Shown: piece by piece, positions 1 through 64,000 of the stretch | Numbering within the stretch: the stretch's first letter is position 1 | Layout: the number at the start of each line of letters is the position of its first letter | From: Acidimicrobiaceae bacterium | Lineage (GTDB): Bacteria > Actinomycetota > Acidimicrobiia > Acidimicrobiales > RAAP-2 | Direction of reading: 5' to 3' | DNA length: 64,000 bases | NCBI GenBank assembly: GCA_027314705.1 | Contig: DAHVAJ010000032.1 | Span: 1-64,000, forward strand | Position numbers and translations under genes: made by a program | The notes under the pieces: model-generated | Database searches by the model: none | What the model saw: the letters and a program-made list of their open reading frames with translations, nothing else | What the model was told of the DNA's origin: nothing

Positions 1-2
1 TC

Positions 3-128
3 GGGCACAACCCGCCCCGGACCTGCGCCTGGATCATGAAGGCCGAGAAGACCCAGTTCGCGCTGACCTCCCCCACCCCGACCTGCGGCACGGACCTCCC
101 GAACACGTCGACCGCGGGGGGCTCCTAG
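3..128 (+). CDS. C-terminal fragment of a protein truncated by the window edge (…GHNPPRTCAWIMKAEKTQFALTSPTPTCGTDLPNTSTAGGS*)
   Basis: Open frame from window start to TAG at 126-128; two Cys; no family recognised. Confidence 0.3.
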   Translation, partial: GHNPPRTCAWIMKAEKTQFALTSPTPTCGTDLPNTSTAGGS

Positions 129-317
129 GTCGACCCCGGGCAGCCGGCCCGGCCATCAGCAAGAATCGGGCCCGGCATCCCGGCCGCACGTTCGGGGGGG
201 CGAGCACCGGCGCGTGATGGCCTCCCCCGGAGGGCTCCGCATCGACGCGGGGACCAGACCGACCCGTGGACGTCGCGACCGACCGGATGTCCCGACCGTC
301 AAAGGAGTTCCGAGACG

Positions 318-1463
318 ATGAAGACGCGTGCAGCAGTGCTCTGGGACCGGGAGCAGGACTGGAAGATCCTCGACATCGACCTGGACCCGCCCGAGGACCA
401 CGAGATCCTGGTCAAGTGGGCGGCCGCGGGTCTGTGCCACTCCGACCAGCACCTCCGGACCAATGACATCGGCACCCCGACCGACCCGGCCGTGGGACCC
501 GATCCGAGGCTGTTCCCGTTGGTCGGGGGCCACGAGGGGGCCGGCGTCGTCGAGGCCGTCGGGCCGGGCGTCGTGGACCTCGAGCCCGGCGACCACGTGG
601 CCGCCAGCTTCTTCCCGATCTGCGGCCGGTGCAAGATGTGCATCACCGGACACACCAACCTCTGCGACCTCGGTGCGGAGACCTTCTCCCCCGGTCAGAT
701 CTCCGACGGCACGATCCGGTACCGCCACGAGGGACGACCGCTCAATGTGATGTCCAAACTGGGGACCTTCGCGGAGTACGGCGTCGTCCACGAGGCGTCG
801 CTGGTCAAGGTGGACCCGGAGGTCCCCCTTGCGGCGGTCGCCCTCGTGTCCTGCGGCGTCACCACCGGCTGGGGCTCGGCCGTCTACCGAGCCGAGGTCG
901 AGCCGGGCGACACCGTCGTCGTGGTCGGCGTCGGAGGGGTCGGGATGAACGCGGTGCAGGGCGCCCACCTGGCCGGGGCCAGGCACGTCGTCGCCGTCGA
1001 CCCCGTGGAGTTCAAGCAGAAGTCGGCGCTCGAGTTCGGCGCCACCCACACGGCGGGGTCGATGGAGGAGGCACTGCCCCTCGTCATCGACCTCACGCGG
1101 GGTCAGCTGGCCGACGCGGTGATCCTCGTGCCGAGTGTGATGTACGGGGAGCTCATGGGACCTGCGCTCGCGCTCACCGGAAAGAACGGCACCTGCGTGG
1201 TCACCGGCGTCGCCCCGCAGGCGCAGACGGCGTGCCGCGTCAACCTCTTCGAGCTGGCGATGTGGCAGAAGGAGGTGCGTGGAGTCGTCTTCGGTGCCGC
1301 CAACCCGCGCTTCGACATCCCCAACCTGCTGGCCCTCTACCGCGCCGGCCGGCTCAAGCTGGACGAACTGATCACCCGGACGTACCGGCTCGAGGAGATC
1401 AACCAGGGCTACCGGGACATGCTCGACGGGGTGAACATCCGTGGCGTCGTCGTCTTCGACTAG
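318..1463 (+). CDS. Zn-dependent NDMA-type alcohol dehydrogenase (Rxyl_3153/mycofactocin-associated MDR family)
   Basis: MDR fold: GHEGAGVVEAVG, CGRCKMCITGHTNLC structural zinc motif, GVGGVGMNAVQGA Rossmann motif; overall similarity to NDMA-dependent ADHs. Confidence 0.85.
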   Translation: MKTRAAVLWDREQDWKILDIDLDPPEDHEILVKWAAAGLCHSDQHLRTNDIGTPTDPAVGPDPRLFPLVGGHEGAGVVEAVGPGVVDLEPGDHVAASFFPICGRCKMCITGHTNLCDLGAETFSPGQISDGTIRYRHEGRPLNVMSKLGTFAEYGVVHEASLVKVDPEVPLAAVALVSCGVTTGWGSAVYRAEVEPGDTVVVVGVGGVGMNAVQGAHLAGARHVVAVDPVEFKQKSALEFGATHTAGSMEEALPLVIDLTRGQLADAVILVPSVMYGELMGPALALTGKNGTCVVTGVAPQAQTACRVNLFELAMWQKEVRGVVFGAANPRFDIPNLLALYRAGRLKLDELITRTYRLEEINQGYRDMLDGVNIRGVVVFD

Positions 1464-1600
1464 CCCTGCCCTGGCGCGGGCCGGCCGGCGCGACGGCCGG
1501 TGACCGGCGCACCCCCGCCCACCGCGCCGTGCGGCCCACGGAGGCGGGACCGGTCCGACCGACCGCCGATGGCCGGTTCGGCCCGGCGATCACCACCCGG

Positions 1601-1760
1601 GGCGTGGTGATCGGTGCCGGGTTCGGCGGGCCCGCTCGTGGCGTGAAGCGGCGGCTGGCCGCCAGCGGAACGCTCACGATCCACGACCCGCCCCTGCGGA
1701 TCGGTGGCCCCGGCAGGGACGCCACCGACGCCGTCCACGTGGCCGAGTCCGCAGTGGGAC
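1601..1760 (+). pseudogene. Relic of flavin-binding (Baeyer-Villiger-type) monooxygenase N-terminus
   Basis: Frame-consistent GVVIGAGFGGPARGVKRRLAASGTLTIHDPPLRIGGPGRDATDAVHV resembles VVIGAGFGGLxAAxxLxxAG…(D)xVGGTWRDNTYPGxxxDV of BVMOs; no remainder of enzyme. Confidence 0.45.
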
Positions 1761-1776
1761 ACCGAGAGGAGCCGGA

Positions 1777-2868
1777 ATGGAAGACATGATCTACTCCTGT
1801 GACGATCACCTGGACCTGCGGGCGGTCCCGGTCGGGCTGTGGCAGTCCCGGGTGGCGAAGGACATGGTGGCGCGGGCCCCGCACGTGGTCGTCCGCGACG
1901 GCCAGGCCGTCTGGGTCTGCGACGACCGCGTGCTGGGCGCCAGCGGGAAGCCGCTGCAGAACCTCAGCGCCATCGGGCGGGCCGGACTCGAGGACGACGG
2001 CTTCCGGGCCAGCACGACGACGCTGCGCCTCGAGGACATGGACCGTGACGGAATCTGGGCCTCGGTCATCTACGGACCCGTGCCGCTCACCCTGTCGATC
2101 CCCGAGCCCGACCTCCAGGATGCCTGTTACTCGGCGTGGAACAACTGGGCCATCGAGGAGTTCAACGCCGCGGCCCCCGACCGGCTGTGCGCCCTCCCGT
2201 TCCTGCCCAGCCACGCTCCCGAGGCGGCGGCGGCGGAGCTCGAGCGGTGCGCCGCCCTCGGCCACAGGGGAGCGCTCGTCGACGTGTTCGACTTCGACCC
2301 CGGGGATCCGGCCTGGGACCGCCTGTGGGCGGCGGCGGCCGCCACGGGCCTGCCCCTCAGCTTCCACATCAAGGGCGGGCCGTCCGACCGGCTCAGCTAC
2401 CAGATGGGATCGTGGAAGTCTGCGGCCTTCGCCACCGTGCTGCCCCTCCAGCTGGACGAGATGCTCGCCATCATGGTGTTCTCCGGAGCGCTCGAGCGCC
2501 ATCCCGGCCTCACGGTCGTACTGGCCGAGTCCGGGGTCGGCTGGCTCCCCTACTTCCTGGCCCGGATGGACCTGGAATGGGAGCACCTCCGCGACCAGAT
2601 CGACTACGCACCGAGCGTCCCGCCCTCGGAGTTGTTCCGCCGTCAGGTGATCGCCACGTTCGAGGAGGAGCGGTCGGCGGACCGGTTCATCCCCCACCTC
2701 GGAGCCGACTCGTGCATGTGGGCCTCGGACTACCCCCACACCGACAGCACCTTCCCCGACTCGAAGCGAGCCATCGAGGAGGCCCTCGGATCGCTGCCGC
2801 ACGAGGACCGCCGGAAGATCACCGCGCTGAACTGCAAGACGCTCTACGGATTCGGGGATGCAGGGTGA
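1777..2868 (+). CDS. Amidohydrolase family 2 (COG2159 TIM-barrel metal-dependent hydrolase)
   Basis: CDDHLDL N-terminus, LSFHIKGG, VLAESGVGWLPY, WASDYPHTDSTFP. Confidence 0.85.
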   Translation: MEDMIYSCDDHLDLRAVPVGLWQSRVAKDMVARAPHVVVRDGQAVWVCDDRVLGASGKPLQNLSAIGRAGLEDDGFRASTTTLRLEDMDRDGIWASVIYGPVPLTLSIPEPDLQDACYSAWNNWAIEEFNAAAPDRLCALPFLPSHAPEAAAAELERCAALGHRGALVDVFDFDPGDPAWDRLWAAAAATGLPLSFHIKGGPSDRLSYQMGSWKSAAFATVLPLQLDEMLAIMVFSGALERHPGLTVVLAESGVGWLPYFLARMDLEWEHLRDQIDYAPSVPPSELFRRQVIATFEEERSADRFIPHLGADSCMWASDYPHTDSTFPDSKRAIEEALGSLPHEDRRKITALNCKTLYGFGDAG

Positions 2869-3030
2869 GCCGACGGGATCCACCGGCGCCGGCCGCATCG
2901 TCGGCAAGATCCCGTCGTGCTCCGGACGCACGACCCACGGGCCATGGCCGCGTCCTACCGCTCGTCCGGGCTCGGGTAGGTTGACCGGCCGGCGTCCTGC
3001 GGCCGCGGACCAGTCAAGGAGGAACGGACG

Positions 3031-3801
3031 ATGACCAGTGCCCGGCAGTTCGCGAGGATCAAGGCCACCGAGGCCGACGGCATCGCCCGGATGACCCTCG
3101 CCAGCGACAAGGTGAACGCCCTCGACGTGGAGACACTCGGTGAGATCACCTCGTACGTCGACCACTGCGCACAGGATCCAGCGGTCCGCGCCCTCGTGGT
3201 CACCGGCGAGGGACCGGTCTTCTCGGCCGGTCTCAACGTCGGCGAGGTGCTGGACAACGACACGAGCCGCACGGGCGTGCTCCTCGACGCCCTGAACGGC
3301 ACGCTCGTCCACCTGTTCCGGTTCCCGAAGCCGACGGTCGCGGCCATCAACGGACCGGCGATTGCCGGAGGGTGCATCCTGGCCTGTGCCTGCGACAAGC
3401 GGCTGATCGCGGAGGGCGCCCGGATCGGCGCGACCGAACTCGAGGTCGGCGTCTCGTTCCCCGTCTTCGCCGTCGAGCTCCTCCGGCACGCCTGCGGCGC
3501 GAGGGCCGAGCAGTTGATGCTCGACGCTGCGCTGCTCGACGCCGACGAGGCATGCCGCCTCGGTCTGGCCCACCAGGTCCTCCCCCCGGACGGGCTGCAC
3601 GCTGCCGCCATCGACCTGGCCGGACGGCTGGCGGACCTCGACGCCCCTGCCTACGCGCTGGCGAAAGCCTCGACGAGGCGGGCCGCGCTCTCGGTGCTCG
3701 ACGACGACGGATGCCGCGCCCTCGACCGGCAGGTGCTGGTCCACTGGCAGGACGATCGGACGAGGGCCAGCCTCGGGCAGCTCCGCAGGCCCAGGGGCTG
3801 A
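3031..3801 (+). CDS. Enoyl-CoA hydratase/isomerase
   Basis: FSAGLNVGE oxyanion loop, INGPAIAGGCILA, crotonase fold. Confidence 0.88.
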   Translation: MTSARQFARIKATEADGIARMTLASDKVNALDVETLGEITSYVDHCAQDPAVRALVVTGEGPVFSAGLNVGEVLDNDTSRTGVLLDALNGTLVHLFRFPKPTVAAINGPAIAGGCILACACDKRLIAEGARIGATELEVGVSFPVFAVELLRHACGARAEQLMLDAALLDADEACRLGLAHQVLPPDGLHAAAIDLAGRLADLDAPAYALAKASTRRAALSVLDDDGCRALDRQVLVHWQDDRTRASLGQLRRPRG

Positions 3802-3837
3802 CCCGGGGCCACCAGCGGCCGCCGCGCCCGGTCCCGC

Positions 3838-4983
3838 TCAGCGCACGATCCGGAAGAACTCCTGCAGGTCGTCGGCGAACAGCACGGGCTGCTCCATTGC
3901 GGCGAAGTGGCCCCCCCGGGGCATGGTGACCCAGCGGGTGACGTTGTACTGGCGCTCCACCCACGACCGCGGCCAGCGCAGCACCTCCTTCGGGTAGCGC
4001 GCCACCCCGGTGGGCACGGCGATGAACGGCAGCTTCTCGGTCAGCACGCCGGTCTGGGTCGTCTCCCAGTAGAGCTGGGCCGCCGACGTGCTGGTCCGGG
4101 TCATCCAGTAGAGCATCACGTTGGTGAGGAGCTGGTCCCGTGAGAAGCAGTGCTCGGGGAGGCCGTCGCAGTCGCTCCAGGCCTGGAACTTCTCGACGAT
4201 CCACGCCAGGAGCCCTGCCGGCGAGTCGTTCAGGCCGACACCCAGTGTCTGGGGCTTGGTCCCCTGCATGCTGGCGTAGGCAGCCTCCTCCCGGGAGAAG
4301 CGTTCCATGTCGGCGAGGTCCCGTTGCTCCTCCTCGGTGAGGCCGCGCGGGTCCGCCGGTGGAGCCCCGACCGGCATGTTGAGATGGATGGCGGCACAGT
4401 GCTCCGGGTCGAGAGCGGCGATCCGCGTGGTCACCTGGGCGCCCCAGTCGCCGCCCTGGGCGCCGTAGCGCCGGTAGCCGAGGCGCTCCATGAGTCCGAT
4501 GAACGCCTGGGCGATACGGCGCACGTCCCAACCACGGGTGCGGGGTGGTTCCGAGAGCCCGTAGCCCGGCAACGACGGGACCACCACGTGGAACGCATCG
4601 GCCGCGCGTCCGCCGTACGCCGGAGGATCGGTGAGCCTCGGGATCACGGCGAGGAATTCGACGACCGAGCCGGGCCAGCCGTGGGTCAGGAGCAGTGGGA
4701 AGGCGCCCTCGTGGGGTGATCGGGCGTGGAGGAAGTGGATCGACTGCCCGTCGATCCGGGTGCGGAAGTGCGCCCACTCGTTGAGCCGGGCCTCCTCCCG
4801 ACGCCAGTCGTAGACGTCCCGCCAGTACCCGACCAGCTCCCGGAGGTAGGCGATCGGGACGCCGGCCTCCCACCCCGCGCCCGCGATCTGGTCCGGGAAG
4901 CGGGTGCGGGAGAGACGGCTCCGGAGATCCTCGAGGTCCGAGTCGTCCATCCGTATGCGGAACGGCTCGATCGCGTCACTCAT
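3838..4983 (-). CDS. Epoxide hydrolase (EHN-type alpha/beta hydrolase)
   Basis: N-terminal EHN domain (DLRSRLSRTRFPD), HGWPGS, QGGDWGA nucleophile; start moved to ATG at 4983. Confidence 0.88.
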   Translation of the reverse strand: MSDAIEPFRIRMDDSDLEDLRSRLSRTRFPDQIAGAGWEAGVPIAYLRELVGYWRDVYDWRREEARLNEWAHFRTRIDGQSIHFLHARSPHEGAFPLLLTHGWPGSVVEFLAVIPRLTDPPAYGGRAADAFHVVVPSLPGYGLSEPPRTRGWDVRRIAQAFIGLMERLGYRRYGAQGGDWGAQVTTRIAALDPEHCAAIHLNMPVGAPPADPRGLTEEEQRDLADMERFSREEAAYASMQGTKPQTLGVGLNDSPAGLLAWIVEKFQAWSDCDGLPEHCFSRDQLLTNVMLYWMTRTSTSAAQLYWETTQTGVLTEKLPFIAVPTGVARYPKEVLRWPRSWVERQYNVTRWVTMPRGGHFAAMEQPVLFADDLQEFFRIVR

Positions 4984-5088
4984 CGGCGGCGCACACCCGT
5001 CCCCGCCGTGCCGTCCCACGGATGGGCGTGCGACCCCGGCGCTCAAGTACTCTCAACGCACGCAGCGGGCACTCGGCGGATCTCGACC

Positions 5089-6117
5089 ATGGACCTGAAC
5101 CTTACCGACGAACAGGACGAGGTGGTCTCGGCCGTCCGCGCCCTGCTCACCGACCGCTGCCCGTCGGACGTCGTGCGCGCCAGCGAGCCGGGCGGGTTCG
5201 ATCCGGAGCTTTGGACCGCCTTCTGCCGGGTGGCCGGCCCCACCATCGGCGTGGCCGAGCAGCTGGGCGGGGGAGGCGCGTCCTTGCTGGACCTGGAGCT
5301 GGTCTGCGAGCAGCTCGGCAGCTTCCTGGCCCCGGTGCCGTTCATCGACTGCGTCGTGGCGGCACGGACCCTGGCGGCGGTCGGCGACCCGGGACGGCAC
5401 TGCCTGGATGCGCTGGTCGCCGAACCGTCGACGGTGAGCACGGTGGCACTCGGTCCGGTCGTCGACGGGACGGCGACGCTGGTCACGTCGGGATCGATCG
5501 CCGGGGTGCTCATCGCCCTGGACGCCGACGAGCTCGTCCTCGTCACCGGTGCCGGCGACGGTGCCGCACGGGGCAACCTGGGCTCGTCGCCGCTGGCCGA
5601 CCGGTCGGTGCGGGACCCCGGGCGTTCGGTGCTCGCCACCAGGGACCTCGCCCGGGCGGTCCACCAGCAGGCACTCGACGAGTGGCGCACGCTCATGGGC
5701 GGTGCGCTGGTCGGCCTGGGCGCGGCGGCCCTGAGCATCGGGGTCGAGTACGCCAAGAACCGCCACCAGTTCGGGGCGCCGATCGGATCGTTCCAGTCGA
5801 TCGCCCGCGACCTGGCCGAGGCGGCCACGCTCGTGGACGGCGCCCGGCTCCTGGCCCGGGAGGCGGCGTGGGCTCGGTCCGAGGACGACGAGCACTTCGC
5901 CCCGCTCAGCTCGATGGCGTTCCTCTTCGCCACCCGGGCGGCTCGGCGAGCGAGCACCGTCGCGCTGCACGTGCACGGCGGCTACGGCTTCACCCTCGAG
6001 TACGACATCCAGCTCTACTACCGGAGGGCGGAGGCGTGGCCGCTCGGGCTCGGCGACCCGCGCCGGGGGGTCGCCCACCTCGCCGATGCGCTCTTCGGCC
6101 CGGCCGGGGCGTCGTGA
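5089..6117 (+). CDS. Acyl-CoA dehydrogenase, short subunit
   Basis: MDLNLTDEQ…; HVHGGYGFTLEYDIQLYYRRA; overlaps next ACAD start (TGATG). Confidence 0.85.
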   Translation: MDLNLTDEQDEVVSAVRALLTDRCPSDVVRASEPGGFDPELWTAFCRVAGPTIGVAEQLGGGGASLLDLELVCEQLGSFLAPVPFIDCVVAARTLAAVGDPGRHCLDALVAEPSTVSTVALGPVVDGTATLVTSGSIAGVLIALDADELVLVTGAGDGAARGNLGSSPLADRSVRDPGRSVLATRDLARAVHQQALDEWRTLMGGALVGLGAAALSIGVEYAKNRHQFGAPIGSFQSIARDLAEAATLVDGARLLAREAAWARSEDDEHFAPLSSMAFLFATRAARRASTVALHVHGGYGFTLEYDIQLYYRRAEAWPLGLGDPRRGVAHLADALFGPAGAS

Positions 6118-7286
6118 TGGACTTCCGCCTGGGCCCCAAGAGCGACGCCTTCCGGGCAGAGGTGCGCGCCTTCCTGGACGAGCACCTCGACCCCGAGATC
6201 ATCGAGCGCGCCCACCGCTCCGGGACCAACCACGACAAGGACTTCCACCGGGCCATCGGCGCGCAGGGTTGGATCGCCGCGTCGTGGCCCGCGGAGTACG
6301 GCGGCCAGGAACGTGACCCGTTCGAGATGACGGCGCTCCGAGACGAACTCCGGCTGGCGGGTGCACCCACCGACGGCATGGGCCTCTCCCTCATCGTGTG
6401 CCAGACGATCCGACGGGTGGCGACCGACGAGCAGAAGGCCGACTTCTTGCCCCGCGCCCTGGCCGGCGAGATCACCATGTCGCTCGGCTACAGCGAACCG
6501 GACTCCGGCTCTGACGTGGCCTCGATCAAGACCTCGGCGGTGCGCGACGGCGACGAATGGGTCATCAACGGGCAGAAGATGTTCACGACGCTGGCCCACG
6601 TGGCGGACTACGTCTTCCTCCTGGCCCGTACCAACCACGCGGTCCCGAAGCACAAGGGACTGACCATGTTCCTCGTGCCCCTGGACTCACCGGGCATCGA
6701 GATCCACCCGGTGCACACCGTCGGCGGTGAGCGGACGAACGCCACCTTCTACACGGACGTCCGGATCAGCGACCACTACCGGATCGGCGAGGTCGACCGG
6801 GGCTGGGACGTCATGACCGTCGCCCTCACGTTCGAGCGCGGCGGCTTCGGACTGAGCGAGGCCGACCGCGTGTGGGAGCAGGCGGTGGGGTGGGCGGAGG
6901 AGACCCGGCGCCCGGACGGGAGCCGGGTCATCGACGACGCCGGCGTGCGCGAGCGCCTGGCCACGATGCGCATGCACAACGAGGTCGCCCGCCTCCTGGC
7001 CTACCGCACGACCTTCGTGGCGGCCACCGGTGGGCTTCCCGGGGTCGAAGGTTCGATGCACAAGCTGTTCTATGCCGAGTCCATGGCCGCGGACGCCGCC
7101 GAGCTGGTCGACATGCTCGGCAGCGAGGGCGTGCTCCAGCGCGGCGAGGACGGGGCCCCGGTGGACGGGTGGGTCGAGCACCTGTTCCGGCACGCGGCGG
7201 TGACCACCATCTACGGGGGCACCAGCGAGATGCAGCGCTCCATCATCGCCGAGCGGGGGCTCGGGCTCCCGAGATCCAGCCGCTGA
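6117..7286 (+). CDS. Acyl-CoA dehydrogenase, long subunit
   Basis: YSEPDSGSDVASIKT, GQKMFTT, IYGGTSEMQRSIIAERGLGLPR. Confidence 0.9.
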   Translation: MDFRLGPKSDAFRAEVRAFLDEHLDPEIIERAHRSGTNHDKDFHRAIGAQGWIAASWPAEYGGQERDPFEMTALRDELRLAGAPTDGMGLSLIVCQTIRRVATDEQKADFLPRALAGEITMSLGYSEPDSGSDVASIKTSAVRDGDEWVINGQKMFTTLAHVADYVFLLARTNHAVPKHKGLTMFLVPLDSPGIEIHPVHTVGGERTNATFYTDVRISDHYRIGEVDRGWDVMTVALTFERGGFGLSEADRVWEQAVGWAEETRRPDGSRVIDDAGVRERLATMRMHNEVARLLAYRTTFVAATGGLPGVEGSMHKLFYAESMAADAAELVDMLGSEGVLQRGEDGAPVDGWVEHLFRHAAVTTIYGGTSEMQRSIIAERGLGLPRSSR

Positions 7287-7341
7287 TCCCCGGGGACCGC
7301 CGGCAACCGGGGCGTCGCCCCCGGGATGGGTCCGTCATCAC

Positions 7342-7356
7342 GGAAACGGTGTTTCC
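7342..7356. promoter_or_regulatory. Perfect inverted repeat GGAAAC-GGT-GTTTCC upstream of ferredoxin gene
   Basis: Direct reading; 6-3-6 palindrome. Confidence 0.45.
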
Positions 7357-7395
7357 CTCCTGGCGGACCACCGGCTCCCGGCGACGGACCGGTGC

Positions 7396-7401
7396 TATCG
7401 T
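7396..7401 (+). promoter_or_regulatory. Extended -10 (TGC-TATCGT), 6 nt before ATG; predicted leaderless promoter
   Basis: ggTGCTATCGTcacgacATG. Confidence 0.4.
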
Positions 7402-7407
7402 CACGAC

Positions 7408-7632
7408 ATGGTCCAGCAGTCCGAGAACGGCGTTTCCGGATTCGAGGTCATCGACCGGGAGGCCTGCATGGGTTCGGGGAACTGCCTCTACTGGGCGCCC
7501 GGGCTCTTCGACCTGGACGACGCCGGGGTGGCCGTCGTCTGCGGGGACCTCGCCGGCAACGAGGAGCGGGTCCGGCTCGCCGCCGAGAACTGTCCTACCG
7601 GGGCCATCCGGGCCGATGCGCACGACGTGTGA
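7408..7632 (+). CDS. [3Fe-4S]-type ferredoxin (P450-associated class)
   Basis: CMGSGNC…CPTGAI: second cluster Cys position replaced (CxxSxxC). Confidence 0.88.
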   Translation: MVQQSENGVSGFEVIDREACMGSGNCLYWAPGLFDLDDAGVAVVCGDLAGNEERVRLAAENCPTGAIRADAHDV

Positions 7633-7724
7633 CAACCGCCCACCGAGGACCGCCGTCCTCCGGCGCTCCGACGGACGAGTGCCGACCCCGACCCGTCCGT
7701 CACGCTCCGAGGAACCGAGGGCAC

Positions 7725-8915
7725 ATGTCCACCTATGACGGTCCGATCTTCGACGCCGACAACCACCTCTACGAGACCGGCGACGCGCTCACGCGCTACC
7801 TCCCCAAGCAGTACGAGGGCTTCGTCAGGTACGTGGAGGTGGACGGTCGTACCAAGATCGCCATCAACAACGTCATCAGCGAGTCCATCCCCAACCCCAC
7901 CTTCGAGGTCGTCGCCCCTCCGGGGTCGTTCGCCGACTACTTCGCCGGCAACAATCCCGAGGGCAGGACGCTCCGCGAGATGGCCGGCACCCCCATCCGC
8001 TCCATCGACGCGTTCCGCGCCGCCGAACCCCGTCTGGCGCTGCTCGACGAGACCGGGATCGACGCCGCCCTCATGTTCCCCACCTTGGCCAGCCTGATCG
8101 AGGTCAACCTCCTCGACGACCCCGACATGACCTGCACGGTCATCCACGCCTACAACCGGTGGCTCCACGACGAGTGGAGGTTCGACTTCCGGGAGCGGAT
8201 CTTCGCCACGCCGGTGGTCAATCCGTGCATTCCCGAGCGGGGGATCGCAGAGCTCGACTGGGTGCTCGAGCACGGCGCACGAGTGGTGCTCCTGCGGCCG
8301 GGCCCGGTCGCCGGGGCCCGGGGCACACGGTCCCCCTTCCTTCCCGAGTTCGACGCCTTCTGGCGGAGGATCGAGGAGTCCGGCCTCCTGGTGGCCATGC
8401 ACGCCTCGGACTCCGGCTACCAACGGCACGCCAACGAGTGGGAGGGCGACGGGCGTGACATGACGCCGTTCGCCCCCCGGCCGTTCACCGACGCCGTCAA
8501 CACGGGGCGGCCCATCAGCGACGCCGTCACCTCGGCGATCTGCCACGGGATGTTGAGCCGGTTTCCCGAGGTCCGCCTCGTGAGCGTGGAGAACGGCGGG
8601 AGCTGGGCACTGCCGTGCCTCAAGTCACTGGAGAAGACGTACGGGAAGATGCCCAAGGCCTTCGCCGAGCATCCGGTCGACGTCTTCCTCCGCAACCTCT
8701 ACATCAATCCGTTCTGGGAGGACTCGCTCGAGGCGCTCATCGACGTGATGACACCCGAGCACATCCTCTTCGGCTCGGACTACCCCCATCCGGAGGGGCT
8801 CGCCGAGCCCTCCGGGTGGGCCGAGGAGGTGTCCGCCCTCTATCCCGAGCCGGACGTGCGCAAGATCATGGGCGGCAACCTGTACGGGCTCCTCGGGATG
8901 AACGTCCCCGCCTGA
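7725..8915 (+). CDS. Amidohydrolase family 2 (COG2159)
   Basis: FDADNHLYE, AMHASDSGY, FGSDYPHPEG; paralogue of 50585-51787. Confidence 0.87.
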   Translation: MSTYDGPIFDADNHLYETGDALTRYLPKQYEGFVRYVEVDGRTKIAINNVISESIPNPTFEVVAPPGSFADYFAGNNPEGRTLREMAGTPIRSIDAFRAAEPRLALLDETGIDAALMFPTLASLIEVNLLDDPDMTCTVIHAYNRWLHDEWRFDFRERIFATPVVNPCIPERGIAELDWVLEHGARVVLLRPGPVAGARGTRSPFLPEFDAFWRRIEESGLLVAMHASDSGYQRHANEWEGDGRDMTPFAPRPFTDAVNTGRPISDAVTSAICHGMLSRFPEVRLVSVENGGSWALPCLKSLEKTYGKMPKAFAEHPVDVFLRNLYINPFWEDSLEALIDVMTPEHILFGSDYPHPEGLAEPSGWAEEVSALYPEPDVRKIMGGNLYGLLGMNVPA

Positions 8916-8995
8916 TCCGGCCTGGTGCTCCGGCGCCCGGACCGTTGACCGGTGACGACCGACGCGGTGCCCCCGGCCGCCGTCCCGGCGTGTCC

Positions 8996-9484
8996 CTAGG
9001 CGGGCGTGGCCTGGTCGGGCCACGGCGGCCGCATGGCCGGGAAGCCCAGCGTGGTGAGTTCGATGAGCTGGCCGTCGGGATCCCGGATCATGATGGCCCT
9101 CCCCCCCATGTCGGTGTCCTCGAGGATCTCGCCCCCGCGGGGGGTGACCTTGGCCAGGGTGGCCTCCATGTCCTCGACGGCGACGGACAGGTGGGTGAGC
9201 CCCAGGTCGTTCATCACCCGCCGGGGGGCCGGATGGATCCCGGCGTCGGCGTAGTAGATGAGTTCCAGGACGAAGTTCCCGTTGACCAGGTAGACCGCTT
9301 TCGATCCCACCGGCTCCGGCAGCTGCAGGAGCCGGCTGCACCCCTCGTCGGGCACGTCCAGTTCCCACCAGTAGTGGAACCGGAGCACGTCCTCGTAGAA
9401 GCGCCGGGTCCGGTCGAGGTCGGTGACACAGAGCCCGATGTGGTTGAAGGCGACGCTCGCGCCCCGCCCTGGTTCAGCTCCCAT
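8996..9484 (-). CDS. VOC/glyoxalase-family protein
   Basis: FNHIGLCVTDLDRTRRFYEDVL, GGRAIMIRDPDGQLIEL. Confidence 0.85.
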   Translation of the reverse strand: MGAEPGRGASVAFNHIGLCVTDLDRTRRFYEDVLRFHYWWELDVPDEGCSRLLQLPEPVGSKAVYLVNGNFVLELIYYADAGIHPAPRRVMNDLGLTHLSVAVEDMEATLAKVTPRGGEILEDTDMGGRAIMIRDPDGQLIELTTLGFPAMRPPWPDQATPA

Positions 9485-9508
9485 GTCGGCCCTCGCGTTG
9501 CTCCGCCA

Positions 9509-10996
9509 TCACGCAGGACGGGAGGACGGGCGCTCCTCCAGGATGACCGTCTTCGCCTCGAGGAACGGCAGCAGGCCCTCGGTCCCACCCTCGCGGCCGA
9601 TGCCCGACTGCTTGAACCCGCCGAAGGCGATGGCGAAGTCGGTGCGGAACGAATTGTGCCCGACGGTCCCCGTGCGCAGTTGCCCGGCCACCTGCCGGGC
9701 CCGGTCGACGTCGGCGGTGAAGACGGACGCGTTGAGCCCGTAGATGGTGTCGTTGGCGATGGCCACGGCGTCACGCTCGTCCTCGGCCGGAATGACGCTC
9801 AGCACCGGTCCGAAGATCTCCTCCCTGGCGATCGTGGAGGAGTTCTCCACATTCGAGAAGACGGTCGGCTCGACGAACCAGCCCCGGTCGAGGTGCGCGG
9901 GCCGCCCGCCCCCCGTGGCCAGCGTCGCCCCCTCGGCCACACCCTTGGCGACGTACCCGAGCACCCGGTCGCGCTGGCGCCTCACCGCCAGGGGTCCCAT
10001 CTGCGTCTCCGGGTCGAACTGGTTCCCCACCCTGACCCGAGAGAACGCGTCGACGAGCGCCTCGGTGAGCTCGTCGTGGCGCTGACGGGTCACGACGATC
10101 CGAGTCAGCGACGAGCACACCTGGCCGGTCATCATGCACTCGGCCTGCGCCAGCCGTTCGGCGGTGAGGGCGAGGTCCGCGTCGTCCAGCACCACGGCGG
10201 CCGACTTCCCACCGAGCTCGAGGGTGCAGCGGGCGATCCGCTCCCCGCACAGGGAGGCGATCCTACGGCCGGCCGCGGTCGATCCGGTGAACGTGATCTT
10301 GTCGACGCCCGGGTCGCGCACCAGCAGCTCCGAGACGTCGCGGTCGGCGGTGAGCACGTTGAGGACGCCCGGAGGCAGTCCGATCTCCTCGGCGACCTCT
10401 CCCACGAGGTACCCCTCGCCGGGCGCCTCCGGTGAAGACTTCAGGACCACCGTGCACCCGGCGAGGAGGGCGGGGGCGACCTTGTAGCCGATGAGGCTCA
10501 GCGGCCCGTTCCACGGGATGATGGCGCCGACCACACCCACCGGCTCGCGCACCAGCAGGCCGAATCCGGACCCGGTGGGCGCCACCTCCTCCTCCCACGC
10601 GAACGCGTCGGCCAGCCCGGCGTAGTAGTCGAACGTGGCTGCCGCGCCGCTCCCCACGGCCCGGGCGACCCGGTGGAGCACCCCGGACTCCCGTGGCCAG
10701 ATCTGGCCGAACTGGTCCGCTCGAGCGGCCAGCCCGGCACCGAGCGCCCGCAGGTACTCCGCTCGTCGGGCGTGCGTCATCCGAGGCCAGGGCCCGTCGT
10801 CGAAGGCCCGACGGGCGGCGCCAACCGCCCGGGCCATGTCCGGCTCCCGGGCCTCGGCGACGCGGAAGAAGAGGTCCTCGGTCCCCGAGTCGATCACGTC
10901 GAAGGCGGCATCCGAGCTCGGCGCCACCCACTGGCCGCCGATGAAGAACCGGTCCGGGTGTCGCAGCGGTGCGGTGGTGGTGCTCCTCAGGGACAT
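9509..10996 (-). CDS. Aldehyde dehydrogenase
   Basis: LELGGKSAAVVLDDAD, MTGQVCSSLTR catalytic Cys, FGPVLSVIP. Confidence 0.92.
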   Translation of the reverse strand: MSLRSTTTAPLRHPDRFFIGGQWVAPSSDAAFDVIDSGTEDLFFRVAEAREPDMARAVGAARRAFDDGPWPRMTHARRAEYLRALGAGLAARADQFGQIWPRESGVLHRVARAVGSGAAATFDYYAGLADAFAWEEEVAPTGSGFGLLVREPVGVVGAIIPWNGPLSLIGYKVAPALLAGCTVVLKSSPEAPGEGYLVGEVAEEIGLPPGVLNVLTADRDVSELLVRDPGVDKITFTGSTAAGRRIASLCGERIARCTLELGGKSAAVVLDDADLALTAERLAQAECMMTGQVCSSLTRIVVTRQRHDELTEALVDAFSRVRVGNQFDPETQMGPLAVRRQRDRVLGYVAKGVAEGATLATGGGRPAHLDRGWFVEPTVFSNVENSSTIAREEIFGPVLSVIPAEDERDAVAIANDTIYGLNASVFTADVDRARQVAGQLRTGTVGHNSFRTDFAIAFGGFKQSGIGREGGTEGLLPFLEAKTVILEERPSSRPA

Positions 10997-11059
10997 GGGA
11001 CCTCCTTCCGTGCGTCCGTCCGGTGCCGCGTGCCGGAACGACGCGCCGTGGGTACCACC

Positions 11060-11935
11060 CTACAATCGGGCGATCACCCGATCGCCGTACTGCCGCAGCG
11101 AGGTGCCGACGTCGTCCGGGAACAGGGCGGCGGGAACGACGATCCGGGTGGCGCCCAGGCCGGCGAGGGACCGCACGTCGGCCAGGGCGTCGTCCCCGGT
11201 GCGGTAGCTGCTGACCGTGATCTCCACGGAGGACGGTTCGCGGCCTTCCCGTCGGGCCGCCTCCCTCATGGTCGCGACGAGGTGCGGGAGCCCGTCGCGG
11301 TCGACGCCGAAGGGGAAGAAGCCGTCACCCATCCGCCCCGCCCGCCGGGCGGCCGTCTCGCTGTGGCCGCCGATGTGGATCGGGATCGTGCCGGCCCGGG
11401 GCTGGGGCCGCAGGTAGAGGTCCGTGAACTGCACCGTCGAGCCTGCGTAGCTGGCCCGCTCCTGGGTCCAGAGGGCCCGCAGGGCGGCGATGCTCTCCTC
11501 GGTCCGCTCGCCGCGCCGCTCGAAGGGGATGCCGAGGGCCTCGAATTCCTCCCTCAACCAGCCGATGCCCACCCCGAGGGTGACCCGGCCGGAGGAGAGG
11601 TAGTCCAGGGTGGCCAACTCCTTGGCCAGCACGACCGGATTGCGCTCCGGGAGGATCAGGATGCCGGTGGCCAACCGGATCGTCGACGTGGCCCCGGCCA
11701 CGTAGGCCAACCAGATCAGGGGGTCGGGAAAGGGCGCGTCCTCCCCCGACGGCAGGCGCCCCGACGGGTCATACGGGTAGGTCGACCGGTAGCCGGCGGG
11801 CACGACGACGTGGTCGACGGTCCAGATCGACTCGAACCCGGCCGCTTCGGCCGCTCGGGCGAGCGCACAGGCCCGCTCCGGTTCGACGTTCGGGCCGATG
11901 TTGGCAAAGGCAATGCCGATCTTCACCGTCTCCAC
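11060..11935 (-). CDS. LLM-class F420-dependent oxidoreductase
   Basis: GIAFANIGPNVEP, WTVDHVVVP, GRVTLGVGIGWLREEFEALG, IPIHIGGHS. Confidence 0.87.
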   Translation of the reverse strand: METVKIGIAFANIGPNVEPERACALARAAEAAGFESIWTVDHVVVPAGYRSTYPYDPSGRLPSGEDAPFPDPLIWLAYVAGATSTIRLATGILILPERNPVVLAKELATLDYLSSGRVTLGVGIGWLREEFEALGIPFERRGERTEESIAALRALWTQERASYAGSTVQFTDLYLRPQPRAGTIPIHIGGHSETAARRAGRMGDGFFPFGVDRDGLPHLVATMREAARREGREPSSVEITVSSYRTGDDALADVRSLAGLGATRIVVPAALFPDDVGTSLRQYGDRVIARL

Positions 11936-11996
11936 GGGACTGGCCCTCCCCCTCGTGACTCGTTGGTCATGGCACGCTGCGGCCGCGGCCGGCCTT

Positions 11997-13241
11997 CTAG
12001 GTGAGGCGACAGCGCAGCGAGAGGTGCTTGATGCCGCCGTTGACCGCCGAGTTCAGCAGTTCGGGTGGTGCGGCCAGTTCGAACCACTCCAGGCGGGTGA
12101 GCAGATGGCGGAAGAGTGTCTCGATCTCGACGCGCGCCAGGTTGGCGCCCATGCAGAAGTGGGCGCCCGACCCGAAGGCGAGATGGTGGTTGGGCTGGCG
12201 GTCGATCCGGAACTCGAACGGGTCACCGAACACCTCCTCGTCCCGGTTGGCCGAGGCGTAGAAAAGGGCCACCTTGTCGCCCGCATGGACCTGCATCCCC
12301 CGGAGCTCGCAGTCCTCGGTGGCCGTGCGCACGAAATGGATGATCGGGCTGACCCACCGAAGGATCTCCTCCACCGCGCTCGGGAGCAGCCCCGGCTCGC
12401 GCTTCAGTCGCTCCCACTGGTCCATGTTCTCGGAGAAGGCGAGGAGTCCCCCGCTGATGGCGTTGCGCGTGGTCTCGTTGCCCGCCTCGACGATCAGCTC
12501 GCAGTAGTTGAGCAGCTGCTCCTCGGTCAGCGGCCGTCCGTCGATCTCCGAGGCGATCAGGTGGCTGACGATGTCGTCGCCGGGCTCCCTTCGTCGGCGT
12601 TCGATGAGGGCGCTCAGATAGGCGTGCAGCTCGCCCCGTGCCCGGCGGATCGTCTGGCCGGGGGTCTCGCCGGGCCTCCGGAACTCGGGATCGTCCTTGC
12701 CGATCACCTCGTTGGTCCAGTGGAACAGCAGCTCCCAGTCCTCGTCGGGCACCCCGAGGATCCAGGAGATCACGCCGATCGGCAGCGGCGCGGCGACCCG
12801 CTCGACGAAATCGACCTCACCGGTCTGGCCTGAGGCGGCCAGGTCGTCGAGGACGGTGACGGCGATGCGGTCGATCTCGGCGTGACGGGACCGGATCGCC
12901 CGGGGGGTGAACCTCGGCATCGCCACCCGGCGGAGCGGACCGTGGCGGGGGGGGTCGAGCGTGACCACCATCTCCGACGGCTGGGCCGGTGCACCCGGGC
13001 GGCCGAGCATGAGGCCGTGCGCGTTCGAGAAGCGCTCCGGCCGGGCCGCGACCTCGACGATGTCGGAGTGCTTGGTGACGGCCCAGAACGGCAGGTAGCC
13101 GGGGGGCTCCAGATAGGCCACCGGCGCCTCGGCCCGGAGGATCGCCCACGCGTCGTGCGGGTAGCCGTTCTGCGCGAAGCGGCCCGGCTCGACGAAGTCG
13201 AGGGGGTCGATGGAGGATGGCACGACTTCCGGGACGCTCAT
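11997..13241 (-). CDS. Cytochrome P450
   Basis: AGNETTRN I-helix, ExxR region, FGSGAHFCMGANLARVE heme loop. Confidence 0.93.
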   Translation of the reverse strand: MSVPEVVPSSIDPLDFVEPGRFAQNGYPHDAWAILRAEAPVAYLEPPGYLPFWAVTKHSDIVEVAARPERFSNAHGLMLGRPGAPAQPSEMVVTLDPPRHGPLRRVAMPRFTPRAIRSRHAEIDRIAVTVLDDLAASGQTGEVDFVERVAAPLPIGVISWILGVPDEDWELLFHWTNEVIGKDDPEFRRPGETPGQTIRRARGELHAYLSALIERRRREPGDDIVSHLIASEIDGRPLTEEQLLNYCELIVEAGNETTRNAISGGLLAFSENMDQWERLKREPGLLPSAVEEILRWVSPIIHFVRTATEDCELRGMQVHAGDKVALFYASANRDEEVFGDPFEFRIDRQPNHHLAFGSGAHFCMGANLARVEIETLFRHLLTRLEWFELAAPPELLNSAVNGGIKHLSLRCRLT

Positions 13242-13303
13242 CAGCTACCGGTCCTGTGTCGACGGGCGGGTTCGGGCGCCCGATCGCGCCCGTGGGGGGT
13301 CGT

Positions 13304-14560
13304 TCAGCCGGCCGGCGTGAACTCCAGGTGGAGCTCCTCGAGCCCCCGGAGCATCCAGGTGGGCGAGTACTCCCAGTGGCGGGCGTCCGCCGGGCCGTGG
13401 TGGGCCTCCGAGATCCGGATGTCCGCCGTCCGGTCGAGCAGCCGCTGGAGGGAGACGTTGGCCTCGGCCCGGGCCAGCGGCGCCCCGGCACAGGTGTGGA
13501 TCCCGTGGCCGAAGGCGATGTGCTGGCGGCCGTTGCTGCGGTCGAGGCGCAGCTGGTCGGGGTCGTCGAACTCCCGCGGGTCGCGGTTGGCGGCGGACGG
13601 CAGCACCATGACCGTGGCACCGGTCGGGATCTCGGTCCCTCCGATCCTGGTCGGGACCCGCGCCAGGCGGAACGTCCCCTTGATCGGGCTCTCGAGGCGC
13701 AGCATCTCCTCGATGAACGCCGGGACCAGGCCGCGGTCGTCGCGGAGCTGCTTCTGGACCTCGGGGCGGTCGCCGAGGGTCTTGAGCGCCGTCGAGAGGA
13801 GGCGCGCCGTCGTCTCCTGGCCGGCCGCGAACAGGTTGGCGGCGATCTTCATCACGTCGTCCACGGGGGGCAGGGTGCCGTCGGGGAAGGTGGCGGTGGC
13901 CAATCCGGTCATGACGTCGTCACGAGGCCGGCGCCGGCGCTCTTCGATGTAGGCGGTGAACTGTCCGTACAGATACGACAGCGGGCTGTGCTCCAACGAC
14001 AGGTGCTCCCTGTGCATCAGCTTCTCGAGGAACTGGGCGTGGTCCGCCTCGGGCACCCCGAGGAGGTCGGCGATCACCAGGAGGGTGTAGGGACCGGCGT
14101 ACTGGCTCATGTACTCGCACGCACCCGCCGGCAGGAAGGTGTCGATCTGGCGATCGGCGAGCACCCGCATGAACGCCTCGTTCTCCTTGAGCCGCTTGGG
14201 CGTGATCAGCCGCATCAGGAGCCCGCGCTGCGCCGTGTGCTTGGGCGGGTCGAAGGCCGGGAGCTGGTCGCCGAAGGGAAGCTCGTCCCGGTGGGCCTCG
14301 ATGATCTCGGTGATGTCGTCGCCGTCGAGGGGGACCGGGAACTTGGCAAAGGGCCCGATGGCCGAATTGCAGTTCGAGAACGTCGTCTGGTCGTGGTACG
14401 CGGCGATGGCCTCGTCGTACCCGGTCACCATGTACACGTCGTGGTACGGCTCCTTCGAGACCGGGCATCGCGACCGGAGGTGCTCGAAGTAGGGGTACGG
14501 GTCCTCGGTGAGGTCCTTCGTGCGGAAGTAGTCGATGGCGTCGATGTCGATGTCGGTCAC
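13304..14560 (-). CDS. Cytochrome P450
   Basis: AGQETTARLL, FGHGIHTCAGAPLARAE heme loop. Confidence 0.93.
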   Translation of the reverse strand: MTDIDIDAIDYFRTKDLTEDPYPYFEHLRSRCPVSKEPYHDVYMVTGYDEAIAAYHDQTTFSNCNSAIGPFAKFPVPLDGDDITEIIEAHRDELPFGDQLPAFDPPKHTAQRGLLMRLITPKRLKENEAFMRVLADRQIDTFLPAGACEYMSQYAGPYTLLVIADLLGVPEADHAQFLEKLMHREHLSLEHSPLSYLYGQFTAYIEERRRRPRDDVMTGLATATFPDGTLPPVDDVMKIAANLFAAGQETTARLLSTALKTLGDRPEVQKQLRDDRGLVPAFIEEMLRLESPIKGTFRLARVPTRIGGTEIPTGATVMVLPSAANRDPREFDDPDQLRLDRSNGRQHIAFGHGIHTCAGAPLARAEANVSLQRLLDRTADIRISEAHHGPADARHWEYSPTWMLRGLEELHLEFTPAG

Positions 14561-14850
14561 GGGAGCTCCAGAGAGGGCTCGGTCGATGACATGGTTTGCA
14601 TGCTAGGAGAGTGCCGTATCCGGCGCAATCGTCCCGACGACGGTTCGGCGGGGCGACTCCGGATGGGGCGGGAGCGGCACCTCGGGCGTCGATGCCGCTG
14701 GCCTCGGCTTTCGGAGCGCCACCCGTCGCCCTGCGGTGGCTCGCCGGAGAGAATAGTGTTTGCAGATGCTGCCGGCTCCGGGATCCGGACGGTGCGTTCC
14801 GCCGCAGGTCTGACGACCGCGGTCCGCCATCGGCAGGCACCGACGACGCG

Positions 14851-14892
14851 GCCGCACGAACCGAGCCGCACGAAGCGAGCCGCACGAAGCGA
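14851..14892. repeat. Three tandem copies of 14-bp GCCGCACGAA[C/G]CGA
   Basis: 14851-14864, 14865-14878, 14879-14892, directly upstream of SDR ribosome-binding site. Confidence 0.85.
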
Positions 14893-14909
14893 CAGGAGAG
14901 CACGAGCCG

Positions 14910-15710
14910 ATGGACCAGGAACTCGCCGGCAAGGTGGCGATCGTCACGGGCGGATCGGGGGGGATCGGCCGGGCCACCGTGGAACTCTTCGCCGAACAGG
15001 GCGCGAAGGTCGTGATCGCCGACGTCGAGACCGACCGGGGAACGGAGCTGGCCGACGCCATCGGTCCGCTCGCCGCCTTCCGGCGGACGGACGTGGCCGA
15101 CCCGGACGACGTCCAGGCCCTGGTCGGCTTCACCGTCGGCCACTTCGGCGGGCTCCACGTCATGGTCAACAACGCCGGCGTGCCCAGCTCGTTCCGGCGC
15201 CTCCTCCAGAACGACCTCCGCGACGCGCAACGGGTCCTGGCGGTGAACCTCTTCGGGGTCATGTACGGCTGCCGGTTCGCCGGACTGCACATGGCCGAGC
15301 ACGGCGGCGGCTCGATCATCAACACCACATCGATGGGTGCGCTCACCGGCGGGTCCTCCCCCATCGTCTACCGGACGTCGAAGGCCGCCGTCATCCAGTT
15401 CAACCGGTCGGCCGCGTCGGACCTGGCGGAGTACGGGATCCGCGTCAACTGTGTGGCGCCGGGGCACATCGCCACCGGGATCACCGACTACGACCTCGAA
15501 CCCGTCATCAGGCTCAGCCAGCCCCTGCAGCGACAGGGAACCCCCGTCGACGTGGCCCACGCCATGCTCTTCCTGGCCGGTGAGCGCTCGGCGCAGATCA
15601 CCGGGGCCGTCGTCCCGGTCGACGGGGGGACCTCCGCCGGCCCCTCGTTCGTCCAGACGCAGCTGCTCCTGGCGCAGGCCCGGGACCATGGAGGTGGAGA
15701 TGCCGGCTGA
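14910..15710 (+). CDS. Short-chain dehydrogenase/reductase
   Basis: VTGGSGGIGRA, NNAGV, YRTSKAAV. Confidence 0.9.
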   Translation: MDQELAGKVAIVTGGSGGIGRATVELFAEQGAKVVIADVETDRGTELADAIGPLAAFRRTDVADPDDVQALVGFTVGHFGGLHVMVNNAGVPSSFRRLLQNDLRDAQRVLAVNLFGVMYGCRFAGLHMAEHGGGSIINTTSMGALTGGSSPIVYRTSKAAVIQFNRSAASDLAEYGIRVNCVAPGHIATGITDYDLEPVIRLSQPLQRQGTPVDVAHAMLFLAGERSAQITGAVVPVDGGTSAGPSFVQTQLLLAQARDHGGGDAG

Positions 15711-17352
15711 ACTGGTCATTCGGCAGGGGACGGTCGTCGACGGCAGCGGGGCACCCGGTCGTCTGGCCGACGTCGCCATCACCGCCGGACGGATCGAGGA
15801 GATCGGGCCCGACCTGCACGGTCGGCGCGCGATCGACGCCACGGGCTGCGTCGTCGCCCCGGGGTTCATCGACATCCACACGCACTACGACGCCCAGGTC
15901 TTCTGGGACCCGGCCCTGCGGCCGTCCTCGTACCAGGGCGTCACCACGGTGATCGCCGGGAACTGCGGCTTCACCATCGCCCCCACCCGACCTGAGCACC
16001 ACGACGTCATCGTGCGCACCCTCGAGAACGTCGAGGACATGGACGCGGCCTCGCTCACCGAGGGCATCGTGTGGGAGTTCCAGACCCACCCCGAGTACAT
16101 GGAGCTCGTCCGGTCCCGGGGCACGCAGCTCAACTTCACCTGCTACGTCGGCCACAGCTCGGTCCGCCTCTACGTCATGGGCGACGCCGCCTACCAGCGG
16201 GCAGCCACACCCGAGGAGACCGACCGGATGTGCCAGCTCGTCGTGGAGGCGATCGAGGCCGGGGCAGCCGGGTTCTCGACGAGTTTCGCCTACACCCACC
16301 GCGGGATGGACGGTCTGCCGGTCCCGAGCCGCTTCGCCGCGCGTGACGAGGTCGAGGCGCTCTTCCTGGCGGCGGGCAGCACGGGCAAGGGCGTGGTGCT
16401 CGCCACTGCCGGAGACCAGTGCACCTACGCCGACATGTACGACCTGCAGCCCCGGATCGGACGGCCCGTCACCTATCCCCTGTTCGCCCTCACCGACGGG
16501 CGCCACCAGCCCCAGCTGGACCTGCACAACGAGGCCGTGGCACGCGGCTGTCAGGTCTGGCCCCAGGTGACCCCCCGGCCCCTCACCCTGCAGTTCACGA
16601 TGGAGAGCCCCTTCAGCCTCAACGTCAGCCCGGTGGTCGCCGCGCTGATGGCCCAGGACCGCGACGCCCGGATCACCGCCTACCTCGACCCCGAGTGGCG
16701 GGCCCGGGCGGCGGCCGACCTCGAACGGCAGCCGATGCGGCCCCGGTGGGAGACGTGCGAGGTCTCCGAATCCGGACGCCATCCAGAGCTCGAGGGCAGG
16801 CGGGTCGACGCCGTCGCCCGCGAGCGCGGCTGCGATCCCCTCGACGTCGTCTGCCAAGTCGCCGTCGGGGACGACCTGGCCACGCGGTTCCGCATCTACA
16901 TCGCCAACGACGAGCCGGTCAGCGTGGGCGAGCTCCTCACCCACCAACAGGTGGTGCTCGGCCTCTCCGACGCCGGTGCCCACGTGAGCCAACTGTGCGA
17001 CGCGCCGCTCCCGACCGATCTCCTCGGCACCTGGGTCCGCGACCGCGGCATCCTGCCGATCGAGCACGCCGTCCGAAAGCTGACCGGCGAGCCGGCCGAC
17101 ATCTTCGGATTCGACCGCCGCGGCTACCTGCGCGAGGGCTACTGGGCCGACGTCTGCGTGTTCGACCCGGCCACCGTGTCACCGGGACCGATGGCGCGGC
17201 TCCGCGACTTCCCGGCGGACGGCGAACGCCTGACGGCCGAGGAGCCGGTGGGGATCCGTCACGTCCTGGTCAACGGGGTGCCCATCCGTCTCGACGGGGT
17301 CCAACTCCCCCTCGGCACGGCGCCGCCGGGAATGCGACCCGAGCTCCACTGA
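15700..17352 (+). CDS. N-acyl-D-amino-acid deacylase-like amidohydrolase
   Basis: GTVVDGSGAPGRLADVAITAGRIEEIG, GFIDIHTHYDAQVFWDP, NCGFTIAPT, SDAGAHV; overlaps SDR stop. Confidence 0.85.
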   Translation: MPAELVIRQGTVVDGSGAPGRLADVAITAGRIEEIGPDLHGRRAIDATGCVVAPGFIDIHTHYDAQVFWDPALRPSSYQGVTTVIAGNCGFTIAPTRPEHHDVIVRTLENVEDMDAASLTEGIVWEFQTHPEYMELVRSRGTQLNFTCYVGHSSVRLYVMGDAAYQRAATPEETDRMCQLVVEAIEAGAAGFSTSFAYTHRGMDGLPVPSRFAARDEVEALFLAAGSTGKGVVLATAGDQCTYADMYDLQPRIGRPVTYPLFALTDGRHQPQLDLHNEAVARGCQVWPQVTPRPLTLQFTMESPFSLNVSPVVAALMAQDRDARITAYLDPEWRARAAADLERQPMRPRWETCEVSESGRHPELEGRRVDAVARERGCDPLDVVCQVAVGDDLATRFRIYIANDEPVSVGELLTHQQVVLGLSDAGAHVSQLCDAPLPTDLLGTWVRDRGILPIEHAVRKLTGEPADIFGFDRRGYLREGYWADVCVFDPATVSPGPMARLRDFPADGERLTAEEPVGIRHVLVNGVPIRLDGVQLPLGTAPPGMRPELH

Positions 17353-17374
17353 TGCGGGCCCGGAGGACCCGCCG

Positions 17375-19000
17375 ATGAGGCCGCTGCCCGAGCTCACCCC
17401 GTGGACCGAGTGGTACTGGACCTCCGGTGCCGACGGCATCCTGCGCATCCAGGGCTGCACCGACTGCGGTGCGCTGGTGCACCCTCCTGTCCCCGTCTGC
17501 CCCGTGTGCCGGAGCCGGTCGTCGGCCCCGACGGCGGTCTCCGGTCGGGCCACGGTCGTCGGGTACACCGTCAACCAGCACCCGTGGCACCCCGACCTGC
17601 CCCCGCCCTACGTCATCGCCGTGGTCGCACTGGCCGAGGACCCGGGCGTCCGCCTCACCACCAACGTCACCGGGTGCGACGTCGATGACGTCCGAGTCGG
17701 CCTCGAGGTCCAGGTCCGATTCGAGCACCTCGACGACGTGTGGCTCCCCGTCTTCGAGCCGACCGGGACGACCGCCACCGTCGAGCCGGACGTCACCCCG
17801 AAGGTCCCGGCACCTCGGGATCCGCTCGGAGGCGAGCGCTTCGAACACCGGGCCGTGCTCTCCGGTGTGGGACGGTCGGCACTCGGTCGCCGGCTCATGG
17901 TCAACCCGCTCTCGCTGACCGTCGACGCGTGCCTGGAGGCGGTGGCCGACGCCGGGCTGGAGCTGGCGGACATCGACGGTCTGTCGACCTATCCCGGTGC
18001 CGCCGGGATGGGGATGAGCGAGGGCGGCGTGGCCGCCGTCGAGGAGGCGCTCCGCCTCCACCCCACCTGGATCAACGGCGGGGGCGACCTCCCCGGGCCC
18101 GGAGGGGCGGTCATCGCCGCGATGCTCGCCGTCGCCGGTGGCCAGTGCCGACACGTCCTCTGCTTCCGCACGGTGTGGGAGTCGACGTTCGCCGCCCTCG
18201 GACTGCGGCCGGCAGGCGGTGGGCGTGCCTCCGGGGACCACCAGTGGCGGTCGCCCTTCGGGGCCCTGTCCGCCGCCAACTGGATCGCCATGAACGCCAA
18301 CCAGTACCTGCACCGTTACGGCGCCACCCGGGAGATGCTCGGGCTCATCGCCGTCAACGGCCGCACCAATGCCGGCCGCAACCCGGCGGCCATCTACCGG
18401 GACCCGATGACGATGGACGACTACCTGTCGGCCCGGCCCATCACCACACCGTTCGGGCTGTACGACTGCGACGTGCCCTGTGACGGCTCGATCGCCGTCG
18501 TGGTGTCCGATGCGTCCGTGGCCGGGAGCCTGCCCGGCACGGCGATCCGGGTCGAAGCCGTCGGCACCCAGATCCTCGAGCGAGTCTCGTGGGACCAGGG
18601 GACCATCACCCACGAGCCGCAGGTGCTCGGCCAGGCCGCCCACCTCTGGACCCGGACCAGCCTCCGTCCGGCCGACGTGGACCTCGCCCTCGTCTACGAC
18701 GGCTTCACGTTCAACGCCGTCTCGTGGCTCGAGGCGCTCGGCTTCTGTCCCCTCGGCGAGGCGCAGGACTGGCTCGACGGGGGGAAGCGGATCGCCCTTG
18801 GCGGCGAGCTCCCGGTGAACCCCCACGGCGGCCAGCTCAGCGAGGGGCGGACCCACGGGTTCGGCTTCCTCTACGAGGCGGTCAAGCAACTCCGTCACGA
18901 GGCGGACGGACGTCAGGTGACCGACGCCACCACGGCCGTGGTCACCACCGGCGGGGGGACCCCGTCGGGCGTCCTCCTCCTCCAGCGGGACCAGGCCTAG
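17375..19000 (+). CDS. Fusion: N-terminal DUF35 (Zn-ribbon/OB) + SCP-x/Ltp2-like thiolase-fold domain
   Basis: CTDCGALVHPPVPVCPVC Zn ribbon; VYDGFTFNAVSWLEALGFCPLGEAQDWL…NPHGGQLSEGRTHGFGFLYEAV thiolase C-terminal motifs. Confidence 0.83.
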   Translation: MRPLPELTPWTEWYWTSGADGILRIQGCTDCGALVHPPVPVCPVCRSRSSAPTAVSGRATVVGYTVNQHPWHPDLPPPYVIAVVALAEDPGVRLTTNVTGCDVDDVRVGLEVQVRFEHLDDVWLPVFEPTGTTATVEPDVTPKVPAPRDPLGGERFEHRAVLSGVGRSALGRRLMVNPLSLTVDACLEAVADAGLELADIDGLSTYPGAAGMGMSEGGVAAVEEALRLHPTWINGGGDLPGPGGAVIAAMLAVAGGQCRHVLCFRTVWESTFAALGLRPAGGGRASGDHQWRSPFGALSAANWIAMNANQYLHRYGATREMLGLIAVNGRTNAGRNPAAIYRDPMTMDDYLSARPITTPFGLYDCDVPCDGSIAVVVSDASVAGSLPGTAIRVEAVGTQILERVSWDQGTITHEPQVLGQAAHLWTRTSLRPADVDLALVYDGFTFNAVSWLEALGFCPLGEAQDWLDGGKRIALGGELPVNPHGGQLSEGRTHGFGFLYEAVKQLRHEADGRQVTDATTAVVTTGGGTPSGVLLLQRDQA

Positions 19001-19962
19001 GGCGTCGGGGAACGCGACGGGCCGGTCGTCCGGCCTCCGTCCACCGTCCGGGCCCGCTCGAAGGTGCGCCGGAGCCAGGCCCCCGTCTGCCCGAAGGCCA
19101 GGCCCGCCGCCGGGAACCCGAAGTTGATGAAGCCGTGGGGCTGACCCGGATAGCAGACCTCGTCGACCTCGACGCCGTCGGCCCGGAGGCGGGCGGCGTA
19201 CGCACGCCCTTCGTCCCGGAGCATGTCGCACCCTCCCAGCAGGACCAGGGCCGGCGGGAGGCCGGCGAGCGACGGGGCCGAGAGGGGGGCCGCATACGGG
19301 TCGTCGTCCAGGTCCCGGCCGGCACTGTACGCCTCCCAGTACCGCTCCCCGGCCTTGCGGCTGATGACCAGCCCGTCGAACTCCGTCATCGACGGGTGGA
19401 GCCTCGAACCGGCGACCCCGGGGTACAGCAACACCTGTCCGGCCGGCGACGCACCGCCGAGGTCACGCAGCCGGAGCGACACCGTGGCCGCCAGGTTGCC
19501 GCCGGCGCTCTCACCGGCCACGGCGACGGCCGACGACGGCAGACCGAACCGCTCGCTGGCGTCGAGCGCCCACCGGGTGACCGACACGCAGTCGTCGAGG
19601 CCGGCCGGGTACGGGTGCTCGGGGGCCAGCCGGTACCCGACCGACACCACCACGGCGCCCGAGGCGTGCGCGATCTCCCGGGCGACACCGTCCATCAGCC
19701 CGATGCTCCCGATGACGTACCCGCCGCCGTGGAAGTACACGACCAGTCCTGTCGGCTCGCCCTCGCCGCGGTAGATCCGGACGGGGACGGCACCGACCTG
19801 CTCGTCGTCGACGTGGGCCATCTCCTGGGTCCGCTGTGGTCCGTAGTCGCCGCGGGCCAGCTCGAGGAGCTCCGGCACCAGGTCCTCGAAGGGTTTCGCC
19901 CGCTCCGGGTTCGCGGCCATCCACTCGACCACCCAGGGGTCGAGCACGCCCTCGTCGCTCAT
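18997..19962 (-). CDS. Alpha/beta hydrolase (HSL-type esterase/lipase)
   Basis: YFHGGGYVIGS, AGESAGGNLA. Confidence 0.9.
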   Translation of the reverse strand: MSDEGVLDPWVVEWMAANPERAKPFEDLVPELLELARGDYGPQRTQEMAHVDDEQVGAVPVRIYRGEGEPTGLVVYFHGGGYVIGSIGLMDGVAREIAHASGAVVVSVGYRLAPEHPYPAGLDDCVSVTRWALDASERFGLPSSAVAVAGESAGGNLAATVSLRLRDLGGASPAGQVLLYPGVAGSRLHPSMTEFDGLVISRKAGERYWEAYSAGRDLDDDPYAAPLSAPSLAGLPPALVLLGGCDMLRDEGRAYAARLRADGVEVDEVCYPGQPHGFINFGFPAAGLAFGQTGAWLRRTFERARTVDGGRTTGPSRSPTP

Positions 19963-19966
19963 GCGC

Positions 19967-21016
19967 TCATCCTCCCCGGCCGAGGTCGGCCACGACCTGC
20001 GGCAGATCGACCGTGGTCCGGATGCCCGGAGCTGCTTCGCAGACGGCGGACACCGCGTTCACGGCGCGGTGCGCCGTGTACCCGGGCGTCGTCTCCGCCA
20101 TCAGCTCCGGCGGGACGGCCAGCCGGAGCTCCATGTCGAGGGGACAGTCGCCGTCGACGGTCACCCGCCATCCCCCCGACCGCAGGTCCCACACGGCGTC
20201 GAGGGCGGTGGTGCAGTACCACGTGGCACTGAAACTGATCAGCTCGTCGCCCCGGTGCCTGCCGACCACGTGCATCCGTTGACCGGCGACGGTACCGGCC
20301 GGGATCGTCCCGGCGGCGATCTCGACGTCGTGCACGGCCGTGGCGACCTCCCCGGTGGACTCGACCGACTCGAGCGGCATCCCCAGCGCATCACCGATGA
20401 GCCGGAGTGACGGCCCGAATGCCTCCGCACCGTGCGCCATGCGCTGCGGGTCGAAGGTGGAGGGGTGCCGGCCGTAGCCCATGAGGTCGAAGAGGAGCTC
20501 CGGTGAGTTGCGGCTCGAGAGGTCGGCGAATTCGGCGATGTGCAGGCGGTCCAGGCGGCGCTGGAGCGAGGTCAGGACGATGGGCACCGCCTCGGAGATG
20601 AACCCCGGGCTGCTCCCGGTGCTGTGCAGCGAGGCGTTGCCGCTGGCGCAGGCGGCCTCGATCGGCCCGCGCACGGCCGGATCCATGCTGCCCGGGTGGT
20701 GGAACCCCCCGGTGGTGGTCACCACGTTGACCCCGGACGCCAGGAGCGTGCAGAGCACCTCGACGTCGTATCCCTGCGGCATGTAGAGCACGCAGTCCGG
20801 CCGGCCGGCCAGGACCTGGTCGAGGTCGTCCGTGGCCGTGACGCCCGTCGGATCGAGCCCGCACAGTGCACCGGCGTCCTGACCCACCTTGTCGGGGTCG
20901 GTCACCCGCACCCCCACCAGGTCGAGCCGGGGATGTTCGATGACGGCCCGGAGGGCGCGGCTCCCGATGTTGCCCGTCGCCCACTGGACCACCCGGTAGG
21001 TGGGAAGAAGCGTCAC
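19967..21016 (-). CDS. DapB-like NAD(P)-binding dehydrogenase
   Basis: VVQWATGNIGSRALRAVIEHPRLDLVGV Rossmann motif; STGSSPGF; start at GTG 21016 overlapping upstream stop. Confidence 0.8.
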   Translation of the reverse strand: MTLLPTYRVVQWATGNIGSRALRAVIEHPRLDLVGVRVTDPDKVGQDAGALCGLDPTGVTATDDLDQVLAGRPDCVLYMPQGYDVEVLCTLLASGVNVVTTTGGFHHPGSMDPAVRGPIEAACASGNASLHSTGSSPGFISEAVPIVLTSLQRRLDRLHIAEFADLSSRNSPELLFDLMGYGRHPSTFDPQRMAHGAEAFGPSLRLIGDALGMPLESVESTGEVATAVHDVEIAAGTIPAGTVAGQRMHVVGRHRGDELISFSATWYCTTALDAVWDLRSGGWRVTVDGDCPLDMELRLAVPPELMAETTPGYTAHRAVNAVSAVCEAAPGIRTTVDLPQVVADLGRGG

Positions 21017-21948
21017 CGTTCCGCACGCGGCCCGGACCGCTCGGCGGCGACGAGTGCGGCCTTGTGCAGCACGTTGGCGGCCAGCCTCATGTGGGCGGCG
21101 TCCACCAGGCGGCCGTCCCGCCCGATGGCTCCCACGCCGTCGGCCTCCGACGCACGGTAGGTCGCGATGGACTCCTCGGCGTCTCGGACCTCTGCCTCGG
21201 TGGGGGCGAACACGGCGTTGGCGACGGGGACCTGTCCGGGATGGACGGCCCACTTCCCGTCGTACCCCAGGAGGCTGGCGTGCCCGGCCGACCGACGGTA
21301 GCCGTCGAGGTCCTCGTAGGCCGGGTACGGCGCGTCGATGGCATCGATGCCAGCGGCGCGAGCTGCGGCCAGGATCTGCACCCTCGCATGATGCCAGAAG
21401 TCCCCCGGGTACTCACCCACCGGATCGAAGTTCCCGTCCACCCGTGCGTGCAGGGAGGCGGAGAGGTCGCCGGCGCCGAAGATGATGGCTTCGAGTCGGT
21501 CGCTCGACCGGGCGATGGCGGCGGCGTTGGACAGGCCCTCGGCCTCCTCGATCAGGACCTCGAGCCCGATCCGCTTGGTCAGGTGGAGCTTGGCCTCGAG
21601 CTGGGTGAGGAGGACGTCGAACCACCACACGTCGCGTGCGGTGCGCGCCTTGGGCACGATGATCACGTCGAGGGCGTCCCGGGCGCCGGTGACCACCTCG
21701 ACCACGTCGCCGTAGCACCACGGCGTCCCGAGGCCGTTGACCCGGACGGCCCGCACCACCCGACCCCAGTCCTGGTTGACCAGGGCATCGACGGCGATGG
21801 CCCGCGCTGCCTCCTTGACGACCGGCGCGCAGGCGTCCTCGAGGTCCAAGAACACGAGATCGGCGCCGGAGCTCGGCGCCTTCGCACACATCCGCTCGCT
21901 GCTGGCCGGAGTGGCCAGCTCGGAGCGTCGGGCTCGGGGTTCGTACAC
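21013..21948 (-). CDS. HpcH/HpaI/CitE-like aldolase/lyase
   Basis: DLVFLDLEDACAP, VRVNGLGTPW, VIIVPKARTARDVWW, IFGAGDLSASL. Confidence 0.87.
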   Translation of the reverse strand: MYEPRARRSELATPASSERMCAKAPSSGADLVFLDLEDACAPVVKEAARAIAVDALVNQDWGRVVRAVRVNGLGTPWCYGDVVEVVTGARDALDVIIVPKARTARDVWWFDVLLTQLEAKLHLTKRIGLEVLIEEAEGLSNAAAIARSSDRLEAIIFGAGDLSASLHARVDGNFDPVGEYPGDFWHHARVQILAAARAAGIDAIDAPYPAYEDLDGYRRSAGHASLLGYDGKWAVHPGQVPVANAVFAPTEAEVRDAEESIATYRASEADGVGAIGRDGRLVDAAHMRLAANVLHKAALVAAERSGPRAER

Positions 21949-21972
21949 GGGTGCCTCCGTCGGTGCGTGCGG

Positions 21973-23175
21973 TCAGATGACGCCGGCCGCCCGCAGGGCG
22001 GCGAGGCGGTCGGGCCCGAGGCCGAGCAGCCCGCCGTAGACGGCGTCGTTCTCCGCGCCCAGGGCCTGCCCGAGATGGTCGATGTGCCCGGGCGTCTCGG
22101 AGAGCTGCGCCAGCGGTGCCTGGACCCGGACCGGGCCGAGCTCGGGGTCGTCGATCCGGGGGAAGGTCCCCCGGGCCCGCAGGTGCTCGTCCTCGAGGAG
22201 CTGCCTGGCATCGTAGACCGGGGCCGCGGCCACGTCGGCCTCGAGGAACACCTCCATCACGTCGTCGAGGGTGCGCCGTGCGATCCACTCGGCCACCATG
22301 GCGTCGATCTCGGTCCCCCGCTCCTGGCGACGGACCGGGTCCACGTAGTCGGGATCCTCGGCCAGATCGGGGCGGCCGATGGCGCGGAAGACCCGCACGA
22401 CGATGTTGGCCGAGGCGCTCGAGATGGCCAGCCACTTGCCGTCGGCCGTCAGGTAGGCGTTGCGGGGGGCGCTGGCCGCGAGGTGGTTCCCCACCCGTCC
22501 GGCGACGGTCCCCAGTTGGTCGAAGGTGAGGGTCGACGACTCGATGAGGCGGGCCAGGGGCTCGATCAGGTTGACGTCGACCAGCTGGCCCGTCCCCCCG
22601 CCGACGTCGCGGTGGTAGAGCGCCATCATCACCGCCCACGTCGCGGCCTGGGCGGCCACGCCGTCGGCCAGCATGAACGGGGGGAGGGTCGGAGGCCCGT
22701 CGGGCTGGCCCGTCACCTGGGCGAAGCCGCTCATGGCTTCGGCCAGCGTGCCGAATCCCGGCCGGTCGCTCCCGGGACCACCCCGGCCGTAGCCGCTGAC
22801 GTGGAGCATCACGAGCTGCGGGTGGCGCGCGTGGACCGACTCGTAGTCGAGGCCCCACCGGAGCAGGGCGCTCGGGCGGTTGCCCACGACGAGCACGTCG
22901 GTCACGTCGAGCAGCTGGTGGAACAGCGCCTGGCCGTCGTGCCGCCGGAGGTCGAGGGTGATGCAGCGCTTGTTGCGACTGACGCTCTTCCACACCAGGC
23001 CGACGCCGCCCTTGGTGGGCCCCCAGGTCCGCAGCGGGTCACCCGCACCGGGCTGTTCGACCTTGACGACCTCGGCGCCGAACTCGCCCAGCATGGTGGC
23101 CACCATCGGCCCGGCCACCAGGGTGGCGGCGTCGACGACCCGGAGCCCGGTGAGCGGGCCCGCGACGTCAGCCAC
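21973..23175 (-). CDS. Family III CoA-transferase (CaiB/BaiF)
   Basis: GLRVVDAATLVAGPMVATMLGEFGAEVVKVEQPGAGDPLR, NKRCITLDLR. Confidence 0.9.
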   Translation of the reverse strand: MADVAGPLTGLRVVDAATLVAGPMVATMLGEFGAEVVKVEQPGAGDPLRTWGPTKGGVGLVWKSVSRNKRCITLDLRRHDGQALFHQLLDVTDVLVVGNRPSALLRWGLDYESVHARHPQLVMLHVSGYGRGGPGSDRPGFGTLAEAMSGFAQVTGQPDGPPTLPPFMLADGVAAQAATWAVMMALYHRDVGGGTGQLVDVNLIEPLARLIESSTLTFDQLGTVAGRVGNHLAASAPRNAYLTADGKWLAISSASANIVVRVFRAIGRPDLAEDPDYVDPVRRQERGTEIDAMVAEWIARRTLDDVMEVFLEADVAAAPVYDARQLLEDEHLRARGTFPRIDDPELGPVRVQAPLAQLSETPGHIDHLGQALGAENDAVYGGLLGLGPDRLAALRAAGVI

Positions 23176-24520
23176 GGGTGCCGCACTCGGGCCGGACGAG
23201 CCCGAGGTGGTCCCGGAGGGTGGTGCCGCTGTACCGGTCCCGGAACACCCGGCGCCGCTGGAGCTCCGGCACCACGAGCCGCACGACGTCCTCGTAGGCG
23301 CCGGGGCTGTGGGTGGCGGCGACGACGAACCCGTCACAGGCGTCGGCGTCGAACCACTCCTGCATCTGGTCGGCGACCTCCGCCCCGGTGCCGACGAAGC
23401 GCGGACCCTGGAGCAGCGTGGCCCGGTGCCCGGCCAGGTCGGCCAGGGTGACCGTCCCGCCGATGTGGGCCTGGAGGTTCTGGACCAGTCCTCGGATGCC
23501 CGAGACCGACCCGATGAGCTCGTCGGTGATCGGCGTGTCGAGGGCCAGGCCGGAGAAGTCGTAGTTCATCAACTCGGAGAGCAGGGTCAGCGAGGCCACC
23601 GGGTCGACGAAGTCGTTCAGGAACATCTGCTCGCGCTCCTGGGCCTGCGCCGCCGACTCCCCGAGCACCGTGTAGGCCATCGGCAGCATCTTCACCGAGT
23701 CGGGGTCGCGCCCGTCCTGGGCGATGCGCTCCTTCTGGTCCTGGTAGTGGGCGCGCGCCACTCCGAGGCTGGGATCGCCGGTGAAGATGACCTCGGCCCA
23801 TCGGGCGGCGAAGTCCCGCCCGCGCCCCGAGGAGCCGGCCTGGAGCAGCACCGGACGCCCCTGCGGGGTGCGCGGCACCGTGAGGGGCCCACGCACCTTG
23901 AACCACTCGCCTTCGTAGTTGACCTCGTGGACCTTGTCGGGGTCGGCGAAGATGCCGTTGACCCGGTCCAGGATCAGGGCGTCGTCCTCCCAGGAGTCCC
24001 ACAGCCCGGTGGTGGCCTCGAGGAACTCGTCCGCCCGGTCGTAGCGGGCGTCATGGTCCAGCACCTGGTCGACGCCGAAGTTCTGCGCCTCGCTGTCGTT
24101 CACCGACGTCACCACGTTCCAGGCCGCCCGGCCGCCGGTGAGGTGGTCGAGGGTGGCGAAGGTGCGGGCCACGTGGAACGGGGAGGAGTAGGTGGTCGAG
24201 TAGGTGGCGCCCAGGCCGATCGAGCGGGTGGCGGCGGCGACGACGCCCAGCACGATGCTCAGGTCGAGCTTGACCGGGCGGGCACCGTGGCGGACCGCCT
24301 CGGCCACCGAGCCGCCGTAGATGCCCGGCATGGCCAGGCGGTCGTCGAAGAACATCATGTCGAAGCAGCCCTCTTCGAGGGTGCGCCCGAGCTTGGCGTA
24401 GTACCCGGCGTCCAGGAACCCGTGCTCGGTGGCCGGATGGCGCCACGAACCCGCGTAGACGGTGGCGTTCCCCGCCTGCATGAACCCCACCAGCGACATC
24501 TGCTTCACCGGAATCACCAT
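23168..24520 (-). CDS. NtaA/SnaA/DszA-family flavin-dependent monooxygenase
   Basis: FFDDRLAMPGIYGGS, LDHLTGGRAAWNVVTS, VLLQAGSSGRGRDFAARWAEVIF. Confidence 0.88.
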   Translation of the reverse strand: MVIPVKQMSLVGFMQAGNATVYAGSWRHPATEHGFLDAGYYAKLGRTLEEGCFDMMFFDDRLAMPGIYGGSVAEAVRHGARPVKLDLSIVLGVVAAATRSIGLGATYSTTYSSPFHVARTFATLDHLTGGRAAWNVVTSVNDSEAQNFGVDQVLDHDARYDRADEFLEATTGLWDSWEDDALILDRVNGIFADPDKVHEVNYEGEWFKVRGPLTVPRTPQGRPVLLQAGSSGRGRDFAARWAEVIFTGDPSLGVARAHYQDQKERIAQDGRDPDSVKMLPMAYTVLGESAAQAQEREQMFLNDFVDPVASLTLLSELMNYDFSGLALDTPITDELIGSVSGIRGLVQNLQAHIGGTVTLADLAGHRATLLQGPRFVGTGAEVADQMQEWFDADACDGFVVAATHSPGAYEDVVRLVVPELQRRRVFRDRYSGTTLRDHLGLVRPECGTRG

Positions 24521-24563
24521 GGCTCTCGTGGCCGGTCGACGGCCGTCGACTGTGGACGGTCTG

Positions 24564-24594
24564 TGAAATGTAGAATGTGATATGTCAGATTTCA
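24564..24594. promoter_or_regulatory. Inverted repeat TGAAAT-N19-ATTTCA across GntR start
   Basis: Direct reading; also TAGAAT -10-like box at 24571-24576, 5 nt before ATG. Confidence 0.35.
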
Positions 24595-25373
24595 AATCCA
24601 TCGGCGGAACGGTCCGCTCCCGGGCCGCCCGGGAGCTGCGGGACCGCGTCCTGACCGGACGGCTCCGGCCGGGCGACCGGCTCGACCTCGACGAGATCAG
24701 CCAGGAGTTCGGCATCAGCCGGACCCCGGTGCGCGAGGCACTCCTGGAGCTGTCCTACGAGGGGCTGGTGGCCGTGACCCCCCGGAGCGGCATCACGGTG
24801 ATCGGCATCACCCCCGAGGACGCCGTGGACAATTTCGCCGTCCTGGCCGCCCTGGCCGGCAAGGCCGCCGAGTGGGCGACGGCCCGGATCACCGGTCCCG
24901 AGCTGGAGGAGCTGCACCGGCTGGCCGACGCCGTGGCCGAGGACGGCGACGTGGTCGACGCCAACCGTCGGTTCCACCGCGCCGTCAACCTCGCCGCCGG
25001 CTCGCCCCGCCTGCTGACCTACCTCCGCCAAGCGGTGCGCGTGGTCCCGGCCAGCTACTTCGACCTCCTCCCCGAGCAGGAGCGACGCAGCCGAGCCGAC
25101 CACGCCGCGCTCCTCGATGCCATCGGCACGGGCGACGGCGCCGCGGCCCGGGCCATCGCCGAGGCCCACGTGCTCGACGCCGGCGCCGCCCTGGACGCGT
25201 GGACGCGGACGAACGCGGCCTCCGACGAGGCACCTGGCGCGCCGCAGGGACGGGACGTGCCCCCGCACGGCGACGTCGTCAGCGCTGCTCGGCCGCCATC
25301 GCCCGGCGCGCCCGCTTCCGGAAGCCCTCCAGCTTCTCGTCCGGGGTGCGCACCCGGGTGCTCCTGGACATGA
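24582..25373 (+). CDS. GntR-family (FadR/FCD) transcriptional regulator
   Basis: ELRDRVLTGRLRPGDRLDLDEISQEFGISRTPVREALLELSYEGLV wHTH. Confidence 0.88.
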   Translation: MSDFKSIGGTVRSRAARELRDRVLTGRLRPGDRLDLDEISQEFGISRTPVREALLELSYEGLVAVTPRSGITVIGITPEDAVDNFAVLAALAGKAAEWATARITGPELEELHRLADAVAEDGDVVDANRRFHRAVNLAAGSPRLLTYLRQAVRVVPASYFDLLPEQERRSRADHAALLDAIGTGDGAAARAIAEAHVLDAGAALDAWTRTNAASDEAPGAPQGRDVPPHGDVVSAARPPSPGAPASGSPPASRPGCAPGCSWT

Positions 25374-26577
25374 CCGTCACGTCGTGACCCGCGGCCCGCT
25401 CCCGGAGGGCACCGACCGTCGCCGCTTCCCTCGGCACGTGGACGAAGGGGTCGAACGAGTACCACCGCATGGCGTTCTCGTGTGTCATCTTCCGGATGTC
25501 GCCGTCGGAGACGGCGTTGGCCGTGAACACGGCGTGCAGCTCCTCGGGCGCCGTCGGCCACATCGAGTCGCTGTGGGGGTAGTCCGCCTCCCACGCCATG
25601 TTGTCGACGCCGATCCGGTCCCGCAGCTCCACCCCGACCGGGTCGCTGATGAAACAGGTGAGGAAGTGCTCCCGGAACACCTCCGAAGGAAGGCGCCGTC
25701 CGAAGTCCTGCAGCGTCCAGGCGCGGTGCATCTCATAGGTCCGGTCGACCCGGTCGAGGAAGTACGGGATCCAGCCCGTGCCGCCCTCGGACAGGGCCAC
25801 CCGGAGCTGGGGGAAGTTCTTGAGGACCCGGGACCACAGCAGGTCCGCCGCGGCCGACTGGATGTTCATCGGCTGCAGGGTGATCATCACGTCGGGCGGG
25901 GAGTCGACCGCGGGGATCGACAGGCGGCCCGAAGAACCGAGGTGGATGGAGAGCACGGTGCCGGTGTCGCAGCACGCCCGCCACACCGGGTCCCAGTACT
26001 CGTCGTGGAAGCTGGGGTAGCCGAGCGCGGCGGGGTTCTCGGTGAAACTCAGCGAGTGACAGCCCTTCGCCGCGGTGCGCCGGATCTCGCCGGCGGTCTC
26101 CTCGGGGTCCCAGATCACCGGCACGGCCATCGGGATGAACCGACCCGGGTGGGCGCCGCACCACTCGTCGATGTGCCAGTCGTTGTACGCCCGCACCAGG
26201 GCCAGCGACAGGTCCGGGTCGTCCGATGCGAACACGCGTGCCGTGAAGGTCGGGAAGGACGGGAAGTTCATCGAGGCCAGGACGCCGCCGGCGTCCATGT
26301 CCCGGACCCGCTCGTCGACGTCGTAGCAACCGGGCCGCACCTCGTCGAGGCTCTGGGGCTCGAGGCCGTACTCCTCCTTGGGCCGGCCGGCCACGGCGTT
26401 GAGGGCGGAGGTCTCCACGACGACCTCACCGAACGTCCAGACGTCGGAGCCCTCGTCGTTGCGGACCAGCGTGGGCGCCCGGTCGAGGTACTTCGGCGCC
26501 AGGTGGTGGACGAAGAGGTCCGGCGGCTCGATGATGTGGTCATCGACGCTGATGAGAACAAGGTCGTTGCTGTCCAC
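25279..26577 (-). CDS. Amidohydrolase family 2 (COG2159)
   Basis: ISVDDHIIEPPDLF, SLSFTENPAALGYPSFH, WEADYPHSDSMWP. Confidence 0.88.
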   Translation of the reverse strand: MDSNDLVLISVDDHIIEPPDLFVHHLAPKYLDRAPTLVRNDEGSDVWTFGEVVVETSALNAVAGRPKEEYGLEPQSLDEVRPGCYDVDERVRDMDAGGVLASMNFPSFPTFTARVFASDDPDLSLALVRAYNDWHIDEWCGAHPGRFIPMAVPVIWDPEETAGEIRRTAAKGCHSLSFTENPAALGYPSFHDEYWDPVWRACCDTGTVLSIHLGSSGRLSIPAVDSPPDVMITLQPMNIQSAAADLLWSRVLKNFPQLRVALSEGGTGWIPYFLDRVDRTYEMHRAWTLQDFGRRLPSEVFREHFLTCFISDPVGVELRDRIGVDNMAWEADYPHSDSMWPTAPEELHAVFTANAVSDGDIRKMTHENAMRWYSFDPFVHVPREAATVGALRERAAGHDVTVMSRSTRVRTPDEKLEGFRKRARRAMAAEQR

Positions 26578-26651
26578 CGTGTCACCTCTCTGAGAATCTC
26601 GTTATCGCTGGCGTAGAACCTAGCTCGTACCCGTCGGCCCCGTCACCCGGG

Positions 26652-27713
26652 TCACAACTGCTCGTACTCGACGCGGAGCGAGAGGCCCGTCGGCAACGAC
26701 TGGCAGGTGAGGATCCACCCCTCGTCCACCTCCTCGGGGGTCAGCGCGTTGTTCACCCGCATGGTGACCGACCCCTCGTGGAGGAGGGCCATGCACGTGG
26801 CACAGCTCCCCGACTCGCAGGAGTAGGGCGTCGGGAGACCGGCCCGACGGGCGGTGTCGAGCACGGTGTCCCCGGCGTGGTAGGCGATCTCGTGGCGCCG
26901 GCCCCGGAGCTCGAGCACGATCGTCGTCGGCACCGGGGCCTTCAGTGCACCGGGAGGCGCCTCTCGGGGCCCCGGGGTCACGAACCGCTCGATGAGGATG
27001 GCCTCGGGCGCCACCCCGGCGCCGCGCAGGGTGTGTTCGACCAATTCCATGAACGGGCCGGGGCCGCACACGTAGAAGTCGGCGTCGAGCACGTCGCCGA
27101 CGGCGTCGAGGATGGTCTCCGGTCGGGGGAAGCCGCTGACCGAGTCGACGTGCCGGTGCACCGCGAACCGACCGGGCGCCTGTGACTCGAGCCTCCGCAG
27201 CACATCGTCGAAGATGACCGAGTGCGCCTGGCGGTTGGCGTAGAGGAGGCGGACGGACCGGTCGGTCGAGCACAACGCGCTCTTGGCGAGGGAGAGGACC
27301 GGGGTGATGCCGCTCCCACCGCAGAGACCGACGACGGGTCGGTCACCGGCGCGCAGGCAGAACCCGCCCGACGGCGGGGACGTGTCCACCACGTCCCCGA
27401 CCGACACCGCGTCGTTGAACCAGTTGGAGACCGTGCCGTCCGGGACCCGCTTGACCGTCACGACGAGATCGCCGTCGGTCTCGGGGGCGCTCGACATCGA
27501 GTAGCAGCGGAAGAACTCGTCGGTGCCGATCCGCACCCGGAAGGTGCAGAACTGCCCCGGACGGTAGCGGTACGCCTCCGCGAGGTCGTCGGGGACGTCG
27601 AGCACGAACGACCGGGCGTCGTCGGTCTCCTCGATCACCTGCTTGACCGGGAGGGGGTGGAAGGCGTGGCGGTGGGCCACGTCGTCGACGGCGGTCACGG
27701 CCCGGCGGACCAC
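26652..27713 (-). CDS. FAD/[2Fe-2S] oxidoreductase (KshB/PaaE-like electron-transfer component)
   Basis: RCYSMSSAPETDG FAD motif, GGSGITPVLSL NAD motif, CESGSCATC…C plant-type [2Fe-2S] domain. Confidence 0.9.
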   Translation of the reverse strand: MVRRAVTAVDDVAHRHAFHPLPVKQVIEETDDARSFVLDVPDDLAEAYRYRPGQFCTFRVRIGTDEFFRCYSMSSAPETDGDLVVTVKRVPDGTVSNWFNDAVSVGDVVDTSPPSGGFCLRAGDRPVVGLCGGSGITPVLSLAKSALCSTDRSVRLLYANRQAHSVIFDDVLRRLESQAPGRFAVHRHVDSVSGFPRPETILDAVGDVLDADFYVCGPGPFMELVEHTLRGAGVAPEAILIERFVTPGPREAPPGALKAPVPTTIVLELRGRRHEIAYHAGDTVLDTARRAGLPTPYSCESGSCATCMALLHEGSVTMRVNNALTPEEVDEGWILTCQSLPTGLSLRVEYEQL

Positions 27714-27761
27714 ACCCGGGCGGCAGGCGCTCCTCTCACCCAGGCCACCCTACCAGCCGTT

Positions 27762-27778
27762 TGAGAACTGGATTCTCA
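27762..27778. promoter_or_regulatory. Inverted repeat TGAGAA-N5-TTCTCA in divergent intergenic region
   Basis: Direct reading. Confidence 0.45.
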
Positions 27779-27929
27779 CCTGGTCCGGGCCGGCGCCCCC
27801 AGCGAGCACCGCGGGACGAGGAGAACGTCCGGCCGCCTCGCCCCTTCGCTGCGGTAACGTCGGTCGCAGCTTCGGGAAACCCCATAGCGCAGGGCCGAAA
27901 ACGGCGCTGCCACCCATGGAGGCGCAGAC

Positions 27930-29189
27930 ATGGCACGCACCCGCACCCCTCAGCCACCGGTCCACCTGATCAGCGCCCGGATGCTCGACGGGACCGGCGA
28001 GGGGTTGGTCGAGCCCGGCAGCCTCGTCGTCCACGAGGGCCGCATCACCGCCGTGTCCCCCCCGGCGGTCCCCCCCGGGACCCGGACGGTTGACCTCGGC
28101 GACGTCACCATGCTCCCCGGGCTCATGGACATGGAGGTCAACTTGGTGATGGGGGGACCCGACCATGCCAGTCCACTCGTCCCCGTCCAGGAAGACCCGG
28201 CGATGAAGACCCTCCGGGGGGTCGCCAACGCCCGCCGGACCCTGCACGCCGGGTTCACGACCGTGCGCAATCTCGGGCTCTTCGTGCAGACCGGCGGCCT
28301 GCTCCTCGACGTCGCCCTGATGAGGGCCATCGACCTGGGGTGGACCGAGGGCCCGCGCATCGTCCCCGCCGGGCACGCCATCAGCCCCACCGGCGGGCAC
28401 CTCGACCCGACCATGTTCCAAGCCTACGCCCCCCACGTGCTGCCGCTCACCGTGGAGGAGGGCATCGCCGACGGAGTGGCGGAGGTCCGCAAGGCCGTCC
28501 GCTACCAGATCAAGTACGGCGCCCGGGTCATCAAGGTCAGCGCCTCGGGCGGGGTGATGTCGCACACCGGCCCCGCCGGCGCCCGGCAGTACTCCACCGA
28601 GGAGCTGTCGGCGATCGCCGACGAGGCCCACCGTGCCGGCCTCAAGGTCGCGGCCCACTGCCACGGCGACGAGGCCGTCCGCACGGCCATCGAGTGCGGC
28701 ATCGACTGCATCGAGCACGGATCGCTGATGAGCGACGAGACGATCGACCTGATGATCGAACGCGGCACGTTCCTGGTAGCCACCACCTTTCTCGCCGATG
28801 GCATGGACGTGTCCCACGCCGCACCCGAGCTGCAGGCCAAGGCGGCCGAGGTCTTCCCGCGGGCGCGGCGGACCATCGCGGAGGCCGTCCGGCGCCAGGC
28901 CCGGATCGCCTGCGGATCCGATGCCCCCGCCATCCCCCACGGCCGCAACGCCAAAGAGCTGGTGGCGCTGGTCGACCGGGGCATGACGCCGGCCCAGGCC
29001 ATCCGGGCCGCCACCACCGTCGCCGCCGAGCTGATCGGCGTCGGGGACCGGGGGCGCCTGGCCGAGGGTCTGCTGGCCGACATCATCGCCGTGCCCGGCG
29101 ATCCCCTGCGCGACATCACCATGACCGAGTCGGTCTGCTTCGTGATGAAGGGCGGCCACATCGCACGCCACGACGACGGGGCGCCGTAG
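27930..29189 (+). CDS. Imidazolonepropionase/prolidase-like amidohydrolase with altered HxH site (EVN)
   Basis: GLMDMEVNL replaces usual DxHxH; VIKVSASGG, AHCHGDEAV, IEHGS, CGSDAPAIPHG retained. Confidence 0.85.
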   Translation: MARTRTPQPPVHLISARMLDGTGEGLVEPGSLVVHEGRITAVSPPAVPPGTRTVDLGDVTMLPGLMDMEVNLVMGGPDHASPLVPVQEDPAMKTLRGVANARRTLHAGFTTVRNLGLFVQTGGLLLDVALMRAIDLGWTEGPRIVPAGHAISPTGGHLDPTMFQAYAPHVLPLTVEEGIADGVAEVRKAVRYQIKYGARVIKVSASGGVMSHTGPAGARQYSTEELSAIADEAHRAGLKVAAHCHGDEAVRTAIECGIDCIEHGSLMSDETIDLMIERGTFLVATTFLADGMDVSHAAPELQAKAAEVFPRARRTIAEAVRRQARIACGSDAPAIPHGRNAKELVALVDRGMTPAQAIRAATTVAAELIGVGDRGRLAEGLLADIIAVPGDPLRDITMTESVCFVMKGGHIARHDDGAP

Positions 29190-29224
29190 TACCCGCCGCC
29201 CGGGGACCGAGCACCCCGAGCGGC

Positions 29225-30178
29225 TCAGAAGGAGCCGGCCAACGACGCCACGAACTCGCGGGTGCGCCCGGACGAAGCCAGCTTCTCCTGGCGGGACCCG
29301 CCGATCGGCACGATCCTCAGGGAGAGGTCGGTCGCCCCCGCGTCGGCGAAGGCCTGCAGCCGGCGGCGGATCGTGCCCTCGCTCCCGGCGGCCAGGATGT
29401 CGCCCACGCTGCGCGCATCGCCGAGGTCGAGGAGCTTCTGGTAGTTGGGCGACACCTCGGACTCGGAGAGGACGCGGTTGGCGCGAGCCACCGCCACATC
29501 CACCTCGTCGTCGCCGCACAGGCAGACCGGCACGCCGGCCACGATGCGCGGCGTCGATCGTCCGGAGGCCGCCGCGGCGGCGTGGAGCGCCGGCGCCACG
29601 TGCGTCTCGATGGCCCGCTCGTCGGCCAGCCACAGGATGGTGCCGTCGGTGCGCTCCCCGGCGATGCCCAGCATCACGGGCCCGAGTGCGGCGATCATCA
29701 CCGGTGTCGGGGTGATGTCCGTGACGTCCATCGGCTGGTGGACGCAGAACCGCCCGTTCTCGACGTCGACCACCCCGGGCCCGGCCAGCGCCTGGTCGAG
29801 CACGTCGAGGTAGTCGCGCATGTAGGCCGCCGGGTGCTCGTAGGGGAGACCGAGCATCTCGTCGATGACCCAGTGGTGCGACACGCCGAGCCCCAGGGTC
29901 AGGCGGCCGGCGCACACCGACTGGGTGGACAGGACCTGGTGGGCCAGGACGATGGGGTGGCGGGGCTGGATCGGGACCACGGCGGTCCCGATCTCGATCG
30001 TCGAGGTCACCGAGCCGATGAGCGCCGCCGCCGTCAGGGCGTCGAAGTCGTCGGGGATCTGCGGGATCCACAGCGACGCCAGGCCGGCCTCCTCGGCCCA
30101 GGCGGCATCGGCCAGCATCCGCTCGACCTTGGTGGAGTACCGGGCCCGCTCGGGGCCCACCATCACGCCGATCTGCAC
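29225..30178 (-). CDS. LLM-class F420-dependent oxidoreductase
   Basis: IGTAVVPIQPRHPIVLAHQVLSTQ, GRLTLGLGVSHHWVIDEMLG. Confidence 0.88.
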   Translation of the reverse strand: MQIGVMVGPERARYSTKVERMLADAAWAEEAGLASLWIPQIPDDFDALTAAALIGSVTSTIEIGTAVVPIQPRHPIVLAHQVLSTQSVCAGRLTLGLGVSHHWVIDEMLGLPYEHPAAYMRDYLDVLDQALAGPGVVDVENGRFCVHQPMDVTDITPTPVMIAALGPVMLGIAGERTDGTILWLADERAIETHVAPALHAAAAASGRSTPRIVAGVPVCLCGDDEVDVAVARANRVLSESEVSPNYQKLLDLGDARSVGDILAAGSEGTIRRRLQAFADAGATDLSLRIVPIGGSRQEKLASSGRTREFVASLAGSF

Positions 30179-30272
30179 GGGTCAGCCTCCTTTCGTGGCA
30201 CGAGGGCTTCGGCCGGACCGGGCCGACCGGCTCGTACGCGACCGCCTCCCGGCGGACGACCCGGCGATCGGC

Positions 30273-30602
30273 TCAGACCGCCGGCTCGACGACGGCGTCC
30301 ATGCTCGCCGCACCGCTGTCGGGCACCCGTGGCTGCCGCCATACCTCGACCGGGAACGACACGTTGATCAGCGAGTAGGACAGCGCCAGCAGCCGACCGG
30401 CGTCGTCCGGCAGGGCGTCGAGGGCGTAGCCGTCCAGATGGGCGAGGATCTGCTCGAACCGCGGGAAGGCGGCGTCGTAGAACTCCTGCATCTCGTCCAT
30501 CGAGCTGGCCAGCCGCTTGGCGTAGCGCTCGGCCTCGGTCGGGAGGCACCAGTCGGCGAATGGCTCGAGATCGGCGAACCCGGGGGGCAGCGCTGCAGTC
30601 AT
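30273..30602 (-). CDS. Small uncharacterised protein (109 aa), 13 bp downstream of Rieske oxygenase gene
   Basis: MTAALPPGFADLEPFADWCLPTEAERYAKRLASSMDEMQEFYD…VEVWRQPRVPDSGAA; no recognised domain. Confidence 0.72.
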   Translation of the reverse strand: MTAALPPGFADLEPFADWCLPTEAERYAKRLASSMDEMQEFYDAAFPRFEQILAHLDGYALDALPDDAGRLLALSYSLINVSFPVEVWRQPRVPDSGAASMDAVVEPAV

Positions 30603-30615
30603 CGGGGCACCTCGC

Positions 30616-31908
30616 TCAGGACGCGGCCGGGGCGTCGACGGGCGCCCCGGACTTCGCGAAGTCGGCGACGTACCCCCGAGCCGTCCTGTGCAGGTGGCGG
30701 AGGAGGATCTCCTGGTCGTTCAAGGGGAACTCGGTGACGGCGCGCGACTCGATCATGGTCTGGGTGGCCTCGAGTGTGTTCCCGTCCTGCAACGCGTACT
30801 CCTTGAAGGTGACCGCCGCCAACTCCTGGCGGAGGCGCTCCGTGGCGTTCTTCGGAGGGACGAAGTAGAGCGTCCCCTCGAAGACGTGGGTGTTGAAGGA
30901 GGTCGGCCAGTAGTGGTAGGTGAGATACCAGCCCGGCGCCCAGACCAGCAGCATGAAGTTGGGGAAGAAGACGAAGGAGTCCACGCCCCAGTTCGGGGAG
31001 CGCGCCGGGTTGACCGCTCCGGGCAGCGGGTCCAGGCCGTCGATCCCGGGCCGGTCCCACGGCCCGAAGAGCCCACTGCGCAGCACGTTCTCGATCGGCT
31101 TCACCATCGAGGGGTCCTTCGGCGGAGACATGCCCCCCCACGACGAGACCATTCCGTGCGGACCGTCGATCACGTACGAGAGCGCCTCGAACCCGTACCC
31201 CTGCAGTTTGCGCGCCTCGTCGTCGGTCGCCTGCTTCGCGTGCAGGACGGGTGCGTGGTAGAACTCGGCGAACGCGTCGACGAAGAGCTTCCAGTTGCTC
31301 CCGACGTTGGCCCGGTACTTGTAGACCTGGGTCATCTCCCCGAACGGGTACCCCTCCAGCCCGGCGCCGAGGCCGCCCAGGTACTCCTTGACCGACGTGG
31401 CGTTGTCCGGGTCGAGGTTCACGAAGATGAACCCTTCCCACACCTCGGTCTGCACGGGAACGAGCCCGAAGGCGTCCTTGTCGAGGTCGAAGAACTCCGA
31501 CTCCTGCTGGACGAAGGTCAGCGAGCCGTCGAGGTCGTACCGCCAGCCGTGGTACTTGCAGGTGAACTGCCGGCAGGTCCCGTTGGTCTCCTCGTTGGGA
31601 TAGTCGTTCCAGACCAGCTTGTTGCCACGGTGTCGGCAGATGTTGTGGAACCCGCGGACGTCGCCGCCCCTGTCCCGGACGATGACCACCGAGGTGCCCG
31701 CACACGGGAGCTCCTTGGTGAAGTAGCGGCCGGCCCGGGGGACCTGCTCGACCCGACCGACGTTCAGCCACGTCCTCGAGAAGATCGCCTGGCGCTCGAG
31801 CTCGTAGAACTCGGGCGAGATGGAGTCCTCATAATCGACCGGGCCCGTACCCAGCTCGGGGTAGTGCTCCGTCCAGCTTCCCTCGGCTGGCTTCGGGAAG
31901 TGCGCCAT
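30616..31908 (-). CDS. Rieske non-heme iron ring-hydroxylating oxygenase, alpha subunit
   Basis: CRH-x23-CKYH Rieske motif; DAFAEFYHAPVLH mononuclear iron site. Confidence 0.9.
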   Translation of the reverse strand: MAHFPKPAEGSWTEHYPELGTGPVDYEDSISPEFYELERQAIFSRTWLNVGRVEQVPRAGRYFTKELPCAGTSVVIVRDRGGDVRGFHNICRHRGNKLVWNDYPNEETNGTCRQFTCKYHGWRYDLDGSLTFVQQESEFFDLDKDAFGLVPVQTEVWEGFIFVNLDPDNATSVKEYLGGLGAGLEGYPFGEMTQVYKYRANVGSNWKLFVDAFAEFYHAPVLHAKQATDDEARKLQGYGFEALSYVIDGPHGMVSSWGGMSPPKDPSMVKPIENVLRSGLFGPWDRPGIDGLDPLPGAVNPARSPNWGVDSFVFFPNFMLLVWAPGWYLTYHYWPTSFNTHVFEGTLYFVPPKNATERLRQELAAVTFKEYALQDGNTLEATQTMIESRAVTEFPLNDQEILLRHLHRTARGYVADFAKSGAPVDAPAAS

Positions 31909-31940
31909 GCGGTAGTCCCTCCTGGTGGGGCGGTGGGGTC

Positions 31941-31970
31941 ACGATATCATCGATCTCCATAAAAGAGAAG
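31941..31970 (-). promoter_or_regulatory. Rieske promoter: TATCGT -10 (31941-31946) preceded by element CTTCTCTTTTATGGAGATCGATG (31948-31970)
   Basis: Element near-identical to 46508-46529. Confidence 0.42.
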
Positions 31971-31974
31971 CCTG

Positions 31975-33627
31975 TTATCGGCGGGGGCCGGCGAGCGGTG
32001 CGCCGCCCAGCCGGCCCTGGCGGAGCTGCTGGCGGAGCACGTACTTCTGCACCTTCCCGGACGGCGTCCGAGGGAACTCGTCCACCTGGTAGAGGGCCTC
32101 GGGCCACTTCTGCCGGGCCAGCCCGGCACCGGCCAGGCGGGCGCGCACCTCCCCCATGGTCGGCAGCGTGCCGCCGTCCCGCACCCGCACCACGGCGGCG
32201 GCGTGCTCCCCGAGACGCTCGTCGGGCTCGGCCACCACGCAGACCTCGGCCACCTGGTCCAGCCCCATCAGCAGCTCCTCGATCTCCGCCGCGCTGATGT
32301 TCTCCCCACCGCGGATGATCACGTCGGAGATGCGGTCGGTGATGGTGAGGAAGCCGGCGTCGTCCAGCACCCCCACGTCACCGGTGCGGTACCAGCCCGC
32401 TTCGTCGAATACGGCGGTGGTCAGCTCGGGGTCGACGTAGCCGACGAAGCAGTCCGGCCCGCGGCTCAAGATCTGGCCGTCGGGGTCGAGGCGGAGCTCC
32501 ACCCCGGGCAGTGCCCGGCCGTCGGTGGTGAGCCGCTTCTCCTCGGGGTCGTCGAGCAGCGAGCCGGTGATCGAAGGGTGCTCGGTGCTGCCGTAGGAGC
32601 GGAACGACGCGATCCCGAGCGCGGCGGCCCGCCGCGTCACGGCCACCGGCACGGGCGAGCCGCCCAGGCCGGCAAACGGGAGCAGGGCCAGGTGCTCGGA
32701 GGTGAAGTCCGGATGGTCGAGCAGGCTGGTCAGGAAGTACGTCGCTCCTCCCCCCACGCCGAGGCCCTCCTCCCGCATCAGCCGGAGCACCGCTCCCGGG
32801 TCCCACACGTCGATCAGGTCGACCGACTGCGCGCGCAACATCGGAACCAGGAAGGCGTTGAGCATCCCGATGAAATGGCCGACCGGTGCCCCCGTGATCG
32901 CGGGCGGTCCCCCCTTGGGGAACAGGTAATCGAGCTGACGGGTCTCGCACCCGATGGTCCGGTGCGAATGGATGACCCCCTTCGGGTCGCGGGTGGTCCC
33001 CGAGGTGAACCCGATGATCGCCGGCGCATCCGGGTCGACGGGCAGGGGCCGGGCGAGGGGCTCACCGCCGAGGAGCGACCCGAACGGCACCGCCCCCGGC
33101 GGGAGACCGCCGGCGGGTGGAGCGCCGACCACCAACCACCGGGCGTCGGACCGCCCGGACAGGAGCTCCTCGTAGTTGGCCAGGTAGTCGTTGTGGCCGA
33201 AGCGGTGGGCGGTGACCACCACCGCCGGCGCCACCGTCCGCAGGATGTAGTCGACCTCCTTCGGACCGTAGAAGTGCACGACGGGGACGACCACCGCACC
33301 GAGGTAGGCGGCGGCCCAGAACGTGATGCCGGCCTCCACCCAGTTCGGGAGCTGGAACACGACGACGTCCCCCGGCCCCACCCCGTCAGCGGCCAACGCG
33401 CCGGCAAGCGCCCGTGCCGACCGGTCCACGTCGGAGAAGGTGCCCTGCCACGGACGCCCCGCGGATCGGACCCGGAAGGGCAGGCCGCCCCTCCGGCCGA
33501 GCCCGGCTTCGACCATCTCCCCGAGGGTCTGGTCGGTCCACCACCCCTCGTCCCGGTACCGGCGCGCCCGATCCTCCGGCACCGTCCTCAGCCTCCAGCG
33601 TGCGCCGACCCCGCCCCGCTCCCCCAC
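31975..33627 (-). CDS. AMP-dependent acyl-CoA synthetase/ligase
   Basis: GFTSGTTRDPKGVIHSH, YRTGDVG, GRISDVIIRGGENISAAEIE; exact start uncertain. Confidence 0.9.
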   Translation of the reverse strand: MGERGGVGARWRLRTVPEDRARRYRDEGWWTDQTLGEMVEAGLGRRGGLPFRVRSAGRPWQGTFSDVDRSARALAGALAADGVGPGDVVVFQLPNWVEAGITFWAAAYLGAVVVPVVHFYGPKEVDYILRTVAPAVVVTAHRFGHNDYLANYEELLSGRSDARWLVVGAPPAGGLPPGAVPFGSLLGGEPLARPLPVDPDAPAIIGFTSGTTRDPKGVIHSHRTIGCETRQLDYLFPKGGPPAITGAPVGHFIGMLNAFLVPMLRAQSVDLIDVWDPGAVLRLMREEGLGVGGGATYFLTSLLDHPDFTSEHLALLPFAGLGGSPVPVAVTRRAAALGIASFRSYGSTEHPSITGSLLDDPEEKRLTTDGRALPGVELRLDPDGQILSRGPDCFVGYVDPELTTAVFDEAGWYRTGDVGVLDDAGFLTITDRISDVIIRGGENISAAEIEELLMGLDQVAEVCVVAEPDERLGEHAAAVVRVRDGGTLPTMGEVRARLAGAGLARQKWPEALYQVDEFPRTPSGKVQKYVLRQQLRQGRLGGAPLAGPRR

Positions 33628-33718
33628 GCCACCCTCCTCGTCCGGACCGTCCCACCGTCACTCTCGCATGCGCCCCCGGTCGCGTGCCACCGTCATTGCC
33701 GGTCCGGGAGAACTTCGT

Positions 33719-33724
33719 TATCGT
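33719..33724 (+). promoter_or_regulatory. -10 box TATCGT upstream of SnoaL-like gene
   Basis: TANNNT box; gene has RBS aggagg before ATG 33769. Confidence 0.35.
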
Positions 33725-33768
33725 CGGCCGGCGTTGCACCACCGCCACGACGACCAGGAGGATCCGAC

Positions 33769-34200
33769 ATGGGCAGCACGCCCGTCGCCGACGTCATCGA
33801 GCTCGAGCAGCTGCTGGCCCGGTACGCCCTGGGCATGACCAGGGACGACGTCGACGCGGTCCTCGACGTCTTCACCCCCGACGGCACCTACAGCGCCTTC
33901 GGCGAGGTCTACCCGCTCGCCGACTTCCCGGCGTTGGTGGCCGCCGCCCCCAAGGGCCTGTTCCTCGTCGGGCCACCGGCGCTCGCCCTCGACGGCGACA
34001 CCGGCTCGGGACAGCAGCCGCTGTGCTTCGTCGAGCAGACCACCCACGCCATGCGCATCGGGTACTACACGGACACCTACCGTCGAACCCCCGACGGTTG
34101 GCGCCTCGAGAGCCGGGCGATGACCTTCCTCCGCAAGAGCGGGGCCCGTGACTCCGGTCGGGCCCACGACCCCGCCCGACCTCCGCCCACCGTCCCGTGA
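33769..34200 (+). CDS. SnoaL-like / NTF2-fold protein
   Basis: LEQLLARYALGMTRDDVDAVLDVFTPDGTYSAFG…YYTDTYRRTPDGWRLESRAM. Confidence 0.82.
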   Translation: MGSTPVADVIELEQLLARYALGMTRDDVDAVLDVFTPDGTYSAFGEVYPLADFPALVAAAPKGLFLVGPPALALDGDTGSGQQPLCFVEQTTHAMRIGYYTDTYRRTPDGWRLESRAMTFLRKSGARDSGRAHDPARPPPTVP

Positions 34201-35351
34201 CCGGCGTCGAGGTCGTGGCCGACGACCTGGTGGAATTCCGGGCGTCCCTGGACACCTGGCTCGACGCCAACGGCGCCGTCCTGGCCCCCGGGTACGAGGG
34301 CGCCGGCGAGCTGGACCAGCAGATGGACCAGCTCGCCAAGGTCAAGGCGCTGCTCTTCGACGCGGGGTGGGGGCGCGCCGGGTGGCCCGAGCGGGTCGGG
34401 GGCCTCGGCGGGTCGACCCTGACTCGCGCCTACCTCGGGGAGGCGCTCGCCGCCCGGGACCTGGTCGAGCCCGGTCTCTTCTCGATGACCGAGGTGCTGG
34501 CGCCCACCGTGATCGAGTACGCCGCTCCCGCACTCGCCGCCTCCGTGGTCCCGGCCCTGCTCCGCGGGGACGAGACGTGGTGCCAGGGGTTCTCCGAGCC
34601 GGACACCGGGAGCAACCTGGCCGCGCTGGCCTGCCGGGCGGTGCGCACCGACGACGGGTGGCGGGTCACCGGCGAGAAGCTCTGGACGAGCCTGGCCCAG
34701 TACGCCGACCGCTGCGTCCTCCTCGTCCGGACGGGCACGACCGAATCGGCCCACCGGGGGATCACCGCCCTCTTCGTGGACATGGACTCCCCGGGGATCA
34801 CGGTGCGGCCGATCGGGACCATGCACGGCGGCGCCGAGTTCTCCGAGCTCTTCCTCGACGACGTCGTCGTCCCCTTCTCCCGCACCCTGGGGGACGAGGG
34901 GGCCGGCTGGACCGTGGCCATGGACCTCCTCCCCTACGAACGCAGCACCTCGCTCTGGCACCGGGCCGCGTTCCTGCACCGCCGGCTCCAGGAGGCCCTC
35001 GAGTCCGCCCCGCCCGAGGCGCTCGACCCGTCGAGGCTGGGCGAGGTCACCGAGCTGCTCTACGCCTTCCGGGCCCGGTCGCGGGGCACGCAGCACCGCA
35101 TGGCCGACGGCGACCGCCTCGGGCCCGAGACCTCCATCGACAAGGTCCTGTTGGCCACGGCGGAGCAGGCGGTGTTCGACCTGGTCGCCGACGCGCTGGC
35201 CCCCGAGGTCACGACGGGGGACGATCCGCGGAGCCGGCGGTGGCGCTCCGAGTACCTGTACTCGCGGGCCGCCTCGATCTACGGAGGGAGCGCCGAGATC
35301 CAGCGGAACATCATCGCCCGCCGCCTCCTCGACCTGGGGGACGACCGGTGA
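34197..35351 (+). CDS. Acyl-CoA dehydrogenase, long subunit
   Basis: GFSEPDTGSNLAAL, EKLWTSLAQYADRCVLLVRT, IYGGSAEIQRNIIARRLLDLG. Confidence 0.9.
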   Translation: MTGVEVVADDLVEFRASLDTWLDANGAVLAPGYEGAGELDQQMDQLAKVKALLFDAGWGRAGWPERVGGLGGSTLTRAYLGEALAARDLVEPGLFSMTEVLAPTVIEYAAPALAASVVPALLRGDETWCQGFSEPDTGSNLAALACRAVRTDDGWRVTGEKLWTSLAQYADRCVLLVRTGTTESAHRGITALFVDMDSPGITVRPIGTMHGGAEFSELFLDDVVVPFSRTLGDEGAGWTVAMDLLPYERSTSLWHRAAFLHRRLQEALESAPPEALDPSRLGEVTELLYAFRARSRGTQHRMADGDRLGPETSIDKVLLATAEQAVFDLVADALAPEVTTGDDPRSRRWRSEYLYSRAASIYGGSAEIQRNIIARRLLDLGDDR

Positions 35352-36313
35352 TGGACCCCGAGGACCTCGTGCTCTTCGAGCGCAGCCTCGGCGACGCCGC
35401 CGGCCGCGCCACCGGATCCGGCCTCGACGCCGCGCTCGACCAACTGGGGTGGCGTGACGCACTGGCCGACGACCCTTCCGCCGCCGTCTCCTTGCTGTTC
35501 GAGCAGCAGGGGGCGGCCGGCACCACCTCCTCGGCCCTCGGGCTGGTCCTGGCCGACGCGCTCGTCGGGAACGCCGGACCCGGGACGGGAACCGTGCTGC
35601 CCGCCATCGGCGGGTGCACCCCGCCCGGCACGGTCGTCGCCGGGCGCCTCCGCGTCCGGGGCCTGGCGCCCGCCGGCCTCGTCGACCAACCGTCAGCCCT
35701 GGTGGTCGCCTCGAGCGGTGCCGACCTGGCGGCGGTCACGGTGCCGACGGCATCGCTCGGGCTGCGTGCGATCGGAGGCGTCGACCCGGAACTGGGCCTG
35801 CTCGAGGTGACGGGCGACGTCGACCGCACCCGTCCGGCCAGGGCCGTCTCCCCGGCGACGTGGGCCGCCGCGGTGGCCCTCGCCCGCCTGGCCGTCGCCC
35901 ACGAACTGGTCGGAGCCTCGCGCGCCATGCTGGGGCTGGCCTGCGACCACGCCCGGGGTCGCCTCCAATTCGGCCGCCCGATCGCCTCCTTCCAGGCCGT
36001 CCGCCACCGCCTGGCCGAGACGCAGGTCGCCATCTCCACGGCGGAGGCCATGCTCGACGCGGCGTGGCTCGACACCACGCCGGAGAGGTCGGCCATGGCC
36101 AAGGCCGTGGCCGGGCGCCAGGCGAGGACCACGGCCCGGCACTGCCAACAGGTCCTGGCCGGCATGGGCTTCACCGTCGAGCACCCGTTCCACCGCTACG
36201 TCCGCAGGTCGCTGGTGCTCGACGCCCTCCTCGGCACGGCGGCATCGCTCACGACGTCGCTCGGGGCCGAGCTGATCGACCGGCGCCAGCTGCCACCCCT
36301 CCTCCCCCTCTGA
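35351..36313 (+). CDS. Acyl-CoA dehydrogenase, short subunit
   Basis: ACDHARGRLQFGRPIASFQAVRHRLAE, QVLAGMGFTVEHPFHRYVRR; TGATG overlap. Confidence 0.85.
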   Translation: MDPEDLVLFERSLGDAAGRATGSGLDAALDQLGWRDALADDPSAAVSLLFEQQGAAGTTSSALGLVLADALVGNAGPGTGTVLPAIGGCTPPGTVVAGRLRVRGLAPAGLVDQPSALVVASSGADLAAVTVPTASLGLRAIGGVDPELGLLEVTGDVDRTRPARAVSPATWAAAVALARLAVAHELVGASRAMLGLACDHARGRLQFGRPIASFQAVRHRLAETQVAISTAEAMLDAAWLDTTPERSAMAKAVAGRQARTTARHCQQVLAGMGFTVEHPFHRYVRRSLVLDALLGTAASLTTSLGAELIDRRQLPPLLPL

Positions 36314-36359
36314 GGCCGACGGCGGCGTCGGTGACGGGCACCGGCCGGTCCGCCGGGGA

Positions 36360-37352
36360 TCAGCCGGCCGCGCGCTCCGGCGCAACGTCGAGGACGACCT
36401 TCCCCACGACCTGGCCGTCGGCCACCATCGTCAGCGCGGCGACCACCTCGTCGAGCGGGAAGGAAGCCCCGAGGTGCGGGCGCACGCGCCCGTCGGCCAG
36501 GAGCCCCCAGAGCTCGTCGTCGTTGCGTTGGAGCTCCTCGGGGCAGTGCTCGGCGAAGTCCCGGAACTGGAACCCGAGGATCTGGCAGCCCTTCAGCAGC
36601 ACCAGGTTGAGCGGGATCCTCGGGATCTCCCCCGAGGCGTAGCCGACGGTCACGAAGCGGCCGCCCCAGTGCAGGGACCGCAGGGCGGGCTCGGCGAGGT
36701 CACCACCGACCGGGTCGACGACGACATCCGCACCCCCGGGGAGCACCTCTCGGAGGGCGGGGCGCAGGTCGACGGTGGTGTGCTGGACCAGATGGGCGGC
36801 CCCGCCGGCCCGGGCGACCTCCAGCTTGGCCGGGGACGACGCCACCGCCGTCACCGAGGCGCCGAGAAGGCTGCCGAGGCAGACGGCGGCCAGGCCGACA
36901 CCGCCACCGGCGCCCAGGACGACGAGCTCGTCACCCTTCTGCAGCCGGGCGACGGAGCGGAGGACGTGGTGCGCCGTCCGCCATGCCACGCCGAAGGCGG
37001 CGGCGTGGCGGTCCCCGACGCCCGGGGGGACGACCCGGACCGCCGCCGGGTCCACGACCACTTCCTCGGCGAAGGCGCCGACCATCACGGTCCCCGCGAC
37101 CCGGTCGCCCACCGACACTCCCCTGGCCCCGTCGGCGACCTCGGTCACCACGCCCACGAACTCGCTCCCGGGTACGAAGGGGGGTGGCACGGTGGCCTGG
37201 TACCTGTCGGCGACCAGGAGCACGTCGGGGAAGTTGACGGCGGCGGCACCCACGCGGACCCGCACCTGTCCGGCGCCGAGCTCCGGTGCAGGGAGTTCGT
37301 CGACCACCACGACGTCGGGCGTCCCGTGGGAACGGCAGACGGCGGCCCGCAC
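36360..37352 (-). CDS. Zn-independent MDR NADPH:quinone reductase-like oxidoreductase
   Basis: VRAAVCRSHGTPDVVVVDELPAPELG…, VLGAGGGVGLAAV, PVGGDLAE. Confidence 0.87.
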   Translation of the reverse strand: MRAAVCRSHGTPDVVVVDELPAPELGAGQVRVRVGAAAVNFPDVLLVADRYQATVPPPFVPGSEFVGVVTEVADGARGVSVGDRVAGTVMVGAFAEEVVVDPAAVRVVPPGVGDRHAAAFGVAWRTAHHVLRSVARLQKGDELVVLGAGGGVGLAAVCLGSLLGASVTAVASSPAKLEVARAGGAAHLVQHTTVDLRPALREVLPGGADVVVDPVGGDLAEPALRSLHWGGRFVTVGYASGEIPRIPLNLVLLKGCQILGFQFRDFAEHCPEELQRNDDELWGLLADGRVRPHLGASFPLDEVVAALTMVADGQVVGKVVLDVAPERAAG

Positions 37353-37353
37353 C

Positions 37354-38136
37354 TCAGCGACCCCTCCACACCGGGTCACGCTTTTCCACGTAGGCCCGGG
37401 CGCCCTCCCTGGCGTCCTCGCTGGCGAAGACCACCGTCGACCACTCCGCCTGACGCTTCCGGGCCGCCACCGGGTCCGACACGCTCAGACGGACAAGCTC
37501 CTTGGAGGCGGCCAGGCCGAGGGGGCCGTTGGCGGCGATCCGCTCGGCCATGGCGATGGCCGTGGCCCGGACCTCCGCCGGTGCAACGACGGCGTTGACG
37601 AGCCCGACCTCGTAGGCACGGGAGGCATCCACCAGGTCACCGGTGAGCGCCAGCTCGAGCGCCACGGCCAACGGGATCCGGGTGCCGAGCATGGTGCCCC
37701 CACCGGCCGCGAAGAGCCCGCGCTTCACCTCAGGGAGGCCGAACCGTGCCTCGCTGGAGGCGACCACCAGGTCACAGCCGAGCAGCAGCTCGAGGCCGCC
37801 GGCCACGGCCGCACCGTTGGCCGCGCCGACCACCGGGACGCCGATCTCGCCCCGCAGCAGCCGGTGGAACGCCTCCGTCGGCTCGCCGGGGGAGGTCCCG
37901 GGCACGTCCCCCTCCGAGAACGACCGGAGGTCCATGCCCGAGCAGAAGGCCCGGTCGCCGGTGCCGGTGAGGACGACGGCACGGATGTCGGGATCGGACT
38001 CGGCCTCGATGAGCGCCGCGCCGAGCCCGGCCACCATGACCGTCGTCAGCGAGTTGCCGGCCTCGGGCCGGTTCATGCGGAGCAGGGAGAGCGGGCCCCG
38101 GCGTTCGCCCACCAGCTCGGGGTCGGCGGCGCTCAT
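37354..38136 (-). CDS. Enoyl-CoA hydratase/isomerase
   Basis: FCSGMDLRSFSE, NGAAVAGGLELLLGCDL; ATGA overlap with upstream kinase gene. Confidence 0.9.
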   Translation of the reverse strand: MSAADPELVGERRGPLSLLRMNRPEAGNSLTTVMVAGLGAALIEAESDPDIRAVVLTGTGDRAFCSGMDLRSFSEGDVPGTSPGEPTEAFHRLLRGEIGVPVVGAANGAAVAGGLELLLGCDLVVASSEARFGLPEVKRGLFAAGGGTMLGTRIPLAVALELALTGDLVDASRAYEVGLVNAVVAPAEVRATAIAMAERIAANGPLGLAASKELVRLSVSDPVAARKRQAEWSTVVFASEDAREGARAYVEKRDPVWRGR

Positions 38137-39143
38137 GACGGGTAGTCCGACGTCTCGGCCAGGTCGGCGGCGCCCTGCATGAGTTCCAGCACCACCGGTC
38201 CGTACGACTGGAGCATGGCGTTGTCGCCCGCCCGCTGGAACCCCTGTTCGAGGACGATGGCCAGCTTCCACTTGGCCAGCACGCAGTAGTAGTCGATGTC
38301 ATCGACCTGCCGCCCGGACACCTCGGCGTACCGGTCGAGGATGGCCGAGCGAGACGGCATGCCCGTCATGTCGACGTAGGTGACCCCGGAGACCTCGTCG
38401 GGGTGCTCCGGCCAGCCGTTGACCACCCAGGCCAGGTCGAGCTTGGGGTCGCCCACGGTGCCCATCTCCCAGTCCACGATGGCGGCCATCCGGGCCGGTG
38501 CCCCATGGCGGTACATCACATTGGCGAACTGGTAGTCGCCGTGCATCAGACCGGGGATGAAGTCGATCGGCCGGTGCCGGCGCAACCAGGCCGATGCCTC
38601 GCCGAACCCGGGCAGCTCGCGTCCCTTGATGCGCTCGAGGAACGCCGTCCACCGGTCGACCTGGCGCTCGTGGAAGCCGTCGGGGTGCCCCAGGTCGGCG
38701 AGGCCCTTCGCCTCCCAGTCGACCCTCGACAGCAGGGAGACGCCGTCGACGAGCTCGAAGGCCAGCCCCTTCCTGGCCTCGAGGTCGGCATCGAAGGGCG
38801 CCGGCCACCCGTCGGTGGTCATCGGCGACCAGCCGTCGACGTAGCCCATCAGGTAGAAGGTGCGCCCGAGGACCGACCGGTCGTCGCAGGCGGCCACGGC
38901 CGCCGTGTGGGGGACGTCGGTCCCATCGAGCGCCTCGATGATCCGCCACTCGCGCAGGATCCCGGCATCGCGGGTCTCGGGGGCCGACGGCGGTGGGATC
39001 CGTAGGGCAGCGTGCACCTCGCCCCGGCGGATCTCGTAGATCTCGTTCTGGGTCCCTCCCGAGACGAAGGCGTGCTCGATGGGCGCGCCCACCCCGAGCC
39101 CCTGCCCGTCCATCCACGTGGCCAGCCGACCGACGTCGATCAT
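38133..39143 (-). CDS. APH-family phosphotransferase (ACAD10/11 N-domain / LvaA-like)
   Basis: GLMHGDYQFANVMY, IVDWEMGTVGDPKLDLAW kinase motifs; overlaps downstream and upstream genes by ATGA. Confidence 0.87.
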   Translation of the reverse strand: MIDVGRLATWMDGQGLGVGAPIEHAFVSGGTQNEIYEIRRGEVHAALRIPPPSAPETRDAGILREWRIIEALDGTDVPHTAAVAACDDRSVLGRTFYLMGYVDGWSPMTTDGWPAPFDADLEARKGLAFELVDGVSLLSRVDWEAKGLADLGHPDGFHERQVDRWTAFLERIKGRELPGFGEASAWLRRHRPIDFIPGLMHGDYQFANVMYRHGAPARMAAIVDWEMGTVGDPKLDLAWVVNGWPEHPDEVSGVTYVDMTGMPSRSAILDRYAEVSGRQVDDIDYYCVLAKWKLAIVLEQGFQRAGDNAMLQSYGPVVLELMQGAADLAETSDYPS

Positions 39144-40444
39144 CAGAGGTTCCCCACTTCGTGTTCGAGGAGTGCAGCGAATTTCTGGCGCGCCGCGTCT
39201 CGGCGCTTCGGGAGGTGCTGGGTCGGCCACAGGTCGTCAGTGGCACGGTGGTCCCGCAGCACCTGGCGGGCAACGGTCACCTTGTGCACCTCGGTGGGAC
39301 CGTCGGCGAGTCCCATCACGCTCGCCCCGATCAGCATCTGGTGGAACGGCATCTCGTTGCTGACGCCCAGCGCACCGTGCACCTGCATGGCCCGCCAGGT
39401 GATGTCGTGGAGGACACCCGGCATCAGGACCTTGATGGCGGCGATGTCCTTGCGGACCTTCCGGTAGTCGTTGTGCTCGTCGATCAGCCACGCCGTGTAG
39501 AGCACGTAGAGCCGGAACTGCATCAGCTGGGCGTACGAGTCGGCGATGTACCCCTGCACGAACTGCTTGTCTGCCAGCAGGCCGCCCGAGACCTGGCGGC
39601 TGAGCGCCCGCTCGCACATGGCGTCGAGTCCTCTCCGGGCCAGGCCGATGGTGCGCATGGCGTGGTGGATGCGTCCGCCGCCCAGACGGGTCTGCGCGAT
39701 GGCGAACGCCTGGCCCTCGCCGCCGAGCACCGCCTCGCCCGGAAGCCGCACGTCGTCGTAGTGGATCAGGGCGTGCGCTCCCTCCCCCTCGGGCTCGCCG
39801 GCCAGGCCGACATCACGGACGATCTCGATGCCGGGCGTGTCGGTGGGGACGAGGAACATCGACATGCCCTCGTAGGCCGACACGTCGGGGTTGGTCACCG
39901 CCATCACGATGAGGAACGACGCCGTCCGTGCGTTGGAGGAGAAGAACTTCCAGCCGTTGAGGACCCACTCGTCGCCGTCCTTGACGGCGCTGGTCTCGAA
40001 CCGGGTCGGGTCCGAGCCTCCCTGTGGCTCGGTCATCGAGTAGCAGGAGAAGATCCTCCCCTCCAGGAGCGGGCGCAGGTAGCGCTCCTTCTGGGCCTCG
40101 GTGCCGTAGTGGGCGATGATCTCGGCGTTGCCGGTGTCGGGCGCCTGGCAACCGAAGACGATCGGGGCCCAGGAGGAGCCACCGAGGATCTCGTTGAGGA
40201 GCGAGAGCCTGAGCTGCCCGTGGCCCTGGCCGCCGAGCTCGGGGCCCAGGTGGGTGGCCCACAGGCCCTGGGCCCGCACCTGTTCCTTGAGCGGGTCGAG
40301 GATGGCGGAGAGGGTCGCGTCGGGGGGCGTGAATTCGAGCCCCCTCCAGAGCACGTCGATCGGCTCCACCTCCGTCCGGACGAACTCCTCCGCCCAGTCC
40401 AGTTTGGTCTGGTACGCCGGGTCGGTCGCGAACTGCCAGGCCAT
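39143..40444 (-). CDS. Acyl-CoA dehydrogenase, ACAD10/11-like (LvaC-like)
   Basis: YSMTEPQGGSDPT, GMAVTNPD region, LADGPTEVHKVTVARQVL (ACAD11-type LADGPDEVH). Confidence 0.88.
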   Translation of the reverse strand: MAWQFATDPAYQTKLDWAEEFVRTEVEPIDVLWRGLEFTPPDATLSAILDPLKEQVRAQGLWATHLGPELGGQGHGQLRLSLLNEILGGSSWAPIVFGCQAPDTGNAEIIAHYGTEAQKERYLRPLLEGRIFSCYSMTEPQGGSDPTRFETSAVKDGDEWVLNGWKFFSSNARTASFLIVMAVTNPDVSAYEGMSMFLVPTDTPGIEIVRDVGLAGEPEGEGAHALIHYDDVRLPGEAVLGGEGQAFAIAQTRLGGGRIHHAMRTIGLARRGLDAMCERALSRQVSGGLLADKQFVQGYIADSYAQLMQFRLYVLYTAWLIDEHNDYRKVRKDIAAIKVLMPGVLHDITWRAMQVHGALGVSNEMPFHQMLIGASVMGLADGPTEVHKVTVARQVLRDHRATDDLWPTQHLPKRRDAARQKFAALLEHEVGNL

Positions 40445-40468
40445 GAGCGTCTCCCCTCCTCGTCGGCT

Positions 40469-40487
40469 GGCAGAATAACATTCTGCC
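40469..40487. promoter_or_regulatory. Perfect 19-bp palindrome GGCAGAAT-AAC-ATTCTGCC (putative TetR operator)
   Basis: Between divergent ACAD and TetR genes; covers -10 boxes on both strands. Confidence 0.75.
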
Positions 40488-40488
40488 C

Positions 40489-41169
40489 ATGGAGAATCCA
40501 TCTCTGCCCGTGCCGGACGACGTCGCCTCCAGGATCGCCCGGAAGACCCTCGACAAGCGGGTGCCCGACTACACCGGCGAGGTGCGCCGCCTGATCGACG
40601 CGGGACGTGCCGTCATGCGGCGCTGCGGGACCGACTCCCGGCCCCGGGTGGCCGACATCGTGTCCGAGGCAGGGCTGTCCAACGAGGGCTTCTACCGGCA
40701 CTTCGCCTCGAAGGACGCCCTCGTCGCCGCCATCCTCGACGACGGCACCGAGCGGTTGCTGAGCTACCTGGACCACCAGATGGCCAAGGAGCCGACGGCG
40801 GTGGGCAGGGTCCGCCGCTGGGTGGAGGGCATCCTGTCCCAGGCCGTCGACGAGGAGAGCGCCACCACCACCCTCGCCGTCCTGTGGAACGCGGCGAGCC
40901 TGGGTCCGACGGTGACCGTCTCGCACGCCTCGACCAGCGCCCGGCTGGCGACGCTGCTCCGTGATCCGTTCACCGAACTCCGCAGCGACGACCCGGAGCT
41001 CGACGCCGAGCTGGTCGCCCACGCCGTGGTCGGCAGGCTCCACGACCTCCTGTGGGGACGACGCAGGCCGACCCGGGCGGAGACCGACCGACTGGTCAGG
41101 TTCTGCCTGGCGGCCTGCACCGGCGCCGGCGCCGCCGACGGTGGGCGCGGGCGGAGCGGCGGCGGCTAG
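40489..41169 (+). CDS. TetR-family regulator
   Basis: RVADIVSEAGLSNEGFYRHFASKDALVAAIL HTH. Confidence 0.9.
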   Translation: MENPSLPVPDDVASRIARKTLDKRVPDYTGEVRRLIDAGRAVMRRCGTDSRPRVADIVSEAGLSNEGFYRHFASKDALVAAILDDGTERLLSYLDHQMAKEPTAVGRVRRWVEGILSQAVDEESATTTLAVLWNAASLGPTVTVSHASTSARLATLLRDPFTELRSDDPELDAELVAHAVVGRLHDLLWGRRRPTRAETDRLVRFCLAACTGAGAADGGRGRSGGG

Positions 41170-41906
41170 CGGGTCACGGGGCCCGGACGCGGCACGCCGG
41201 TGCCCACGCCGTGGAGGATGAACTCCCAGAGCTCCTCGGCCGGATCGGGGTCCACCGTGCGGACCGACGTCCCGCCGATCGTGGTCGAGAACGTATTGAA
41301 CATGATCACTTCGAGCACCATGCCGGCGATCGGGCTGTGGCGGAGCCCGGAGCGGATGCAGCCCGCCCGCTCGGCGTCCTCGAGCACCTCGCCGAACAGC
41401 GTGACCAGCGGATCGAAGGCCAGGGCCGCCTCGGTGGGATGACTGGTGAGCAGCTGCTGGGCGAAGTCCACCATCACCCACGCCGTGGCGAGCGGCTCCA
41501 CCGGTTCCCCGGGCAGTGGTGGACGGCACAGCTTGTAGTACTCGATCACGAACCGGTGGATCCGCTCCAGGGGATCGTCCTCACCGGCGATCCGCTCGCG
41601 GAGGTGGTCCGCCGTCGAACGCACGGACTCCTCGAAGAGGGCGAGCAGCAATTCGTGCTTGCCGCCGAAGTACTGGTAGAAGAGGCGCAGGGACTGACCG
41701 GAGCGTTCGACCACCTCGTGCACCGTGAAGTCCCGACCCGATTCGCCCTCGTTCATCAACTCGAGCGCGGCGTCGAGGAATCGCTGCAGGCGGCTCTCGG
41801 CCCGGGCCCTGGCCGTGAACAGCGACCGGGCCACGGCCTGCTCACGCCGACTCAGGGCCGGCTCCTCCGCCACGGCCTCGTCGACCTCGAGTTCACGTTC
41901 CGACAT
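41166..41906 (-). CDS. TetR-family regulator
   Basis: FTVHEVVERSGQSLRLFYQYFGGKHELLLALFEE HTH; start at ATG 41906. Confidence 0.88.
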   Translation of the reverse strand: MSERELEVDEAVAEEPALSRREQAVARSLFTARARAESRLQRFLDAALELMNEGESGRDFTVHEVVERSGQSLRLFYQYFGGKHELLLALFEESVRSTADHLRERIAGEDDPLERIHRFVIEYYKLCRPPLPGEPVEPLATAWVMVDFAQQLLTSHPTEAALAFDPLVTLFGEVLEDAERAGCIRSGLRHSPIAGMVLEVIMFNTFSTTIGGTSVRTVDPDPAEELWEFILHGVGTGVPRPGPVTR

Positions 41907-41927
41907 CCCCCGCAGTGTAGTGGAGAT

Positions 41928-41941
41928 GGCAGAAACGCCAG
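41928..41941. promoter_or_regulatory. Inverted repeat TGGC-AGAAAC-GCCA upstream of second TetR gene, sharing TGGCAGAA with 40468
   Basis: Direct reading. Confidence 0.4.
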
Positions 41942-42016
41942 TATCCCAGGAGGCGAAGCGGGGCTGTCCCGTCCGGTGACGCCCTGGGCCCGACGCGAGA
42001 ACCCGGTTCTGGGCCC

Positions 42017-42802
42017 CTAGCGCTCCTCGCGCCGGGCCAGGAGGCGGTCGAGGTTGGCCCGAAGCTCGGGCGACGTGAACGACCGGTCCTCGGCGGCCAG
42101 GGCGAAGTCCAAGGTGGCGACCACGGCCCGTTCGAGGTGGAGGTTGAGGATGCGCCTGGTGTCCTCCACCGCCCGGCGGGGGAGCCCGGCGATCCGGTGG
42201 GCGCAGGCCAGGGCCTGCTCGACGACCACGTCGTCGGCGCACACGTGGTTGACCAACCCGATCTGCGCGGCCCGCTCGGCCGGGATGCGTTCACCGGTCA
42301 GGGCGTACTCCTTGGCCAGCTGGAGGCTGGTCAGCAGGGGCCAGGTCACCGGGCCCCCGTCGGCCGCCACCAGACCGATCATGACGTGCGGGTCGGCCAG
42401 GTGGGCGCTCTCGGCCATGTAGACGATGTCCGACAGGGCGACCAGGCTGCAGCCCAACCCCACCGCGGGCCCGTTGACGGCGGCCACGATCGGTGCCCGG
42501 CACGCCACCATGCCGGTCACGATCTGCCTGCCGTGGACGAGGGTCTCCTGCCGGAGTGCCTCGTCCTTGGCCAGCTCGTCGAGGTAGGTGAAGTCACCGC
42601 CAGCCGAGAACGCCCGGCCGTTGCCGGTGAGCACCACCGCCCGGACGTCGCCGTCGGCGTCGAGCTGGGGGAACAGCTCGGCCAGCCCCTTGTGGAGCCC
42701 GCGGTTGGTGGCGTTGAGGTGGTCGGGCCGGTTCATCCGGACGATCCGGACCGGGCCGTCGTCCTCGACCTGGAGCTCGTCGGTCAACTGGTAGGCGCTC
42801 AC
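42017..42802 (-). CDS. Enoyl-CoA hydratase/isomerase
   Basis: FSAGGDFTYLDEL, VNGPAVGLGCSLVALSDIVY. Confidence 0.9.
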   Translation of the reverse strand: MSAYQLTDELQVEDDGPVRIVRMNRPDHLNATNRGLHKGLAELFPQLDADGDVRAVVLTGNGRAFSAGGDFTYLDELAKDEALRQETLVHGRQIVTGMVACRAPIVAAVNGPAVGLGCSLVALSDIVYMAESAHLADPHVMIGLVAADGGPVTWPLLTSLQLAKEYALTGERIPAERAAQIGLVNHVCADDVVVEQALACAHRIAGLPRRAVEDTRRILNLHLERAVVATLDFALAAEDRSFTSPELRANLDRLLARREER

Positions 42803-43935
42803 GAGGCGGGGAGGTGCAGGATCCGGCCGGCGACCAGGTTCCGCTGGATCTGCGAGGTCCCGCCCATGACGCTCTGGGACCGGCTGTAGAGGTACACCTT
42901 CATCAGGGTGTCGTCGGACCCGGTGGCTCGGGCGCCGCCGATCGAGAGCGCGGCATGGCCGACCGCCTGTTCGGTCCACGTCATGAGCAACTTGTCCACC
43001 GATCCCTCGGGGCCGTGCACGATTCCGTCGAGACGGTCCGAGAGCCGGCGACAGACGTGCATCCGCAACATCTCCGATTCGACGATAGCCCAGGTCAGGT
43101 CGCGGACCTCCTCGCCGCCGTAGCGGCCGGGGTCGGCCTTCACCAGGGCGACCAGGTCCTTCACCTGCTTGGCGTAGCGACCGGCGAAGCCCAGCTCGTG
43201 CGGCTCCCGCTCGTGGCTGACGATGGTCATGGCCAGTGGCCACCCTTCCCCGGGCCGTCCGATCATGTTGACGTCCGGGACGCGTGCGCCGTCGAGGAGC
43301 ACCTCGCCGAACTCCTTGGTGATCCCGTTGATCATGGGCAGCGGTCGCTGTTCGACGCCGGGCTGGCGCATGGGGAGGGCGAAGGCGGAGATCCCCCGGT
43401 GCCGGGCGACGTCGTGGTCGGTCCTGGCCAGGACCAGGCACCAGTCGGCGTCGTCGGAGTAGCTGGTCCACACCTTGTGGCCGGTGAGGACGTACTCGTC
43501 GCCGTCCCGGTCGGCCCGGGTCCGCAGCGACGCCAGGTCGGAACCGGCGTCGGGCTCGCTGAAGCCCTGGCACCAGCGGTCCCGGCCGTTCACGATCCCG
43601 GGGAGGAAACGGGCCTGCACCTCGCCGTTGCCGTGCTCGAGGATCCCCTCCACCAGGTAGCCCAGGCTCGGCCGGGCCGGTGCCCCGGCGGCGGCGAGCT
43701 CCTCGTCGACGATGACGTCGTAGACGCTCGGCAGGTCCTGACCGCCGATCGCGGTCGGCCAGGTCACGCCGAAGAACCCGCCGTCGTAGAGCGACTGGTG
43801 CCACGCCGCCTGGCCGGCCCAGTACTCGTCGTCGGTCGACGAGGTCGGCAGTCCGGGGTTGTGCACCTCGAGCCAGGCCCGCAGGCGGAGGCGGAATTCG
43901 GCCTCGGCGGGAGCGTCACCGAAGTCCACCGCCAC
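42799..43935 (-). CDS. Acyl-CoA dehydrogenase, long subunit
   Basis: [51 protein letters not shown]. Confidence 0.9.
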   Translation of the reverse strand: MAVDFGDAPAEAEFRLRLRAWLEVHNPGLPTSSTDDEYWAGQAAWHQSLYDGGFFGVTWPTAIGGQDLPSVYDVIVDEELAAAGAPARPSLGYLVEGILEHGNGEVQARFLPGIVNGRDRWCQGFSEPDAGSDLASLRTRADRDGDEYVLTGHKVWTSYSDDADWCLVLARTDHDVARHRGISAFALPMRQPGVEQRPLPMINGITKEFGEVLLDGARVPDVNMIGRPGEGWPLAMTIVSHEREPHELGFAGRYAKQVKDLVALVKADPGRYGGEEVRDLTWAIVESEMLRMHVCRRLSDRLDGIVHGPEGSVDKLLMTWTEQAVGHAALSIGGARATGSDDTLMKVYLYSRSQSVMGGTSQIQRNLVAGRILHLPAS

Positions 43936-44962
43936 CTCCGATCCCGTGGTGGGCGGCCACCCGGTCCAGGCTGGCTCCCACCCCGCCGAGCACGGCGGTG
44001 GAGAGCAGGGCCCGTCGCAGGTAGACGTGGGCGAGGCACTCCCAGGTATTGCCCGCGCCCCCGTGGACCTGGATGGCGGTCTCGCACGCCGTCCGCGCCG
44101 CACGGGCGCAGTAGGCCTTGGCCGCGGCTGCGGCAGCAAGGGCGTCGCCGGGCGCCAGTGCGTCGACCGCCCAGGCGGCGTGGCGGGCCGCGCTCCGCGA
44201 GCCCTCGGTCAGGACGTGGGCGTCGGCCAGGAGGTGCTGCACGGCCTGGAACGAGCCGATGGGCCGGCCGAATTGACGACGGATCGAGGCGTACCCGACG
44301 GCGAGGTCGACGCTCCCGCGCATCGTGCCCACGAGGTCGGCGCAGTCGAGGGCCAGTCCGAGCGCGGTCCACGCGGCCAGGTCGTCACCGGTGAGGGGGC
44401 GGCAGCCCGGACCCTCCACCCGCGTGGCGGTGGACGCCGGGTCGGCGGCGGCCCCGGGCCGGGTCAGGTCGGTGCCGACGCCGACCGGCCCCAGAGCGAC
44501 CGTGCCCAGTGCATGGCCCGCCTCGTCGGGCAGGAGCACCAGTGCGGCGGTCGCCCCCCGGGCGTCGACGGCCACGGCGTCGGAGGGCACCGCTCGGGCG
44601 TCGACCGCGGCCGCCGCGGCGAGCGAGCTGGCCAAGGCGACGGTCTCGGGGGCACCGGCCGGCGGCGCCCCGGCCAGCCGGCGCAGCTCGGCTGCCAACG
44701 TCGGTCCGAGGAACGGGACGTCGGCCAGCCCGCGACCGAGCTCCTCGGCGACCACCGCCGCCTCGACCGCGGAGGCGAGGGGTGTCCGTCCGTCCGGGGG
44801 GACCCGGAGTTCGCGCCAGCCCGAGGCGGCCACGGCCGCGTCGAGCCTGCCCGCCCGCTCGACGTCGCCGAGGCCCCGCACGGTGCCCGGGCCCAGCCGG
44901 TCGACGACCTGGGCGGCCGAGTCGCGGAGCGCCTGCTGCTCCGTCGTGAGTCGGACGTCCAT
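43916..44962 (-). CDS. Acyl-CoA dehydrogenase, short subunit
   Basis: YASIRRQFGRPIGSFQAVQHLLAD, QVHGGAGNTWECLAHVYLRRA. Confidence 0.87.
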   Translation of the reverse strand: MDVRLTTEQQALRDSAAQVVDRLGPGTVRGLGDVERAGRLDAAVAASGWRELRVPPDGRTPLASAVEAAVVAEELGRGLADVPFLGPTLAAELRRLAGAPPAGAPETVALASSLAAAAAVDARAVPSDAVAVDARGATAALVLLPDEAGHALGTVALGPVGVGTDLTRPGAAADPASTATRVEGPGCRPLTGDDLAAWTALGLALDCADLVGTMRGSVDLAVGYASIRRQFGRPIGSFQAVQHLLADAHVLTEGSRSAARHAAWAVDALAPGDALAAAAAAKAYCARAARTACETAIQVHGGAGNTWECLAHVYLRRALLSTAVLGGVGASLDRVAAHHGIGGGGGLR

Positions 44963-46497
44963 CAGGTGTCGGCGCCCGACGCCAACAGGACCGGGGTCCA
45001 CTCGTCCCGGAGCATCCGGCGAAGCACCTTCCCCGAGGGCAACCGGGGGATGGTGTCGACGACGACGACGTGACGCACCTGCTTGTACGTGGCCAGTGAT
45101 CCGGCCACCAGCTCCTGGATCTCGCCGGCCGCGGCGGGCCGTGCCGGGTCGAGCTGCACCGCGACGACCGGCACCTCGCCCGCCCGCTCGTCGACGAGCC
45201 CGAAGACGGCGCAGTCGAGCACCGACGGGTGGCTGCGCACGACCTCTTCGACCTCGGCCGGCGCCACCTGGAACCCGTTGACCTTGATCATCTCCTTGGA
45301 GCGATCGGTCAGGTGGACCCACCCCTCGGGCTCCAGCCAACCGACGTCGCCCGTCCGGTACCACCCCTCGGAAAAGGCGCCGACCGTCTCCTCCTCGGGG
45401 AGGTACCCGGCCATCACCGACGGGCTCCGGACCTGGATCTCGCCGATCCCGCCCGGGGGGAGCACCGTACCGGTGTCGAGATCGGCGACGCGCAGCGAGA
45501 CCCCCCCGGGGGGCAGGCCGGCCGAGTCGAGCCGCCAGGACCCCGGGTCGTCGACGGGGTTGCAGGTGATGACCGGCAGTTCGCTGGCCCCGTACGCGGG
45601 CAGCCACCGGACTCCCGTCCGCTCGGTGACCAGCCGGGCCACGCGTTCGCTGACCGGCGTGGCCGCCCAGATGATGTAGCGCAGCGACGAGAGGTCGTAC
45701 CGCTCGATGTCGGGGTGGTTGGCCATGGCCAGCGCGATCGGCGCCACGGCCATCTCGAGGGTCATCCGCTCGGACTCGATGCGGCCCAGCACCTCGTCGA
45801 GGTCGAACCGCGGATGCAGACGCACGCAGGCGCCGGCCGACGCCGCAGCCAGCAGGTTGAGCAGGCCGAGGATGTGGGAGGGCGGCGTGGCCACCTGGAA
45901 CCGGTCGTCCGGGCCGAGGCCCAGGGCGGCACACCAGTCCACCGTGGCGCAGCCCATCGACCGGTGCGTGTGGCGGACGGCCTTGGGCAGTCCGGTCGTA
46001 CCCGAGCTGAAGACCAGCACCGCCTCGTCCAGCCCGCTCGCCCCGGCGCCCGGCGTCCCGGCGCCCGGTGTCGCGTCGTCGGGGGCGCCCGCCGCTCCGA
46101 CCGCCCCGGGGTGGTCGAGGTCGGTGAGCCGGCCCCCGCCCATCAGGCCGGCCAGCAGCTCGACGGCGGGCCCGTCGGCCACGGCGTGGACGGGCCCGGT
46201 CAGCTCCAGGGCGTGCCGGGTCTCGACCGCCTTCCACGCCGGGCTGAGGAGCACGCCGGCCCCGCCGATCTTGGAGATGCCGTGGATCGCCACCACGAAC
46301 TCCGGTCGGTTCGACGTCATCAGGGCCACCCGGTCCCCGGAGCGGACGCCGCGGGCGAGGAGGTGCCGTCCGAAGGCGGTGCTGGCGTCGTCCAGGTCGC
46401 GGAAGGACCAGCGCTCGTCACCGGCCAGCACGGCGTCACGGTCACCGAACTGCGCCGCGGCCTGCTCCAGGGCGTGGTGCATCAGGGAGGCAGACAT
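44962..46497 (-). CDS. AMP-dependent acyl-CoA synthetase/ligase
   Basis: VFSSGTTGLPKAVRHTH, YRTGDVGWLEPEGWVHLTDRSKEMIKVNGFQVAP. Confidence 0.92.
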   Translation of the reverse strand: MSASLMHHALEQAAAQFGDRDAVLAGDERWSFRDLDDASTAFGRHLLARGVRSGDRVALMTSNRPEFVVAIHGISKIGGAGVLLSPAWKAVETRHALELTGPVHAVADGPAVELLAGLMGGGRLTDLDHPGAVGAAGAPDDATPGAGTPGAGASGLDEAVLVFSSGTTGLPKAVRHTHRSMGCATVDWCAALGLGPDDRFQVATPPSHILGLLNLLAAASAGACVRLHPRFDLDEVLGRIESERMTLEMAVAPIALAMANHPDIERYDLSSLRYIIWAATPVSERVARLVTERTGVRWLPAYGASELPVITCNPVDDPGSWRLDSAGLPPGGVSLRVADLDTGTVLPPGGIGEIQVRSPSVMAGYLPEEETVGAFSEGWYRTGDVGWLEPEGWVHLTDRSKEMIKVNGFQVAPAEVEEVVRSHPSVLDCAVFGLVDERAGEVPVVAVQLDPARPAAAGEIQELVAGSLATYKQVRHVVVVDTIPRLPSGKVLRRMLRDEWTPVLLASGADT

Positions 46498-46504
46498 CGG
46501 AAAT

Positions 46505-46552
46505 ATTCTTCTCTTTCATGAGATCGACGTCAACATCGGAGGGATGTATCGT
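46505..46552. promoter_or_regulatory. Compact divergent promoter: minus TTGACG-N17-AAGAAT (46533-46505), plus TATCGT (46547-46552); both predicted leaderless
   Basis: 63-bp intergenic region; -10 boxes 7-8 nt from start codons. Confidence 0.45.
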
Positions 46553-46560
46553 TCTCAGCG

Positions 46561-47751
46561 ATGGCTCCCGAGGTCTCCCGCCCCACCGCCACGACCTCGA
46601 CCGACCCCGACGTCCGGCGCGACATCGTCGACACCGTCCGTCGGTTCGTCGCCAACGAGGTCGCCCCGGTGGCGACCGCCCTCGAGCACGAAGACACCTA
46701 TCCAGCGGACATCGTCGCCCAGATGCGCGGGCTCGGCCTGTTCGGCGTGACCATCCCCGAGGAGTACGGCGGCCTCGGCCTGGACCTGCTCACCTACATC
46801 GGCGTCATCGAGGAACTGGCCTTCGGTTGGATGAGCCTGACCGGCGTCGTCAACACCCACACCATGGCTGCCACGCTGATCATGACGCACGGGAGCGACG
46901 ACCAGAAGCGGCGCTGGCTGCCGACCATGGCGACCGGCACGCGCCGCGGTGCGCTCTCCTTGTCGGAGCCCGACGCCGGCAGCGACACCCGAAACATCTC
47001 CTGCACCGCCGTGCGCGACGGGGACGAGTACGTCGTCAACGGCACCAAGGCGTGGGTCACCAACGGCGAGCGGGCCGGCATCGTCGCCCTGGCCGCCCGG
47101 ACCGAGGAGGGGATCTCCGCGTTCATTGTGGAGAAGGAGCCCGGTCCGCACTTCGAGGGCATCTCGACGGGCAAGCACGTGGGCAAGCTGGGCTACCGGG
47201 GCGTCGAGACCGTCGAGACCGTCGAGATGTCGTACACCGACCACCGGCTCCCGGCCGCCAACCTCATCGGCGAGGCCGGCCGCGGCCTGCCCCTGATCCT
47301 CGGTGTGCTCGAGGTCGGCCGCATCAACATCGCGGCACGGGCCGTCGGTGTGGCCCGGGCCGCCTTCGAGGCCGCCCTCGCCTACGCCCGGCAGCGGGAG
47401 ACGTTCGGCCGGCCGATCGGCGAGCACCAGGCCATCCAACTCAAGCTCGCCGACATGGCCACCCACCTCGAAGCGGCCCGCCTCCTCACCAGGAACGCCG
47501 CCGAGCGAAAGGCCGCCGGGCTCCGCTGCGACGTCGAGGCCGGCATGGCCAAGCTCTTCGCCAGCGAGACGGCGCTCGAGCTGGCCACCGAGTCGATGCG
47601 GATCCACGGAGGCATCGGCTACACGGTCGACCTTCCCGTCGAGCGCTACTACCGGGACGCGCCGTTGATGGTGATCGGCGAGGGTACGAACGAGATCCAG
47701 CGCCTGGTCATCGCCCGGGGCCTCCTGGCCCGGGGCCGGGACACCGACTGA
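46561..47751 (+). CDS. Acyl-CoA dehydrogenase (stand-alone type)
   Basis: [33 protein letters not shown] with catalytic-type EGT motif. Confidence 0.92.
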
Positions 47752-47796
47752 CCGGTCGGACGATGGTGCCGCCCGCGGGCGGGCCACCGGTCAGTC
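47746..47796. terminator. Putative bidirectional terminator: 11-bp arms GACTGACCGGT/ACCGGTCAGTC enclosing 14-bp palindrome CCGCCCGCGGGCGG
   Basis: Spans stop codons of convergent genes; no U-tract. Confidence 0.5.
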
Positions 47797-48984
47797 CCGG
47801 GAGCGGCGGTGGCGTTCGGCCAGCGCGGCGAGGACCTCGTCGGTGTCCTCCCCCAGGTCGGGCACGCTCACCGAACGCCGCCGGGCCACTCCCGAGAAGG
47901 TCACCGGCCCGTTCACCGACCGCACGGCACCGCCGTCCACCTCGACGAAGCCGTCGTTGGCCAGGAGCTGCGGATCCTCGACGGCCTCCGCCGGCGTCTG
48001 GGCCGGCGCCCACCAGACGCCTTCGTGGTCGAAACGCGCCGCCCACTCGGCGAGCGGCCGCTCGCCGATGATCCCGTCGAGGAGGGCGATGAACTCGGTC
48101 CGGTTCCGACGGATGGCCGACGCGCTGGAGAAGCGCTCGTCCTCCATGAGGTCGGCCCGGCCGAGGGCCCGGGCCACGGCACCGATGTGCCGGTCGGCCT
48201 CGAGGCCGGTCAGGAAGAACCACCGCCCGTCGGCGGCCCGGTAGGCGTTCATCAGGGGCGACTGGTTGTGGTGGCGGGACTCGGCCGGGGACACCTTGCC
48301 GAACAGCATCTGGAGCCCCAGGTCCCAGCCGAGCACGTAGGCACCGGTGCGCAGGAGCGAGACCTCGACCACCCGGCCCACCCCGGTCTGACGCTGCTCG
48401 AGCACCGCGGCGAGGATCCCCGACAGTGCGGCCAGGCCGGTGATGTGGTCGCCGATGCCGCCTCGGGCGTTCAACGGGTTCCCGTCCTCGTCGGCCATCT
48501 GGCGCGACAGCCCCGATCGGGCCCAGAACGCGCCGATGTCGTAGGTCGGGCGGTTCCGGTCCTCGCCGCAGAGGCCGTAGCCGCTGATGCTGCAGTACAC
48601 GAGGCGCGGGTGCCGGGCGACCGTCGCCTCGGCCTCGAGGTCGAGCTTGTCGAGGGCGTCGGGCCGGAGGTTGCTCACGAACACGTCCGCCGTGTCGAGG
48701 AGCTCCTCGAGGTGCTGGCGCCCGGCCGGATCGCGAAGGTCGAGGACGATGCTCCGCTTGCCCCGGTTGTCGAGTGCGAACGCCGGATTGGGGAGCTCGC
48801 TCCCGATGCCGAGCGATCCGAACACGTTGCGCATCGGATCGCCCGACGGAGACTCGACCTTGATGACCTCGGCGCCCCAGTCGGCGAGCAGGGCCGCGGC
48901 CGAAGGGGCGGCCACCCACACCCCGAGCTCGACGACCCGCAGGCCGGCCAGTGCGGACAGCCCGTGAGGGCCGGGACCGCTCAT
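47791..48984 (-). CDS. Family III CoA-transferase (CaiB/BaiF)
   Basis: GLRVVELGVWVAAPSAAALLADWGAEVIKVESPSGDPMR, DNRGKRSIVLDLRD. Confidence 0.92.
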   Translation of the reverse strand: MSGPGPHGLSALAGLRVVELGVWVAAPSAAALLADWGAEVIKVESPSGDPMRNVFGSLGIGSELPNPAFALDNRGKRSIVLDLRDPAGRQHLEELLDTADVFVSNLRPDALDKLDLEAEATVARHPRLVYCSISGYGLCGEDRNRPTYDIGAFWARSGLSRQMADEDGNPLNARGGIGDHITGLAALSGILAAVLEQRQTGVGRVVEVSLLRTGAYVLGWDLGLQMLFGKVSPAESRHHNQSPLMNAYRAADGRWFFLTGLEADRHIGAVARALGRADLMEDERFSSASAIRRNRTEFIALLDGIIGERPLAEWAARFDHEGVWWAPAQTPAEAVEDPQLLANDGFVEVDGGAVRSVNGPVTFSGVARRRSVSVPDLGEDTDEVLAALAERHRRSRD

Positions 48985-50588
48985 GCGGGGGACCCGGGGC
49001 GGCCCGGGACCGCGCGCCGGCGGAGGGCGTCCTTCATCACCTTGCCGGTCGCGTTGCGTGGCAGGTCGTCGACGAACGCCACTTCCCTGGGGACCTTGTA
49101 GTTGGCCATCTGCTCGCGGCACCACCCGATGACGTCAGCGTCGGTCACCTCGACACCGGGCCGCACGACGACGAAGGCCATGCCCACCTCGCCGAGGCGC
49201 CCGTCCGGGACGCCGATCACCGCCGCCTGGGTGATGTCGGGATGTCGCAGAAGGCCGTTCTCGATCTCCGCGGGGTAGGCGTTGAAGCCCCCCACGATGA
49301 ACATGTCCTTGGACCGACCGACGATGCGCAGGCGGCCGGCAGGATCGAGGATCCCCAGATCACCGGTGCACAACCAGCCGTCGGCCGAACGGGCCCGGGC
49401 GGTCGCCTCCGGGTCGTCGAGGTAGTGGGACATGATGCTGTCCCCGCGCAGGAGGACCTCCCCGGGCTCCCCGGCGGGGACGTCGCGACCCTCGCCGTCG
49501 ACGATCCGCAGCTCGAATCCCGGGCGGGGCTGCCCGACCGTGGTGGCGATGGTCTCGACCTCGTCGCCGGGCGAGGTGGCCGTCGCCGTCCCGCCCTCGG
49601 TGAGCCCGTAGCCGGCGATGAGGACCGAGAACGGGAGCTCGGCGTCGATCCGGCGGATCAGCTCGACCGGGATGTCGGCGGCACCCGTGACGGCCACTCG
49701 GAGGGACGACAGGTCGTGGCGGTCACGGTCCGGATGGTCGAGGATGCCCTGGTACAAGGTGGGCGCCCCCGGCAGCACGGTCACCCGCTCGTCGGCCACC
49801 CTGGCCAGCACCCGGTCGACATCGAAGACCGGCTCGGGGAGCATGGCGGCGCCGGCGCCGACCGCGGCCAGGATGCCGGCCTTCAGCCCGAACATATGGA
49901 AGTACGGATTGACCATCAGGTAGCGGTCGTCGGCCCCGAGGCCCGTCATGGCCACCCAGTCGGCGGCCACGTGCGTGGTGCCGCCGTGGGTCTGGACCAC
50001 GCCCTTGGGGACCCCGGTGGTCCCCGAGGTGAACAGGATGTCGCACGGGTCGTCGGGTGTGACGGCGGCGGAGCGCCGCTCGACCTCGGCCAGCCCGGCA
50101 CCGGTGGCGCGGGCCGTGAATTCCGCCCACGCATGGGTCCCGACCGCCGCCGGCCCCCGGGCGACCACGACGGTGGCGAGGTCCGGGAGGTCGGTGCCGG
50201 TCCCCGCGAGCATGGCCAGGTAGTCGGTGTCGAGGAAGTCGGTGACGGTCACCAGGACCTTTGCCCGGCACCGCTGCAGGATGTCGGCGGCCTCGGCCCC
50301 CTTGAACCGGGTGTTCACCGGGACGAGCACGGCGCCGGCCTGGAGCAGGCCCAGAGCGGCCACGATCCACTCGGAGCAGTTGAACGCCCAGACGGCGACC
50401 CGGTCGCCCGGCGCGACGTCCGAGGCGACGAGCGCGGCCCCGAAGCGCCGGGAACGGTCGGCCAGCTCCCGGTAGGTCAGCCGGGTCCCGTCCTCCACCA
50501 CTGCAGGCCGGTCACCGAACCGCCCGACGGTGGCGGCGACGGTCCCCGGTACGGTGGCCCGCCCGCCGGAGCGAGCGGTGCCGGTCAC
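48981..50588 (-). CDS. AMP-dependent acyl-CoA synthetase/ligase
   Basis: LFTSGTTGVPKGVVQTHGG, GRSKDMFIVGGFNAYPAEIE, PRNATGKVMK; start at GTG 50588. Confidence 0.92.
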   Translation of the reverse strand: MTGTARSGGRATVPGTVAATVGRFGDRPAVVEDGTRLTYRELADRSRRFGAALVASDVAPGDRVAVWAFNCSEWIVAALGLLQAGAVLVPVNTRFKGAEAADILQRCRAKVLVTVTDFLDTDYLAMLAGTGTDLPDLATVVVARGPAAVGTHAWAEFTARATGAGLAEVERRSAAVTPDDPCDILFTSGTTGVPKGVVQTHGGTTHVAADWVAMTGLGADDRYLMVNPYFHMFGLKAGILAAVGAGAAMLPEPVFDVDRVLARVADERVTVLPGAPTLYQGILDHPDRDRHDLSSLRVAVTGAADIPVELIRRIDAELPFSVLIAGYGLTEGGTATATSPGDEVETIATTVGQPRPGFELRIVDGEGRDVPAGEPGEVLLRGDSIMSHYLDDPEATARARSADGWLCTGDLGILDPAGRLRIVGRSKDMFIVGGFNAYPAEIENGLLRHPDITQAAVIGVPDGRLGEVGMAFVVVRPGVEVTDADVIGWCREQMANYKVPREVAFVDDLPRNATGKVMKDALRRRAVPGRPGSPA

Positions 50589-51787
50589 CGCGTGGCGGCC
50601 ACGGTGTCGTCGATGTTCATCAGGCGGGCCAGATTGCCCCCCATGATCTTCCGCACCGTCTCGCCGGGAAGGCCGTCGAGCTCCTTCACGTAGCTCACCG
50701 GGTCGGCCAGGCCCTCGGGGTGGGGATAGTCGGACCCGAACAGGACGTGATCGGGTCCGATCAGGTCGGCCAGCTCGCCGAGGTCCTCCTCCCAGAACGG
50801 GCTGATGAAGATGTTGCGCTTGACGACGTCGACCGGATCCTCGAGGAAGTCCTGCGGCATCTTCTTGTAGACGTCGGCCAGGTTCTTCAACAGGGGCTCG
50901 ACCCAGCTGCTGCCGTTCTCCACCACGGCGACCTTGAGCGTCGGGAAGCGGGACAGCGCACCGTGGCACACGAGGGCGGACACCGCGTCCTCCACCGGCC
51001 GCCAGGCCGAGAGCATGCGGAACGCCTGCGGCTGGAACGGCAGCATCTCGCTGTCGCTGCCCAACCAGTCGTTGGTGTACCGCTCGTAGCCGCTGTCCGA
51101 CGAGTGCATGGCCACCAGGACGTCGTGCTCGACGACCTTCTCCCAGAAGGGATCGAACTCGGGGAGGCCGAACGAGCGCGACCCGCGGTAGCCCGGCACC
51201 GGGGCGGGCCGGATGAGCACCGCCTTGGCGCCTCGCTCGAGCACCCATTCGAGCTCCTCGATGGCCTTGCCGACGATGGGCAGGCTGATCACCGGCGTGG
51301 TGAAGATCCGGCCCTCGTAGTCGAATTTCCACGTCTCGTAGAGCCACTCGTTCAGGGCGTGGACGACCACGTGGATGAGCGCCGGGTCGTCCCGCAGCCG
51401 CTCCTCCACCAGACTGGCCAGGGTGGGGAACATGAGGGTCCGGTCGAGTCCCTGCTCATCCATCAGCTCGAGACGTGCCGCGGGCTCCCGGAACGCCGGG
51501 ATGGAACGCATCGGCTCGCCGAAGATCTCCCGCCGGCTCTTGCCCTCGGGATTGCCCACCCGGAAGTACTCCTCCTGGGCCCCCGGGCGGGCCACGACCT
51601 CGAAGGTGGGGTTCGGGATGTACTCGCTGATCTGGCCGCGCACCACGATCTTGGTCCGGCCCCGGACCTCGACGTAGTCGATCACCCGACGGGCGTCGTC
51701 GGGGAGGAACTTGGTCAGTGAGTCACGGGTTTCGTACAGGTGGTTGTCCGCATCGAAGACCGGGACGTCGAGCACTCCCGTGGTCAT
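50585..51787 (-). CDS. Amidohydrolase family 2 (COG2159)
   Basis: FDADNHLYET, AMHSSDSGY, FGSDYPHPEGLADP; paralogue of 7725-8915. Confidence 0.9.
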   Translation of the reverse strand: MTTGVLDVPVFDADNHLYETRDSLTKFLPDDARRVIDYVEVRGRTKIVVRGQISEYIPNPTFEVVARPGAQEEYFRVGNPEGKSRREIFGEPMRSIPAFREPAARLELMDEQGLDRTLMFPTLASLVEERLRDDPALIHVVVHALNEWLYETWKFDYEGRIFTTPVISLPIVGKAIEELEWVLERGAKAVLIRPAPVPGYRGSRSFGLPEFDPFWEKVVEHDVLVAMHSSDSGYERYTNDWLGSDSEMLPFQPQAFRMLSAWRPVEDAVSALVCHGALSRFPTLKVAVVENGSSWVEPLLKNLADVYKKMPQDFLEDPVDVVKRNIFISPFWEEDLGELADLIGPDHVLFGSDYPHPEGLADPVSYVKELDGLPGETVRKIMGGNLARLMNIDDTVAATR

Positions 51788-51998
51788 GGTGTCCTCCCCC
51801 GTTCAGCGGTGAGAATGTCCTTGCTCCGAACAGAGAGTACCGTTTCTCAGCGGAGTCCGCCACCGCCCCGGGACCGTGGTCGAGAACGGGCCGGACCGGG
51901 ACTGGCGGCCCCGTCCGGCATATGAGAACCTTCTTCTTGGCCGAGTGCAACGCTCGTCGCACCAGCCGCGAGCAGGTGGTCCGAGATCAGGGGGTCGC

Positions 51999-53450
51999 GT
52001 GGCAGAGGGAGGACGGCTGTTCGTCGGTGGCACCTGGGCCACGCCCAGCACCGAGGACGTGATCGACGTGGTCTCGCCGCACTCGGAGGAGGTCATCGCC
52101 ACGGTGGCGGCGGCCGGGCCCGACGACGTCGACCGGGCCGTGGCGGCCGCACGGGCCGCCTACGACGAGGGGCCGTGGCCGCGGCTCGATCCCAAGGAGC
52201 GGATCGACGCCGTGCGCCGGCTCGCCGACCTCTACGGGGCCCGACGTCGCCAGATGGCCGAGCTGATCACCGCCGAGATGGGCGCCCCGATCTCCTTCTC
52301 GAGATTCGCCCAGGCGACGCTCCCGATGATGGTGATGAACGGGGTCGCCGACCTCGGGGACGCCGTCGCCTGGGAAGAGCGGCGGCCGGGCCAGTACGGG
52401 GCGGACGTCATCGTCCGCCGCGAGCCCGTCGGCGTCGTCGGGGCCGTCGTCCCGTGGAACATGCCGCAGTTCCTCATCGCCGGGAAGCTCGCCCCCGCCC
52501 TGGTGGCCGGCTGCCCGGTCATCGTCAAACCGGCGCCCGAGACGCCGCTCGACGCGCTCCTCCTGGCGGAGCTGGTCGAGGAGCTCGGACTCCCGCCCGG
52601 GGTGGTCAGCGTCCTGCCCGGCGGCCGCGCCGTCGGCGAGCTCCTGGTCGGCCATCCCGGCGTCGACAAGGTCTCGTTCACCGGGTCGACCGCCGTGGGA
52701 CGGCAGGTGGCCGCGGCCTGCGGGGCGTCGCTCAAGCGGGTGAGCCTCGAGCTCGGCGGCAAGTCCGCCGCCATCGTGCTCGACGATGCCGACCCGGAGT
52801 TCGTGGCGGCGGGTGTCCGCGTGGCCGGCCTCATGAACAGCGGCCAGGCCTGTGTCGCCCAGACCCGGGTCCTCGTCCCCTCGTCCCGCTACGACGAGTT
52901 CGTCGACGCCTTGGCCGCCATGGTCGCGTCGGTACCGGTCGGGGACCCGAGCGACCAGGTGACGGAGGTCGGCCCGATGGTGTCCCGTCGACAGCAGGAA
53001 CGGGTCCGGGGCTACATCGAGTCGGGCCTGCAGGAGGGCGCTCGCCTCGCCGTCGGCGGGGCCGACCTCCCCGGGGGCGTCGACCGGGGGTGGTACGTCC
53101 GCCCGACCCTCTTCGTCGGCGTCGACAACGGGATGCGGATCGCCCGTGAGGAGATCTTCGGACCGGTGCTGTCGGTCCTCGCCTATGCCGGCGACGACGA
53201 GGCCGTCCGGATCGCGAACGACTCCGACTACGGCCTCTCGGGGTCGGTGTGGACGGCAGACGCCGAGCGCGGCCTCGACGTGGCCCGCAGGGTCCGCACC
53301 GGCACCTTCGGCGTCAACCAGCCCTACAGCATGGACCCGGCGGCGCCGTTCGGGGGGAGGAAGGCGAGTGGCATCGGCCGGGAGCTCGGCAGCGAGGGAC
53401 TCCACAGCTACCTCGAGCTCAAGGCCATCTCCGTGGCCCCGGCCCCGTGA
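51999..53450 (+). CDS. Aldehyde dehydrogenase
   Basis: LELGGKSAAIVLDDADPEF, NSGQACVAQTRVLVP, EEIFGPVLSVLAY. Confidence 0.92.
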   Translation: MAEGGRLFVGGTWATPSTEDVIDVVSPHSEEVIATVAAAGPDDVDRAVAAARAAYDEGPWPRLDPKERIDAVRRLADLYGARRRQMAELITAEMGAPISFSRFAQATLPMMVMNGVADLGDAVAWEERRPGQYGADVIVRREPVGVVGAVVPWNMPQFLIAGKLAPALVAGCPVIVKPAPETPLDALLLAELVEELGLPPGVVSVLPGGRAVGELLVGHPGVDKVSFTGSTAVGRQVAAACGASLKRVSLELGGKSAAIVLDDADPEFVAAGVRVAGLMNSGQACVAQTRVLVPSSRYDEFVDALAAMVASVPVGDPSDQVTEVGPMVSRRQQERVRGYIESGLQEGARLAVGGADLPGGVDRGWYVRPTLFVGVDNGMRIAREEIFGPVLSVLAYAGDDEAVRIANDSDYGLSGSVWTADAERGLDVARRVRTGTFGVNQPYSMDPAAPFGGRKASGIGRELGSEGLHSYLELKAISVAPAP

Positions 53451-53523
53451 GACGGTACGGGCCACGCGCCCGGCACCTCCCCGCCGTGCACTGCCGTTCC
53501 GACGTCGACCAAGGGGGACCCCC

Positions 53524-54723
53524 GTGACCACCACCGATTCCGACCTCTACTACGACCCGTACGACTTCGACATCGACACCGACCCGTATCCGATCTGGCG
53601 GCGCCTCCGCGAGGAGCGCCCGGTGTACTACAACGAGCGATACGACTTCTACGCGTTGAGCCGCTTCGACGACGTCGAGCGTGGTCTCATCGAGTGGAAG
53701 ACCTACAGTTCGGCCAAGGGCACCCTGCTCGAGATCATCAAGAGCGAGATGGAGATCCCGCCCGGATCGATCATCTTCGAGGACCCCCCGGGCCACAACC
53801 TCCATCGGGGGCTCCTCTCCCGGGTGTTCACGCCCCGCAAGATGGGCGCTATCGAGCCCAAGATCCGCGAGTTCTGCGCGCGGAGCCTCGATCCGATGGA
53901 GGGGGCGGGCGGGTTCGACTTCATCGCCGACCTGGGGGCCCAGATGCCGATGCGCACCATCGGGATGCTGCTCGGGATCCCCGAGCAGGACCAGGAGGCA
54001 CTTCGGGACCAGATCGACGACGGCCTGCGCCTGGAGGAGGGAACCATGCCCGACACCGCCAACTATGGGGCCGACCTGCAGGCCAGCTCGTTCGACGCGT
54101 ACATCGACTGGCGGGCGCAGCACCCGTCGGACGACCTGATGACCGAACTGCTCCAGGCCGAATTCGAGGACGAGACGGGCACGACCCGCCGGCTCACCCG
54201 CGCCGAGGTCCTCAACCTGGTGAACCTCCTGGCCGCGGCGGGCAACGAGACGACGACCCGGCTCATCGGGTGGACGGGCAAGGTCCTCGCCGACCACCCG
54301 GACGAACGTCGCAGGATCGTGGAGGACCGGAGCCTGGTGTCCAACGCCATCGAGGAGCTCCTGCGGTTCGAGCCGCCGTCGCCCGCCCAGGCCCGGTACG
54401 TCACCCGGGACGTCGAGCACTACGGACAGGTGGTGCCGGAGGGGAGCGTGGTGCTGCTGCTCAACGGGTCCGGCAACCGTGACGACCGGAGGTTCCCCGA
54501 CGGGGACCGGTTCGACGTCACCCGCAAGATCGACCACCATCTGGCGTTCGGCTACGGGTTGCACTTCTGCCTCGGTGCCGCGTTGGCCAGGCTGGAGGGC
54601 CGGGTGGCGCTGGACGAGGTGCTCCAGCGCTTCCCCTCCTGGGAGGTCGACTGGCAGAACGCAAAACAGGCACGGACCTCGACGGTCCGGGGTTGGGAGC
54701 GACTCCCGGTCGTCTTCACGTGA
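53524..54723 (+). CDS. Cytochrome P450
   Basis: AGNETTTRLIGW, FGYGLHFCLGAALARLEGRVAL. Confidence 0.94.
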   Translation: MTTTDSDLYYDPYDFDIDTDPYPIWRRLREERPVYYNERYDFYALSRFDDVERGLIEWKTYSSAKGTLLEIIKSEMEIPPGSIIFEDPPGHNLHRGLLSRVFTPRKMGAIEPKIREFCARSLDPMEGAGGFDFIADLGAQMPMRTIGMLLGIPEQDQEALRDQIDDGLRLEEGTMPDTANYGADLQASSFDAYIDWRAQHPSDDLMTELLQAEFEDETGTTRRLTRAEVLNLVNLLAAAGNETTTRLIGWTGKVLADHPDERRRIVEDRSLVSNAIEELLRFEPPSPAQARYVTRDVEHYGQVVPEGSVVLLLNGSGNRDDRRFPDGDRFDVTRKIDHHLAFGYGLHFCLGAALARLEGRVALDEVLQRFPSWEVDWQNAKQARTSTVRGWERLPVVFT

Positions 54724-54807
54724 GGTGGGGACGCCGACGCCCCCACCGGGGGGGGCGGTCGTTGCCGGTTGGTCAGACTACGTCCACGAGCGTGCGGGGT
54801 TGATGCC

Positions 54808-55554
54808 ATGAAGGTGGTCGTCGTCGGAGCTTCGAGCGGACTGGGCCGGTGCATCGCTGTCGGACTGGGGGAGCGGGGCGCCCGTGTGGCGCTGATGGCA
54901 CGGCGCAAGGAGCGACTCGCCGACGCGGCGGCCGAGGCCGGTCCGGGGGCGCTGGCCATCCCGTGCGACGTCACGGACGAGGAGTCGTGCAAGACGGCGA
55001 TCGGAGCGGCCGCCGGCGAGCTCGGTGGCATCGACGCACTCGTCTACGCCACCGGCGTCGGCCCGCTCGTGAGGCTCGCCGACACCGACGCCGCGACGTG
55101 GCGGCGGGTGTTCGACACCAACGTCATCGGCGCGTCGCTCACCACGGCGGCCGCCCTCCCCCACCTGGTGGCCTCGCAGGGCACCGCCGCCTACCTGTCG
55201 TCGATCAGTGCGTCGCACACGCCACCGTGGCCCGGTCTCGGCGCCTACGCGGTGAGCAAGGCCGCGCTCGACAAGCTGGTCGAGGCGTGGCGGGCCGAGC
55301 ATCCGCAGATCGGGTTCACCCGGGTGACCGTCGGCGACTGTGCCGGGGGTGAAGGGGACGCCATGACCGGGTTCAACGCCGGCTGGGACATGGACCTGAT
55401 GACCGAGGTGGCCCCGATCTGGCTGGCACGCGAGTACATCGCCGGCGCGCTGCTCGAGGTGGACGAGCTCGTCCGGGCCCTGGACAACCTCCTGCGGTGC
55501 GGACCTTCGGCGAGCATCCCCTCCATCGCCGTCGTCCCCCGCCGACCGGCGTGA
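54808..55554 (+). CDS. Short-chain dehydrogenase/reductase
   Basis: VVGASSGLGRCIA, YAVSKAALDKL. Confidence 0.87.
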   Translation: MKVVVVGASSGLGRCIAVGLGERGARVALMARRKERLADAAAEAGPGALAIPCDVTDEESCKTAIGAAAGELGGIDALVYATGVGPLVRLADTDAATWRRVFDTNVIGASLTTAAALPHLVASQGTAAYLSSISASHTPPWPGLGAYAVSKAALDKLVEAWRAEHPQIGFTRVTVGDCAGGEGDAMTGFNAGWDMDLMTEVAPIWLAREYIAGALLEVDELVRALDNLLRCGPSASIPSIAVVPRRPA

Positions 55555-56372
55555 ACCGGGTCGGGATCGTCACGGGCGCCGCACGTGGCATCGGCGCCGC
55601 CTGTGCCGAACGCATGGCCGGGACCGTGGACACCCTGGTGCTCGTGGACCTCGACCCCGACGCCACCGCCGAGACGATGGGGCCGCTGGCGGCGTCCGGC
55701 ACCCGGTGCGAGGCCGTGGGCGCTGACATCGGCGACGCCTCCGCCGTGGCCCGGGTCGCCCGCATCGCCGCGGCGCACGGCACCGTACAGCGGGTGGCCC
55801 ACGCCGCCGGCATCTCCCCGACCATGGGGACGTGGGACCGGATCATCGCCATCGACCTGGTCGGCACGGCGCTCCTGGTCGATGCCCTGCGTCCGCTGGC
55901 CACCGAGAGGACGGCGCTCGTGTGCGTGGCCTCGATGGCCGCCCAGCTCCTCGCCCCACCGATCGATCCGGGGATCGACCGTATCCTCGAGGACCCGCTC
56001 GCGCCGACCCTCCTCGAGGACTACCGCACCGCCCTCGGGGCAGCGGGGGAGGACCCGGGCGTGGCCTACTCCTGGGCCAAGCGCGGGGTCCGCCGCCTCG
56101 TCGAGCGCGAGGCGGGTGCCTTCGGATCGGTGGGCGCCCGGATCTGCTCGGTGTCGCCGGGGACCATCGACACGCCCATGGGCCGCCAGGAGTCCGAACG
56201 CCAGCCGGGCATGCGCCAGCTCGAGTCGATCGCGCCCCTGGGACGCTCCGGCAGTGCCGACGAGGTCGCCGCCGTCATCGAGTTCCTCCTGTCCGACCGG
56301 GCCAGCTTCGTGACCGGCACCGACCTGCTCGTGGACGGCGGGGTGTGCGCGGCGATCGGGCAGATGACCTGA
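55551..56372 (+). CDS. Short-chain dehydrogenase/reductase (hydroxysteroid-dehydrogenase-like architecture possible)
   Basis: VTGAARGIGAA, YSWAKRGVRRLV; GTGA overlap with preceding SDR. Confidence 0.85.
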   Translation: MNRVGIVTGAARGIGAACAERMAGTVDTLVLVDLDPDATAETMGPLAASGTRCEAVGADIGDASAVARVARIAAAHGTVQRVAHAAGISPTMGTWDRIIAIDLVGTALLVDALRPLATERTALVCVASMAAQLLAPPIDPGIDRILEDPLAPTLLEDYRTALGAAGEDPGVAYSWAKRGVRRLVEREAGAFGSVGARICSVSPGTIDTPMGRQESERQPGMRQLESIAPLGRSGSADEVAAVIEFLLSDRASFVTGTDLLVDGGVCAAIGQMT

Positions 56373-56419
56373 TCGCCGGGTGGTCCCGGCGACCCGTCGG
56401 CACCACCCGCGGCTCGGTG

Positions 56420-57613
56420 CTACCGGGGGGCGGCGACGTCGAGGACGAGGGCGGTGGACATGCCGCCTCCGGCGCACATGGCGGCGACCCCGGTGCCCCC
56501 ACCCCGCCGGCGGAGCTCGTGGGTCAGGGAGATGACCATGCGCGCCCCGGTCATGGCGATCGGGTGGCCGAGGCTGCAACCGCTGCCGAGCACGTTCACC
56601 AACGACTCCTCGATGCCCAGGATCCGGGTGGTGGCGACACACACCGAAGCGAATGCCTCGTTGATCTCCCACAGGCCGACGTCGTCGACACCGAGACCGG
56701 CACGGGCCAACGCCTTCGGGATGGCCACGGTCGGGGCGAGACCCGTCTCCGACGGTGGCACGCCGGCCGAGGCCCAGGCCCTGACCACGGCGAGCGGCTC
56801 GAGTCCGAGTCGTTCGCTCAGCTCACGGTCGGTCATCACCATGGCCGCGGCCCCGTCATTGACACCGCCGGCAGTACCGGCCGTGATGCTGAATCCCTCG
56901 ACCTCGGGATGCAGGGACGTGAGCGACGCCAGCTTCTCCATGGTGCAGTCGCGCCGGGGGTGCTCGTCGACGGCGAACATCCTGCGCTCACCGGCCCGGT
57001 CCACCACCTCGACGGGAAAGATCTCGTCGACGAATTTCCCGGCGTCGATGGCTGCGATGGCCCGCTGATGGGAGCGGAACGCCCAAGCATCCATCTCCTC
57101 CCGGGTCACCCCGGCCTGGACGGCTGCGTTCCAGCCGACGGTGATGGACATGTCGCGGTTGGGGGCGTCGGGGGTCTCGCGGTGGCTCGGGGAGTTCCAC
57201 TCCTCCCAGTCGTCGCCGCCGAGGACCCGCCGGCTGGTGCGCGGCGACGTCGACGACGAGTTCACCCCGCCGGCCACGACGACGTTGTCCATGCCGGACC
57301 GGATGGACCCCGCGGCGCTCTGGATGGCGGAGAGCCCCGAAGCGCAGTGTCGGTTCTGGGCCATGCCCGGCGCGTTCACGAGCCCGGCCTCGATGGCCGC
57401 GTAGCGGGCGACGTCGCCCCCTCCGTAGAGGATCTCCCCGAGGATGACGTCGTCCACCAGCTCCGGGTCGATCCCGGACCGGCGTACCGCCTCGGCCACG
57501 GCCAGGGTGGCCAGCTCGAAGGCGTCCACCTCGGCGAGCGAGCCCTTGAACGAGGTACCGACCGCGGTCCTCGCCGTCGAGACGATCACGGCATCGGGCA
57601 TCGGGCTCCTCAC
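56420..57613 (-). CDS. Thiolase (acetyl-CoA acetyltransferase family)
   Basis: NRHCASGLSAIQSAA nucleophile, NEAFA, GSGCSLGHPIAMTGAR, CAGGGMSTALVL. Confidence 0.92.
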   Translation of the reverse strand: MRSPMPDAVIVSTARTAVGTSFKGSLAEVDAFELATLAVAEAVRRSGIDPELVDDVILGEILYGGGDVARYAAIEAGLVNAPGMAQNRHCASGLSAIQSAAGSIRSGMDNVVVAGGVNSSSTSPRTSRRVLGGDDWEEWNSPSHRETPDAPNRDMSITVGWNAAVQAGVTREEMDAWAFRSHQRAIAAIDAGKFVDEIFPVEVVDRAGERRMFAVDEHPRRDCTMEKLASLTSLHPEVEGFSITAGTAGGVNDGAAAMVMTDRELSERLGLEPLAVVRAWASAGVPPSETGLAPTVAIPKALARAGLGVDDVGLWEINEAFASVCVATTRILGIEESLVNVLGSGCSLGHPIAMTGARMVISLTHELRRRGGGTGVAAMCAGGGMSTALVLDVAAPR

Positions 57614-57686
57614 TCCCCGGCCGGCGACGGCCGGTCCGGACTCGTGTCGTTCACGGCCGTTCCGGACGGACGTCGACGCGCCCGTC

Positions 57687-58457
57687 CTAGTTGACGTTGA
57701 AGCGCAGCGCGCCGTCGAGGCGGATGTTCTCCCCGTTGAGATAGGGGTTGACGACGATCGACTCGACCAGGAGGGCGAACTCCTCGGGATGACCCATGCG
57801 CTTCGGGAACACGATGTTCTCGGCCGGGTCCTTCTTGAGGTGGGGTAGTGCCCCGAGCATCACCGGGGTGCCCATGGTGCCGGGGGCGATGGCGCACACC
57901 CGGATGCCCATGGGTGCCAGGTCCCGGGCCATGGGGAGCGTCATGCCCAAGATGGCGGCCTTGGCCGCGCCGTAGGCCACCTGACCGCTCTGGCCCTCGA
58001 TGCCGGCGATGGAGGCCGTGTTGACCACCACCCCGCGCTGGCCGTCCTGGTCGGGCTGGTTGGCACCCATGGCCGCGCAGACGTGGCGGCTCATGTTGAA
58101 CGTTCCCGTGGCGTTCATCTCGAGGGTCTTCACGAACGAGTCCATGGCGTGCGGGGTCCCGTCACGTGCCACGGTGCGCCCACCGCCGACCCCGCCGCCG
58201 GCCACGTTGACCAGGGCGGCGATCGGCCCCAGCGAACGGGCGGCGTCGATGGCGGCGGCGACGGCGGCGTCGTCGACGGTGGAGCCGCCGACACCGACCA
58301 CGCCCTCGCCGAGCTCCTTGGCCAGCCCGCCGGCACGGTCGGCGTCGAGGTCGAACACCACGACGCCCATCCCGAGATCCTTGAGGCGGCGCACGGTGGC
58401 GGAACCGAGCCCGCCGGCCCCGCCGGTGACGATGGCCGAACGGCCCGAGAGGTTCAC
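57687..58457 (-). CDS. Short-chain dehydrogenase (3-hydroxyacyl-CoA dehydrogenase type II-like)
   Basis: SAIVTGGAGGLGSATVRRL, YGAAKAAILGMTLPMARDLA. Confidence 0.88.
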   Translation of the reverse strand: MNLSGRSAIVTGGAGGLGSATVRRLKDLGMGVVVFDLDADRAGGLAKELGEGVVGVGGSTVDDAAVAAAIDAARSLGPIAALVNVAGGGVGGGRTVARDGTPHAMDSFVKTLEMNATGTFNMSRHVCAAMGANQPDQDGQRGVVVNTASIAGIEGQSGQVAYGAAKAAILGMTLPMARDLAPMGIRVCAIAPGTMGTPVMLGALPHLKKDPAENIVFPKRMGHPEEFALLVESIVVNPYLNGENIRLDGALRFNVN

Positions 58458-58607
58458 CGGCCGTCCTCGCCGCCGAAACGTCCTTCTCGGAGCCGGAGGA
58501 CGACCTTCGCCCCGGTGCCGGACGCCGTCTGCCGTCGGGTCGGTCCCCCGTGTCGGGAGCGGGAGGTCCGGGCCGTGTCCGGGGGCGGGTTGCAGCTCAT
58601 TCCCGGA

Positions 58608-58636
58608 ACGGTATTCTTTGAAACCACTAACGTCAA
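58608..58636 (-). promoter_or_regulatory. Candidate SigA-type promoter TTGACG-N17-TACCGT
   Basis: -35 58636-58631, -10 58613-58608, minus strand upstream of 57687-58457. Confidence 0.45.
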
Positions 58637-58679
58637 TATCAGCGGACGGCCTCCTGCAGTGCCGACCGGGGGGAGCGCC

Positions 58680-60161
58680 ATGAGCGGCACGACGACCATC
58701 GATCCGGAATCGAACATGCTCATCGACGGCTCGCTCGTCGAGTCGTCCACGGGCAGGAGCTTCGACAACGTCAACCCCGCCACCGAGGAGGTGATCGGTC
58801 AGGTCACCGACGGATCGGCCGCCGATATGCGCCGGGCCATCTCAGCGGCCCGGCGGGCCTTCGACGAGACCGACTGGTCGCGCAACCGGGCATTCCGCAG
58901 GCGCTGCCTGGAGCAGCTCCAGGACGCCCTCGAGGCCGAGAAGGAGCAGCTGCGCGAGCAGCTGATCCTCGAGGTCGGCTGCCCCCGGATGCTCACGGCC
59001 GGACCGCAGCTCGACGCACCCCTCCTCGACTCCCTCCGCTACCCGATCCGACTGATCGACGAGTTCGAGTGGGAGCACCACCTCCCCGACGCCACCGACT
59101 TCCGGGGCGGCGTCAACGCCCGCATGATCGTCAAGGAGCCGGTGGGGGTGGTCGGGGCCATCACCCCGTGGAACTATCCGTTCGAGGTGACGCTGGCCAA
59201 GCTGGGCCAGGCGCTCGCCACCGGCAACACCGTCGTCCTGAAGCCCGCCCCGGACACGCCGTGGACCGCCACCCTGATCGGACGCCTGGTGGCCGAGCGG
59301 ACCGACCTCCCCGCCGGGGTGGTCAACGTCGTCACCTCCTCGGACCACCTGGTCGGGGAGGAACTCACCCTCTCGCGTGAGGTCGACCTCATCTCCTTCA
59401 CCGGGTCCACGGCGGTGGGCAAGCGGATCATGGAGAAGGGTGCGGCCACCATGAAGCGGCTCTTCCTGGAGCTGGGCGGCAAGTCCGCCACCATCGTGCT
59501 CGACGACGCCGACTTCGACTCGGCCCTCCTGGTGGGGCTGGCGGTGTGCTCGCACGCCGGGCAGGGATGCGCCATCCCCACCCGGATGCTGCTCCCCCGG
59601 TCCCGCTACGACGAGGGCGTCGAACTCCTGACGAACTACTTCGGCATGGTGCCCTACGGCGACCCCCAACGCGAGGACGTGATCATGGGTCCGGTGATCA
59701 GCGCCAGACAGCGCGACCGGGTGCTCGGCTACGTCGCCCGCGGCATCGAGGAGGGTGCCACGCTGGCCCTGGGCGGTGGTCGGCCCGAGGCCCACCCCAA
59801 GGGGTACTTCATCGAGCCGACCATGTTCACCGGCGTGGACAACTCGATGACGATCGCCCAGGAGGAGATCTTCGGTCCGGTGCTGGTCGTCATCCCGTTC
59901 GAGGACGACGACGACGCCGTCCGCGTGGCCAACGACAGCGGGTACGGGCTCAGTGGCGGCGTGTACTCGGCATCGTTCGACCGGGCGATGGGCGTCGGCC
60001 GGCGGGTGCGCACGGGCACCATGAGCATCAACGGCGGCCTCTGGTACGGGGCCGACGTGCCCTTCGGAGGGTTCAAGGAGAGCGGTGTCGGCCGGCAGAA
60101 CGGGTTCGCCGGGTTCGACCAGTACCTCGAGATCCAGTCGCTGGCGTGGCCGAGTGTCTGA
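58680..60161 (+). CDS. Aldehyde dehydrogenase
   Basis: LELGGKSATIVLDDADFD, AGQGCAIPTRMLLP, EEIFGPVLVVIPF; start ATG 58680. Confidence 0.92.
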   Translation: MSGTTTIDPESNMLIDGSLVESSTGRSFDNVNPATEEVIGQVTDGSAADMRRAISAARRAFDETDWSRNRAFRRRCLEQLQDALEAEKEQLREQLILEVGCPRMLTAGPQLDAPLLDSLRYPIRLIDEFEWEHHLPDATDFRGGVNARMIVKEPVGVVGAITPWNYPFEVTLAKLGQALATGNTVVLKPAPDTPWTATLIGRLVAERTDLPAGVVNVVTSSDHLVGEELTLSREVDLISFTGSTAVGKRIMEKGAATMKRLFLELGGKSATIVLDDADFDSALLVGLAVCSHAGQGCAIPTRMLLPRSRYDEGVELLTNYFGMVPYGDPQREDVIMGPVISARQRDRVLGYVARGIEEGATLALGGGRPEAHPKGYFIEPTMFTGVDNSMTIAQEEIFGPVLVVIPFEDDDDAVRVANDSGYGLSGGVYSASFDRAMGVGRRVRTGTMSINGGLWYGADVPFGGFKESGVGRQNGFAGFDQYLEIQSLAWPSV

Positions 60162-60224
60162 ATCCGACCGGTTGAGCACCACCGGCCCGTCCCGGCGCGG
60201 CCGCACCAGCGATCCGAGCAGCTC

Positions 60225-61364
60225 GTGCAGCTGCACCTGACGCCGGACGCGGAGTTCTTCCGCGACACGACGGCCAAGTTCCTGAGCGAGCACGCGGCAC
60301 CGGCGGAGATCCGGCGACGCCGCGACGACCCCGCCGGCTTCGACACCCGCTACTGGGAGCTCGGTGCCCAGCTGGGGTGGACCTCCCTCCTGGTGGACGA
60401 GGAGCACGGCGGTGGCTCGCTCAGCGGCGACGGGCTCGCCGACCTGACCCTGGTGGCCGACGAGTTCGGCCGCCACGCGGCGCCGGGCCCCCTGGTGCCG
60501 ACCAGCGTGGTCGCCGGAGCCCTCAGCGAGTTCTCGGCCGACCGCCAGGGCGAGCTCCTGGCCGGCATGCTGGCCGGGACCTCGATCGCCTCGTGGTGCC
60601 ACCTCGAGCCCCGGCCCAACGACGGGCTGGACGGCCTCGCCCTGGAGATCCGGGTCGACGGCCCCGACGTCGTCCTGAACGGCGTCAAGCGACCGGTCGA
60701 GTCCGGCGCCCGGGCAAGCCACCTCCTGGTGTCCGGTCGGACGGGCGGCGGGCTCACCCAGGTCCTCGTCCCGGCCGGCACCGGCGGGATCTCGATGCGG
60801 CCGATGCACACGGTCGACCTGACCCGCCGGTTCTCCGAGGTGGCCTTCCGAGACGTCCGGGTGCCCGCCGACGCGGTGCTCGGCGAGGTCGGGGGGGCCG
60901 GTGCCCAGGTCGAGCGACAGCTCCTCCAGGCGGTGGTGGTGGCCAACGCCGAGACGGTCGGCGCCATGCAGCACGCACTGGACATGACGCTGGCCTGGGC
61001 GTTCGACCGCTATTCGTTCGGGCGTCCGCTCGCCTCCTACCAGGAGCTGAAGCACCGGTTCTCCGACATGAAGTCCTGGGTCGAGGCGGGACACGCCATC
61101 AGCGACCTGGCGGCCCAGGCCGTGAGCGCCGGGTCGCCCGAGGGCGCCGAGCTGGCCAGTGCGGCCAAGGCCTTCCTCGGACAGTACGGTCCCGAACTCC
61201 TGCAGGACTGCGTGCAGATGCACGGGGGCATCGGGCTCACCTTCGACCACGACATCCATCTCTTTCTCCGCCGTGTCGCCCTCAATCGGTCGCTCCACGG
61301 CACCCCGAGCCAGCACCGCCGACGGATTGCGTCGATCATGTGTGGTCGGATCGGCGCACCATGA
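60225..61364 (+). CDS. Acyl-CoA dehydrogenase, short subunit
   Basis: WAFDRYSFGRPLASYQELKHRFSDMKSWVE, QMHGGIGLTFDHDIHLFLRR. Confidence 0.88.
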   Translation: MQLHLTPDAEFFRDTTAKFLSEHAAPAEIRRRRDDPAGFDTRYWELGAQLGWTSLLVDEEHGGGSLSGDGLADLTLVADEFGRHAAPGPLVPTSVVAGALSEFSADRQGELLAGMLAGTSIASWCHLEPRPNDGLDGLALEIRVDGPDVVLNGVKRPVESGARASHLLVSGRTGGGLTQVLVPAGTGGISMRPMHTVDLTRRFSEVAFRDVRVPADAVLGEVGGAGAQVERQLLQAVVVANAETVGAMQHALDMTLAWAFDRYSFGRPLASYQELKHRFSDMKSWVEAGHAISDLAAQAVSAGSPEGAELASAAKAFLGQYGPELLQDCVQMHGGIGLTFDHDIHLFLRRVALNRSLHGTPSQHRRRIASIMCGRIGAP

Positions 61365-62623
61365 GTGCGGAAACCCAGGAGGACGTCGAGCGCTTCCGGC
61401 GTCGGGCCCGGTCGTGGATCCGGGCCAACCTCGAGCCCGCCGCAGCGGGCGCCTCGGCGGGGGTGCTCCGCAACAACAGCACCGACCAGGAGGAGCTGGC
61501 CGAGGTCGCCCACGAGCGCGAGCTCCAGCGTCGGCTGTTCGACGCCGGCTTCGCCGGTATCTGCTTCCCCGTCGCCTACGGGGGCCGGGGCCTGACCCCG
61601 GCGCACCAGCTGGCCTTCAACGAGGAGCTGACCGGACACGAGTACCCGGTCCGACTCCAGGCCCCCACCTTCTCGCCGTGCGCGGCGGTGATCCTCGACT
61701 TCGGGACCGAGGAGCAGAAGCTGCGGCACCTCCCGGCGATCCTGCGGGGCGACGAGCTCTGGATGCAGTTCCTCTCGGAGCCCGGTGGTGGCTCCGACGT
61801 CGCCGGTGCCCAGACGACGGCTGTCCGCGACGGGGACGAGTGGGTCCTCAACGGGTCGAAGGTGTGGACGACCGGCGCCTGGTGGTCGGACTGGGGGCTC
61901 TGTCTCGCCCGCACCAACTGGGACGTGCCGAAGCACCGGGGGCTCTCGGTCTTCATGCTGCCGATCCACCAGCCGGGTGTCGACGTCCACCGGATCGAGA
62001 TGCTGAACGGGACCAAGGAGTTCTGCCAGGAGTTCCTGACCGACGTCCGGGTGCCAGATGCCGACCGGATCGGCGAGGTGGACGACGGCTGGACCGTGGG
62101 CATCCGGTGGATGTTCCACGAGCGGATGCTCCACAACTCGCCGTACGTCACCGTCCCCGCCGGTGACGCCCACGCCGGCATCGGCGCATCGTCGGTCCTC
62201 CGGGTGGCCCGCGACAGCGGGACGCTCGACGATCCGTGGGTGCAGGAGATGGTGGGAGAGGCCCGGATGCTCCAGCTGACCACGGAGGCCCTGCAGCAGC
62301 GACTCACCGAGGGGATGCGATCCGGTGCCATGTCCGACCAGTCGGCGGCCATCGGCAGGCTCTTCAGCGGGGTGGTCTCGACGCGCACCAACACCCTGGC
62401 GTTCGAGATCGCAGGCGCCGGCGGTGGCGCGTGGACCGACGACGACGCCGCCCTGGCCGACTGCGGGTCCGACTTCCTGATGCGCCAGGTGTCCACCATC
62501 GGGGGCGGAACGACGGAGATGGCCCGCAACGTGATCAGCGAGCGGGTCCTCGGCATGCCGAGGGAGCGCACCCTGGACCGGAACGTCCCCTTCCGGGACG
62601 TCCCCCGCGGGGGCAAGTCGTGA
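61361..62623 (+). CDS. Acyl-CoA dehydrogenase, long subunit
   Basis: LSEPGGGSDVAGAQTTA, GSKVWTTGAWWSDWGLCLART, IGGGTTEMARNVISERVLGMPR; ATGA overlap. Confidence 0.9.
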   Translation: MSAETQEDVERFRRRARSWIRANLEPAAAGASAGVLRNNSTDQEELAEVAHERELQRRLFDAGFAGICFPVAYGGRGLTPAHQLAFNEELTGHEYPVRLQAPTFSPCAAVILDFGTEEQKLRHLPAILRGDELWMQFLSEPGGGSDVAGAQTTAVRDGDEWVLNGSKVWTTGAWWSDWGLCLARTNWDVPKHRGLSVFMLPIHQPGVDVHRIEMLNGTKEFCQEFLTDVRVPDADRIGEVDDGWTVGIRWMFHERMLHNSPYVTVPAGDAHAGIGASSVLRVARDSGTLDDPWVQEMVGEARMLQLTTEALQQRLTEGMRSGAMSDQSAAIGRLFSGVVSTRTNTLAFEIAGAGGGAWTDDDAALADCGSDFLMRQVSTIGGGTTEMARNVISERVLGMPRERTLDRNVPFRDVPRGGKS

Positions 62624-62753
62624 ACGCGGCCCTCCCGCCGGCCCTCGTCCCCCGGGGCGGGGTTACGATGCGTCACGTCCGTGGCACCGACGTCACCATC
62701 CGCCGAGCGGCGCTCTGCCGACCGGGTCGCGCCGAAGAGACGGAGGTCAACCG

Positions 62754-63971
62754 ATGAACGCGGTCATGCACGGTGTCCGGGTGCTCGAGGTTGCCGAGCA
62801 CACCTTCGTCCCGGCAGCCTCGGCGCTGCTGTCGGACTGGGGTGCCGAGGTCATCAAGATCGAGCACGTCGAGCGCGGCGATGCCATGCGCGGCCTGGCC
62901 TCGACCGGTCTGGCCATCGTGCCCAACGACGTCCACGTCCTCCTCGAACACTCCAACCGTGGCAAGAAGAGCCTCGCCCTCGACCTCACCACCGAGGACG
63001 GGTTGGGGGTCCTCTACAAGCTCGTGGCCACCTCGGACGTGTTCCTGACCAACAAGCTCCCGAGCGTCCGCCGGAAGCTCCACCTCGACATCGACGAGAT
63101 CCGGGCCCACAATCCGGCCATCATCTACGTCCGCGGTACGGGCCAGGGCGAGCGTGGGCCCGACGCCGACAAGGGGTCGTACGACTCCCTGGCCTTCTGG
63201 GCCCGCTCCGGGGTGGCCGCCGGCGTCCGACGGCCCGAGTACGACCTGGTCCCCCCGCCACCCGCTCCGGGGTTCGGCGACTCGATCGGGGCGATGACCA
63301 TCGCCGGAGGCATCATGGGTGCCCTGTTCCACCGGGAGCGCACCGGCGAGGCGACGACCGTGGACGTCTCGCTGCTCGGTGTCGGGCTTTGGGCCATGGG
63401 CCAGGCACTGGCCCTGTCGCTGGTCCTCGACAAGCCGTGGGCCCCACCGCCGGCCGACGCCATGGGCTCGAACCCGCTCTCGAGGACCTACCAGACCGCC
63501 GACGATCGCACGCTGTGGTTCACCTGCCTGCAGGCTGCCAAGTACTGGCCGCTCCTGTGCGAGGCCGTCGGCCGGCCCGACCTGGCCACCGACCCGAGGT
63601 TCGCCGACCATGCCTCGCTGATGGCCAACAACCGCGAGGCGTCCGACGAGCTGGACACGGTGTTCGCGAGCGCCACCCTGGCCGAGTGGCGCCTGCGCCT
63701 GGCCGACTTCGCGGGCCAGTGGGCCGTCATGCAGGACACCCTCGAGGCCACGGACGATCCGCAGACCGTCGCCAACGGCTACGTCCAGGACTGCGAGACC
63801 GCCACCGGCGCACCGTTCCGGCTGGCGGCGGCCCCGGTGCAGTTCGGCGGCGCACCCGCCGTGCCCGGTCGCGCTCCGACCCTCAACGAGCACGGCGACG
63901 CCATTCTCGAAGAGCTCGGATTCGACTGGGACGCCATCGTGGACCTCAAGGTCCGCGGCGTCGTCGCCTGA
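62754..63971 (+). CDS. Family III CoA-transferase (CaiB/BaiF)
   Basis: GVRVLEVAEHTFVPAASALLSDWGAEVIKIEHVERGDAMR, NRGKKSLALDL. Confidence 0.92.
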   Translation: MNAVMHGVRVLEVAEHTFVPAASALLSDWGAEVIKIEHVERGDAMRGLASTGLAIVPNDVHVLLEHSNRGKKSLALDLTTEDGLGVLYKLVATSDVFLTNKLPSVRRKLHLDIDEIRAHNPAIIYVRGTGQGERGPDADKGSYDSLAFWARSGVAAGVRRPEYDLVPPPPAPGFGDSIGAMTIAGGIMGALFHRERTGEATTVDVSLLGVGLWAMGQALALSLVLDKPWAPPPADAMGSNPLSRTYQTADDRTLWFTCLQAAKYWPLLCEAVGRPDLATDPRFADHASLMANNREASDELDTVFASATLAEWRLRLADFAGQWAVMQDTLEATDDPQTVANGYVQDCETATGAPFRLAAAPVQFGGAPAVPGRAPTLNEHGDAILEELGFDWDAIVDLKVRGVVA

Positions 63972-64000
63972 TCCCCACCACATCGACCCGGAGGAACCTG

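Follow-up and report, generated by a model that had tools for sequence, protein, structure and literature searches.

The question raised by this locus is what an APH-family kinase does in an operon between an acyl-CoA dehydrogenase (ACAD) and an enoyl-CoA hydratase. Not until 2024-2025 was a reaction assigned to ACAD10 and ACAD11, and its occurrence in bacteria has hardly been explored. The window (the whole stretch of 64,000 nucleotides that was analysed) contains four minus-strand genes, which a first-pass annotation had described as translationally coupled or nearly so; the coordinates and junctions proved exact (Table 1). The ACAD gene begins with ATG at 40444 and ends with TGA at 39145-39143, overlapping by 1 nt (TGATG) the kinase gene, which starts with ATG at 39143 and runs to 38133. 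The hydratase gene overlaps the kinase gene by 4 nt (ATGA), starts with ATG at 38136 and runs to 37354. After a 1-nt gap, the MDR gene begins with GTG at 37352 and runs to 36360; a longer in-frame alternative starts with GTG at 37379. The motifs quoted in the annotation were also found: HGDYQFAN (201-208) and DWE (224-226) in the kinase, and LADGPTEVH (379-387) in the ACAD.

Table 1. Genes and candidate operator of the operon, with positions in the window.
Feature	Position	Strand	Remarks
ACAD11-like acyl-CoA dehydrogenase, 433 aa	39143..40444	-	Acyl-CoA_dh_N/M/1 domains; candidate phosphate-eliminating enzyme
APH-family kinase, 336 aa	38133..39143	-	APH domain; candidate 4-hydroxyacyl-CoA kinase
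Crotonase-family enoyl-CoA hydratase, 260 aa	37354..38136	-	ECH_1 domain
Medium-chain dehydrogenase/reductase (MDR), NADPH:quinone oxidoreductase (PIG3-like) type, 330 aa	36360..37352	-	ADH_N and ADH_zinc_N
TetR-family regulator, divergent	40489..41169	+	Candidate local repressor of the operon
Perfect palindrome GGCAGAATGTTATTCTGCC	40469..40487	.	Between the tetR and ACAD starts; candidate operator

Neighbourhoods were counted by tblastn around the 80 nearest kinase loci, with 77 or 75 loci as the denominator. An ACAD lies directly upstream of the kinase in 63/77 loci, most often with a 4-nt overlap; the other 14 have no ACAD of the operon type in this position. The MDR is found downstream of the kinase in 49/75 loci, whereas the hydratase lies between kinase and MDR in only 24/75. 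The core of the cassette is therefore ACAD-kinase-MDR, with the MDR accompanying the kinase more steadily than the hydratase, which is inserted only in some loci. The annotation had given the module its own hydratase and MDR; both are present in this operon, but the hydratase is not a fixed component. Where it occurs, both glutamates at the catalytic positions (E116 and E136) are kept (24/24 relatives). On plasmids of Rhodococcus and Sphingomonas, a 'NADPH:quinone oxidoreductase family protein' is annotated near the kinase. Because these neighbours recur in many genera, the gene arrangement goes beyond chance. One related kinase-ACAD pair (L104) is 90% identical, and the cassette is also present in Streptomyces and Mycolicibacterium. 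The cassette is present in many genera of the Actinomycetota and was common in the kinase scan; relatives of the kinase are encoded in 540 stretches in one scan of species genomes. Our literature search, which left subscription papers mostly outside and is therefore weak evidence of novelty, found no study of this cassette in actinobacteria.

The divergent tetR gene and the palindrome are new relative to the annotation. The palindrome occurs once in the genome and was found in 18/19 TetR-linked relatives, where it lies 33-55 nt upstream of the ACAD start and follows the consensus RGAAYNNTATTCTG. We propose it as a candidate operator of the TetR, itself a candidate repressor of the operon.

In sequence comparison, the top solved matches of the ACAD were 4hr3, 2wbi and 8v3u/8v3v (249-264 bits), against 161 bits for the best conventional ACAD. 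The nearest sequences are 4hr3 from M. abscessus and the human and mouse ACAD11, and 4hr3 is also the best solved match by fold (AlphaFold model, Foldseek). The two AlphaFold models have moderate confidence (mean pLDDT of 76.6 for one and 69.7 for the other) and are poor at the kinase catalytic loop and in the C-terminal portion of the ACAD, so they serve for fold-level agreement only. In a quick tree without bootstraps, a split with an SH-aLRT of 99 separates the operon ACAD, ACAD11 and 4hr3 from 11 conventional ACADs encoded in this genome, so that the operon ACAD does not fall among the simple fatty-acyl dehydrogenases. Within the ACAD11-like group it sits in a sister subclade, outside the group that holds ACAD11 and 4hr3; another gene of the genome, the C37 paralog (HCMR), falls with ACAD11.

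The active-site signature of the operon ACAD comprises R253, R258, H260, H261, M263, R264 and D381. Four of these (R253/H261/R264/D381) align with R626/H634/R637/D753 of mouse ACAD11, and their equivalents are invariant wherever covered among 65 relatives. In the mouse enzyme, R626, H634 and R637 contact the 4-phospho group and are the most disruptive when substituted, and D753 is the catalytic Asp (PMC12440821). Where conventional ACADs of the genome are covered at the position of D381, which lies within LADGPTEVH, they carry Glu (as in EGT). With these four residues retained, we propose the operon ACAD as a candidate for phosphate elimination from a 4-phosphoacyl-CoA. The exact HCMR motif is absent; the operon ACAD has HAMR, as do 62/63 relatives covered and 4hr3. 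The Cys of HCMR is not among the named phosphate contacts (PMC12440821). A proline reported as conserved in ACAD10/11 is Ser in 8/61 relatives and is therefore not a strict feature. Since HAMR replaces HCMR, we file the operon ACAD as a sister branch of the ACAD10/11 group and not as the ACAD10/11 ortholog of this genome. Of the ACAD10/11-like split operon that had been annotated, the ACAD11-like family thus stands, backed by the phosphate-contact residues, while orthology to ACAD10/11 does not; its placement and the HAMR motif suggest that the substrate may differ from that of ACAD10/11.

In the kinase, D203, N208 and D224 match the catalytic Asp and Asn (mouse D220 and N225) and the metal-site Asp. 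R160 aligns with mouse ACAD11 R176, one of two Arg near the CoA cavity, and mouse R86 probably corresponds to R64, which lies beside the alpha-C Glu, although the alignment numbering places that mouse Arg at 84. All of these kinase residues, together with E65, are invariant in 80/80 relatives.

Grouping with unrelated antibiotic or choline kinases had been named beforehand as one result that would speak against the annotation. The nearest solved structures are instead 9o56 (144 bits), 3dxp (139 bits) and the kinase domain of mouse ACAD11 (78-82 bits), compared with 28 bits for capreomycin phosphotransferase. Pfam labels the kinase as APH only, and the best NCBIfam names, capreomycin phosphotransferase (28 bits, cut-off 390) and viomycin phosphotransferase (20 bits, cut-off 400), fall far below their cut-offs. 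These labels are what would favor an antibiotic- or choline-kinase-like gene that merely lies beside a simple fatty-acyl dehydrogenase without a functional link. This explanation is strongly disfavoured, and we give it next to no credence, considering the linkage to the ACAD across Actinomycetota (63/77 loci), the ACAD11-type active site of the ACAD, and the match to the ACAD11-type kinase; identity as an antibiotic or choline kinase was rejected on the NCBIfam scores, the structure matches and the kinase tree. Members of this kinase family nevertheless invite mistaken labels: antibiotic phosphotransferase or, as in the molecule name of 3dxp, acyl-CoA dehydrogenase. The kinase could also act on a free alcohol, as in the phosphorylation of a tertiary steroid alcohol by the 25-hydroxy steroid kinase, with the ACAD an ordinary dehydrogenase that is only co-transcribed. 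That kinase, also of the APH type (9fsg), is the second Foldseek match after 3dxp, and its authors remarked on similar phosphotransferases in Actinobacteria (PMC8449060). However, it scores only 45 bits, and in the kinase tree (which leaves out misframed rows from other APH genes of the genome, on branches of 3-5 changes per site) it falls outside the group of the operon kinase, with C18, another kinase of the genome. An ordinary dehydrogenase would have no evident use for the phosphate pocket that the ACAD retains, and we regard this explanation as improbable.

A more serious contender, to which we give somewhat less than an even chance, keeps phosphorylation followed by elimination but assumes a bulky acyl-CoA derived from a terpenoid or steroid, or a hydroxyl at a position other than C4, so that the cassette would be one step of a larger pathway for ring or side-chain degradation. 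It partly refines our preferred reading, and the probabilities of the two overlap. Catabolic genes crowd the window (a Rieske oxygenase and reductase, P450s, FadD-type ligases, two-gene ACAD pairs, CoA transferases, thiolases and an epoxide hydrolase), and the block ACAD3-ECH2-ACAD pair-FadD1-TetR2 accompanies the kinase in G114 (L065), Frankiales (L142) and, in part, Actinomadura (L159). The distinct ACAD subclade points the same way. On the other hand, the genes around the cassette differ widely from genus to genus, so the cassette looks portable and not bound to one pathway, and among the enzymes scanned with NCBIfam none passes a curated cut-off naming a steroid or terpenoid pathway. In a bolder version, which we consider unlikely, the HAMR branch would be a distinct part of the ACAD10/11 family throughout the Actinomycetota that, with its own repressor and reductase partner, uses ATP to deoxygenate ring-derived hydroxyacyl-CoAs (phosphorylation, elimination, then reduction by the MDR) instead of feeding simple 4-hydroxy fatty acids into beta-oxidation.

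We consider it quite likely, judging from the sequences, that the operon encodes a split module of the ACAD10/11 (LvaA/LvaC) type under TetR control, which would phosphorylate a 4-hydroxyacyl-CoA and then eliminate the phosphate. The kinase would use ATP to phosphorylate the hydroxyl of the 4-hydroxyacyl-CoA. The ACAD-like flavoenzyme would remove the phosphate, using the catalytic Asp, FAD and the Arg/His/Arg phosphate pocket, to give a 2-enoyl-CoA. Where present, the crotonase would convert this to a 3-hydroxyacyl-CoA and let beta-oxidation proceed. The MDR may contribute another reductive step that uses NAD(P)H (on the enoyl-CoA or an unsaturated precursor), and the divergent TetR would repress the operon through the palindromic operator. 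The operon thus probably strips an awkward hydroxyl from an acid by prior phosphorylation. The sources of the substrate suggested in the annotation, lactones or P450 products, gain no support from the sequences, and neither does any particular chain length. Against this reading stand the sister subclade of the ACAD, the lack of LvaB, the 14/77 kinase loci without an ACAD of this type directly upstream, and the proline that is not strict. Because the cassette is common, compact and equipped with its own apparent switch, the question of the substrate is directly testable, by asking what releases the TetR from the candidate operator.

Among known systems, the lva operon of P. putida (levulinate pathway) likewise encodes a separate APH-like kinase, LvaA, and an ACAD11-type ACAD, LvaC, in one operon, a likeness drawn from its description. 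LvaC has the catalytic Asp and the active-site signature common to ACAD10/11 (PMC12440821). The gene sets differ: lvaABCDE, with the activator LvaR, in P. putida, and ACAD-kinase-ECH-MDR, with a divergent TetR and a palindromic site, in the cassette, where the MDR and often the hydratase take the place of lvaB, lvaD (4-keto reductase) and lvaE (ligase). LvaB acts together with LvaA in P. putida (PMC9399607); the cassette has no lvaB, and its junctions leave no space for another gene. Its absence bears only on membership in the LvaA type, because ACAD10/11 function without LvaB. A split pair from B. pseudomallei can substitute in vitro for either half of human ACAD10 (PMC11342911); with this pair and LvaA/LvaC known, the split arrangement alone is not new. 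The 25-hydroxy steroid kinase of Sterolibacterium denitrificans (9fsg) shares the APH fold and phosphorylates a hydroxyl to allow phosphate elimination, but its substrate is a free steroid, its lyase is not known, and its sequence is distant from that of the operon kinase. The best solved sequence matches of the kinase, 3dxp (Reut_A1007) and 9o56, reach only 139-144 bits. The putative M. abscessus ACAD 4hr3, the best solved match of the operon ACAD by sequence and fold, shares HAMR but, within the ACAD11-like group, lies with ACAD11 and outside the subclade of the operon ACAD. Mammalian ACAD10 and ACAD11 combine a kinase and an ACAD, with the same two reaction steps as proposed for the operon, and their active-site residues are conserved in the operon proteins, which score 249-256 bits (ACAD) and 78-82 bits (kinase) against ACAD11; the mammalian enzymes are fusions, whereas the operon encodes two proteins, with the ACAD in the HAMR sister subclade.

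The ACAD, APH-type kinase, enoyl-CoA hydratase (crotonase), and MDR reductase genes form a real, conserved system. The first-pass annotation had described these four genes and their junctions, and its coordinates, overlaps, and intergenic gap match exactly. The crotonase keeps both glutamates; the MDR protein has alcohol-dehydrogenase-type domains and belongs to a quinone-reductase-like family. The window has a G+C content of 71% and belongs to contig C80; the genome, assembled as 131 contigs totalling 2.69 Mb, is 93% complete. Besides the cassette, the window contains many further catabolic genes. An epoxide hydrolase and three cytochrome P450s are encoded at 3838-5046, 11997-14560, and 53146-54723.

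Coordinates of the cassette, its neighbors, and the ACAD11-like paralogs of the same genome
Feature	Location	Strand	Remarks
ACAD	40444-39143	minus	
Kinase	39143-38133	minus	1-nt overlap with ACAD
Hydratase	38136-37354	minus	4-nt overlap with kinase
MDR	37352-36360	minus	1-nt gap after hydratase
TetR gene	40489-41169	plus	start 44 nt from ACAD start, opposite strand
Recurrent larger block	29225-36313 and 41166-49125		
C37 paralog (L012)	G000:C37:1456-2616		HCMR; groups with ACAD11 itself
C11 paralog (L010)	C11:66536-67750		HAMR
C43 paralog (L011)	C43:6361-7413		signature broken, HCMN, second Arg lost (RLGAGRVYHCMN)

In one scan of species genomes, kinase relatives were encoded on 540 stretches, the best 80 of which are mostly from Acidimicrobiia, Streptomyces, Frankiaceae, Mycobacteriaceae, Actinomadura, Rhodococcus, and Williamsia. 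Among these best 80 of 540, counting loci with enough flank, an ACAD lies directly upstream of the kinase in 63 of 77, an MDR gene downstream in 49 of 75, and a hydratase gene immediately follows the kinase in 24 of 75; the 80 loci share kinship, and these fractions are not independent trials. The commonest junction between ACAD stop and kinase start in the relatives is a 4-nt overlap. Rhodococcus plasmids keep the trio in another arrangement, with the MDR gene divergent and the kinase preceding the ACAD, and carry ABC transporter genes nearby. These counts and the plasmid trio show that the hydratase is an optional member and that the kinase is more steadily partnered by the MDR, which reverses the first-pass emphasis. 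At loci without an ACAD upstream of the kinase, the ORFs there read, from translations judged by eye, as SDR (L065, L160), LLM-type (L142), and P450-like (L181).

A kinase match at E<=1e-40 was present in 61 of the 148 genomes of the class; close orthologs are patchy, since 7 of 199 genomes of the phylum have a close match at 1e-100. The nearest named kinase relative (90%), at locus L104 of an Acidimicrobiaceae MAG, is accompanied by the cassette and its flanks in conserved order. An ACAD3-ECH2-ACAD pair-FadD1-TetR2 block, a Rieske oxygenase, and an F420-type LLM protein recur with the kinase at L104, L065, L142, and partly L159, across several orders of Actinomycetota. This recurrence points to a larger pathway in some of the hosts; at other loci the cassette stands among different genes. 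Cassette DNA was also found under unexpected organism names, in MAGs titled Bifidobacterium breve (L124) and Acidobacteriota (L111), with kinases 72-73% identical to that of the window; these are most likely misbinned or mislabelled contigs.

The best solved-structure matches of the ACAD were M. abscessus 4hr3, human ACAD11 (2wbi), and mouse ACAD11 (8v3u, 8v3v) at 249-264 bits, the next being a conventional ACAD at 161 bits; a fold search with a middling model also returned 4hr3, 8v3u, and 2wbi. In mouse ACAD11, whose catalytic Asp is D753, modelling places R626, H634, and R637 against the 4-phospho group, and nonconservative substitutions at these three positions were the most disruptive (PMC12440821). 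Together these four residues align with R253, H261, R264, and D381 of the window ACAD (the printed mouse chain runs one below the paper's numbering), positions invariant wherever covered among 65 ACAD relatives. Human P463, described as the "expanded cavity" proline (PMC11342911), corresponds to P94 when counted along the alignment; this position is Ser in 8 of the 61 relatives covered.

The genome contains 37 ACAD matches, including three ACAD11-like paralogs; its conventional ACADs, where covered at the site, carry EGT- or EGA-type motifs. In a phylogeny of 44 ACADs, the ACAD11-like group was separated from 11 conventional ACADs with an SH-aLRT of 99. The window ACAD, which carries the HAMR variant of the active-site motif, falls within this group in an actinobacterial subclade; the C37 paralog clusters instead with ACAD11 and 4hr3, as does an ACAD from a Sphingomonas plasmid. 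Judged by this placement, the window ACAD is a relative of ACAD10/11, not their ortholog.

The kinase best matched 9o56 (144 bits), 3dxp (139), and mouse ACAD11 (78-82), followed at lower scores by the 25-hydroxy steroid kinase 9fsg (45), Rv3168 (37), and capreomycin phosphotransferase (28). In the kinase phylogeny it groups with 9o56, 3dxp, and ACAD11; 9fsg lies outside this group, as does another kinase of the genome, on C18. All 80 kinase relatives share the HGD..N and DWE motifs, R160, and the Arg-Glu pair of alpha-C without exception, and a fold search with a middling model gave 3dxp as top match. The PDB names the 3dxp molecule "putative acyl-CoA dehydrogenase", although the chain is an APH-fold kinase; the name was perhaps carried over from ACAD10/11 fusions. 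No close relative of the window kinase was found beside the C37, C11, or C43 ACAD; a distant APH-family gene lies about 2 kb from that on C11. A second ACAD11-type kinase (G000:C108:9023-9937, L184; 33% to the window kinase) is a possible partner of the unpaired ACADs.

A perfect inverted repeat, GGCAGAATGTTATTCTGCC, occupies 40469-40487 between tetR and the ACAD gene. With mismatches allowed, the palindrome is unremarkable in the window alone; the evidence for it is its conservation. Among relatives with a divergent TetR, 18 of 19 have the RGAAYNNTATTCTG form at a distance of 33-55 nt before the ACAD, compared with 10 of 39 that lack this TetR, a count that is partly circular because the consensus was derived from some of the same loci; none of 9,500 Markov-shuffled upstream regions contained it. 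More independent evidence comes from the 10 TetR-less loci that have the site and from the finding that AGAAYNNTATTCT occurs once genome-wide, at the tetR-ACAD gap. The sequence suggests that TetR would act as a local repressor, specific to this operon, through the palindrome as candidate operator.

The ACAD branch, the TetR regulator, and the reductase partner look uncharacterised in the literature searched. By analogy with ACAD10/11, LvaA/LvaC of the P. putida levulinate pathway, and a B. pseudomallei pair that can stand in for either half of human ACAD10 (PMC11342911; PMC12440821), the kinase would use ATP to convert 4-hydroxyacyl-CoA to 4-phosphoacyl-CoA, the FAD-dependent ACAD would convert this to 2-enoyl-CoA and phosphate with no net redox, and the crotonase would hydrate the 2-enoyl-CoA. 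The chemistry of the cassette is probably that of this known family.
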